This document shows, one piece after another, positions 1 to 62,000 of a DNA stretch of 62,000 nt. A program made the position numbers and the translations under genes. The notes beneath the pieces were generated by a model, which was not told the origin of the DNA, searched no databases, and saw only the letters and a list, made by a program, of their open reading frames with translations. This DNA is from Tubiluchus corallicola (lineage: Eukaryota > Priapulida > Priapulimorpha > Priapulimorphida > Tubiluchidae), in the NCBI GenBank assembly GCA_030141605.1, contig JAQGDQ010000092.1, forward strand, positions 430,001 through 492,000. Reading direction: 5' to 3'. How positions within the stretch are numbered: position 1 is the stretch's first letter; each line of letters begins with the position of its first letter.

Positions 1-1143
1 CTGTTATCAATTTATTTGATGTTTAGTGTCAAATACTGGTAGTTGTTATTGGAAGGCCTAGGACATACCCCAGCTCCTACAGCTGTCTGTCTGCATTTCC
101 GTTTTTTGACACTGACTGTTTCCTGCAAAAAAACATTCGGCAACCCGGAAAATTCCGAAACGGAAATCTTTTTCATTTGCTTCGGCGTTCCAGGAAGTCA
201 ACAATAAGTTTGAGCTTGCGTGAATGTCGTGTGCCGTACGTGGTGTTGAACATAGTAGGTCTACAGATAAATCAACCTTGTTACCTATATGGTACAAAAC
301 AAGTTTAATAATTTTTTCTGAGCTTTTCGATTTTCCCTGCTTTTATCAAAGTTTACAACGGATAAAAGCAGTGAAAAGGCGTTATTTAGTATTTAAAAAT
401 TAATAACTAGATTTTGATTGTGTATACAAGTTAATGTATCTCTAAAAATTAAGTTTGGAGATCTGATGCGTTCAGTGCAAAGCTACTTGACTACTTGCAA
501 AACACACCATTCCATGAATAATTCTGTTAATTCAGTAATCCTTTTCTGTCAAATTTCTAGTAGTTTCTCTCGGCATTTAAAAACTAACTTAAAAATGCTT
601 CACCGACTGGCAAGTCGCTTGTTCGAGCAGGATATGTTACAAAACCTTTAATATCTACCACTACGTGCATTACACGGTTTTTATGACATAAATTCAATAA
701 AATAATTAACAAAAAGCAGGAGAAATAAATTTTACTTGATTTTGCTTGCGCAGCTGCTAAAAGCTCATATGACAATTTGCTGCTGCTACTGTTGGTTGAC
801 ATCGTTGGCTGACTACGGTTATTTCACTGAAATTTTCTGTATTGGAGAAATAATGAACCACAGACGTGACGCGAATAAAGTACTTAAAATGCCTATTATT
901 TGGAAATCATGTATCAAGAAAGTGTACAGAACAAGTCAATGACGAAACAAATTAATGTTAGTTAACGTTAAATATTTGTTGCCGACATGTTCATTCATAA
1001 CGTATTATGGAAGGAGCTTTACTACACCATACACTTCTTAAGAAAATAAAGAACACAAAGAACTTTGATGCTATATTAGGTCATAACGAAGGACAAACTT
1101 TATGATCTAATATAACACATTCACATGAAATATAAGTTTCATC

Positions 1144-1215
1144 TTATATTCATTCATTCACTCATTCATTCATTCATTCGTTCATTCATTCATTCATTCG
1201 TCCGTTCGTTCATTT
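1144..1215. repeat. (ATTC)n tetranucleotide array
   Basis: Runs of CATTCATT with GTTC variants, about 70 bp. Confidence 0.85.
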
Positions 1216-2313
1216 AAAATGTAAAATGTAATCTCACCAGCTTAAGTAAAAATACTCGTTTGAAATAGAAATTAGGGAGTAGAGTACAAATGTGAAGAGA
1301 TGGGATGAATAAAATTTCCGCCATAAGCAGTCTTGATTAAACACGATTCTTCCACGAATTTCACTGAAATTATTCTCCTGAAACTGTTTCACACTCTAGC
1401 CTTGGCGCTTTATGTAGCGATAATGGTTATAGGGATAAATGTCATTGCAATGTGTTGTGAATTAAATCCGAACAATTGTGTTTTATCCCTCACTGATGTT
1501 CAATCGGTTCATTCATGGAAGCCAAGTTATCTCTCATACTGGCTTCGGCAATCTAGCGCTTGATACTGCAGCAATTCATCAATAATGATGGCGTTCAGCA
1601 CTGATTTGCTATCAGGAATAGAAATAGAAAAGTTCTGATTGACTGGGAAAATCTATTCGGGTCTCGCGACTTGGTGAAAGAGGCAAAATGAAGTGCAGAA
1701 CGAAGCAGCGACGGAATGATTAATTCTGTTGCACAATAGAACAGCTTGCTCAGGAGATCCGCTGATTTAATGTCGGAAATACATTTTCTGCGTTAACAAC
1801 TTTGCGAACAGAGAAAAGTAATGCCATTCTAGACTAAAGTTGCAAAATTTAATAGTTCCTGGTCTATTCTGATTAAAGTGCAAAGGAAAGGTAATGAATG
1901 TATACATTGTGACGTCTCATTAACAATAACAATCACCTACGGTGAAACAACCTTCCTATGAAAGTGTCTTAGCCACATTCAGACGTGTACACTGTACACA
2001 TTCTCCTTTACCGAAGCTATCAGCGTTTATTAATATTTTTACATAATATTACATTTATTACATTTATTATATTTTTAAATGTTTTACATACATTTGATTT
2101 CCATTTAGAGATAAGCTATCTAAAAAATATTTCAGTAATGATAATCCCTATCCTAGCCACAGGCTACTCAGTAATATATATACATATACAGTAGCCTATG
2201 TGGGGGGATGCTGATTATCATTATCTTTGTCTGAAATTAGATGAAATTAGATAACATTAATTGTATATAAGTGCTACACTAGAAGCATACACGTTCCATT
2301 CCTCTTGGCATAT

Positions 2314-2319
2314 ATATGT

Positions 2320-2350
<31 letters not shown>

Positions 2351-2390
2351 CGTGCGTACGTGTATCTGTGTGTATGCAAATATATATATA
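2314..2390. repeat. (GT)n microsatellite with flanking AT tracts
   Basis: About 45 bp of GT with a few T and C interruptions, followed by (TA)n. It sits between inverted segments at 2262-2295 and 2461-2490. Confidence 0.85.
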
Positions 2391-3188
2391 TTAAGCCCTA
2401 ATGGCTAATGGCTACATTGTATATACAATATACACAATACATATATACCCAAGAAATAACTCGCGTGCTTCTAGTACTTATACACGTTCCTATCCACTAA
2501 AGTACCATTTAATAAAGAGTCAAGTGTGGTTTTATCACTGAGCTTTATATCTGATACGGCCAACATAACTTCATAATCAAAAGTTGACATTGTAGTGCAT
2601 CTCTAACCCTGAGATAATAGACCGGTTTCATATTATGATTGCAGGACTACTGGCTGGCTTCATTCATGCCAAATACAGACATCAGTGTGATAGCTATCGC
2701 TGTTTCTATTTTCCATATCGAGCGTCCCAAAAGCTACTCCAGTGCTCTCTCTACCACAAGGAAATCAATATTATAGTAGTTCAGTTAGATGTAATGCTTC
2801 ACAAGCAGGGTTTCCAATAACTATTATTGTTTCTTAATGATGCTTCTTCTAGTAAGCATCTGCGTCTACTTTAAAATCATGCTGCGTTGCAGAGTATAGA
2901 TTTGTTGGTTATGTCTATTGGTGCCAGCCATTTTCATAGCGCATTCATTTGCAATACCTCTTATTGCGCTTTGCACAACAGCAAAAAGTAAAAGAATGCA
3001 CTGTAAAACTTTCTGACAGTTAGGAGAATAATAATAGGCATTGCCAGTGGTTCTTTCTGGCACAGTATGCTTAACTTAACTAATTCTTAATGTCTACATT
3101 TTTATTTTACTATTAAGCAGTTGGTGAATGTAGCCAGTGAATGATTTCTAAAACGTAAACTAATTTAGATTTCCATGTTGTTTTCCAG

Positions 3189-5000
3189 AACCGTATCCTG
3201 AGACCTTCGGGAAAGAGTTCATTTGGTTGGTAAGTGATTTCTGGATACTTGTCACTGGATGTCGCTGGGCTGGTTACATTTCTGAATTCTGTCTATTATC
3301 ATCATCTCGCCATTGTAATCAACGATGTCATCATCACCAATTCCACCACTACGTATTATAATTGACATCATCGCAAACATTATTATCACCTTCACCACTA
3401 CCACTTCACCATAACTGCTCCGAACATGACAATAGCAATAATAATAATAACACGGTACCACAGTGACTACTATCGCAACCACTGCTGCTGTAATTGCCGT
3501 CGCCACTGCCGCCAACGTTGGCACAGTCATCACCATCACTTTTACGAAAGCCATCATCATTACGAAAAAGCGTTATCACTGAATAAAGTATTATGCGTTA
3601 GCTACTGAAATAACGGCATGCTGCCATCTGTAGACATTTTATTGAACATTCTGACAACATGCTTAGGAAAGAGTCAGGCAATCAGAAATGTTAATCTCTT
3701 ACAATTTATAGCAGGATAATTTCTCACATTTTATAACAATTATTTTTCTTCTGTTAACTTTCCGCAGTACAATAATTAGGCCTGATTGAGAAACCGCTGT
3801 ATTGAATAAGTACGCTAAATTAAAAAATTGGGTTACCTGTCAACGAATGGCAATGCTTTACATTGTAGTACCAGTCGTGTTTTGAAATCTAGCTTGCAGG
3901 TTTCGCGCAGTATGTTGCAGTAGTAATTTTTGTTGTTTTTTCTAGCACCAAGAAAGAAAAAGTGATTATCTGATTAGCATAATTGTACCTGTAGTTGTTG
4001 GTGCTACAGGTGCTGTCATGCTTGTCACTGTAGTGTACCTCGTCCGCTACTGGAGAAGAAAGAAAGAACATGTATGCCATAAGCAGCTGACCTTCAGTGT
4101 TCAAAATCCGGTAAGGAACCATTTCAAGTTCTTAATCAGAGACTGATCAGTGAATGGATGGGTGATCGCCGAATTCAATACTCCCTCTGGACTGTTTCAC
4201 TCATCATATTGATCCTGGCTATTTGTAGAAAGATGATGCATTCCTATCAGATAGGAACGTGCATAGAAACCTCTGCAGGTTCAGTGCCTCCTGGTAACTT
4301 GAATAGACGCTACCGTTGAACTATGCACACGAGACATTGTTTCTGAACACAAATTTTAGTACCGAATTTCAACCTTTGATCTAGGATACCTGGAAGTTGA
4401 AGGAACAATGAAAAAACAAGTGCATAAACGTTCTTTCTGAACACACATTTTAGTACCGAACTTCAAATTTTGACCTAGGATATCTGGAACCTGAAGGAAC
4501 AATGAAAAAACAAGTGTATAAATTTTCAAACTAGACAATGTTTCTGGGCACAAATTTTTATACTGAACTTCAAGTTTTGACCTAAGATATCTGGAAGCTG
4601 ATATCTGGAATGAAAAAGCAAATGACCAAACATTCACACTAAACATTGTTTCTGAACACATATTTTAATACCGAATTTCAAGCTTTGACCTAGCATAGCT
4701 GGAAGGTGATGGAACACGAATTAGTTTGATTTCAAAAGGCACGAGTTGTTGTTTCAACTTGAGTTACAAAAAGGCTGACACATTGACACCATTACTTGCA
4801 TTAATTGTTGCAATGTTAACAGGCCCATACAGAAATAAACAATTTTTCTCCTTGCCTTTTCCACCATTAAATTATTGGCACTAAGACTTTTGTATCACCT
4901 AAATTCTGCTGTTTTGCAGGAACGAGAAGAAATAACTGGTGCAAATAACACAGACACGAGCGTTCTTCTACTTGGAAACAGTTCAGAAGATGAATGTTGA
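3189..5000 (+). CDS. 3' end of a single-pass membrane protein gene (last three exons; product unknown)
   Basis: Two well-supported terminal coding exons, 3946-4110 (165 nt, phase 0 at both ends) and 4920-5000 (81 nt, ending TGA), plus a probable 41-nt exon at 3189-3229 that joins in frame. All have AG acceptors, and the donors are GTAAGT and GTAAGG. The 3946 exon encodes a hydrophobic segment (YLISIIVPVVVGATGAVML, then VTVVYLV) followed by a basic stop-transfer run (RYWRRKKE), as in a type I membrane protein. The last exon is a short acidic cytoplasmic tail containing DTSVLL, which fits the [DE]xxxL[LI] AP-adaptor sorting motif, and ends SSEDEC. An AATAAA lies at 5125-5130. Exons further upstream are not resolved; 2649-2688 has an acceptor and a compatible phase but a weak donor. 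No family is recognised. A lysosomal or endosomal membrane protein is an inference from the tail only. Confidence 0.6.
4125..4325 (+). repeat. Diverged 5S-rRNA-like SINE copy
   Basis: The stretch GTGAATGGATGGGTGATCGCC (4150-4170) resembles the box C region of 5S rRNA (GGATGGGTGACCGCC). The sequence after it (CTGGCTATTTGTAGAA, then GATGCATTCCTATCAGATA, then ACCTCTGCAGG) aligns with the longer copy at 59543-59860. Its 5' part is eroded. It lies directly after the donor at 4111, inside the last intron of the membrane-protein gene. Confidence 0.5.
4331..4715. repeat. Four-copy ~100-bp minisatellite in the last intron of the membrane-protein gene
   Basis: Four diverged tandem units share the core TTTCTGAACACA, then ATTTTAGTACCGAATTTCAA, then TTTGACCTAGGATATCTGGAAG. 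The core starts near 4340, 4434, 4541 and 4649, giving a period of about 94-108 bp. The units sit entirely inside the intron 4111-4919. Open minus-strand frames here are a by-product of the repeat. Confidence 0.8.
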
Positions 5001-5124
5001 CATTAACATTGCAAACTTTCATGGCATACATAATTGTTAGTGGTTTCTGCAATTGTATAATAATTGTACGAAGAAAAGGAAACGAAGCACGTCATCGGAC
5101 AACGACATTAATATTTTGATATAG

Positions 5125-5130
5125 AATAAA
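5125..5130 (+). terminator. poly(A) signal of the membrane-protein gene
   Basis: AATAAA lies 125 nt after the TGA at 4998-5000, a normal distance for a metazoan 3' UTR. This supports 5000 as the true end of the coding region. Confidence 0.5.
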
Positions 5131-6634
5131 TTCTGTCGTGAATCACTTGTAAGGCGATAGATGTCAAATTAATTCTAAAAAGGCAGAATTTACATAAATT
5201 AAGATAACTCAGATATTGCAGTTATAGACTTAATGTATAAAATAAGTATATATAGGAATTTTTACTTACTTTAGGCCTGCAGCATCGAAGCACTTATGTT
5301 TATATAACTACGATTAGAATTAATTATGAAATGTTGAAAATGCAGTCACTTATTTATTAATATTGTTACTATATTCTGTATAAACATTATAATATTCAAC
5401 TTCCGTATGTGTTATTACATCGCCTCTACACGTACTATCTGATAAGATATATTCTGTTTTATAAAGTGAAATGCCGTCGCTGCAGTTAACTTCCATATTT
5501 AGATTAATATAGAGTTCATTACCTTGGACCTTAACCACTGAAACGAAAAAATAGTGTGCGATTTTTAAACAACCATCCGTTTAAAAATTGAGCATAACGA
5601 ACATTCTCAGGTTTTTTACACTTACAAAAACCACTGAAGTCAAAGATGTAGAAAAAATTATTTTAAGTGTCAGTTGCATGGCCATAGATAGTGCCCGGGC
5701 AACGACCAGTATAGTGGCCCGAGTGCTGATCATGCGAAGGGAGCCCAGAATAATCAACACTTAAAACCGTGGTATAAAAAAAAGCGAAACTAAAGCAATT
5801 AACCGCATTATGGAGTTATGGACAACAAGTCAGGCTCCAAATCCACCACTTCGCAGACCCATACATTTTAACAATATAGTCCCTAGGTCTTAGCAGTTTT
5901 CGAATCTACACTTCCGGTGTTTGATATGCATTGTAAAGCGGCGCCAACTTGTAGTGTTTCCTTGTTCCTGACAACATGTGATGCGTAATATACTTGTACA
6001 AACACAGTTTGCAGCACTGGAATCGCTAAATTTATTGATGAGCTAATAGAACTAAGCGTATTTTTAACATACAAGTATTTATAAACTGTAATTAAAAACT
6101 GCTTTATAGCTTTGTTGCGTAATTAAACGTAATTAAATCACGGGGACAGAATAAAATAAACGCTTTTTAGAGAACGAAACCAACAAACGGAAATGGCTTT
6201 CCTATTGATCTACCAGCCTATTAAGGCACAGCACTCATATCTGCTGCCGAAAACAAACAAGTCGAAAAAGAACCACTCTAGCATCAGATGAACAATGTAA
6301 ACAAAACAATTTATAAGCAACTCATCAAATAGCACGGGCCTACGTTATCTACTTATTGCATCTGATAATGAAAATCACCTCAAAAACAACTATGAGTTAA
6401 ATCAAAAAGCAACAAGGTAACAAGTGAAAATCGTAACACTAACGGGATCTCAAAGTAACAAAATTATAAGTGTTAATGTTGGACAAAAAATAGTTAAATG
6501 CACCCAATAACTTCGAGTAAAAAACAAATCAAATTACAAAACTTACAAACCAAGACGGGATGCAGCAAAAAAAGATATACAATACAAACGTGAATACAAA
6601 TAAAGTAAATGTATAAAATTACTAACACTTAGGA
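5131..6634. other. Intergenic, nothing recognised
   Basis: AT-rich sequence with only short open frames. The region probably includes the degraded 3' part of the minus-strand LINE whose RT lies just to the right, but I found no motif to prove it. Confidence 0.4.
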
Positions 6635-7040
6635 AAGTTTAATCTTGATCAGGAACATAATCATCAATGGATTGCGATAATGGAAACAGTTGTGGAGAAA
6701 TAAGGCAGCTCTGCTTTAGGCCGATATTAACTCCGAGCATGTCTGAATGTAAGCCATTTATTCTCAAATTGTAATACGACTTCAAAGCCTCCAGAAATTT
6801 TCCATTCAGGCCCAACAGTTCAAATTTATGCTACAGAAGAAATCGGTTTATCACATCGTATGTCTTATTAAAGTTCAAGAAAGTTACAATATAGATTTCC
6901 ATTGCTGTTTCCTTGTTTCAATAATTTGAGTTAACGTGAATAAACGACCAAGACATGAGTAACTTTCACGGAAGCCATTCTATTCATCAGCCTATCGGTT
7001 ATTAGTTTTCGTCCATGTAGTCAGTCACTGATTAAGAATG
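6635..7040 (-). pseudogene. Decayed non-LTR (LINE) reverse transcriptase fragment
   Basis: Reading the minus strand and changing frame several times gives the order of LINE RT blocks. First comes a GFR..S/..LFTL block (GFRESYSCLGRLFTL, about 6930-6985). Next is the palm motif A region (FNKTYD, about 6850-6872), then LLWHKFELLGLNGKFLE-like sequence (about 6785-6840), and then an L-K-Q-S-C-L-I-S-P block (about 6690-6725), the counterpart of LKQGCLLSP. Internal stops and frameshifts show it is dead. The assignment rests on motif order and spacing; subfamily is not determined. Confidence 0.7.
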
Positions 7041-10000
7041 CTTTCATGTTATAGTTTAAACGTACTGCAAGTGAGTGATATACCCCGAGTATTATTATAT
7101 CCCGCACGCCAATATTATTGCATTTTAGGACCAGGTTAATTATGCTTTGCGTTCTCTTCCCAAGTTTGCCAATAAATTTCCAGTATACTGTGTTATTTTC
7201 GATCTGGATGTTCAGAAGATTATCTTGCGTCTGTTTCCAATGTATTCGTTTACCAAATTGGACGTTTATGTCTTTTTTGCTTAACAGTTAAATTCTGGGT
7301 TTCTGCGTAACTATTCCATAACACTCTCAATTCACAAGTCCACCAAAGCATTTTAACGTTTATTATTCAACCCTTCTCGTAGTTTTTTACATATAGTTCG
7401 TTCCATTCACCTGAGACTGAATAATAAAACAAAATCGATATAACAGTTATCTAACCGTAGCATAATTAGATTTTTTAATCTTCTAAAGAGTGTATGCATT
7501 GACTAATCCTAAACCTGGCATAACATTAGAAAGAAAATTATCATAAATTGTTGTGAGGTTACTACGTTGTACTACGGGATCTGACAGAGGTTTATATTAT
7601 ATTATATTACAGTTCGCGTACAAACAATTTGAGTGCTGGAATCCATTGATAGTCTATTGGAAATCACTTATTGGTCAGTCTTAAGTTTTTAAACTGGAAC
7701 CGTTTCTAGAGGGCGCACCTAAAAGTATCCCACATAAATTTAAATCACATTCTGAGCGCATCAGTGAAACTTTGATCCTCGTTACTGGAGGATCTTTACT
7801 CTTTACCGAATAAAAATCATGGCTGCTAAATAATGCATTTGATCCTGAAGATCACGTATTGGTCGCTATTACGTTTTCAAATTGGTGCATTTTACAGGGG
7901 CGCCCTTAAATCAACTGACTGATTCAACTAAAGATATCGTACTATATAAGTCCTTTATTTGATTATATTTTTAACTCTTCTTTCACGCTAGAAACTTCCC
8001 AGCCACTGGCGATGTAATTTTACCTCAAAGTCTGTTTTCTACTGATACCATTTTTAGGCAATACGAACTTCCCTCTCTACTAAGGCCTTTATTTTTGATT
8101 TTTTTGCGCTGAGTCGTTCTCAGCACAAATTAATAGAGTCTCTTTGTTGCAGGTAGGTGAGGCGATCTGTGATTCTAACCTTTTGGGCATTGACAGTATT
8201 CACTTCCATGCGGCTATTAATAACGTCAATGTCGCTTCCTGAAAGGCTAGCTGATAATTTCTTATAGTAGCAAGAATCACATAAAAATTGGAAATTTTAT
8301 CTGAAAGCTGCATCCTTTTTTCAGCTTCGCATGCTCAAGAAACAATTAGCTCTCGTAGTTGGTGCATTTACTAGAGTGATTTAACGTTTCCAGACTCGGA
8401 CTTTTCTGCCCGCACGTTTTACGTTCGCAAAAGTTGTTCCCATTGCAACCGTTCTCATTCCATACAACACGTCATAAATACGCCAAAATTTTAGCGCGAA
8501 ATTGTAGACATGATACTTTCTGCTAGAAAGGTTTTTATTTTGCTGTGGTGGTAAAAGAAAAAGGCAAGGAGGCGATACAGGAAGCGACACCATCGTTTTT
8601 GGGTAAACTCAATATTTCAATATTTTATTCTCTTTTATTTCTCGTCTTTCTTTCTTTCTCCTGCTGGCTCAGTGCCCTGTTGGTCGACTTTAACTTTACT
8701 ACTTTTCACTTGGTAGTTGGTGGTGAAAGCAAGCAATGGCAGTTTCAATGCAATCTTATGCGAAGATTTAAAAATATCTACTGTACCTTTTTGATTTTGC
8801 ACGCGTATATATTGCAATTTTTCGTGCGTTTTCTAGCGTAATTTAAAAAGACTAGTTGTATTCACTTCAAATAAAAATGGCTTTTATTATAAAGCTAACA
8901 ATGTTTTGAAGATCGTAATTTTCTCCGCTATAATAGCACAACTATGCAATTGAATATATGCTACAAATTGAAAAAAATGCTTGCACAATAGAATCACAAA
9001 ATCAGGCCTACATTTACAGAAACGTTAAAATAACAACAAAACTGATATACATACATGCATATATTCTACCTTCAGTGATAACTTCAAAGACTACTTCGAC
9101 CCAAGTTGCCTTGTCAAGTCCCAGTGACTATTTTCGATTTTATTTTGTCATTTAGAGCTGGTCTAATTTGTATAGCGTGTGTGATTTGTTCGTCCTCCAT
9201 TACGAAAATGAACTTGTCCGTCCACACAAAAAAGGTTTGGCAATTAAAGTGTGGATCCGTGTGAGTACGTGGCTTTCTGTGCGGACGCAATGGAAACGAC
9301 AAACAGGCAAAAGAATGATTTGCAAAGGTGCGCTAGTGTTCTAATTTTTTCCGTGCGAGTCACTCAAAAAAAGTCCGTGTCTGTGCGGGCGCAGTAAAAA
9401 CTTCGCCTTAAACGTACGTTTCTACAGCGTACAAGCGCTGTAAGAGCGTATGAAAAACACATCCTATCAGTTTCACAGCTAGTAATACCCACCTAATAAA
9501 CAAAGCAGCTCATAATAACATTAATGTCGTTTGTTATTGACTGTAATTATTTAAAATACTGTTTATATTATTTCTGCAAACCATATGTTTTTTATGCCAG
9601 CAATTCATCCACTGAATAACCGCAGTGAGCATTAGATGTTAAAAATGTATTAAGGTCTAACAAAAAATTGTATCTACTTTGAATTCGTGTTTGTTGAATA
9701 AAAATGTGTATGTAAGTATTTGGAAGTAAAAATTGTTGCAATTAGACAGTAGGCACGCTGCTGCTGTACAGTGTCGCATCATAATTCCTATTATTTAATG
9801 ATAACTGTTACGATATCAAATCAATAGTTTACGTTGAAGTCGATACGACTGCTTAATTAATAGACACTTGCGTGAAAAATGTCACTTGACAAATATCGAG
9901 ACATGGTATTAGACTCAGTCGAAGTACATAGACTTCGTTACTCTTAGTTGATGAAGAACATGATAAGGCTGCGATTATCACAAAAAATAGAAAAATAATG

Positions 10001-11037
10001 TGAAGGCAAATAAAATGGTTACGAGTTTTAGACAAAGAAGAGAGTCAATATTAATACTGTTGCAGTGGGTTACACAGAAGAATAGACAGATACGTGTTGT
10101 GTTGATTTACTTAAAATATGTGCATAGGTGCGCATTCTTGCAATACTGAGCTTAAGCCTATAACCAGAGTAGGCGTGACCTTAGACAAATGGTCGTGACA
10201 GAGGTGGTCTGCAAAGATATATTTCCGGCTCATGTATTTAAAATTGCTCAATTACAATCTTTCTTTTTGCTTGTGTTTAATCCAGTTACTGACTGTCCGA
10301 TTGTGTGTAAATGTGAACTTTGCAGAAATCTATAACAATAAGAAAAGTTGAATGAGAACGATCAGCGTAGTGATCTCTTTACCGTTTCAGTGAAGGGGAA
10401 CTAGTACTTATATATGTATATAGGGGGGCAGTGTAACAGATGGAATCGCCCAAAAGCTGGTGATTATACACCCATTTACTACTTCGGCGGTGGTAAAATT
10501 ATGGGAGCATAGGAGCGTTACGGCTACTGGCACGACCGGAATCTAGTTCATTATCAAGCATATCAGGACATGTAGATATTGTGTAGATTTAGCAGCAGTA
10601 GCAGATTAACTTATTAATTTTATTAAATATTTTATACATTTGAATCTTACGACTATCTAATTTGTAACTTGTAATGCTTCTGGGCCAAAAACAGAACTTT
10701 TTGCCTCTTGCCATTATTCGTTCCTAAGCTCTAAAAATTAATTAGGATTTTATTTAGAGCATTTCTGAAATAACTGTACTCAACTGACAACAATAACAAA
10801 TTATCCAATCGATGCTGGCATTGCGCTGTAACTAAAAACACACGTTTTGTATCGTCTGTTCAAACCCGAAGAACTGCATGACTCACTCAGCAAAACTGAC
10901 GCTGCCTAACCAGTTATCATGGTTATGATGTGCTGCTACCTATTGAAAAAAACAGTACGAACCAAAAAGTGATTTTTTGACTTTGAGGAAAGCAGCACTT
11001 TAAACAAAATGGTCGCATTCCTAGTCAGTGACTAATT

Positions 11038-11245
11038 CCATTAATTCGTTTGTTTATTCATTGGTTTATTTATTCATTTAAATACTTGTTCATTCGTCTA
11101 TCATTTATTCGTTCATTCATTTATTTGTCTGTCCATCTGTTCGTTTGTTCGCCCATTTGTTCGTTCGTATGTTCGTTCGTTCATTCATTTGATCGTTCGT
11201 TCGTACATTTATTCACGCGCTTATCGTTTGCTCACTCGTTCATTA
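11038..11245. repeat. Degenerate ATTC/GTTC tetranucleotide array (copy 1)
   Basis: About 200 bp of mixed TTCATTCG, GTTCGTTC and TTTGTTCG units, with the same composition as the array at 1144-1215. The open frame through it is repeat-encoded. Confidence 0.85.
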
Positions 11246-14156
11246 TTATTTATGACTATTTTTATCTCTTTTATTATTTAACTTTATATCAATAAACATG
11301 GTACCACATTACAAACATTAATCACAAACATACATGTAAAAAATTCACATTCAACTACAAGACATATTATTATTATTATTATTATTATTATAAGTCTTTT
11401 TATTAAACATAAAAGACATATTGAAAATAGCTTAACCAAAAAAATGCAAGTTAAAATCATCACATAACAACTTCTGCCTTTTTTCGACAAGTGCGACTCA
11501 AACTATTGGTCGAGGATATCGCTAAACGAAAGACCGTGGATTAGAAAAAGACGCCAATGCCGCCATCTTAAATTCAAAATGGCAAAGCGAAAATCCGACT
11601 CAGTCACTCAAAGCAGAATTCGTTGTAGTACCGTTCTATGAAGTTTCGTTGATGTGACGTGGTGAATTGGTAGAGCCTTTTAAGTTGTTAAAAATAATGT
11701 TATTAGTACCGTCTTGAATTAATGATGCAGATAAAAAATCTGATTAGTGTATTTCTGTTGCTCGATATGTTTATGTATTTATGTCGATCTGTTGCTAACT
11801 GGGAGAACGTTCTACTAAAATGACTCTATTGCCGCCATCTTGAACACAAAGCGGCGGATAGAAAACCCTACTCCACCAAAAGCTTCGTGTTGATCCATAG
11901 CAAATTCGCAAAAGGCATCTCAGCAAGAACAACAAGAGCAATTTCTAGATGAGTACGATTTGGGTCGAGCCTCGTGCAACAAAAATTGTGATTTCAATAA
12001 AATGTCAGAAAATACCACAGAGCTTATACACCCCGTCAGTGAAACGTCATTTTTACTTACAAATATGCAATCTTTTAAGCTATAGCAGCTCTTAATTAAA
12101 ACTGCGTGTAGAATAATTACAACAACGAGTCATTTATGACTCTCTAGGTACTGTAATTTGTTTTTTTAGCCATCCAGCTAATTACATATCATCTAATGAC
12201 AGGCATAAATAAGAATGCATGCCTGAATGCGCTGTTATTTAAAGAAGTAGTTATTAAGGTGGCTTAATAAGAAGAAATGCTAGCATTAGCGAACTGTCAC
12301 ATGCTGAAAATAGCATCATTATTGTCAACAGATATCAATAATGTACCTGACATTTTGTCAAACTAAACCTTATTCGCATGAACAGTGAATACACAAAAGA
12401 AATGGATTCTAAAAGTAGACACAATTTACTAGGCTTCACAAAAAAGAGCTCAAGGTAAAATCGCCAATGAAAGTATCTTCATCATTTTGCGAGGCTAAAA
12501 AGCGATAGCAATCCGATGAAATAAAAAAGTGCAGATAGAGTCGGATCTGCAGAATCGCATTAGTAAGATAATTTTCATTTGTTCTACAAAGAAATTCGAT
12601 AGAGTGGATTCAGAACCTGAAATACATTTTTCGCAAGTATAGGTGGTTATTTTCTTTTCGCTTCGCTTTTCTTTTTCATTTTCTTTTTATTTAATTAGTG
12701 GTTTAGTATTCTATTCTCCCTTTAAACTGGCTTGTTACTGATGTGACTACGCGTAATATTAGTTTTCATAACATTACCCAGAAACACTCATTAGTTTCAA
12801 GAAAGGAAAATTATCAAAAGTATGGATCTCGATCATTTTCCTTTCTTTGCTTAGACTTAATTGCTTTGACAGAACTATATCTCATTATAATAGTGGCGTA
12901 TTACCCACATAACCGTGCATTACCGTACAACTACCCAAAAGTGCATTATAGTCAGAGAAGCACCACTCTGAGCTCAAGGCTAAGCAGCTTCCTGTGGTGA
13001 CTTTACGCCAGAGTCTGTCAACCCTTCTGTCTGACCGTCCCCCAGTCATTCAGTCTTACAGCATGTATAGTAAAACTAGCTAATGTACTAGTGAAGCTGT
13101 GTCACAAGTTTTTACTTCGTTTGTTTATTACCATCGACTTTCTTACAACATAAACGTGCAAAAAATGTAAAATTTTTATCACGTAATAACTGTGTAACAG
13201 GAGGTGCCATATAAAACGAGCAAAACTGAACGAATTACTGCCGAGCACACAGAAAAACATTTTGACGCGATGCATGTGTTAAGATCAATATCATTAAAGC
13301 TTTCTGAAAAATTAAACTAGGTGTACAGTAGGTTACCATCGTATATACACAGGGAAGGAGAACTACAACTGCACACAAATAATGACAAATTTAATGCTAC
13401 TGGTAAAAAGGGGATTTGTGATTAAGCCAAGTAACACCACTAAGTAACAAAAAGTTGAAACAAAATAAATCAAAACGAACCCTACGTGACCACATGGTGC
13501 AAACACAACGTTGTTGCTTTGCTGAACCCTGAACGTCAGCGTGTGTTGTCGATCATACCGTGACATGAAGCAGAATTAACTATAATGCCCTATCTGGCCG
13601 CTGCTGTGAGTGCTAGCTGTAAATGACCTGGTGAAATACTATCAGTGTTAATAGACTGAAGTAATCCAATTCGCCATACGACAAAAGCACGTAATGTTAA
13701 CATTATAACAAAAGCACAGCATTGTTGAGCTACAAGTGTAGGTTGAATTCTAATAAAACATTTTTAACAAGAACTACAGAATCGCGATTATGGTGATGGC
13801 GGAAATGGTGGACACCTGGTTGACCTAGCAGGATCCATTTTGATGGATTTTTAAAAATGTTAAAAATGTAGTTTTCAAAAGGAAAGAAAATGGAATTTTA
13901 AAGTGTATCCCAAAGAGCTTTCCATGCAAAGTTGTATTACTAAGCATTATACTCACTTGTTTGAGAGACTTATGTAACTGAAAAAGAAAATTCTTAATAT
14001 TTTAAAACGTTGTCTCCATCTAGTAAAACAGTATGTTATGATACAGCGCAAAATTATCGGTCTGCAAATAGTAGCCTTGCATTTATATGTATATGTGTAC
14101 TGGCACATCATCATCATCTTCAATAGTAAAGCGGTAGTGCATCGTCATCCCAGCGT

Positions 14157-14575
14157 GATTAAGGGAAAGGCCATGTCTTCTGGAAAGTTAGACTCAACGT
14201 TCGGGATAAATGTTAGAAGGATTTAGTAATAATACGGCACTGTCAATCTTTGACAAAAGTATAATAAATGTTTGCAAAAAATTAGATATCTAATTTAAGT
14301 AATTTTGTAATATTTTTGCGTGAACATTAGGTAAACTGCAGAAGTGTGAATCAGTTGAAGCAGCGCGTGCTTTCGGAAAGTCACGACGTCCACCAGTTAC
14401 GTCATAACTTCGAAGTGAACGGCGGCAACCTCCACATCTGAAGATTTTTTCAGCACTAGTATATTTTAAATTTATGCATTATAGATAGTTTTGTGCAAAT
14501 TTCTTTGTTATATTTTTCCAAATTTAAGTGATAACAGTAAAATAAACTCAACATACTGAGTGACTTGTTCTTTCC
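14157..14575. repeat. Interspersed repeat copy (family shared with legumain intron 5)
   Basis: The segment from GGGAAAGGCCATGTCTTCTGG to GACTTGTTCTTTCC is collinear with 37770-38325, although that copy has diverged. Shared landmarks are TTAGAAGGATTTA, AAAAGTATAATAA, CTGCAGAAG, CCAGTTACGTCATAA and TGCAAATTTCTTTGTTATAT. Confidence 0.8.
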
Positions 14576-17500
14576 TTTAAAAACACATTATAGATCTTAT
14601 TGACAATATAAAAGAATATGAACTCATGAATGCTATGATTATTTTTTCAATTGCTGCATTAAAATTGCTGCATCAAACTGTAATCACGGGAGTTTAAATT
14701 TACAAGTTTTTTACTGTGTTACTGTTAACGCAAGCCCTATAAGTGATATAAAATTTTAAGATAATTTTTTTAAGTTTTATTAATGAAGAGTTTTTGTTGT
14801 GCTTTAAACCAAATTTCTGGCTTATTTCTATTTGGAGTTTAAGTACTGGAGTGCCTTCAATGCCTTCTAGTACTTGAAGACATTAATATGAGGCAAACGT
14901 GCGAGGAATAAATTTCTCTACCAATTCTTAAAGTCGTTATTAATTATAAGGACCTATAGATAGAGGACCATTAACTATCTATAGGCCTAACCAACAACAA
15001 TAACCAACGTGCTCTGAAGTCAGTACCCGAATATATATATATATATATAGTCGTCACTTTTTTGCGTAAAGTCTATAAAGTCTATTGATTTACCTGACAG
15101 AGAGAGAGACTTAATTTATTTTTTAAATTTCAAATTCATATTCAGATTATTTCACCAGCAAACTACATTCTAAAGAGTGTATGCATTGACTAATCCTAAA
15201 CCTGGCATAACATTAGAAAGAAAATTATCATAAATTGTTGTGAGGTTACTACGTTGTACTACGGGATCTGACAGAGGTTTATATTATATTATATTACAGT
15301 TCGCGTACAAACAATTTGAGTGCTGGAATCCATTGATAGTCTATTGGAAATCACTTATTGGTCAGTCTTAAGTTTTTAAACTGGAACCGTTTCTAGAGGG
15401 CGCACCTAAAAGTATCCCACATAAATTTAAATCACATTCTGAGCGCATCAGTGAAACTTTGATCCTCGTTACTGGAGGATCTTTACTCTTTACCGAATAA
15501 AAATCATGGCTGCTAAATAATGCATTTGATCCTGAAGATCACGTATTGGTCGCTATTACGTTTTCAAATTGGTGCATTTTACAGGGGCGCCCTTAAATCA
15601 ACTGACTGATTCAACTAAAGATATCGTACTATATAAGTCCTTTATTTGATTATATTTTTAACTCTTCTTTCACGCTAGAAACTTCCCAGCCACTGGCGAT
15701 GTAATTTTACCTCAAAGTCTGTTTTCTACTGATACCATTTTTTTAGGCAATACGAACTTCCCTCTCTACTAAGGCCTTTATTTTTGATTTTTTTGCGCTG
15801 AGTCGTTCTCAGCACAAATTAATAGAGTCTCTTTGTTGCAGGTAGGTGAGGCGATCTGTGATTCTAACCTTTTGGGCATTGACAGTATTCACTTCCATGC
15901 GGCTATTAATAACGTCAATGTCGCTTCCTGAAAGGCTAGCTGATAATTTCTTATAGTAGCAAGAATCACATAAAAATTGGAAATTTTATCTGAAAGCTGC
16001 ATCCTTTTTTCAGCTTCGCATGCTCAAGAAACAATTAGCTCTCGTAGTTGGTGCATTTACTAGAGTGATTTAACGTTTCCAGACTCGGACTTTTCTGCCC
16101 GCACGTTTTACGTTCGCAAAAGTTGTTCCCATTGCAACCGTTCTCATTCCATACAACACGTCATAAATACGCCAAAATTTTAGCGCGAAATTGTAGACAT
16201 GATACTTTCTGCTAGAAAGGTTTTTATTTTGCTGTGGTGGTAAAAGAAAAAGGCAAGGAGGCGATACAGGAAGCGACACCATCGTTTTTGGGTAAACTCA
16301 ATATTTCAATATTTTATTCTCTTTTATTTCTCGTCTTTCTTTCTTTCTCCTGCTGGCTCAGTGCCCTGTTGGTCGACTTTAACTTTACTACTTTTCACTT
16401 GGTAGTTGGTGGTGAAAGCAAGCAATGGCAGTTTCAATGCAATCTTATGCGAAGATTTAAAAATATCTACTGTACCTTTTTGATTTTGCACGCGTATATA
16501 TTGCAATTTTTCGTGCGTTTTCTAGCGTAATTTAAAAAGACTAGTTGTATTCACTTCAAATAAAAATGGCTTTTATTATAAAGCTAACAATGTTTTGAAG
16601 ATCGTAATTTTCTCCGCTATAATAGCACAACTATGCAATTGAATATATGCTACAAATTGAAAAAAATGCTTGCACAATAGAATCACAAAATCAGGCCTAC
16701 ATTTACAGAAACGTTAAAATAACAACAAAACTGATATACATACATGCATATATTCTACCTTCAGTGATAACTTCAAAGACTACTTCGACCCAAGTTGCCT
16801 TGTCAAGTCCCAGTGACTATTTTCGATTTTATTTTGTCATTTAGAGCTGGTCTAATTTGTATAGCGTGTGTGATTTGTTCGTCCTCCATTACGAAAATGA
16901 ACTTGTCCGTCCACACAAAAAAGGTTTGGCAATTAAAGTGTGGATCCGTGTGAGTACGTGGCTTTCTGTGCGGACGCAATGGAAACGACAAACAGGCAAA
17001 AGAATGATTTGCAAAGGTGCGCTAGTGTTCTAATTTTTTCCGTGCGAGTCACTCAAAAAAAGTCCGTGTCTGTGCGGGCGCAGTAAAAACTTCGCCTTAA
17101 ACGTACGTTTCTACAGCGTACAAGCGCTGTAAGAGCGTATGAAAAACACATCCTATCAGTTTCACAGCTAGTAATACCCACCTAATAAACAAAGCAGCTC
17201 ATAATAACATTAATGTCGTTTGTTATTGACTGTAATTATTTAAAATACTGTTTATATTATTTCTGCAAACCATATGTTTTTTATGCCAGCAATTCATCCA
17301 CTGAATAACCGCAGTGAGCATTAGATGTTAAAAATGTATTAAGGTCTAACAAAAAATTGTATCTACTTTGAATTCGTGTTTGTTGAATAAAAATGTGTAT
17401 GTAAGTATTTGGAAGTAAAAATTGTTGCAATTAGACAGTAGGCACGCTGCTGCTGTACAGTGTCGCATCATAATTCCTATTATTTAATGATAACTGTTAC

Positions 17501-18726
17501 GATATCAAATCAATAGTTTACGTTGAAGTCGATACGACTGCTTAATTAATAGACACTTGCGTGAAAAATGTCACTTGACAAATATCGAGACATGGTATTA
17601 GACTCAGTCGAAGTACATAGACTTCGTTACTCTTAGTTGATGAAGAACATGATAAGGCTGCGATTATCACAAAAAATAGAAAAATAATGTGAAGGCAAAT
17701 AAAATGGTTACGAGTTTTAGACAAAGAAGAGAGTCAATATTAATACTGTTGCAGTGGGTTACACAGAAGAATAGACAGATACGTGTTGTGTTGATTTACT
17801 TAAAATATGTGCATAGGTGCGCATTCTTGCAATACTGAGCTTAAGCCTATAACCAGAGTAGGCGTGACCTTAGACAAATGGTCGTGACAGAGGTGGTCTG
17901 CAAAGATATATTTCCGGCTCATGTATTTAAAATTGCTCAATTACAATCTTTCTTTTTGCTTGTGTTTAATCCAGTTACTGACTGTCCGATTGTGTGTAAA
18001 TGTGAACTTTGCAGAAATCTATAACAATAAGAAAAGTTGAATGAGAACGATCAGCGTAGTGATCTCTTTACCGTTTCAGTGAAGGGGAACTAGTACTTAT
18101 ATATGTATATAGGGGGGCAGTGTAACAGATGGAATCGCCCAAAAGCTGGTGATTATACACCCATTTACTACTTCGGCGGTGGTAAAATTATGGGAGCATA
18201 GGAGCGTTACGGCTACTGGCACGACCGGAATCTAGTTCATTATCAAGCATATCAGGACATGTAGATATTGTGTAGATTTAGCAGCAGTAGCAGATTAACT
18301 TATTAATTTTATTAAATATTTTATACATTTGAATCTTACGACTATCTAATTTGTAACTTGTAATGCTTCTGGGCCAAAAACAGAACTTTTTGCCTCTTGC
18401 CATTATTCGTTCCTAAGCTCTAAAAATTAATTAGGATTTTATTTAGAGCATTTCTGAAATAACTGTACTCAACTGACAACAATAACAAATTATCCAATCG
18501 ATGCTGGCATTGCGCTGTAACTAAAAACACACGTTTTGTATCGTCTGTTCAAACCCGAAGAACTGCATGACTCACTCAGCAAAACTGACGCTGCCTAACC
18601 AGTTATCATGGTTATGATGTGCTGCTACCTATTGAAAAAAACAGTACGAACCAAAAAGTGATTTTTTGACTTTGAGGAAAGCAGCACTTTAAACAAAATG
18701 GTCGCATTCCTAGTCAGTGACTAATT

Positions 18727-18934
18727 CCATTAATTCGTTTGTTTATTCATTGGTTTATTTATTCATTTAAATACTTGTTCATTCGTCTATCATTTATTCG
18801 TTCATTCATTTATTTGTCTGTCCATCTGTTCGTTTGTTCGCCCATTTGTTCGTTCGTATGTTCGTTCGTTCATTCATTTGATCGTTCGTTCGTACATTTA
18901 TTCACGCGCTTATCGTTTGCTCACTCGTTCATTA
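18727..18934. repeat. Degenerate ATTC/GTTC tetranucleotide array (copy 2)
   Basis: Counterpart of 11038-11245 in the second tandem unit, essentially identical. Confidence 0.85.
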
Positions 18935-21781
18935 TTATTTATGACTATTTTTATCTCTTTTATTATTTAACTTTATATCAATAAACATGGTACCACATTA
19001 CAAACATTAATCACAAACATACATGTAAAAAATTCACATTCAACTACAAGACATATTATTATTATTATTATTATTATTATAAGTCTTTTTATTAAACATA
19101 AAAGACATATTGAAAATAGCTTAACCAAAAAAATGCAAGTTAAAATCATCACATAACAACTTCTGCCTTTTTTCGACAAGTGCGACTCAAACTATTGGTC
19201 GAGGATATCGCTAAACGAAAGACCGTGGATTAGAAAAAGACGCCAATGCCGCCATCTTAAATTCAAAATGGCAAAGCGAAAATCCGACTCAGTCACTCAA
19301 AGCAGAATTCGTTGTAGTACCGTTCTATGAAGTTTCGTTGATGTGACGTGGTGAATTGGTAGAGCCTTTTAAGTTGTTAAAAATAATGTTATTAGTACCG
19401 TCTTGAATTAATGATGCAGATAAAAAATCTGATTAGTGTATTTCTGTTGCTCGATATGTTTATGTATTTATGTCGATCTGTTGCTAACTGGGAGAACGTT
19501 CTACTAAAATGACTCTATTGCCGCCATCTTGAACACAAAGCGGCGGATAGAAAACCCTACTCCACCAAAAGCTTCGTGTTGATCCATAGCAAATTCGCAA
19601 AAGGCATCTCAGCAAGAACAACAAGAGCAATTTCTAGATGAGTACGATTTGGGTCGAGCCTCGTGCAACAAAAATTGTGATTTCAATAAAATGTCAGAAA
19701 ATACCACAGAGCTTATACACCCCGTCAGTGAAACGTCATTTTTACTTACAAATATGCAATCTTTTAAGCTATAGCAGCTCTTAATTAAAACTGCGTGTAG
19801 AATAATTACAACAACGAGTCATTTATGACTCTCTAGGTACTGTAATTTGTTTTTTTAGCCATCCAGCTAATTACATATCATCTAATGACAGGCATAAATA
19901 AGAATGCATGCCTGAATGCGCTGTTATTTAAAGAAGTAGTTATTAAGGTGGCTTAATAAGAAGAAATGCTAGCATTAGCGAACTGTCACATGCTGAAAAT
20001 AGCATCATTATTGTCAACAGATATCAATAATGTACCTGACATTTTGTCAAACTAAACCTTATTCGCATGAACAGTGAATACACAAAAGAAATGGATTCTA
20101 AAAGTAGACACAATTTACTAGGCTTCACAAAAAAGAGCTCAAGGTAAAATCGCCAATGAAAGTATCTTCATCATTTTGCGAGGCTAAAAAGCGATAGCAA
20201 TCCGATGAAATAAAAAAGTGCAGATAGAGTCGGATCTGCAGAATCGCATTAGTAAGATAATTTTCATTTGTTCTACAAAGAAATTCGATAGAGTGGATTC
20301 AGAACCTGAAATACATTTTTCGCAAGTATAGGTGGTTATTTTCTTTTCGCTTCGCTTTTCTTTTTCATTTTCTTTTTATTTAATTAGTGGTTTAGTATTC
20401 TATTCTCCCTTTAAACTGGCTTGTTACTGATGTGACTACGCGTAATATTAGTTTTCATAACATGACATTACCCAGAAACACTCATTAGTTTCAAGAAAGG
20501 AAAATTATCAAAAGTATGGATCTCGATCATTTTCCTTTCTTTGCTTAGACTTAATTGCTTTGACAGAACTATATCTCATTATAATAGTGGCGTATTACCC
20601 ACATAACCGTGCATTACCGTACAACTACCCAAAAGTGCATTATAGTCAGAGAAGCACCACTCTGAGCTCAAGGCTAAGCAGCTTCCTGTGGTGACTTTAC
20701 GCCAGAGTCTGTCAACCCTTCTGTCTGACCGTCCCCCAGTCATTCAGTCTTACAGCAAGTATAGTAAAACTAGCTAATGTACTAGTGAAGCTGTGTCACA
20801 AGTTTTTACTTCGTTTGTTTATTACCATCGACTTTCTTACAACATAAACGTGCAAAAAATGTAAAATTTTTATCACGTAATAACTGTGTAACAGGAGGTG
20901 CCATATAAAACGAGCAAAACTGAACGAATTACTGCCGAGCACACAGAAAAACATTTTGACGCGATGCATGTGTTAAGATCAATATCATTAAAGCTTTCTG
21001 AAAAATTAAACTAGGTGTACAGTAGGTTACCATCGTATATACACAGGGAAGGAGAACTACAACTGCACACAAATAATGACAAATTTAATGCTACTGGTAA
21101 AAAGGGGATTTGTGATTAAGCCAAGTAACACCACTAAGTAACAAAAAGTTGAAACAAAATAAATCAAAACGAACCCTACGTGACCACATGGTGCAAACAC
21201 AACGTTGTTGCTTTGCTGAACCCTGAACGTCAGCGTGTGTTGTCGATCATACCGTGACATGAAGCAGAATTAACTATAATGCCCTATCTGGCCGCTGCTG
21301 TGAGTGCTAGCTGTAAATGACCTGGTGAAATACTATCAGTGTTAATAGACTGAAGTAATCCAATTCGCCATACGACAAAAGCACGTAATGTTAACATTAT
21401 AACAAAAGCACAGCATTGTTGAGCTACAAGTGTAGGTTGAATTCTAATAAAACATTTTTAACAAGAACTACAGAATCGCGATTATGGTGATGGCGGAAAT
21501 GGTGGACACCTGGTTGACCTAGCAGGATCCATTTTGATGGATTTTTAAAAATGTTAAAAATGTAGTTTTCAAAAGGAAAGAAAATGGAATTTTAAAGTGT
21601 ATCCCAAAGAGCTTTCCATGCAAAGTTGTATTACTAAGCATTATACTCACTTGTTTGAGAGACTTATGTAACTGAAAAAGAAAATTCTTAATATTTTAAA
21701 ACGTTGTCTCCATCTAGTAAAACAGTATGTTATGATACAGCGCAAAATTATCGGTCTGCAAATAGTAGCCTTGCATTTATA

Positions 21782-21786
<5 letters not shown>

Positions 21787-21841
<55 letters not shown>

Positions 21842-21847
21842 CGTGTG

Positions 21848-21891
<44 letters not shown>

Positions 21892-21900
21892 TGTGTGTGT
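21787..21900. repeat. GT / GTGC microsatellite specific to copy 2
   Basis: About 50 bp of (GT)n followed by (GTGC)n and GT again. The homologous place in copy 1 (about 14094-14108) has only GTGTACTGGCAC. Long minus- and plus-strand frames here are poly-Thr/His and poly-Cys/Val artefacts. Confidence 0.9.
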
Positions 21901-21949
21901 AAATAATGGGGTTATCATCATCATCTTCAATAGTAAAGCGGTAGTGCAT

Positions 21950-22378
21950 CGTCATCCCAGCGTGATTAAGGGAAAGGCCATGTCTTCTGGAAAGTTAGAC
22001 TCAACGTTCGGGATAAATGTTAGAAGGATTTAGTAATAATACGGCACTGTCAATCTTTGACAAAAGTATAATAAATGTTTGCAAAAAATTAGATATCTAA
22101 TTTAAGTAATTTTGTAATATTTTTGCGTGAACATTAGGTAAACTGCAGAAGTTTGAATCAGTTGAAGCAGCGCGTGCTTTCGGAAAGTCACGACGTCCAC
22201 CAGTTACGTCATAACTTCGAAGTGAACGGCGGCAACCTCCACATCTGAAGATTTTTTCAGCACTAGTATATTTTAAATTTATGCATTATAGATAGTTTTG
22301 TGCAAATTTCTTTGTTATATTTTTCCAAATTTAAGTGATAACAGTAAAATAAACTCAACATACTGAGTGACTTGTTCT
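21950..22378. repeat. Interspersed repeat copy in tandem unit 2
   Basis: Same element as 14157-14575, carried along in the tandem duplication. One substitution is visible near 22152 (GTTTGAATC against GTGTGAATC). Confidence 0.8.
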
Positions 22379-23639
22379 TTCCTTTAAAAACACATTATAG
22401 ATCTTATTGACAATATAAAAGAATATGAACTCATGAATGCTATGATTATTTTTTCAATTGCTGCATTAAAATTGCTGCATCAAACTGTAATCACGGGAGT
22501 TTAAATTTACAAGTTTTTTACTGTGTTACTGTTAACGCAAGCCCTATAAGTGATATAAAATTTTAAGATAATTTTTTTAAGTTTTATTAATGAAGAGTTT
22601 TTGTTGTGCTTTAAACCAAATTTCTGGCTTATTTCTATTTGGAGTTTAAGTACTGGAGTGCCTTCAATGCCTTCTAGTACTTGAAGACATTAATATGAGG
22701 CAAACGTGCGAGGAATAAATTTCTCTACCAATTCTTAAAGTCGTTATTAATTATAAGGACCTATAGATAGAGGACCATTAACTATCTATAGGCCTAACCA
22801 ACAACAATAACCAACGCGCTCTGAAGTCAGTACCCGAATATATATATATATATAGTCGTCACTTTTTTGCGTAAAGTCTATAAAGTCTATTGATTTACCT
22901 GACAGAGAGAGAGAGACTTAATTTATTTTTTAAATTTCAAATTCATATTCAGATTCTTTCACCAGCAAACTACATTTTACAACATGCAAATTAATTAAGT
23001 ACAACCAAAGCAGTAATCTAAATATTTTTGGTAATAATGGCAGGTGCTCCTCTTTGTTTCAAACACAAGAGAAACACTGTTGCTGATAAAACTTACGCTA
23101 TGAATGAGCACAATCTGAAACGTTTTTTATCGCTTTAATTTTTCACAACATCAGTTAAAAACAACAAAAACTACAATCTGATATGGTTCGTTTGTGCCTC
23201 AATTTCTTTGCAAACTAGGAAATGCTGATCAGTAAGTATTGCTAATCAATTTTATAGTTCTTAATGAGACAAATTTGTTAAAGATGCCTTTAGAATGCCA
23301 GGTTTACCCGGACAAACTGAAGCAATTTGCGCGTGTCTTGCACGCAGACCATCAATTGTTATTTTTAGAAATTATGTCTTGGCTTCAAAGGAGTGTTTAC
23401 TGAATCGCTTCAGCCATGAGTCACTAGACGGACAGCATCAGTAAGCCGGATTCGAGAGTGTTTAGACTTAGCTATTGTAAGTAAAAGCTTAAATCACAAT
23501 GTGACTGAATTGATGCTGAAATCGTAGGTACTGCGTTTTTAAGGATGAAGGATCACGAGTTAATAGAGAACGTTTTCTGCGCGACCCTGTATATGTTTAG
23601 GTAATCAGAAGCAACATGATTCTGTAGGTGCTGCAGGTA

Positions 23640-24095
23640 GGTTCCTCTATGAAAATAGTTATTCGAATCTTATACAATTTGTATGTGAAGCAACAAGTGT
23701 ATATGAGGTGGGGGTAAGCTTATATCTAATGAGTTCCAGGAGGGCAAAGAACTAAGACAAAGCAGCTCATTGTCCCCATATATTTCAACTTGTGTTTCTA
23801 TGAACTGAGTCAAAGACTATGTGGTTTGAACGTGGGATACTTCATTGAGGAAGTATATACAAATCATTTGATGTATGCTGACGACATATGTCTAATTGTT
23901 TCTACTATTTCCGTTCTTCAGTAGTTAGTAAACATATATCAGACTATTGATATGACCATGAACACGACACTGTTACGAATTTGAAAAGATGAAAATTGTT
24001 TCTGTTAAATCTACTGGATCTGGAGATTTTGAACTTGGCAAAGTCAAACTGAATCAAAATTCCATAAACTTTGTACGAAAGAAAAATACATAGTT
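23640..24095 (+). pseudogene. Decayed LINE reverse transcriptase fragment with YADD
   Basis: In three frames, successive RT landmarks appear in the right order. IRILYNLYVKQQVYMRWG lies at about 23661-23715. A SLSPYI-then-FNLCFYELSQRL block follows with a frameshift (about 23765-23815). The catalytic box MYADDI spans about 23871-23888, with YADD encoded by 23874-23885. After it comes a LGKVKLNQNSINFVRK stretch (about 24030-24083). Frameshifts and stops make it nonfunctional. It lies on the opposite strand from the RT relic at 6635-7040. Confidence 0.75.
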
Positions 24096-24108
24096 TATCT
24101 CACCCCGG

Positions 24109-24297
24109 GCGACCGGTAATAAAGTCATGGAAAAAGTCACAATTTTGGCTAGGCAAAACATTACAGGAAAAAACAATTAATTTTGGCTATGGTTAGGGTT
24201 AGTGTTAAGGTTACTTCTTTTTGCCTGTACCATTTTGCCATTTGACTTTTTCTGTGATTTTTTTACCTGCCTGTAACTTTTTTACCTGGATTCCTCA
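24109..24297. mobile_element. Short inverted-repeat element (MITE-like) with telomere-like core
   Basis: The left end (GGTAATAAAGTCATGG then AAAAAGTCACA) is an imperfect inverted match to the right end (TTTTTCTGTGATTTTTTTACC then TGTAACTTTTTTACC). The centre contains GGTTAGGGTTAGTGTTAAGG. A second, truncated copy of the same end type begins at about 61911 at the window edge, in the same orientation with respect to the CTAACCC-like core. No transposase is encoded. Confidence 0.5.
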
Positions 24298-25093
24298 CAC
24301 CATCAGATAATATGGATGACAAATGGGTCATCGCCTCTTTCACGCCCGTTCTAATGAATTAATAAGGATTTTTTTCTGTAGTAACCCTGTGAAACAAACG
24401 TTAGGTGTTTTTGTTAGAATTCGATTGTTTATTATTGCTCTTCGTGGTTCCCCGTGATATAAGATTATCTTACAACACGAGTATTAGATTACTATAAAAC
24501 TATCCATAGGACGGATTTTTCTACTAGACGTATGTGTCAGCATAAATTTGCTTTCTTATTTTGAAGTTATTATTAAGAGACCCTCTCTTCTTTGAATTTA
24601 CTCACAGAAGTCTCAAAATAACTGAATTCGAAATATTATACATGGCGACTGTCGAATCCAGTGACCCTTGTATAGGAATAGGTCATAAACTCTGTTTACT
24701 ATGGACTCTGTTTATATAGCCGTAATTTGCATTGCTTGTACTATTTAATTTTTCTTTGATATAGTGACACGTGTTTATTATTATCGTCCATGTATACATG
24801 CTGTAATACGAAACTTTGCTTCTACAATAAAAAGTTCAATTCAATTCAAGTGTGAGACCATCTTATTTGTATACAAGTTGAGTTAATTTTAATAAGGGGA
24901 TGATTCTTGAACTTTCCTTAATGTAGTAAAAATAAGTTTGTGAATAAAATGTTTATACTGTGTCCAAACTAAAAAAATTGTTCAACCAAGTTGATTTTCC
25001 TTGTTTTCTGGCACAAATTTATGAAACAAGTTTTCAATTGTGGCGATGTTTAATTATTAACTTATTAGACCATTATTACAAATACAATTTACA
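24298..25093. other. Intergenic; possible LINE 3' tail at 24800-24850
   Basis: ACAATAAAAAGTTCAATTCA followed by further TTCAA units near 24822-24849 looks like a LINE 3' end with a (TTCAA)n tail. It may belong to the RT relic at 23640. Otherwise nothing is recognised. Confidence 0.3.
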
Positions 25094-25099
25094 TTTATT
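25094..25099 (-). terminator. poly(A) signal of the 287-aa gene
   Basis: TTTATT on the plus strand, which is AATAAA on the minus strand, lies just downstream of the TGA at 25135-25137. Confidence 0.5.
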
Positions 25100-25134
25100 T
25101 ATATACACAACTTATAATACAAGTATTTCGGTTT

Positions 25135-25998
25135 TCAGTTATTTAGCTCTTTTTTCTTCCAAGCAGTTCCGTTCACACCTGTACGGAATGATTCTGACTG
25201 AGGTTTCTTTAGCTCTTTCTTTCTGGCTGAGCGAGTATAAACTGGCTTCATTTCTCTAATTTCTGGACGGTTGTTCTGCTCTATATCTGCCTTCACCGCA
25301 AGCTTATTAGCTGATAATGGCTTCTGGGCAGATTTCACTGATGAGCTAGAACACGGGGAGGCAGATCGGGTGCTGGGGTTGGATTTCAGCTCTGAAACTG
25401 GGCTTAATCCCCGGTTAATTGTCGGAAATGTCTGATCCACCGCTGGCATATAAGTTTTGGTTATTTGTATAGAGGGAGTAACCATCATTTGACGATCAGT
25501 GCCATCTGAGCTACCATCTTCGTTTGATACTGAACTAATACTTTCATCGACAACAAAAACACCCTCTGACAGAATCATAGAACCAAATTTGTAGTTTACA
25601 TCTTCGCTTATAGAAAAGGAGGTACTGTCCTTATACTTCTCCCAACTAGCTCTTCGCTCCTCCCTGCGGGAAGCCGCTTCCTCGCTGGGTTTTTCTTTTT
25701 CTATCGTTTCGATTTTTTTCGCAAAAGCTTCTTCCATTTTGCTCACGGGTCTTTCTAATTCCTCTGTGTCAATGGACAAGGAGCGAGTCATTTCCCACAG
25801 TTTGTCGTGCAATTGTTGTCGCCTTTCTGCTGCATTTAAACCAGTTTTACTTAACGAAGGCGCTACTCTGAAGAACCCAAAGTTTGGCGACACAATTATG
25901 AATCGGTCGCGTATATACAGAATTGGACTCACAATTGCAGTATGTCGAACAGCCTTGTAGTCACCATAGGTCTCATATTCAAGTGACTTCTCACTCAT
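25135..25998 (-). CDS. Hypothetical protein, 287 aa, single coding exon
   Basis: An uninterrupted 287-codon frame, long for this AT-rich sequence, with gene-like amino-acid composition. Residues 1-50 form a small hydrophobic/aromatic region (YIRDRFIIVSPNFGFFRV at 28-45). Residues 54-124 are charged and probably helical or coiled coil. Residues 125-225 are Ser-rich and probably disordered. The C-terminus (255-287) is Lys/Arg rich. On the minus strand an acceptor-like CTGTTTTTAG ends at 26013, so a 5'-UTR or upstream coding exon may exist; the frame stays open through it. AATAAA on the minus strand (25099-25094) lies 35 nt after the stop, which supports a real transcript end. I do not recognise a family. 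A cytoskeletal or nuclear accessory protein is possible but unproven. Confidence 0.6.
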   Translation of the reverse strand: MSEKSLEYETYGDYKAVRHTAIVSPILYIRDRFIIVSPNFGFFRVAPSLSKTGLNAAERRQQLHDKLWEMTRSLSIDTEELERPVSKMEEAFAKKIETIEKEKPSEEAASRREERRASWEKYKDSTSFSISEDVNYKFGSMILSEGVFVVDESISSVSNEDGSSDGTDRQMMVTPSIQITKTYMPAVDQTFPTINRGLSPVSELKSNPSTRSASPCSSSSVKSAQKPLSANKLAVKADIEQNNRPEIREMKPVYTRSARKKELKKPQSESFRTGVNGTAWKKKELNN

Positions 25999-26013
25999 GT
26001 TTAACTTTGCTTC

Positions 26014-26975
26014 TAAAAACAGAAATTGATAATCAGCAAAAAATAGGAAAACATTACTACTTAATACTTAAACCGATAAACAGGATTTTTCTAAATGCCG
26101 ACTTTTGGGTTGTAGTAAGCATTTTCTTGTTTTTTTTTCTTATATTTCTCCCTGGACATTTAACCCTAAATACAGACACTTTGCTTATAAATCCAGGTTT
26201 CCAGGGCCTCTTATGTGTAAAGTTCCTTATTAGAAACTTGTTTCCCTGTTAACTACAACTTCACCTGTTTCAAGTTCATCCTAGTGGTTACTAGCAAATT
26301 ATTTACAACCAGCAAGAATTCTATTTTTCCAGGCTTTCGTATTGCAGCAAATTACAACGAGTGGCCACTGACTTGTTTGAAATGATTTACGTAAAACCAG
26401 AGAATAATAACATAACAATAAAAAAGTTGTTCCTGCTTAGGGACTGCTTCATAGTTTTCAGTTGTCCTGGCTGCCTTTGAGAATAACTTAGAAACATTTA
26501 CCTCATTATTTTCTACCCTCAAGAAAACTAATTTAGAAAGTGGCTTGTAACTGCGTAGTCTTTTGACAGCATGCGACATCTGTCTCACGTGGAAACTAAA
26601 AAAAGGAAAGGTCGAAAAGGAAACGTTAGTGGTTTCGGGTGACGGCAAAATTTTTCACAAATTACAAAACAATGCATGAGGTAACCGAATAGCTGGAATA
26701 TAGTGAAAATGTGAGGTAAAATAGAGTGTTACTTTTACAAATAAAAAGTTTTAATGTAAGGGAAACGGCGATTGTACAGAGGATTTATGAGATTAAAGTT
26801 TACCTAAAAACGTTGATTGAAAAGATTGAAACCATCAAGATTGAAAAGCCAAGCGAGATTTAAACTGGACAACCCATGCACATTACAACACAATTCACAT
26901 TGCAAACAAAGAAAAAATTACACCTTGAAAACACAATATAATTGTAAAACACAACACAATAATAAATTAATACTA
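26014..26975. other. Upstream region of the 287-aa gene, no exon proven
   Basis: A 98-codon minus-strand frame (26352-26648) contains a GAG|GTAAAT donor-like site near 26500. Splicing it to the acceptor at 26013 does not keep frame at phase 0, so I do not call it an exon. Confidence 0.3.
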
Positions 26976-27219
26976 TATAATTAATTAAATATTGCAGTCG
27001 TTTATAAATAATTTTAGTGATACTGTATAGAACCCAAAATTTTACACCAAAATTCTAGCACATTAGTAGGGCCAATTTACTGAATTACCCCGAAAAATAT
27101 AATTAATTAAATAATGCAGTCGTTTATAAATAATTTTAGTGATACTGTATAGAACCCAAAATTTTACACCAAAATTCTAGCACATTAGTAGGGCCAATTT
27201 ACTGAATTACCCCGAAAAA
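26976..27219. repeat. Perfect-looking 122-bp tandem duplication
   Basis: Two direct copies, 26976-27097 and 27098-27219, run from TATAATTAATTAAAT to ACCCCGAAAAA. I see one substitution (ATTGCAGT against AATGCAGT) and a length change in the terminal A run. Confidence 0.9.
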
Positions 27220-29035
27220 ATGCAAGAAAGCGTTTTTTGGTGTTTTCTTGTAGTATTTGGTCCAGAGACTAACATATCTAAATTAGGGCGAAATTTGAGG
27301 TCTAACTATGACGTCAAAAAAGATGACCGCCATTTGACCAAAATGAATTGGTATTTAGTCTACCAGAATGATGAAAAAATGCTCATTTTAATTCAAAAGC
27401 ATGAAACTTTGCACAGTGCTAGTGGTCATTCAGGTGATTAATTTTGATTATGGAGTCAATTCAAACACGTCCAATATGGCCGCAATTTACATGACGAGTT
27501 TTAGAATTACAACTAGAATTTTCGGCAAATTTACACTGTATAGCATTATTGTGTTGACATTCATGGGATTTGATTTCATTATACAGGTCTACATATTTCG
27601 CGTGCCAAGGCTGCTATTACCTCATTTTCATCTCTCCGCCTTCGTTGTTTACTTATTGAGTGCGTCAGCCTTACTAATTTGTGCAAACTTCCGGGTGTTT
27701 TTAATTGACAAAGCCTAGTGCTCTGCTATTGAATGCTAAGATAATCGTCAAAAATGTATAAAATAACTTATCAGTTTTTACCTGGTAATTTTATTATTTA
27801 GAATGTGCAATATTCATATAGTCAGAACAATCCTTAAATACGAAAGTGGTCTATCAGCTAGCTTACACCTAATTGTCTCTTACAATAATGAGACAGTCGA
27901 CTTTCATTTAATAATGAATTAAAAATCGCAAAATTCAATTAATTTATTAATTAATCAACAAAAAACTAATATTGAAGAATTTTATTGCATTAGGGAAGAG
28001 AAAATAGACGAGTGGCCAAAGTTTGTGCACCTAACCGTAACGCTAACTCGGTAGGTTTGAACATTGTGGTACTATTACAGAAATGAATTAATAAAAGAAC
28101 AAACGTGAGCATGGTCAGCATTAATTACTCACATTATACGTATTATATAACTTACAAAACAGAGTGATGTAAAGTATAACTATGAAAATGTTATATTTTT
28201 TCACAGACGTTATGGATAATGTTAATATTAGCCCAAACAGTGCAAATACAAAAACAAGGAATGCGTTTTTTTTAAACAGATTATGCTTTTGAAAAGTTAT
28301 GTAAGCGTAATATCAAAAGCAAGGAAAAAAGCGACTAAACGTTTTTGCAAAAAGTTCTAGCAGGAGTGAAATTGAACGACTTCCAATGCGAATACGATGA
28401 ACAAGACTTGCGACAAAATATTAACTTTTATTCAACTTCATCAAGGCTTCTTTTAAAGTTGTCAAATTATGTAATACCATTTTACTGATGAATTCTGATT
28501 CAGTAGTAGTAACATGTAGATCTATGCACCTTTTAGATAAACATTTCCTACGTGAAAAAACACAGACATTTCATTCATTAGTTTATTAATTACTTTTACC
28601 TGTATTGAAAAAAAGATGAAGTAGTAATCAAAATCCGACAATTTTCAATGGGTCTCCCAACTCGAAGTTAAGTAACGCGCGATTTGCCTGATGAAGCTGT
28701 ATATATACATTGCACTGAGTATTTTCATACAATTATCGCTTTCACGACGTTTATTACTGTTGCTTATCTATTCCTTCTGCAGTCATGGTTACCAAGATAT
28801 GTCAGCTTTATGAAGGCGCACTTTTATAACGAGAAAATCGCTCACTGGATGAGTGATAAGCCTGCACAAGAAGCCGCGCAGCAGAAGCATACACAATTGA
28901 AGCCAAATATGTGCATCATTACCGTCAGGCATTCAGTATTATGTAAACATGGTGAAAAGAGCAGCCACGGCGCTCAATTTGCGCTTCATAATGTACGTCA
29001 GCAGTAAAAACACAAATGTTGATTTTGAATGAAAT
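27220..29035. other. Intergenic, no supported gene
   Basis: Frames of 73-107 codons exist (27220, 27401, 28684). They overlap in different frames, lack splice or poly(A) context and resemble nothing I know. A GACCGCCATTTGACC motif near 27328 resembles the GCCGCCATCTT motifs in the tandem unit. A 5S-like patch may lie near 28648-28690. Confidence 0.35.
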
Positions 29036-29262
29036 AACATTAACTAGGTCCCTTGAGCAAGATAAGTGCTTTCTTCTCCCTCGGGAAACATCACGTCCCA
29101 TCCTATCTCATTTCACTTCTTCTCGTCCCATATTACCTCATCTAACCTGACCTCACCTTAACCTCTCCCACTTCATTTGACCGTATTTCGCATGTAGTAT
29201 CTTATTTCACCTCACTCAAGCTCGCTTCGCCTCGCCTCATCTCATTATTACGCTGCGCATGC
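29036..29262. repeat. CTCAC/CTCAT pyrimidine-rich degenerate repeat
   Basis: About 200 bp of imperfect CCTCACCTCATCTC-type pentamers directly before the AAC-rich block. Confidence 0.65.
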
Positions 29263-29332
29263 ACCAGTTTAAAATTATTGTTGTAAAATTTTGTGCGTTA
29301 AAATTTTTTACTAATTTCAATTTTTTCCTGAG

Positions 29333-29559
29333 CAGCAGCGACGACGACGACGACAACGACAACGACGACAGCAATAACAACAACAACGATGATGATGACA
29401 TCAGCAATAACAACGATAACAATAACAACAGCAAAAAACAACAACAACAACAACAGCAACGGCAATGAAAACGACAACGACAAAGACAAAGACAACGAGG
29501 ACGACGAGGATGATGACAGGAATGACAACAACAATAACAACAACTGCACCTACAACAGT

Positions 29560-29617
<58 letters not shown>

Positions 29618-29900
29618 GCAACGACAATAATAACAACAACTGCAACTGCAACTACAACAGTAACAACAGCAACAATAACAACAGCAGCAGCAACAACGAT
29701 GATGACATTAGCAATACTAACGATAGGAATGACAACAGCAAAAAAAGTCAACAACAACAACAACAAAACAGTAATGGTTGATAACTGCAAAGCAACAACA
29801 GCAATAGCAACAAAACGACAATGAAAATAATGATGATGATCACAACTAAGGAGCAAGCAAGAAGCAAACAAGCAACAGCAACAATGAGAAGAAATAAGCA
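29333..29900. repeat. AAC/GAC/CAG trinucleotide-rich low-complexity block
   Basis: About 570 bp of AAC, GAC, GAT and CAG triplets, including an uninterrupted (AAC)n core at about 29560-29616. Every frame on both strands is open over long distances, giving poly-Asn, poly-Thr or poly-Val frames. These are artefacts of the repeat and not proteins. Confidence 0.9.
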
Positions 29901-30016
29901 ACAGAAAAGACGCAAACTCAAGAATATGAATCTCTATAACTTTTCGGTTAAGTTATGTAAGAAACTTTCGGAATACCAAACTTACTGCGCACTCCGAAAC
30001 TTTCTCTTAATGAAAT

Positions 30017-30182
30017 CACAGCAGTCGTAGTGAATTCTGTTCTGCATGATATGTTGCTGTATGATACAACCACTAAAAATCTCCTGTTCTATCTCTTTTC
30101 ACAGCAGTAGTACTGAAGTCTGTTCTGCATGATACGTTGCTGTATGATACAACCACTAACAATCTCCTGTTCTATCTCTTTG
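30017..30182. repeat. 83-bp tandem duplication
   Basis: Two copies, 30017-30099 and 30100-30182, each beginning CACAGCAGT and ending CTGTTCTATCTCTTT, with about six differences. Confidence 0.9.
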
Positions 30183-30649
30183 TTATAGCTAGTGCTGGGT
30201 GGAGACGGTTTTCAACTGTTACACTACTATAGGTAGTATACATTTCCCGGATTCCAGCCCATATATCTTGCAATTTAAATTCAGATTTAAATGAGCATAT
30301 TCGTGAAAATTTCGAAGCTACGTCTGAGTTTAAAAATATCGAACGATTAAACACAACACATTTAAACGCTAAAAGTTCATTATCAAAACCGTCTAAACCG
30401 TCATTATTATAAAAACATCAAAAGTTGATAATATAATGAACATTTTATTTTACAAAACATGAACGCAAATACAATTAACAAATCACATACTTGAAAAAAC
30501 AACGCGCACAGAAACACGTCCCTACAAATACAGGGCTCTTTTTAAGCGTGTTTGATTAAAAAATATACCATAATTTATAACAAACATCTATGTGTATATC
30601 TACATATATATCACAGTGCTGATTGAATACATTAAATCTTTGCAAAATT

Positions 30650-31165
30650 AGTCCGCACCTCTTAATTTAGAATCACGGATTGATGAAATTTTATGCACAT
30701 AGTTAATCAACACTTTCTTAACTTCCACATCTCTACGTTTGCTTAAAAATTTAAATTCATCAATATCACACATGGATGAGAATTCTGGAAAGATATCTGA
30801 TATTTGATTTTTGAACGCATTACTTTCTTGACAACATTACATACTAAAGTGAAATTCATATTCCGTGCTCCCATTCTTACATAAAGTAGTCATTCTCATA
30901 TCAACAGGTGTTTTTGGCCTGGTATATCGACCAGCTTCAATTTGTAATCTTTGCGCGCTAACACGGAATTTTGTGTAGTTTTCCTTGTGTGCCCTAGGAG
31001 CACCAATAATCAAAATATGATTTTCGAGTTTATACTCAGATTTGAACTGTCTATACGTCCTTAGTTTATTAGAGTCCTTTGGACGACACTATAATTATGG
31101 ATAGCATTTACAAAATAACTATTATAATTACTGCACAATTTCTTTTCGATTGAATGAATTTGCTT
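30650..31165 (-). pseudogene. Decayed C-terminal region of a LINE ORF2-type protein
   Basis: The minus strand, with frameshifts, reads from near 31165 to 30650. It shows the conserved LINE C-terminal pattern KLRTYRQFKSEYKLE (about 31070-31025), then a KFRVSAQRLQIEAGRYTRP block (about 30975-30915), then TLCKNG and an EYEFHFSM stretch (about 30890-30845). This is the K-L-R-T-Y .. L-R-S-H-L-E-GRY .. C..C .. E-H-F pattern known from many invertebrate LINEs. The first Cys of the pair and the Cys after EFHF are lost or replaced by a stop. It has the same architecture as 48215-48870 but is a separate, diverged copy. Confidence 0.7.
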
Positions 31166-31569
31166 GCTTTTGCTGAAAGTACATCCGTTCTCCTAAACAT
31201 GGTAAGGCCAAGTTTACATAATATTTTCCTAATGCATGTAACCTAAGTATAGTACATTCATATCTAGGCCTTCACACATACATTAAGTACTAAACTATCT
31301 TCAGGCATTTCTAATATATGCAACCAGAATTTCACCATTAATTTAATTATAAATATATAAACTGGGTATACTCCAAATTCTGCCCTAACAGCAAGATTAC
31401 AGACCTAATAGCAACATTGATATATTTTGTGTAGCGGGAACAAAACCCACAAATTTCTGATAGTGAAATAAATGTATTTGGCTATAATTATTTTTATATT
31501 TCAAAAAAAAACTGAAATGGCAATGGTGGGGTGTTGCCATCTACGTGGGCCTATTCATTGTAGATTTAA

Positions 31570-31721
31570 GTGGAGTTTATGTAGCATGCGGATGCGGAAT
31601 AGATAAATCGGTTTATATTATTTTTAATGCAGCCTGAGTACGCGTTATTCTTTTTCTGCAGTTATTTCCTATTGATGTTTTCCACAGGCTATTCCGCGTC
31701 CGTATACTACATAAATGCCAC
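31570..31721. mobile_element. 152-bp TTAA-flanked MITE with 30+ bp terminal inverted repeats
   Basis: The left end GTGGAGTTTATGTAGCATGC..GGATGCGGAATAG (31570-31602) is an imperfect inverted copy of the right end CTATTCCGCGTCCGTATACT..ACATAAATGCCAC (31689-31721). TTAA occurs immediately outside both ends (31566-31569 and 31722-31725), as expected of a piggyBac-type TTAA target duplication. No transposase is encoded. Confidence 0.75.
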
Positions 31722-31989
31722 TTAAAAATGAGTTTACTGAGCTTCCAAGCAACAAGGAATGTTAATCCATTTTCTTTTGTGCACTATTTGCAATTGTGTG
31801 AATGGGATATTGCTTTTTTGAGAAAATGTAATTTTGCTTATGCTGGTCGACTTCAAACAAACTTCACGATAAATGGTTGTTCGCCAGACTCGGTCGTGGC
31901 AAAGGCACCAAAACATCTAGTGAGAGCTGTGAAACTCGACAGTCGATTGTGCATAGCAAAGTACGTGCAAAAGCACTTTGGCGCATAAT

Positions 31990-32368
31990 TTCACGGGGGC
32001 TAACCGCTAGGGCAGCTAGGTTAATCAGCTGACGATTGCTCAGTGTTTACTGAAGAGATTGCAGATTGCTTGCGAGCTCATCGTCATGTGTTTTAGGGGT
32101 AAGTAATTTTCCTTCACTAATTATTTGGCTTGTTTCTCGCAAGACTTGGTGCAATAGTGAGTCTATCTCTTTTTTTTTGCCTATTTCTTGTATACGCAAA
32201 TAATTGCTGTGGTGCAAACACAGCGTATTTATGTAACGGCGTATGTAAGTACTGCTCTCTTACCCTGCTATTTTAATTTGATCCAGGGACCTTTGACACG
32301 TTAATGAGAGTCATGTGGCGATGATGTACTTGGAAACGCCGCTTTACCGTCTGTCTACACTTGTCACG
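31990..32368 (+). promoter_or_regulatory. Probable legumain 5'-UTR with a UTR intron
   Basis: A good donor (TTTTAGGG|GTAAGT, 32099) and an acceptor (GATCCAG|GG, exon from 32287) would remove 32099-32286 and place the start codon 82 nt into the next exon. The transcription start is not identified; an E-box-like CAGCTG lies at 32026-32031. This is inferred from splice-site quality only. Confidence 0.4.
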
Positions 32369-35300
32369 ATGTCGGTAAAAGTGGTTATCCTGTTTTCTTT
32401 GCTTTCCCTAGCTTTTGCTGGTGTTATAAACAATTCTGTGGAAAACAATGACGGAGTCCACTGGGCGTTATTAGTTGCAGGTAGTAATGAGTGGTATAAC
32501 TATCGGCATCAGGTAATTCAACTCTTGTCAAAGTTTTTAACAACTGCAATCTTTTCTTTAGTGTTTCTGAAAATCACTACATTTGTTTCATTTTGGCGCT
32601 TTTGTACTGGTTATTAAAGACACATTTAGCCTGTGACAAGTTGACATCTCGTTTTCAATCATTAAAAAACTTGACAGTGAACTACTTCCTATATTTTTTT
32701 AACATTACATATATAATGAAACTTGTACACCCAAAGAACCAGACAACATTATCTGGCTGGCTGGTTAATTGTTATTTGGTTGTATTAGTTAGATGGCCGG
32801 CTGGATGCACATGTGCTTAACTAAAAAAAAATTAGAAATTGATGTGACTATACAGTAAAAGCAAACTCTTTCGACAATAATTTTAATAACATCTTTAGTT
32901 CACGGCATTTAAATACTTCAATAAAATGTTAAGAGTGCATTTGAATCTAAGTAAAAAGTAATCTTGAATGTTCAAAGAGGAAAAAACTGTGCCACAGTAT
33001 GGTAGTGCTTTTATTGCCCACCATTTGAAAATTCGCTGTGCACCAGATTGGTTATTGTCACCTTGCATTACTTTGTACTATTCTATTATACTGCTGTTGT
33101 TCTGACTAAGAGTTGTTAAAAACATGTTACGATATGTCATAGTACATCTTAGGATCCAGCATTCACTGGCAGATGTTGAATGCTTGTGGCTGGATCAGGA
33201 CCTTGCTCATTAGCAATAATTTACTAAAATGAGACCCTTGTTAATCAACTGGCAGAACTAGTTTAGCCACTCTCATTTGAGTATACATATATTCCCCGGA
33301 ATAAATAGCTAAAGCCAATGTGACAGATAAAACCACATAGAAACAGTGTTCCTGATCCACTTATATACTGACCAGGCTCGATGTTGCTTAAGTTCCATCA
33401 TTAAGCATGCTGCATAATCCATTTTTATGGGAATTATGTGCACTGCTTCACATGTTTTAGGCTGACACGTGTCATGCTTATCAGATCATGCATGATCATG
33501 GTATTCCAGATGAACGAATCGTTGTGATGATGTACGATGATCTTGCCAATGATCCAGAGTATGTATCAGTTCAAAATAATTCAAGTGTATCATTGGCTCA
33601 TAATGTTTGCTATATGTGTAATTTTTTGAAAATGGAATGCTGCATCTTAGTGTAAAACAACAGTTGTTTCAATAAATCTGTTTCGGAATTTCAGTAATTT
33701 TTCATATATACCCATTTGTTCCCCTTGTTCAAAATATTATACATTGCAAAATTATGAGCCTGGAAACAAGATATTGGTTGTTTCAGAAAGAAACATGACC
33801 GTTACTTTTTGCAGTTAACAGCTGCCAGTTTGTTTGTGTCCTAATGTCTTTCTGAGTTTTGATTAAATTAGCTGGAAACTTTAGGTAAAGTTTCCTGACA
33901 GTCCTGGCTTAGCTTAAGTGAATTTAATTTAGCTTTGATCAGGAATCTAGACAACTTTCTTGAGTTTTGTGCATGTCAAATTCTCCAGTTTACCTGGTTA
34001 ACACTGCCCTCTTTTCATGCCACTTATGGCACAAAGAGGGCTGTATTATCGATGAATATTAGGAAAAGTTAAAAAAGATAATATGCAGTTATCTTTCTTT
34101 ATTCATCAGTTTTAATTTATTTTCCATGTCGCTTAAATAAAGTACTTAGGTCTATCCAAAATACAAGTTCTTTCAAATTTCAATTTCAATAACTGATTAG
34201 TTCATCACACTAGAATTTTATTCACAGTCGCATCCAGCTGACATTGCAAAAAGGCTTTTGGTAATGATCTTTTAGAAACAACCAATATTTTTTTAGTTTT
34301 GTCAAATATACTGATCTATGTTGTTTTTCAGGCAGACATATGCCATGCATATCACTTATTGATATCACAAGGAATTCAAAAAAATCACATTGTGGTGATG
34401 ATGTACGATGACCTAGCAAATAATGAAGAGTAAGGTCAAACACTACATGCATGAAATCTTCTTGCACGTACTAATCCTTCTCTTCTAACAACCCTTCTAT
34501 AATATAAACACGAACTATCTGAACATTTAATTTGCATAGCTTTTTGCATGCTGGTATTATGTATTAAGGTTAAGCTTTGTTATTATTTTTACTGTTTGCT
34601 AATGATTTTTCCGAGATTGTAAAGAACAGTACGTCATCATGTACATGAATGGTTTATTGTTTTAATTCTGATAATTCTGCTGCAATACTAAAACTTACAC
34701 TTTGATTTCTATGCTATAGTCTATACAATAATACTTGCATGGTAATATGCAGTCATATAGCATGGTAACTCTAAGTACTTTTGCACTGCTTTTACTGCAT
34801 TGTTTCACTGCACTTTTACTGCTGTCTACCATTTGATAGATGATTGGTTTTGTACTCTTTTGTGAATTTGCTACTGTTACATTTGCTGTTATGTTAAAGT
34901 TTAGCTTGAGTTTCACACAAATAATAATTTTGAATGTGTGCATTTAAAGTTGCCACTATAGGAAAAAACTGCTAGTTCAATGTGAGAAAAGAAATGTTAG
35001 CAAATAAAATTTATTGCACTAGAACACTGAACCAAGAACTAAGTGCCTAAGCACCGTAACATAATATGTATAAATTTGTACCTTTTGCTTTTGTTGCTTT
35101 TCATTTTACGTACGCCTACTTATCTTGTTATACTAATGGTAATATGTTACGTTTTCAGGAATCCCACCCCAGGCATAATAATTAATCATCCAAATGGGTC
35201 AGATGTTTATCATGATGTTCCACACGATTATACAGGAGAGGTAACATAAATTCGGAAACCCTTCTAAACCGGATTTGAAAAACAGTAGTGTGTTCTTGGG

Positions 35301-38300
35301 AGTATTGTCACTTTCTCGTTAGCATTAAATTGAATCCGCTTGCTGTTTGTTTTAAGCATAAAATCCCCATTGTCTGGTTCTTTATTACAGAAATGTAAAA
35401 ATACATGAAAGCTCAATGTATATTCTTTATATATATTAAATATTATAAGAAAAATTTAAAAGAAGGATTCACTTAAAATGCATCTTTTGTCACAGAAGCA
35501 GAATCTTACCACATTTTTGTCACACACACTAGTTAGTTTTAATTTTCATTACCAGGCAGCTAAAATTTTATGTGTAGTGTGACTTATTACATTTTGGCCC
35601 AGGATAATGTGAGAATGTGAGTAGCTGTTATTGCACAGTGCACATTAAGGGGCGGATGTGTGTTAATTTATTTATGGATAGTGGTAAAGCACTTCATGTA
35701 AGATTTTTTTGTTTAAATACAAGTAATAAAAGATTATAACGTTACTTGTACTTTATAACTGATTACTTTACATTGTATCAGTGCTGATAGCAATGTTATC
35801 CAGTCTTCTAAGTCAATACTCTTGTAGCATAACACCATTATACGTATGTTATGTATGCCAGACCTTTTCAAGGTTTTGGTACCATTTAGGTAATTCTGTT
35901 TTAACAGCCTTGGTTCTCATAAGCTCATAGTTGAACCGTAATACTATTTTATAATATATTTGTTAATAAGTTAATTTTGCAGCCAGGCCTACAAAATGAG
36001 TTAAATTACAAATGAAAAATTGATAGGACCTGATTACTTTTCATTAGTCCATATAATTTACAGTCTAATAGTTATCCTCTTCATAGTATAGTATGAGAGG
36101 CTATTGTTTCTGGAAATGACTGGTTCACAGTTTCACAGTGAACACAGTTTCAACTCTTTTCACAGTTCCAGTGATTGATGGTGATCATGAAAAGGTCAAA
36201 GATTAAGTGCTTTGTGCACTATATAAGTATACGATTAAGTGTACATAAGTGTATATAAGTATAAGATTAAGTGTACCACAGAACGCATTGGCAAAGCTTC
36301 ACAGGCCATTCTATTGTAATAGTAACAGTTTTAACATCTAGCTAAAACCTTACCTAATTTATTTTTTCTTGTTCCCAAACAAGGTCCTGCTAGTAAATCA
36401 CTCTAAGCACAGACTAATGGATAATTAAGTAAAGTCCACTCAAAACAACTGAACTTACTGAACTGTTCGGCAGACAGCTTTGCTTTACCCACATGTCACG
36501 TTACGGTTGTAGTTAAGACGGTTGCGTTGCTGTGGTACACTTAACCTTTGATCTACAGCAACTGCGCATGTGCACAACGAAACTGTGACAAGGCTTATTG
36601 CTCATACATTTGACCATGTTTATTGTTTGTGACTCTGAATTACAATAGAAATTTTTGGACAATTATGTCGGACTAGAATGAGGTACTTTGTATCTGGGAT
36701 ATTATAATCTTATTAATTGTAGTGCATTGACAGTCAGGTTAGATAACTGTTTTTGTGTTGTAGGACGTGACGCCAGAAAATTTCTTGAAGATTTTACAAG
36801 GAGATTCTGAAGGAATGGCTGGGATTGGAAGTGGAAAAGTCATTAAAAGGTTTTATATTAATATATAAAATGTTACCTCGTATTCATTTATTGATGATGT
36901 TTAAAAACATTTTTCTCATTCTAAATTAAAAAACTTTGCAAACTGTTCTTCATTTTCATTCATTTAATCACCCCGTCTTCACCTTACAGATAAAGTTTTA
37001 ATGTTTTCCCATTGTAATGTTTAAATTCTTGTGAAATGAGAGTTGGTTGATGTACCAAAAGTTTAAACAGGGATGTGCATTATGATCATGTGAACTATAT
37101 AGACATAGACAAAAAATTCCAAAAGAAACATTTGCAAATACAGAAATAGTTGCACAAACATGCATGCCTGAAAAATATTGAACGATCTTGCACCACTGGT
37201 AGCTTCCACGTCCAAACCGCTTTTGTATTTACTTCAATAAGCTACTTATTAGAAGATAATGTGGATAAGGGAAATCTGTGTGTGGCGGGTGGGGGTGGGG
37301 GGGGGGGGGGATTGGAGGTAAGTGGAGAGCTTCAAATGGCAGGTTTTGTTTGTTCGACCAGTAGACCAGGATTTTCATCTGTATACAAATTAGAGTGATT
37401 TTATATCTTAATTCTCTATATATAGTCTATGATATGCTTGATGTACAGGTGTATCTACATTATTTTGCAGTGGGCCAAATGATAATGTTTTTGTAAATTT
37501 TGCTGATCATGGAGCTCCAGGAATAGTAGCATTTCCTATAGGAGAGGTTCGTAATATTCTAATTTTACTGAAGAGCTGAACTTGTATTTAAGGCTGCTTA
37601 CTGCATACTTTACTGTAATTATACATTTTGATAGGCTAGAATTTTCAAATTCTGGTTGCTAGTAATTTATAAGTATTAATTAACTTTAGGGTCACATGTG
37701 TTTGTGTACTTATTTATTTTTTTTTTTGTCAACTGGCTAAGTATTCTCTTTATCGATCAAATATTTTTTTAAAGGAAAGGCCAAGCCTTCTGGAAAGTAA
37801 GACTTATTTGTATGTTCACAAAAAATATTAGAAGGATTTATTAATAAAACTGCAATAAGCACTTCGTGTAGCTAGTAAAATCACTTTAAAATCACAATCG
37901 CTTCATGCTTGGACGCTCCAATTTTGAGTGCCCAAGTGCCCATTCTTCTTCCAATGATGTCATTCATTCTGAAGATAAATAGCACACTGTCAATTTTTAT
38001 CAAAAGTATAATAAGTTTTTACAAAAAATTGTAAAGCTGGTTTTGTAACATTTTTATGTGAATATTAAGTAAGCTGCAGAAGTTTGAATTAGTTTAAGCA
38101 GCACGCTCACGGAAAGCCATGAAACAGCTTGCGAAAAGTCACGAAGTCCCCCAGTTACGTCATAATTTTCAAACGAATGGTGGCAACCACCATGCCTAAA
38201 AATGTCTATTCAGAGGCAAAATATTTTAGATTTATGCTTTACAGAAAGTTTTTTGCAAATTTCTTTGTTATATTCTAAGTTTAAGTCATAATAGTAAAAT

Positions 38301-41300
38301 AAACACAACATGCGACTTGTTCTTTAAGTTTAACTAATAAATTTATTAGATTTCATAGTGTAAAATGGCTAATCAGGCAACATAGGTCTTACTTTTGTAC
38401 TCTATATATAACATTAAGAGAACTAATTGATTTAACTTGATTATTGACATTTAGTGAAAATTACGGAAGTTTGTTCCATGTATTTTTTAAAGTTTATGTA
38501 CCAAAAATATATATGACCAATTTTTGCTTTAGCTTACAGCCACAGACTTGAACAAAGCCATTCAGGACATGTACAACAAGCAAAAGTACAACAAGGTGAA
38601 GTAAATGCAGCTAACGTTGTTGTTTTTTTAATGAATAATTTAGAACTTCTTTCAGCTTGAGTTTGTTGCAACTAGTGGCATATGTCTGACATAACTTTTA
38701 AAATATATGTTCTAATGACTCAAAATAATCAGTAATTTTATTACGCCTTTGTTTTTCATTGCCTGTACTACTTTTCTCATTCATTTGATGTTTTTCTAGT
38801 GCAAGTGTCCTCTCTTAATTCGGTGTGCTTTATTAAATACTTACAGTTCAGTAAGGCCTAAAAAATATTGTTTGGTTAGGGTAACCCAACTAGTCATGTT
38901 TTTGTACTGCCCAGTGTAAAAATTTTATTGACATGACAACATGAAAACTTATTTTCCAAAATCATATACCAAAAGAACAAAATTAAAGCACCACCAACTA
39001 TCGACGATATGTCCTCCCAGCGGAAGTTATTTCAAATCAAGTGCCTCTTATCTTGGTGCTCAGTCTAAATGCCAGAAGTGACAAATTTATCATTAAGTTC
39101 AATGGAATGCACTGATAGTTTTAGCGATTACACTTAAATCTGGTTTGTCTGTGCGATTTTTTCACGAAAAGAAAAAGTATGTTACATTACTGTGTAGCCG
39201 TAATTACTATTTGTTTGCTGATTATACTTTTCTATAATATAATAATACTAGTTAGCACACACAGCAGTCACTATTATTTAATATAAAAATAAAACATTTA
39301 CCTACTGACCCATTTGATTTTTTTAACGTTTACGCTTTACTAAGTATATTTGGCTTGAATGATGTATCACAAAATACATACAGGTACAAATTGCTATAAT
39401 ATTACTTATCGTGTTATACTGTTGACCTGATTTATAATTAACAGCAATTTACATTGTTATTCATTAGCGCCTGAAGTGATTCTAGATTTAGACTTGTAAC
39501 TTGGCAAGATATACACCTCTCAATAATTTTTATTTGCACTTTTTGCATCTGCAAATAGTGATATGCCTTTTAATATATGAAAATCACATTTTCTTTAAAT
39601 TATGTGAAATTTCTTCAGGTGATGTACTTTGTATAAATTTTGCTTTAACCTGCTAAATAGAAATGGCTATCTCAAGTTTAGCTGCTATTAACTTGCAAAG
39701 TGGCATTGCTTTCACAAGTTTAGCTGAGAGATTTATGCAATCGTAAATTTATTGCAGATGGTGTTCTACATTGAAGCATGTGAATCTGGTTCAATGTTTT
39801 CTGGCCTCTTGCCTAAAAACATAAATGGTGAGTTCAATAAGAAACAAATTATTTACTGTCTGTTCACTGAAGCATTTGTATTTAATCACTTTGCTGTTAG
39901 AAATCTGCTAAAAAAGTCATAGCATTATATAGATTATTTTGTTCTATTGCAATAGGTTTTGATTTAACGAAAAATACTTTGTTGTGACCGAAAATTATTA
40001 TCTTGTCAATATTAGGATGTTCAGTAGTTGTACTGTTTTCACTTCGTATAAATATTATTAGTTAAAACCTGATATGACAGTACTTGTAGAATTTCTCTTC
40101 ATTAGACTCATTTGAAGTGATACTTTGTGCAATTGACATAGGCAAGGCACTTCTGAGGCATTAACGTCCACCAACTAGCATATTTACCACATATTTCACT
40201 TGAATAAAAAACAATAAAGTTATCAACAAAAAGCGTTCTTTTGTTGAATAAGGCTTTATGTACCTAAATCACTTTCTTGTGTATGGTTGTTGTATAAATA
40301 AAACCTGGCAATGATTTACTACAAAGTCAAGACCACATATTTGAATGTGCAGGATCAGTGCTTAAGATTATTGAATGCCTTTGTATTCTAAGATGCCAAA
40401 CAGATGAAAAGTTTTTTTTTTTAAAATTGACTGCAGCAATACTGAAGTGAAATATGTTCCTATATGGTTTAAATATGCTAAAATTTTTTGCACATTTAAT
40501 TTTCTGAAAGCTGCTTCTGTCACATTTCATTTCATTTTTGCATTGCCTTTTAAATTAGCCAACAACATGAATTTGCCAGAAATATCATTCAGCAAAGTGA
40601 AAGGAAAGTAATAATTGGTGGATCATTTATTCTAGTATTTGCAACAACAGCAGCAAATCCAGATGAATCATCATATGCCTGCTACTATGACGACCTTCGT
40701 AATACATACTTAGGCGATGTTTACAGTGTTATGTGGATGGAAGATTCAGATGTCGTTAGTACTTTTTTCAGTAATTTTATTTAGCTGGATAATGCTAGGA
40801 AAATGCATTAATGAGACCTCCCAGTTTCAATAGTCATAATTACAGAGTTGTGATAGCACTGTTCATAGAAGTAGGAGAATTTGATAAGATGGAAATGACT
40901 GCTACTATTCAAGTGCTTAACGAGTGAGCAGCTAGGAAAGAACAAGTATAAGTCATAATGTAAAAAGGCCAAGGTAACTTGTACTGAACTAATTTGTAAT
41001 AAGAACTGCTTTATAGTAAGTTAGTACAGTTGTTGTTGCTTAATAAAAGCAAATAATAATAAACCACACATAATAAGATGAGCCACATTTTAGAAGCATT
41101 TAGACAGGGTCCCATACCCCATAGAAACTATTTGTTAGGAAAATTTTATTAATACAACCAGTGCTCCATTTAATAAGATTGCATTTTTGAGTAACAGGCG
41201 ACAAAATAATAGCAAAATGGAAAAATAAAATGTGTTTTTGGTAATTTGCCTATTTTTAAGAGGCACAGTTGAAATTTAAATCCTATACTCACTTCTTAGT

Positions 41301-44300
41301 CTACACTGAAATTTGAAGTTGATTGTACAGTTGCTAGACTTTTGTCTGTGTGAATTAATTTAAATCAATGATTGTATGCTTGAATGAGAGTGAGCTGACT
41401 GCCCCGTGCTTTTGTATGTAATCTCTTAAATTATGTGAAGCAAACTGAGTTAGACACACAGGGGATATTAGAATTGTTAGATAAATTTAAAGGGCTGCAA
41501 CCCTGTAGTCAGTAGGAAGCAGCTGAGCCTTAAGAGTGTCTCGCAAAAGCTTACCTTGGTAACAAAAATAAATGCTAAAACTAACTGTTTGCAGCTAAAA
41601 TTGACAATTAATATTTTTTTGCTGAATAGATGTTAAAAATAAAGGTGACACAAGTGAGCAGCTTGTGCTTATGTGAGGCATATACTGTATTAATTAGGGT
41701 GAAGGGTTTTTTGTACTGTACTTTGTCAAACATACATGCTTGCAACAGGCTGCAGCATAATAAAACTGATGTTTATTAAGATCACTTATTGCTGGTCTCG
41801 TGGTGGTTTTATTAAGCGACGACTACTGTAATATTAAGTTCTATCATGCTTTAGGAGGATCTAACAACAGAGACTCTGGAGAAACAGTTTGAAATTGTTA
41901 AACAGGAAACTAACACAAGTCATGTAATGGAGTACGGTGATTTGGTAAGGCTAATTATTATTTTCACATACCTGAATTATACTTAGCTGATATAAATATC
42001 CACACTGATGAAGTGGAAAGTGTGCTTGGCAGTCTCCATGGAGATGAAAGGAAACATGGTCTAAATTACAATTTTATTTTTGCCTCACTTCCACAATAGT
42101 GAAATGTCAGGGTTAGTGGTGATTGGAGAGTGATTTGATACACACGCATATGTAGTGTGAACGGCTCTGGGCCGTCTGAGTTTGGTAATTGCTGTGAGTG
42201 CTTTCATGTGTCATATTGATTTATCCAGATATCGCTAAGACACTTCTGCCAGCTTGGCGGCACCTCTTAGAGGTATAGCCTTGATAACAAGCAATGCTAC
42301 AGTTATGCCACAAACAATCGAGTTGAGTAGGTCCAGCTTTTGAATGCTGGATTCTGGCTTTTTGTGTACCAAACTGTATAAAAAAGGCAGTAGCTAGAAA
42401 GTGGCTGATGTTAATTTCGCTAAATCTGGTTCAGCTACTCCCTTTGGATTTTTCTGCATGTCTTCAATGTAAGATGAGATTAAGAAAAGACAGCGTTAGG
42501 GAGACTGGTCAAGGTCATGGACATCAGGCATCACCAAAGCTAGCTACGCCATTTACCATCACATTTCTGTTAAAGGCATGGGAAATCTCTGATCAGTGGT
42601 CCTGGTGGCTGTAAAGTGTAAAGTGGCTGATTTGCACATCAAACTGAAAAAATCTTGAACATTTGTGTCTCACAGAAGATGACGAACCGATGAACAAATA
42701 AGGTTAAGAATAGTCACTACTTGGCCATTATAATAAGAGCTCTCTGTCTTACTTTCTAAGTAACAGTTTCAACAGTTGTGAATTTTGTCATGAGAAATTT
42801 GTAGATTTAATTTAAAACAAGTCAATTTCACAGTACACTACTACTAAGTAAATTGCTGTGTTACTGACATTGTGTTGTAACAATTACTTTGCAGACGATG
42901 GGTGACCTTACAGTGGTACAATTTCAAGGCGACAATCCATCAAAGATAAAGAAGACTATTAAACAGAAACGTCCACGAACTCCTGTAAGTTTGAAGCTGT
43001 CCATAGATAATTTATCCGATTATTTGTTTTATCGCCAAGTTTTGTTTTATTACCTGCGCAGAGCCATTGTTTGAAATACCCAGATGTACCACCTGAAAAC
43101 TAGAGCAACAATGTTAATTAATACCTGCAAATGTTTTTTTTGTTAACAATAAACACTCTACATATTGAATGAAGAACAAAATCATTAAATATAAGAAATT
43201 AGCAGTATAATGTTGATGCTAATTTTCTATGCATTATTCTCATTCGCAGCTCATGGATTCCATTTGTTGTTAACAATAACAATGTGCAAATGTATGCATA
43301 TGTGTGGTGTCACATCACACCTCGCCCCAGTAATAACCTATACTGGTCTCACCACACTACAATGTATAATCTACATTGACCACCTCACAACAGTACTAAT
43401 CCGCTATTTACAACAACCAGACCACTACAACAATGACACACTACAACAACAACCAAACCATGTCATACATCACGCTGCACCACACCACACCATAATAACC
43501 ATGCCACTCACTGCTGATGTCTCTTACAGGCTATTTGGTGTAGTAATTTGCTCGACCAATTTAAGTGACCACTGGGTTTCTTTTTCAAATTGCCACATAG
43601 CCATAACAGCATAATAACAAACCACATTGTAAAAAATACGACTGTTGCACATAATATATTGTCACTACATTGCATTTAATCAATAATTGGGTTTTGTAAC
43701 CATCTCATTTTAGTATTTTCTGGAACTTATATTCATAATTAAAAGTGGCTTTGCAGTACTCTACAAATGTTTATCAACTTCTAATAAGTTGTATTAAAAA
43801 TTACATTCATTTTTTAAATGAAGTCAATAAAGAGTCTAGGATATGTACCTCAAAAAGAAGTAACCTGCATATAATTCACGCTAGAACAACTCATACATTT
43901 TATTTGCTCCAGACTGATTCAGTTCCAGCACCAGATGTAAAACTTGCTATTCTGCGTAAACGACTGGAGAAGACTACAAGTGATGTGGAAAGACGTCAGA
44001 TTCACAAGCTTATCAAGGAAGAGTTGCATGTAAGACACTAATGAACTAATTCTTTCAGGCTAGGGAGGCATTGGTAGACTTTATATTAAAGAACGTGTTT
44101 AGTAATTTTTAATATATAGCTCGAAATTTTTCTTAAAGTTCTGCGTGAATTGCATGTAGGCATACTGTATCATGCAGAGAAACTTTTTCAAGTAGTGCTG
44201 TGTAAAAAATCAAAGTTTGATCTCCTGTGATTACAGTTAGAAGCCATCATCTTAATAGTCACATGTTTGTTAAGAAATGAAAGTGAGTTTTTATTAGTGC

Positions 44301-45462
44301 ATTTCATTTTGTAAAAGACAGGAAAAAGGTAGAAATGCACAAATCATTGGTTTAACAAAATTTATGTCATTTCATGAACATGACTGTTAATTTTTGTAAA
44401 CTACTGGTACATGCCAGCATCATAAAACACTGACGTCATGGTAGCTTCTTGTCCTTTTTCAAATAACTAAATGTTTTCCATTCTGTTTAAATAGGTAAAT
44501 CTTTCAAAAGGAGAATTTGCTTTGAATTGCTCTTTAAAATGCCTCCATTCTTTTTCTGTTGCTAGTTGTGTGCAAGCCTTTTCCAATTACCCAGATAGGT
44601 AACCAAAGAAAAGTGAATGTTTTCAGTTTGGTTTTGGTACATACAAACTCAAATTCAGCAAGTCTCTTGTAAGGTCATTGCTGTCGTGCTGATACAACAG
44701 TTGGTACTATAGGTCGTCCATTTTAAATACATAATATGTTGATGTTTTTTCAGCTAAGAGAAGCCATTAGCGAGACGATGAAAAAAATTGTTGGATATTC
44801 AACTGACGATCCGGTACAAGCAGAGAGAATTCTGAATGGTCGTCGTACTCTGTACAGCCGTGATTGTTATGAACCAGTTATGCACCATTTCAGCCGCAAC
44901 TGCTATGCACTACATAAGGTAGGACAAATCAGTTTTTCAGCTCATTGTGCACTATAAGATTAGCTGTTTTTTCAGCTCATCGCTTTTCTCGTAATAGTTG
45001 TTTTGTTAGTTTATGACAACATTTATAGGCTGGTAAATTAATATCAATGTGAGCCACTGTTAAATTATGTATAATGTCTTAATTATGAGATATTTATTGG
45101 TTGTTTTAGTTATCCCATAATCAGTTGATTTAGATTCTCTGAATAACAAGATTGGAATTTGGATATCTCAATATTTGTTTTCATTGTTTCGCAACTGCAT
45201 GCGAACTGCATCTCTTCGTTGAGGCATTCTGCACTCTCATTGATATGCCACTACTACATTTTCAAGAAAGTCATTTACTCTTTGAAGTTCATCTTTTTTA
45301 GTCATAACCTTAGAAATGTAAGGTAACATGAAATAATTCAAACCTTTCTTATTTCAGTATGAGCATGCTTTACGCCACCTTTACAAACTGGTTAATCTTT
45401 GCGAAGAACCCGTACCAACGTTCACCATTCTGGAGGCCATTGACAAAGCTTGTCTCCTTTAA
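32369..45462 (+). CDS. LGMN: Legumain (asparaginyl endopeptidase, C13 family), complete
   Basis: Lysosomal cysteine endopeptidase cutting after Asn. Coding exons: 32369-32512; 33461-33558 or 34332-34429 (alternatives); 35159-35240; 36764-36849; 37471-37546; 38533-38595; 39758-39827; 40636-40754; 41855-41944; 42895-42984; 43913-44029; 44754-44918; 45358-45462. All phases agree and give 434 aa (human 433). Residues 1-18 are a signal peptide, which selects the ATG at 32369 over the in-frame ATG at 32321. Catalytic and pocket residues: Asn44 and Arg46 in WYNYRHQ, His150 in ADHGAPG, Cys191 in EACESGS. The C-terminal prodomain keeps the paired Cys pattern (DCYEP, NCYALH, NLCEE, ACLL). The donor of exon 5 is GTTCGT and of exon 8 GTTAGT. 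The human RGD is QGD here, and I see no Asn at the human autoactivation site (LEKTTSDVE). Poly(A) candidates: 46707 and 46740. Confidence 0.95.
33461..33558 (+). other. LGMN: Legumain alternative exon 2a
   Basis: 98-nt exon, start phase 0, leaving 2 nt (GA) to be completed by the first G of the exon at 35159. Acceptor CATGTTTTAG, donor GTATGT. It encodes [16 protein letters not shown], then [16 protein letters not shown]. It is closer to human legumain (ADACHAYQII, then [16 protein letters not shown]) than exon 2b, so it is probably the ancestral version. It contains a 14-bp perfect palindrome, GATCATGCATGATC, at 33484-33497. Confidence 0.92.
34332..34429 (+). other. LGMN: Legumain alternative exon 2b (duplicated exon)
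   Basis: 98-nt exon with the same phases as exon 2a, acceptor TTGTTTTTCAG, donor GTAAGG. It encodes [16 protein letters not shown], then [16 protein letters not shown]. Relative to 2a, 20 of 33 residues (counting the split Glu) are identical, and many shared residues use different codons (GCT/GCA, TGT/TGC, CTT/CTA, GCC/GCA). The conserved ADxCHAY and [11 protein letters not shown] ends flank a variable middle. An intact frame and good splice sites argue against a dead exon. Confidence 0.9.
37286..37310 (+). repeat. G-rich tract in legumain intron 4
   Basis: GGGTGGGGGTGGGG followed by an uninterrupted G run, on the coding strand of the intron 36850-37470. It could form a G-quadruplex in the pre-mRNA. 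Confidence 0.8.
37770..38325 (+). repeat. Interspersed repeat copy in legumain intron 5
   Basis: Diverged copy of the element at 14157-14575 and 21950-22378, in the same orientation. It includes a ~110-bp segment (37870-37980) not present in the other copies. It lies wholly within the intron 37547-38532. Confidence 0.75.
42120..42395 (+). repeat. SINE-tail-related repeat in legumain intron 9
   Basis: The 3' part (GCCACAAACAATC, GAATGCTGGATTCTGGC, GTACCAAACTGTATAAAA) aligns with the tail of the 5S-like SINE at 59543-59860 (ACCACAACTATC, GAGTGCTGAATTCCAG, GTACCAAACTATAAAA). The 5' part does not show a clear 5S head, so the copy may use a different head or be degraded. Confidence 0.5.
43290..43520. 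repeat. CAC/ACA-rich low-complexity stretch in legumain intron 10
   Basis: About 230 bp rich in CACACC, CAACAA and CCAC on the plus strand. The 134-codon frame at 43210-43614 runs through it and is intronic. Confidence 0.6.
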
Positions 45463-47543
45463 AAAGTGAACTTTAGCTATTGATGAAATAAGTTTATCAG
45501 ATTGTGATAAATGCAAATATTTTTGTGCTAAATATACACTGTAATCATGATAAGCATATGAGTTGTTATTAATATTTTTTATATTCCAATAATCAGCTTA
45601 ATGTTCCGCGTTTATGCAATTATTTTTTATATAATATCGCATTTGTTACATAAACAGCTTTTCATACATATTTTGATGATCTTGTAATTGTGATTGCAGG
45701 TGACAGATAGGAAAAAATGAGGAAGATATCTACTTTAATTGCCTTTCAATAATTACAGTATTGGGTATTTAAAGTTTCATGATTAAAATTCAAAATGAGG
45801 TTTTACAATTAAAATATATATTGGGAAATGTTTTTAACTGTTTCACCAAACTGAATTAATAGAAGCGAAATACTCGCCTATATTTTGCTTTTGGCTGAAT
45901 ATACGGTAGGCACCGTTTATGAATCAATATTTTTCCTTCACTCAAAATAAGATACTTGTGTGTCCCAAAGAGTTTTTACTACTTTTATATTATCCTTACA
46001 TCGATTCCGTGCACTATAATATTTGTAGAACAGCTTTGTTTGTAAGCAGTACAGTACGTTTAACAGTTTATTATATGTACTAATATGTTACCTTAGTGGT
46101 TTTGCTTTGAATCTGTCACCCGCTTATTCGCTGCAATTAACCTGCTCGTTTCTGGAAGCTAAGCATTTAATCTTTTGCCTAGCGGTTTGCTTTTGAAGCT
46201 CCTTCTCAAGCTCTTCATCAACAACAGCTCAAACACTAGGTGACTAAGTGTTTTGGGTGAATATGTGCAGCATACAGCAACAGATTTTTAACGTTTTTAT
46301 CAATATAAGAATTTCATAAACCAACTTTTTCGTGAACAAATGAAGCAACCAACCTTGCATGAATTTTTATAATTTTTAATGGTAATAATCAGATTTTTGT
46401 GATCTTTACTTTTTTATTAATTCAATTATCTAAATTATGCTTCTCAAATAATTGCACGTAGGTATTTTTCACAGTAATTCGTTTCTAAAATTCATTTAAA
46501 GACTTCGCGATGCATACTAAACTGATAAGTGATGACTCATATTTGTATAGTAGTAATGTGCCTACTGTACATGTAAATTTGTAGAATGTAAGCACGTTCA
46601 TTATTGACATTCTTACATAATTGTATGTAATTTTCAAGAGTCGATTTTACTTTGTATTTTTGTAGCGATGAGATGTATGAGTTATGTGATAGATTTACAA
46701 TTTTAAAATAAATTTTTTTGTGTGATAATTATCATTTATAATAAAACTTACCTAACTGTTAGTATATTCAGTTTTTATATTATGAACTGTAGTCCATTCA
46801 CACTTTGAGTAACTAATTGTTTCTGGTTTGGACTTTTTCAAAAAGAATGCCCAACATTTAAAGACATAATTGTGCAAAATGTAGATTAGTACTTACTCTT
46901 ATTGTGACTGACAGTTTGAATGCAATGGTCAATTAGACATGAATTAAATATGTTACAAACACTACTTGATAGAACAAGAATCACCATACCATCCCTTGCA
47001 ACTACAAAATATGTAAAAATTATCGATTTTGACACTTGAAAACCGGTAGGGCCTACATAATTTTCTGTTAAAATCTTTTATATAGCCAGTAATGTTTTTT
47101 TAAGACTGAATTCTTTTCAACTTCAAAAACAATCTTTAACACAGATTTTATTGGGATTAGTTTAATTCATACAGAATATAGAGCATGGAAGTAAACTTTT
47201 ACAAAATTCTTTATAAACACTACTAACTCCAACCAATCTATTAAATTTAATTCTATGTGGAAATGATAATAATCAGCTATACTAATAAATGATAAAATCG
47301 TTGATGACATGAGGTGACGCCAATCGCCCAGTATAAAGTATACTGATACAGTATTAGATCGTAATTGTGTGTCACATTGATCTGTGGTTAAACTTTGTTG
47401 TTCTCGATTAAAATATGTTTTTCTAAAAATTAATTGAAAAGAAGTGGGCAAATTTTTTCTTATGTTAAGATTGAAATAAGTTATTTTTGTCACTTCTGTA
47501 GTTATGATTATAATTTTAATATAGTTAGCCAGTAATTCCACAG
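45463..47543. other. LGMN: Legumain 3' UTR and intergenic DNA
   Basis: AATAAA occurs at 46707-46712 and 46740-46745, suggesting a 3' UTR of up to about 1.3 kb. A 129-codon minus-strand frame (47167-47556) lacks recognisable domains. Nothing else is seen. Confidence 0.45.
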
Positions 47544-49024
47544 TAGGGGTAAGCATTCTCTACCAGAAAGCGAATTCGAATCCAATTTGCGACTTTCGGA
47601 TTTGAAAGAGTCAAATTTCAGTATTTCGAATTCGAATTGAGTTCCAAAGATTTTTGAACAAGTTTTCGAATCAGTAGTAATTTCAATCCAATTTCAATTT
47701 TCATTTTATTACACAAATACAATAGTGTATCATGGCAAAAAATTAAAATTACAAAAAAAATTAAGGTACAAGAACAATTTCAAAATATAACAAATACAAT
47801 TATGCAAGAATGTAATTATGCAGTTATGCAATAGAATGCAATTATGCAAGAACAATTTCAAAATATAACAAAAACAATTATCCAATGCTGCAAGAACATG
47901 AGTTCCACAATTTACTTAAATAGCCTACTTAAATCTAATAAGAAAATATGCGCCCTTATGAAATAATATCTTATGCTACAATTACAAAGAACCAGTAAAA
48001 ATACAAAACCTAAATAATTAAAATAATCACAATCGAGATTAATTTATACAATCACAGCATAATGTTTATCCAGCACTCACAGATTACCACCAAGACATAA
48101 CTGCCCTTTTTATCACATTCATTTAAGTAGTTTCCAAAGTGAATAAGGTCTTCTGGGTTTATATTTAGAAAAAGCCACATTACTCAGTATACAGTACCTT
48201 TTTGTAAAGGTAGATCATGTATTTTGTGCTCATATTTTTGTCTAATATTTTCATACAATGGAGAAGTAAAAAGGTAATGTAATTCGTTTTCTACTAATTT
48301 TGAGCTATTGTTGTGACAGTATTGACAAAGCCTTTCATCCTCTTTTTTATTTTTATATCTACCGCGTTCTATTTCCGGGTCACGGTCACTCGTGCGTAAT
48401 TTTGTAGTCTTTTGTCTCTGTTTCTTTTTAGAAAATTTTTTAAATAATCTTCTAATTCATAATTGATTTTTACATGTCTATAAAATCTTAGTTTGTTTTT
48501 GCCACCATTTTGTCTAGTGTCATTATGTAGCTCTGTAAAAAATAGTTTTCTGTGGTCTGACTTGGGTTTATTTTCGAATTCCTTTAATTTGCGATTCAGA
48601 CACATTTTATCAATTTCATCTACACCATGTGTTTGAAATCCTGGAAAATTTGCCCATTTTGTACAAAGCTGCTTCACTTCTTCATGAGACTGGTAACTAT
48701 GCACATTTTGAAATAATGTATTCCTTGGCTTTACATGTGTCATTACTAGATATTTGTGAAGAATTGTTGATGCTTTAATTGTAAAGAGTGGTCTCACAAA
48801 GATCATGCATATTATTTGATTCTGTTCTGCGATAGAACAACTATCAGTTTGTTTAAAAATTTTGTGCAAAAACTGTAGCTAAATTGTCCTAATTGCATGC
48901 TGTTTCAAACATTCTAATGATAAAGAACATACGTGAATGTAGTGCTGAATTATTCGAATCTACAATTTTAGGTTCGAATCCAATTCGAACTTGATTCGAA
49001 CACAAACGTTCGATGCTCACCCTA
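47544..49024. mobile_element. ~1.5-kb element with hAT-like imperfect terminal inverted repeats
   Basis: The left end TAGGGGTAAGCAT (47544-47556) and the right end ATGCTCACCCTA (49013-49024) are near-perfect inverted matches. Both are followed inward by TTCGAATTCGAATCC-type sequence. TAGGGGTGAGCA-like ends with internal ATTCGAA runs are typical of hAT nonautonomous elements. I see no matching 8-bp target duplication (TTCCACAG against ACTCAGCA), so this is tentative. The interior holds LINE-derived coding remains rather than a transposase, and two copies of a CAAGAACAATTTCAAAATA motif (47767 and 47846). Confidence 0.4.
48180..48869 (-). pseudogene. Decayed LINE ORF2-type C-terminal region with zinc-knuckle remnant
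   Basis: A 166-codon minus-strand frame (48869-48369) ends in a KLRFYRHVKINYELEDYL segment. The coding continues in another frame at about 48380-48215 with EIERGRYKNKKEDERLCQYC and then ELHYLFTSPLY. This is the usual LINE C-terminal order KLR-Y .. ERGRY .. C-x2-C .. H-x4-C. The final Cys is replaced by Ser and there is one frameshift, so it is a dead or dying copy. It is less decayed than the related relic at 30650-31165. Confidence 0.7.
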
Positions 49025-49686
49025 ACTCAGCAGGTTCAACCAGTGTTCTGTATCGACGCCTAGAATAAAAGTGCGAAAAAAGCTGAGCAAGTTTCCGCGG
49101 CTTGCTACAAATTTGCGATCAGCTGTTCGCGGTTTGCGTCATTTCTGCATTTGCGGTTTGCGTCATGTTTGGGATTTTGGGTGGCTGAATAATGTAAGTT
49201 TTCTCCTTTGCACGCAATCGTTTAGCAGACTTAATAGACTTGATTTTAGTAATTCTCTTCAGTTCTTAGCAAGCATCATGTGTCAAAACTACAAACCTTT
49301 ATAGTAAGGTGTGACTGTTAAGTGATGACCAAGTCTCGAACTGCTGTTTGCTCAGGCTGTTTTATGTATACAAATAAACGCGGAGTTTGAATTTTTTTTA
49401 TCAGATATTGAACCCTTTTGCATGTTTTTAGATTCTTGCTGAAGCTTGGTTGTGGTGAATGCGACAGGTGCAGCTCACTAAGTGATCAAATGACTTCAAA
49501 ATTAGCTTACTATTGTACCATGTAAGTTGTAGTACTAGTAGTACTAAATCATCAATGATGCTATGGTTAAGGACTACATGAAGTTTGATTTGCAGTACCG
49601 ACAGCCATTGTGGTAATAATAAGCACTGGCGTATGCTGAAATGTAGATGAAGATTGTTACCAATAAGTATAACTACAGAAATCAAT
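49025..49686 (+). promoter_or_regulatory. GTPBP2: GTPBP2 5' flank / 5' UTR
   Basis: Between the TIR element and the start codon. An in-frame TGA at 49648-49650 precedes the ATG at 49687 with no ATG between them, so the start is well defined. GC is raised around 49070-49160 (GCGGTTTGCGTCAT occurs twice, 49129 and 49152), possibly the promoter. No TATA box is assigned. Confidence 0.4.
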
Positions 49687-52600
49687 ATGGAAAAAGAAGC
49701 CACACCGAGCACGCCTGTTTTAACATCGTGCACGCCAGCTCAGCTGTTTCAGGGTTTACAGTCACCCAGCAGTCCCACAGCTAGACTTCCAGAAAGCCTG
49801 CCACCAGAGGTGATTATGATTATTTGAACACTGCATGATATTAAATACGTACATGTGATTTTTTTGTGTTACTGCAAGGCCAGTTAAAAAATGAAAGCCC
49901 ATTATAGTACTTAGTATAGTAAACTTAACATTTAGTATTTTGTATTGTTTTAATATCTAGAGTAATCACTGCGCGAACTCTTGTGTTTTCTAGCCAGGCC
50001 ACTTACTATTGTTTTGTAGTTTTTTTCTAAGTCGGAAACAGTTGTCACAATTTTTATAGTCAATTTTCGTATATACAAAATGCATAAACTACATATAATA
50101 TTAAGTGATTGGCTGTTGATTAAATTTTGCTGCTTTTCTGTTTACAGGATGCAGAAGGAAATGTGGAGTATAAGGTAGTTTTATGATTTTTTAGGTTTAT
50201 AAATTGATAACACAAGTATAATATTTCAGGCCAGACAAGCTTTATAAAATGCAATGCCACTCTATTATGTTAATCTGTACTTTACTACCTGTATTCGTTT
50301 GTACCTTTTCATTGTTTGTTATAATACTTAGTGCTTATTTCCTTATTGACTTAGTTCATACCTACATCTCTGTTAGACATCCCATGAACATCTTTCTTTC
50401 AAATTCTCCCTAGCTTGATTATGTGTTTTTAAATGTATGTACGTGTAAACTGCATATTAATGAGCCTAAACGACGTTTTTCTCATTGTTTTGAAATTATG
50501 TAGTTAAAGCTCATAAACCCTAGCAGATTCAGGTTTGAACACCTGGTGACGCAGATGAAATGGAGGCTTCAGGAAGGTCATGGAGAAGCTATTTACGAAA
50601 TAGGAGTTGAAGACAGTGGCCTGATGGCAGGTCTCTCGGCAGCTGAGATGAGTGCATCTATCTGCACTCTCAGACGCATGGCAGACAAGTATGGTATCAC
50701 TCTGCATTCATTTCATTTATTGTCCATGTTGCTTATTGATACAAAGCAACCTGTTTGTAACCAGACTTTTAGAAATACAGTTTTGGCAAATTGGTGAAAA
50801 GACTTGCAAAATAATGTGTTCACTGCACCATGTTAACAACATTTACTGACCAACAAGGTTCAGAATTTTGTTAGTGTGTCCTTTTGTGTGTTGTGCTCCT
50901 GCAAGTAAATTATATACGATACTGCAAGCTTACAATTATTTAAAAATTGCTTACTCGTAAGTTCCTGTTTGTTTTTCATTACAGGCTGGGTGCAACATTG
51001 ACTATACTAAGGGAAAGGCAAATAGAAGTTGCTGATAAAGGTGAAGACGTCAAACACGCAGCTGAAATTCTAGTCAGAAAAGTACCTGATGATCAGCAGG
51101 TAAGTGGAGAGTGTCAGAATAGCTCTGGTATTCTGGTAGTCATCCTTATCATTGCTTTCAGACCAAAATCAAACAGTATACAACTTTGTGCAGGTTTGTT
51201 GAACACTTGTTTGATTTGATTTGAGTAGGAATTTGGTTTGTTTACTTTAGTTTATCGAGTTAAGAGTTGCAGTTCTGGGCAATGCAGATGCTGGGAAATC
51301 GACTCTGCTGGGCACCCTTACTCATGGTGAGCTTGACAATGGTCGAGGAAAAGCGCGCCTGAACGTGTTTAGACACTTACACGAGATTCAATCTGGTCGA
51401 ACGTCCAGTATCAGCCACGAAATACTAGGATTCGACAGCTCCGGTGATGTAAGTGCATAAAATTATCCAGTTACTGTTTAGTGATGTTTTTTCTAATGTT
51501 TAACGGTAATGCGCCATATGCAATCATGAAAGGGTTTGTATTAAGTTAATAGATGGGTTATTTGGTGAGTTAATGTTTGGCGTGCTGTTAGAAGTGAATT
51601 GGACCTTCCCTGATCGCAAGGGGTTTGTAGTTTAGCTGTCACTCTCTCAAGGCATTAGAGTTGTAATTCACAGTCTTTAGTTCACATAAACACTCAAAAT
51701 CCGATTTTTTTCATGTTTTTTCACCTAATTTGATTCCAAAAAATAGTAATTGTACAGTCATTCCATTATTGATTGTTTATTTTGAAATTAAGACTGCAAA
51801 TAATTGCCACATACTATTTAGTATTAGAAGTCACATTTAGTTTTGGAAATTTTAAAAATAGGGTCGAAGACAAAAACTTTTTTATTTGTTATAAGATTTT
51901 GATCGAATAGATACTAGTTAGGTAAGTCGGGGAAAATTGCTTTGCAGAAAATTTTATGCTGTTTAAAGTTGAAACTAACGTTTTGATTAATTTTTTACAT
52001 AAGCTCTAAAAAGCTGCAAATTAACAAACATACCTTACAATTTTGGCTAGTATTAAGTTTTCAAGACCCATTAATTTGTTATATTTTTTCAATATTAGGC
52101 AGATAACTTAAGATCTTATCAAAATTTGGAAAAATGTGGTTGTCAACTTACTTCTACTTCTAATTTTAGATTGTAAATTATACTGACTCGAGGACAGCAG
52201 AGGACATTTGTGAAAATTCAACTAAGCTCATAACATTCGTAGATTTAGCAGGTCACCATAAATACCTACGAACTACTATATCTGGACTGACCGCATACGC
52301 ACCAGATTTTGTCATGCTTGTGATAAGTGCTAATACTGGAATTGGTAAACTCTTGTTTTACTGTTTTGTAATATTATGTATGTAAAATGCAGTGCTTCAC
52401 AAATTATGAAATGTGAAAATTGTGAAAATGAGACGTTAATGGCTAAATTTGAATCTTATATGATGTCTCTACTAGCTTTTCTTTCTCAGTAGAAGTTTTG
52501 CCATCAAAAATAACAGTTTTTCCAAGTAGTTGTTAAGAACATGGACAAAAGAAGACAAGGAATTAAGGCAGGAAATTAGTAACAAACTGAACCAGGATTT

Positions 52601-55600
52601 TCATCAATACTCTCATTCTGATTGGGCTGCTACAACACAGCTGCTGCAGAAAAGCTATTTTCTCCTTTATCAACAGCATATAACATTGAAACACACATTT
52701 GTATTTTTAACTTGGAACCTTAATTTTAACTATAAATACCAGATTTATGCTGGTGAGTCTAGTTTGTAATCAGAACAAAGAAACTGGAGTCCAGCATATA
52801 CAGTGGGTAGACTCGATTCAAACTCAGTTAATTGTGTAAACAGCTTTTCAGGTACTAAATTCCCTCAGTGTAAATGGAGTATAAAATCTTTGTTCATTAG
52901 ATTTGTTTCTTTAATTCTTCAATACGGTTCACAACAGTATTATACCTGCATTTGCCAGCATATGAACTTGTAATAATGCCAGCATCTCTTATACTTTTGT
53001 AAGAAAAATGGTGATGTTATGTATGGACAAAAAAACATTTTAGATCTTAAGAACAACCCGAAGACAAAGGTATCAAAGTATTGTAAAGCACTTGAACTGC
53101 AGCTTTGTCTCAAATGTGTAACATCATTGCATCTGTTCTTTGAAGCTAAAGTGGAATAATGCTGCTGGTTTTGTTTGCCGGTTGTCCTTGCTCACCATAC
53201 CTTGGGGTCTTTCCCGTTAGTGACATTGAGCAATAGCCAATGCTATGTTACTGTTCTCTTTCAGCTGGAACCACAAAAGAGCATTTAGGATTGGCTTTGG
53301 CACTAGAGGTGCCCATCTTTGTCGTAATAAGTAAACTGGATATTTGTGCAGCTAGTCTAGCAGAGCGTCATGTACAGCAGCTGGAGCGAATACTCAAGTC
53401 GCCGGGATGTAAGAAAGTTCCATTTAGGATAAACAACCGAGATGATGCGCTCACGGCGGCATCAACTTTCACTGCTGAAAGGTATGCATGATTAACAAAA
53501 CTGTGATTTTTAAGGATTTGTGTGCGGTTCAAATCCAACTTTGACTTCAGTCTTTACGTTTTTCTTTTTTAGGCAGTTTAAGCCTCAGATTTAATGTAAA
53601 AAAGTGTGGATATGTAGCTCGTACAATTAATAAATATGTAACGTTCGAAGTTAAAATTTTAATTTGCATTTCTTGCTATTCCTTTAAAAAAGTTTGCAGC
53701 TATTAATTATTAACAATGCATGTACGTAAGAGAAGTCGCGTTAAGAAATTTTTGCTTACTATTGTACTTTCATTCCAAAATGTAAGGCGCAATTTGCAAA
53801 GAGATGTTTCAGAATTTTGAAGTTTAGCTTCGGGTATTATTGGTTGAGCAAACCACTTGTTGAATTTAAGCAGATGTACAAATAGTATAAAGAGTGAAGA
53901 ATTGTCAGGTTTAAAAATAAAAAAACTTTTCTTCCTTTATAGTAATTATTTCATATACTTTTAGTTATAGTATTGCTCCAATATTCTTCACATCCAGTGT
54001 GACAGGACTGAATCTCGACCACTTGACTACTTTCCTCAATGTCCTGCCACAGTTCAGCACACTAAAGGAGAAAGAATCAAGGATTCAAGATCATTCAGAA
54101 TTTCAAGTAAGTTGGTTACATCTTTATAAAAGCACAAGTGAAAGTTTTAATATTGTATCAAAGGATTTTGTGTGAATGTTAGGTCAGATAGATATCAATT
54201 TGTTTTTTCTTTTCACATTAACACAATTTGGATGGGTACAAGTTTATTTTTGTCTTTCTTTCTGCAAAAAAGAAAAATATGTAAAGAGTTATGTGTATGA
54301 GCATATCAGAGTTGTATCATAATATTCTTGTATTCTTAAGTTATAGCTCTACTATTCTTAGTCTGTTGCTATTCTTATAATTTTGAAATGCTACATAGAA
54401 ACTGTAGCTCCATGTAATGGTACATTTCGCTGGCTTTCTCCCTTTATATCATTTAGTACTTTCTTGCAAGCAACTAACAATTATACATCATTAATCGATT
54501 CTTTTGAAATTTTGATTATCCTATTCGTGATTGTAAACTTGTGCTTTTCAGATTGATTCGATGTTTCGAGTGCAAGGTGCTGGGACTGTGGTTGGTGGAA
54601 CACTTGTACGGGGTGTTGTTACCGAAGGCACGGAGCTAATGATGGGTCCCACCGACGACGGGCAGTTTGAACCAGTTGTGGTGCAGACTTTACATCGAAA
54701 TCGAGCACCATGTCGAGTGGTGCGTGCTGGTCAAGCAGCCACTTTTGCACTAGGGGAAAAAGAACTCATTCCAATAAGGAAGGTAATGTAGTGGTCAGTT
54801 GTTGGCTTCACTTTTGCACTAAGGGAAAAAGAACTGATTCCAATAAGAAAAGTAATGTAGTGGTCAGTTGCTAGTTTCACTTTGAATCTTAACTTGCTCA
54901 ACCACTGCAGTCACTTGCTTCACCAACTCTTTTTACAGACACTTTTGTGGCAGGTGTTTTGTGCTTGCCTCTACCTAAACTAGGCAGTGCTGGCCCTCAA
55001 CCTGTTTTGGAGCTGCTTCTCATCTTTACTATAATGTACTCAATGTAAATTCATCTGTTAGCATAAGAGAAAACAGTACATGATAAAAGCTTTGTATTGC
55101 TAAAACAAAAATGTTTTAATGAAATTGTGTTTTAGAAGCTAAATTAGGGCAGATGAGAAAACAAATGTTTGCAATGTAATCTCAGCAGTGGTCTGATCTC
55201 TAGCACAATTAGTGCTCATTGTTATTAGTGATAGTATGGCAGTAGCTTTTATACTATATTCTTTGGGTCGAAATACTTATGAGTAGAGCATGGGTATCTG
55301 TATGTCTCAGTAGTGCCCTGAAGTTTGGAAAGTCATTCAAATATAGTCCGTTTTCTAAAACACACTTTTCACACATTACTGGTTGCCCATATTGAAGGTT
55401 TTAGGAAATTAGCTAAAAGTGTCTGCAAAGTTATATAGCTGATGCCAGTATATATCTAATAGTTAATAGTTGCAATAAGTGAAAAGTCAGTAGCGATCAT
55501 AATTACTGAATCAACCAACTGTTTTTCCACTGATTTGCCAAACTTCCCATTTCGTTCGTGTAATTTTCTTAACTCCGTTCTATTCCATTGACTACATGCA

Positions 55601-57076
55601 GGGGATGGTTCTTGTTGGTCCAGCTGTGTCTCCAGTGTCCTGTATGGAATTTGAAGCCGATGTTTGTATTTTGTTCCACTCTACAGTCGTAAGTAAAAAC
55701 TTCCAAGCAACCATCTACTGTGGAAATGTACGTCAGACAGCAGTCATAGTTGATATGAACAAGGTAATTGTGTTATTTGTACGGAATTGCTTCTGTAATT
55801 TTCCAGTTTTGGATTAACAGCTCAGTTGGCATTTAACAAATTCCAGAAACATATTCAGATCAGGCTGTGGTACCTACTAGTAGTAAGGGTCTTAACAGAT
55901 CCCCAGAAATTTTCAGCCTGTAGTATCCGCTATTGGTAACTTCGGGTTTTTTATTCCTAGAGACAAGGTATGAGGAGAACTTGTGTTTCTTACAAGAATC
56001 AAGAAAAACTGCAAACTTGCTGTTAAAACACAATTTTCAAGATCAATTTAAACAAGTGAAATGTCAAGCTTCTTATTTTAGACACAAATCCAACACCAGC
56101 TGAATTAATTAAACAGTGTCAGCATGAATTTTAACATAATAGGATAAGGAAAGCAATAAGGAAAGCAAAATATTCAGAGAAGGTAGCTTTTGCTCCTACA
56201 TTTCTAGTTTCTTAGGTAATCAGCTGTTGAGGTGAGACAAGATATGCAATTCTTCACAAAGCAGAAAAAGAAGATCCAAATCTTGCTGACACTCAGTTTA
56301 TGTGGGAGGTGAAGCAAATATAGATTTTAACGATTGAACTTCACCGATGAACATGCAGGAATTGTGTCAAATTGTAGACTTTGTTACTTAAGTGATGGCT
56401 GATTATTTGGATTCATAATTTTATTAAAAAAACAATAAACATGCTGAGGAAAGTTTGGTGAGGTACTCTGTCAACTTTGGCATTTGGACTCATTACAGTC
56501 AAGCCCAGCTTAAGCACAAATCACAGCTAGCTTCTTAATCTTACTGTTTTCCTTCTGCAGCTGCAGATAGCTGCTTTTTGTCATAGCTTACACACTGTTC
56601 AGCAGTGACTCCTTTAATTCTGCTTATTTTAAATTGAAAATTAGTAAGTTTTTGTCATATCAAATCAGATTTTTCTAAAATCTTGTTGAGCATAAGCTTT
56701 TTAGTTTAATTTCACCCATGTACCAGTATTATTTTTTGTTGTTATATTCTTAATTCTTGAATAGCCATTGTTCTATCGTGTTTCATTGTTTCATAGAACA
56801 AGTAATATGGTGTAGTTTATTAAACAACATAGTTTATTAAACTGATGATATGCTAATAATAGTTAGACTTATTTATAAAAACCACAATTTCAGCCTTCTG
56901 TTCACACTAATGAGAGAGCTCGTGTTCATTTCCGCTTCATCAAGCATCCAGAATTTCTACAAATTGGTAGTCGACTTCTGTTTCGTGACGGTCGCAATAA
57001 AGGTTTGGGTCATATCCTAAGTATCGTACCATATGTTTCCGAGTCTGCAGTAGCTGGAGCTGCACCAGACAAATAG
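49687..57076 (+). CDS. GTPBP2: GTP-binding protein 2 (GTPBP1/2 family translational GTPase), complete
   Basis: Member of the EF-Tu-like GTPBP1/GTPBP2 family; the vertebrate orthologue acts with Pelota in ribosome rescue. Exons: 49687-49809, 50148-50174, 50504-50688, 50985-51099, 51251-51448, 52170-52344, 53265-53481, 53965-54106, 54552-54782, 55602-55763, 56894-57076. All phases close to give 585 aa (human 602). It is GTPBP2 rather than GTPBP1 because of EGNVEYK, then [15 protein letters not shown] and RVLRAGQAAT-like VVRAGQAAT. GTPase motifs: P-loop GNADAGKS at 160-167, DLAGH at 241-245, SKLD at 297-300 (the family's variant of NKxD). Domain II starts near 395 ([14 protein letters not shown]). 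The C-terminal barrel contains [10 protein letters not shown] and [11 protein letters not shown]. The 41-residue N-terminus is Pro/Ser rich and less conserved. Poly(A) candidate AATAAA at 59323-59328. Confidence 0.95.
54740..54877 (+). repeat. 69-bp tandem duplication spanning the end of GTPBP2 exon 9 and its splice donor
   Basis: Unit 1 (54740-54808) contains the last 43 coding nt of exon 9, the donor AAG|GTAATG and 26 nt of intron. Unit 2 (54809-54877) repeats this with a few changes, including AAG|GTAATG to AAA|AGTAATG, which weakens the copied donor. The intron frame stops at once (GTA ATG TAG), so the second copy is noncoding. Confidence 0.9.
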
Positions 57077-59542
57077 TGATATCTATGCATTTTGTTTTTT
57101 GTCTGGGCACTTGTATCTTTTACGTCTACCACCTATTTTTGATTAGCAAACATAAAACACATTGTTTAGTAGCATTTTATCTTAAAGTATATCTATCTTG
57201 CAACTGTGTAGAAATAGCTAGAGTTTTTATCTTGTTGATTATATTTGTAAACATACATGCTTTTAAGTCCTGAACAATACGTGGTTTTTCTTTGGTCTCA
57301 TGTAACTGATGCAATTAATTGCAGTTTTAATTGTTTGTAGTTGAGAATTCTTGACAAAGAAATCTGTAAACTTGATAATGTGGTTGAATTTTCATTAGTA
57401 CACACAACATCAATGTTTCCATTAGAGTTTAACTCGTGATTGCAATAATCTATATTTTTATAAGTTTTCTGGATAGATTTTTATCTAATTTTGCCACCAA
57501 ATCATGCCATTTCCACCTTGTGTTAACATCTTCAAACCACGTGTGACAGTCCACAGCCCGGGTTATTAAAATTTCTATAATTATACTGGACATACATTTG
57601 ATTCTGCTTAAAACAATCAACATATTTATCAGTTTGTTTGAACTGGAGAATTAAAACTCTGATCATCTACTGTGTCTGAAACTGACTAATTCTGCTACTC
57701 TATATTTGTGATATATTCAACTATTTGTGAGCATTACACACTACTTTACACTAATTAGGTAGAATGTACTAATAGTAATTCGGTAGTTCATTGACTTGGA
57801 TGTAGCTATGATAGTCCGAGAATCCTATGTACACTGTGATATGAATTAGCACTGGTACCGGTGCTATTTTGATAAACATTGCTGCCAATTAAAGTAGTTA
57901 GCCTTGTATAATTACTTTTTTACTTGCTCACTAGCTTGTTAATTATGATCCAAAATTCACCGCTTGTCAGTCTAGTTTTGCTAATGATGCTTCGAACATG
58001 TACGTGCTTGCTGGATGCCTTGTTAGTGTAGTGGCATACTAGCTAGAATTTTGACTTTTCCATCTTGAAATCCTTATTACTTTGTCATACCAAAGCAGTT
58101 TGGAAAAAATGAATGCAATTTTTTTAGCAAAGTCACAGATAATGAAGCAGAAACGTGTTTAATCTTAATCCGTGATAAGTATTGACATTCTTATATCATA
58201 GTTTCGTTAGCAACGTATTATCAATGTGTATTTGTTTAAGTTTAGCCACTTAATTTTGTATCGTGCCGTGTCATATACCTTAAATGGGCATTCTGACAAT
58301 ATTATTAGGTGATACTGAGCACAGCAAAAACATTGTGCAGTATAACTGACAAAATTATTTTTAGCCTTTTTAACAAAACAGAAATTTCATCAGTAGCATT
58401 GACTCAGTGTAACAAACAATTATGCTGTGTGTATGTGCTCCTTTACACAAATTTGCTCACTCTAGCATCAAAATGAGACTATAATTAATACTGAAACATT
58501 GACTAAATATTAAATAAGACCTGTCTATAATTATGTATATTGTATAATAGCTAATTTATTTACAATCATCAGCCGTTAGTCATATGTTAGTTTTACAGCA
58601 ATTATTGTTATTTCAAATGTCTATTGTAAAAATGGTTTTACTAGTTTGAGAAATGGTTTTTTTCGGAGACAAGATTATTTATGTGGACATATTATTTCAT
58701 AGGTTTTGCTCTGATTTCGTTTTTAGTGTGTTTGCTTGTTTGTTTCTGCATTTAGTAATGCAATATTTTATTTATAGATAGTGCAACACTGCACTTGGCT
58801 GTCTACGGTATGTTTGCCTTTTTAGTCTGTTTTTAGCATTTCTAATTGTAGCTGTATTTGTTAGTCATCCAGGTTTTAGTGCCCAAAGAGGAAAAATACC
58901 CTGTTGTTATTTTATTACTCATATTTATGTATATCATTAATTTTTCAATGATAAACTCGCAGGTATATAGTTAATAAGAGAAATTTAATGGTAATTAAAT
59001 TTTATGAAAAGAAAAGTTGGTGTGTGTATTATACAATTACCCTGGATGAGTTTACATACAAGTGTAATTGTGTATGTAGTTGCTACACTAATAGCCTGCC
59101 TAGGTACAAATAGCATAGTTAATTCAATGAAATTTTAACATGGTTTCATTTTGCTTAAGCGTGTCTAACAGATTGTTTCCTCATTAGCACCATTATGTAT
59201 TGGACTTTGCTGTAATTGAAAAATATTGAATATTTGGTATAATTTTTGCCGTAGAAGTTTTTGAATATTGTTACACACGTTATTGTTGGACTCTTAGAGT
59301 TTCATCTTTAAACAAGTAGATCAATAAAAAACTTCCGATGTCTGATTACAAGTTGAAACGAGAGGTAAAAGTTATCGTATGAGTCTTTGGGTTGAAAACT
59401 CTAATATGAGTATTTTCTGCCTCCTGTCCTGCTTCAAAAACAAATAATAAAAAATTAATTGCACTCTGCACACACACATAGAGACTAAAGAGATTTGTTA
59501 TACTCTGTGACAAACAATCAGAGCAAGAATGTATGGCGAGTG
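57077..59542 (+). other. GTPBP2: GTPBP2 3' UTR and intergenic DNA
   Basis: No gene is seen. AATAAA at 59323-59328 is the first clear poly(A) signal after the stop that I found, which would imply a 3' UTR of about 2.2 kb. Earlier variant ATTAAA sites (for example near 57888) could be used instead. Confidence 0.4.
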
Positions 59543-59865
59543 GGAAAGCGATTGGTCATAGTGCGAGCTTAGTGATCGAAATTAAGCATGCTGAGCCTGG
59601 TCAATGAATGGATGGTTGACTCACTGGATTCATACTCTGGTTTCATTTACCATGTTGATTCTGGCTATTTACTTCGCTTTGAGAAGATGCATTCACATCT
59701 AGATATGGAAGATTGGAGGAGACACCTCTACTGGTCCTGTGACTCATGTTAGTAGTGTCACTTTAGCAATAAGCTAGATTCCGATCATACCACAACTATC
59801 TGAATTAAATAGACCCTCGTACTGAGTGCTGAATTCCAGTTTTGTACCAAACTATAAAACAATAA
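59543..59865 (+). mobile_element. 5S-rRNA-derived SINE (SINE3-like)
   Basis: The head GATCGAAATTAAGCATGCTG, then AGCCTGGTCAATGAATGGA, then TGGTTGAC follows the internal promoter region of 5S rRNA (GATC..GAAGTTAAGCA..GGGCCTGGTTAGTACTTGGATGGGTGACC). An unrelated body and a GTACCAAACTATAAAA tail with A-rich end follow. Related copies lie at 4125-4325 and, for the tail, at 42120-42395. Confidence 0.6.
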
Positions 59866-61910
59866 CACAACACGGGGGGATCTTCGCCCCCTGTAATTAA
59901 TAATTAAATAAAAAAATTTACCTTAACTGATAAAGATTAGTCATCCATCAGTTAATTCGACCGTATCAGCAACAAAAAAACTTGCCAAAAAGGTCCATAA
60001 AAACAACTCTAGTGACAATTTTATACAATTTTTTTAAACTCTTTTATGAACGCCTTTCATATACAACGTCATAGTACGAAAATTACTGCGCCCCTTTATT
60101 TCACGATCATAGTTGTAATTCATTGTGTTCTGAAACCGCCCGAGAGGACATCGACCGAGAAGGCGGCAGGTGCCAGGTGGCCAAACGGGACTCTGCGAGT
60201 TAACAAAAGAAACTAGTTGGAGGAGACCGCTCGTATTCCACTTTCTAAAGTAACAGAAATGCTTTACTTGTGTCAACTGTTGCAAACTTGGGAAAGGGCA
60301 TTCATACTCGCCCACATCAATGGAATTGTGGGAATTTTCTAATAAATTATTGGTGAATTTTTCACCAGTGGGAATTGAGACCCGTGCACTGTTCATATTC
60401 TCAGTATTCTAAACTCGTTATTCTAAATTCTTTAGAAAGGAGACCGAATATCGTCTGTTCCGGTTTATTTACAAATGTAAACAGGCTTTTGAACGATATT
60501 GTAATTATTAAACACTTAAGATTTTTAGACTTGCTCTGTAACGATCGAATTTTTGCCAGATATCTGCTTCCGCAAAATGTGAACCCTTATGAAAACAATT
60601 CAATCTGACATGCTACGAAACTGTAACTGCACAACATAAACTATAGTCAACCTATGAACTTAATCACGACATAAAATTAGTGCTAACATTACTGTATTTT
60701 ACACAAATGTTTCCCCAAAGATCTAGTATATGAAATGAAAAGATTTAGCCTCTACGATTACTTTTCATAACCCAACACGCGCTGGCGTCATGGTTCAAAA
60801 CAGTTCAAAAGGGACACAGTTTAACTGTGTGTCCGGACCTGTATTTTGGAGCATTATTTTCGATATCCTATTGTCGTCGTCGGCCCGTTTGCATATAACT
60901 TGTTGTAACCTTTCTTTCTAAAGTTGGAGAAATGCAGAGCATTGGATTTTCATGAGTGTCTACTGGCGACAGCTCTGCAGCATTGGCTGCAGTCATCATT
61001 AATTGACAGAATTAGTAGCACAAAGCAACAAATCTCCGTGATTTATAGGTTACACGCGATGCATACTATGACAATCTTGCATAATCATTACAAAATGTAG
61101 CTTTAAACGACTAAACATGGATAAAATTTTACTGGAATACATGATATCCAATTTATAAAATCTGAATAATTCACTTCATTAGCACGTATGATTGAAGTCA
61201 AATGACATTAACTTATTAAAACGGCGTTTACAAAGCTTCCGGGACCTGTCATTTCGAGGCTGTGTTATACAGCTATAGCCTTCTTTCCTGCTTCTACACT
61301 TGTGAAGCGCTTCTAAAAGCGATGCTAGAAAATCAGAGCAATTTTAAAATCAGTTGTCCAATTCCGGAATGCACAAGATTCGATAATATATATGGTTGCA
61401 ACTTATATTTGTTTGTTATGTTTGTATGAGTGTCGCAACCGAAAATACAATACATGTATTACTGACGTTTAAAATTGTATATCCGTAGCAATGAGCAGAG
61501 TGGCCGATAGTGGTTTGACGGGTCGGGCGGATAGAGAGACAGACAGACAGAAATTGCAAACTCTGGTTCCGACATTTTTTATTCGAGAACCAAGTTTCGT
61601 GTTCTTTACCGCAGCCATTTTGAAGAAAGCCAGAAAAGTACCAAGTTTTTAATTTTTTGGCTGTTTTCTAGGAACACTGATCACCACGGCTACCAATTTT
61701 TTTACTGTATGGCCACTCCAGCTAGTTACGTTTAGCGAATTGGATCAGCGGTCTCCCAGAAATAGCGTCAATAGACAGACAGATACGCTGACACACCAAC
61801 AGACAGATGCGGCTGAGAAAAAGAGTCGACTAAAGTTGAGTTGTCGAGCCTCACCTCAAACAACACGCCACAATTTGCAGATTACTTTGTTAATATTAAC
61901 TTTCAAATCC
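59866..61910. other. Unassigned 3' flank
   Basis: Contains a 120-codon minus-strand frame (60034-60396) in a locally GC-richer patch, with no recognisable domain and no poly(A) signal close behind it. It may be a terminal exon or chance. Also seen: a short hairpin GGACACAGTT..AACTGTGTGTCC at 60811-60834, AGAC repeats at 61534-61551 and 61774-61809, and a GCAGCCATTTTGAAG motif near 61612. Confidence 0.3.
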
Positions 61911-62000
61911 AGGTAATAATCACATAGGTAAAAAAGTCACAGGAAAAAAGAACCATAATCATTACCCCTAGCTCTAACCCAAATCCTGAGATATTGAACA
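61911..62000. mobile_element. Truncated copy of the 24109-type inverted-repeat element
   Basis: CCAGGTAATAATCACATAGG then TAAAAAAGTCACAGGAAAAA, followed by CCCCTAGCTCTAACCC, matches the end and core type of the element at 24109-24297. The copy is cut by the window edge. Confidence 0.45.

Follow-up and report, generated by a model that had tools for sequence, protein, structure and literature searches.

Tandemly duplicated, probably mutually exclusive exons in the legumain gene of the priapulid Tubiluchus corallicola

The legumain gene and its surroundings

The window, i.e., the whole stretch of 62,000 nucleotides that was analysed, contains a legumain gene, complete and on the + strand, with coding sequence from 32369 to 45462 distributed over 13 coding exon positions. 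Every intron of the gene is GT-AG, and a single frame leads from an assumed start ATG at 32369 (the frame continues open upstream with more ATGs, in an ORF at 32297-32617) to the stop at 45462. Exon 1 (32369-32512) encodes Asn44, Arg46, and His47 and ends in phase 0. It is followed by two copies of exon 2, a canonical copy termed 2a (33461-33558) and a divergent copy termed 2b (34332-34429), the last residue of each being split, and by exon 3 (35159-35240), which finishes the split Glu codon of whichever exon 2 precedes it. The remaining exons, namely exons 4-8 (36764-36849, 37471-37546, 38533-38595, 39758-39827, and 40636-40754) and exons 9-13 (41855-41944, 42895-42984, 43913-44029, 44754-44918, and 45358-45462, the last with the stop), likewise on the + strand, span 36764-45462 and encode the active-site residues His150 and Cys191 as well as the prodomain.

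The predicted proteins with exon 2a (isoform a) and exon 2b (isoform b) both exceed the Pfam cut-offs for Peptidase_C13 and for the legumain prodomain, and isoform a aligns to PDB legumain chains across residues 18-433. Catalytic-type residues are present at Asn44, His150, and Cys191, which we take to be the active-site residues of legumain, together with the S1-type residues Arg46 and His47. In human legumain, Arg44 and His45, which are located in alpha1, are described as contributing to S1 (PMC4357240). The best relative, among the best 120 of 4348 protein matches, was a legumain-like protein of Priapulus caudatus with 64% identity. The gene thus has the Peptidase_C13 domain, the legumain prodomain, the active-site motifs, and the 2a type of exon of other animal legumains (family C13). 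A Peptidase_C13 profile search of the assembly, carried out exon by exon with scoring of the best candidates, gave five matches that all fell within this one legumain gene; no second legumain gene was found by this search, by which diverged paralogues could be missed.

Several other features were observed elsewhere in the window. A tandem duplication occupies 7481-22976, in which 7481-14098 matches 15168-21792 (99.9%) and 14107-15169 matches 21914-22976 (99.3%), with a TG/CA array at 21788-21900 in the second copy; either the duplication is recent or it is a haplotype duplicate produced in the assembly. The - strand has an ORF at 25138-25998 that encodes 287 aa from a start Met; Pfam gave no match to it, and none of 1229 candidate database proteins reached E <=0.001. 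An imperfect ACA trinucleotide array of about 116 units (29353-29697) gives long low-complexity open frames on both strands, and two-copy tandem repeats are found at 26975-27219 (122-nt unit, 99% matches) and 30016-30181 (83-nt unit, 93% matches). Downstream of the legumain gene, a + strand gene at about 49690-54800 (limits set by eye) contains translation-factor-type GTPase exons and presumably resembles GTPBP1/2; its segment 51251-51448 matches GTP_EFTU at 22.4 bits, below the cut-off of 26.5, and 54537-54791 matches GTP_EFTU_D2 at 39.7 bits, above the cut-off. Neither tRNAs nor Rfam matches at gathering scores were found in the window, and a search of the assembly for COX1 found none.

Homology, reading frame, and constraint of exons 2a and 2b

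Exons 2a and 2b are identical at 66 of 98 nucleotides (67%), with zero indels. When 2a was compared with the 62-kb window by tblastn, 2b was found at E = 3e-10; the best remaining match of an exon to the window, self-matches and the 2a/2b pair aside, reached only E = 0.10, and below E = 0.1 the window had no extra copy of any legumain exon. A WebScipio-style scan of the 11 internal exons against all introns of the legumain gene (32 to 163 candidates per exon) gave 2b a relative score to 2a of 0.56, against a WebScipio default threshold of 0.15 and a score of 0.11 for the next best candidate. Chance similarity of the two exons is excluded by the tblastn E-value and this relative score. With about 300 nt compared on either side, the best alignment joins 33455-33561 to 34326-34432, so that the alignable flank extends for 6 nt on the upstream side and 3 nt on the downstream side of the exons, the introns being otherwise unalignable. 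On the evidence of these alignments, 2a and 2b demonstrably go back to one 98-nt exon that was duplicated long ago.

Both exons are entered before codon position 1, left after position 2, and bounded by GT-AG sites. The coordinates, phases, and splice sites were derived anew, and the result was the same arrangement as in the preliminary description, i.e., two homologous 98-nt exons with equal phases, 773 nt apart. Its proposal that the frame permits only one of the two also held. The series 1+2a+3 and 1+2b+3, continued through the remaining exons, contain no stop before the end of exon 13 and each give a 434-aa protein, whereas the series 1+2a+2b shifts frame and stops inside 2b, and exon 1 joined to exon 3 without any exon 2 reads ESHPRHNN before a stop in exon 3. 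Double inclusion and double skipping lead to an early stop because 98 nt do not make up a whole number of codons. The donors and acceptors of 2a and 2b show no incompatibility that could enforce exclusion alone. With regard to the features by which mutually exclusive exons are recognized in PMC3228551, the lengths of the pair (98 and 98 nt) lie within 20 aa of each other, the splice-site pattern and reading frame agree with no in-frame stop, the relative alignment score of 2b to 2a is 56% (threshold, >=15%), and the two are neighbouring exons between exons 1 and 3, with further exons around.

The encoded residues differ at 13 of the 32 complete codons, and both copies have Glu as the split 33rd residue, in agreement with the 13 of 33 counted earlier; as had also been pointed out, shared residues are often written in different codons (9 of 19). 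NG86 estimates between 2a and 2b were 0.32 for dN and 1.43 for dS, the latter near saturation. Eighteen of the 32 nucleotide differences are located at third codon positions, a bias that 0.11% of neutral runs reach, and when neutral change was simulated from 2a (32 of 96 sites changed), <=13 aa changes and no stop were obtained in 0.015% of 20,000 runs. Across 226 comparison proteins, the mean column entropy was 1.20 at the 13 differing columns vs. 0.43 elsewhere (permutation p 0.002). The Pfam scores of the isoforms are near equal (382.8 bits for isoform a and 383.6 bits for isoform b), and in the genome search with Peptidase_C13, the stretch with 2b scored 38.8 bits and the stretch with 2a 35.4 bits. 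These values give statistical support to the retention of both copies as coding sequence. The low dN relative to dS, the third-position bias, the simulations, and the concentration of changes in variable columns together argue for an old duplication kept under selection, as was originally suspected.

The swapped segment and the intervening intron

The location of the swap in the protein was read from an AlphaFold2 model (mean pLDDT 91.4) of the Priapulus caudatus protein (P0001), the closest database relative, for which 48 sequences were chosen from the 226. The model has a helix at 56-74 and a strand at 82-86, which with an offset of 14 correspond to 42-60 and 68-72 here. Exon 2 is accordingly predicted to encode the C-terminal two thirds of alpha1, followed by a loop, beta2, and a YDD turn. 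Six of the differences between 2a and 2b would lie in the helix and five in the loop, the other two being those of residues 79-80, with beta2 left unchanged, which bears out the earlier remark that they affect mostly the helix and loop. At the alpha1 end and alpha1-beta2 loop, HDHGIPDER in 2a is replaced by ISQGIQKNH in 2b, and the net charge of the segment changes from -7 (2a) to -4 (2b), His excluded. The swap had been placed two residues after the S1 residue Arg46, but exon 2 begins with Ala49, the third residue after Arg46. Asn44, Arg46, and His47 belong to exon 1 and are common to both isoforms, and the catalytic His150 and Cys191 are also encoded outside exon 2. Because the swap comprises the alpha1 end, loop, and beta2, with the S1 and catalytic residues in other exons, the suggestion that the isoforms differ in substrate choice is the weakest part of the earlier reading. 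Surface contacts or stability would more likely be affected than the choice made at S1.

The 226 comparison proteins comprise the best 120 of 4348 matches and 106 new ones among the best 120 of 155 from a region-limited search. Exon 2a has the usual GIPDE loop, with a Pro64 that is found in 223 of the 226 proteins. The corresponding loop of 2b is GIQKN, and Gln at position 64 is found in 0 of the 226. In this the gene differs from other animal legumains, as the 2b loop occurs in none of the 226 proteins among the matches listed, in a database clustered at 90%, a level at which a close relative might have its 2b isoform concealed behind the 2a form. Eight of the 226 proteins score closer to 2b than to 2a, through residues outside the 2b loop. 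The legumain-like protein of Priapulus caudatus has a 2a-like exon, and its database cluster contains one member sequence. The loss of Pro64 in 2b could reflect relaxed constraint. On the other hand, at residues 79-80 it is 2b that has the commonest residues of the family, Asn (81%) and Glu (63%), with Asp (3%) and Pro (11%) in 2a. Judging from these residues, neither copy is simply ancestral, and 2b has changed more.

The intron between 2a and 2b (33559-34331, + strand, 773 nt) is the most structured intron of the gene. Its folding compared with dinucleotide shuffles gave z-values of -4.6 (20 shuffles) and -7.6 (30 shuffles), and the other 12 introns, three of which were represented by their first 1000 nt, gave values from -2.0 to +2.4. 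The strong fold is mainly due to an inverted repeat on the + strand with a left arm at 33760-33818 and a right arm at 34240-34300, the latter stopping about 14 nt before the A at 34314 that was chosen by eye as the candidate branch site of 2b. The core of the repeat (33765-33791 and 34268-34294) is 85% complementary, with about 476 nt between the arms and TA on both sides, and the arm-arm duplex has an energy of -45.1 kcal/mol. Its ungapped repeat score was matched by 0 of 100 shuffles, and those of the flanking introns by 3 of 100 and 90 of 100. The same intron contains a separate near-palindromic hairpin (33999-34014 and 34033-34048, 88% complementary). Local complementarity across introns was at chance level, with 38, 118, and 56 of 200 shuffles equally good for the three intron pairs; the whole-duplex energy of the left and internal introns was below that of all 60 shuffles, and 37 of 60 and 13 of 60 shuffles were as good for the other pairs. 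In its strongly structured cluster intron the legumain gene resembles the Dscam-type docker-selector systems described in PMC6071210, but the structure here is located within the internal intron, and local pairing of flanking with internal introns is at chance level. Docker-selector pairing thus has no support from the local test and mixed results from the whole-duplex test.

That the inverted repeat (33760-34300) is a MITE-like transposon remnant with no part in splicing, a question independent of that of the exons, has slightly less than even odds. The enrichment published in PMC6071210 concerns flanking-internal introns, not internal-internal ones, and this was counted for a remnant, as was the chance level of local pairing across introns. 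The terminal inverted repeats, the spacing of the arms, and the flanking TA are also what such a remnant would have, and the opposite strand of the intron folds comparably (z -6.5), as a palindromic element also would. MITEs are typically multi-copy, however, and the element matched itself alone both in the 343.5-Mb assembly and in the window, with no second copy found by a search that skips very common words and whose lack of a match therefore does not show rarity.

Explanations and significance

In the explanation that we consider probable, the legumain gene has in 2a and 2b a tandemly duplicated pair of exons that exclude each other. The preliminary description had reached the same reading, with one copy per message, and it is favoured by the frame, the homology, the constraint, and the Pfam tests. 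After the old duplication of one 98-nt exon, both copies would have been preserved as coding, and a productive mRNA would carry a single copy, 2a or 2b; messages with both copies or with none would be degraded or yield a fragment. The two resulting enzymes would have the catalytic and S1 residues in common and would be distinguished by the C-terminal end of alpha1 and by the alpha1-beta2 loop. The likely effect would be on surface contacts with the prodomain, an inhibitor, or a partner, or on stability at a given pH. Isoform 2a would probably be the default form and 2b the regulated form. In the weakest step of this scheme, the folded 2a-2b intron, with its stem ending beside the candidate branch site of 2b, could act as a brake on that exon. 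A wider proposal is rather doubtful as a whole, namely that the one detected legumain gene gives two legumains whose differing alpha1-beta2 surfaces serve different compartments, tissues, or inhibitors, and also that the choice depends on a single-copy fold of some 530 nt in the intron between the exons, by which the branch site of 2b is either concealed or left accessible.

Published surveys were weighed on both sides of the mutually exclusive reading. A human survey verified 1,399 of 6,541 candidates, many of the others being without data, and reported a length not divisible by three for 25 of 615 novel intronic candidates (PMC5740500); in our weighing, the low verification and the latter figure were both counted against it. 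On the fly X chromosome, such features are stated for only 90 of the 16,180 exons outside the mutually exclusive class (PMC3228551), a figure that was counted for it.

Exon 2b could also be a relic, i.e., an old duplicate that is no longer spliced in and has remained intact by chance or because its loss was recent, and the loss of the near-invariant Pro64 and the lack of a 2b-like protein among the 226 matches listed are in keeping with this. The question was addressed with a stricter null, in which 2a was purified and 2b was neutral since the duplication, at 11 mutation levels; runs with 28-36 nt differences were counted, and success was defined by <=13 aa changes and no stop, leaving the absence of indels and the intact splice sites out of the count. 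At the level that matches the observed divergence (35 events per branch, mean 31 nt differences), 29 of 3396 runs succeeded (0.9%). Lower levels were more favourable to a relic, with 32 of 443 runs at 25 events per branch and 50 of 2225 at 30 (2 to 7%), and 20 events gave 3 qualifying runs and 0 successes. At higher levels, success fell to 11 of 2910 at 40 events, 3 of 1724 at 45, and 0 above. Furthermore, 2b is free of indels, its splice sites are intact and its pyrimidine tract is good although the introns have diverged past alignment, its changes avoid conserved columns, and its Pfam score equals that of 2a. A relic is therefore improbable.

A poison exon, which in some messages would follow 2a and by its stop reduce the yield of legumain, with no in-frame translation of its own peptide, is somewhat less probable again. 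The combination 2a+2b does run into a stop within 2b, but legumain coding in the other frame would be unneeded for this function and yet has been kept with a third-position bias, and isoform b attains a Pfam score equal to that of isoform a. Double inclusion could still be a side route of control. It is hardly credible that either exon stems from an artefact of assembly or from an allele placed wrongly. Elsewhere, the window has duplicated 6.6-kb blocks that are nearly identical, a sign that the assembly may contain such cases, but exons with 67% identity and unalignable introns are unlike alleles or collapsed copies, and both exons are located in one gene on one contig. An assembly duplicate as the origin of the pair is ruled out, as the introns do not align.

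As mutually exclusive exons, 2a and 2b would belong to a known kind of arrangement. Tandem duplicated exon substitutions have been reported for 236 human events (PMC9741552), and SNAP25 exon 5 is given as an example of mutually exclusive duplicated exons (PMC2581893). Like the human pairs, the legumain pair is adjacent, homologous, and equal in length and phase, with a core segment swapped and key residues kept, and its length of 98 nt has a counterpart in the 377 human clusters (60%) that contain lengths not divisible by three (PMC5740500). It differs in that the host gene encodes a C13 protease, that 2a and 2b are known from genomic sequence alone, and that the loop change from PDER to QKNH is less conservative than most of those described among the human events (PMC9741552). 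In legumain, the arrangement is apparently unreported: no report of mutually exclusive exons in this enzyme was found in the titles and abstract openings of the open-access papers listed, which is consistent with the earlier impression that the pair is new for legumain.

Legumain is described as a lysosomal protease under the control of pH, its prodomain, and cystatins (PMC4357240, PMC4506564). If the reading of 2a and 2b as mutually exclusive exons is true, two natural variants that differ in just 13 residues could reveal the role of the alpha1-side surface. A protease would join this kind of splicing, for which the human events are reported to show enrichment for functions of brain and muscle, with ion transporters among the convergent families (PMC9741552). 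The folded intron, for its part, would offer a simple two-exon case for testing how exclusive choice is enforced.
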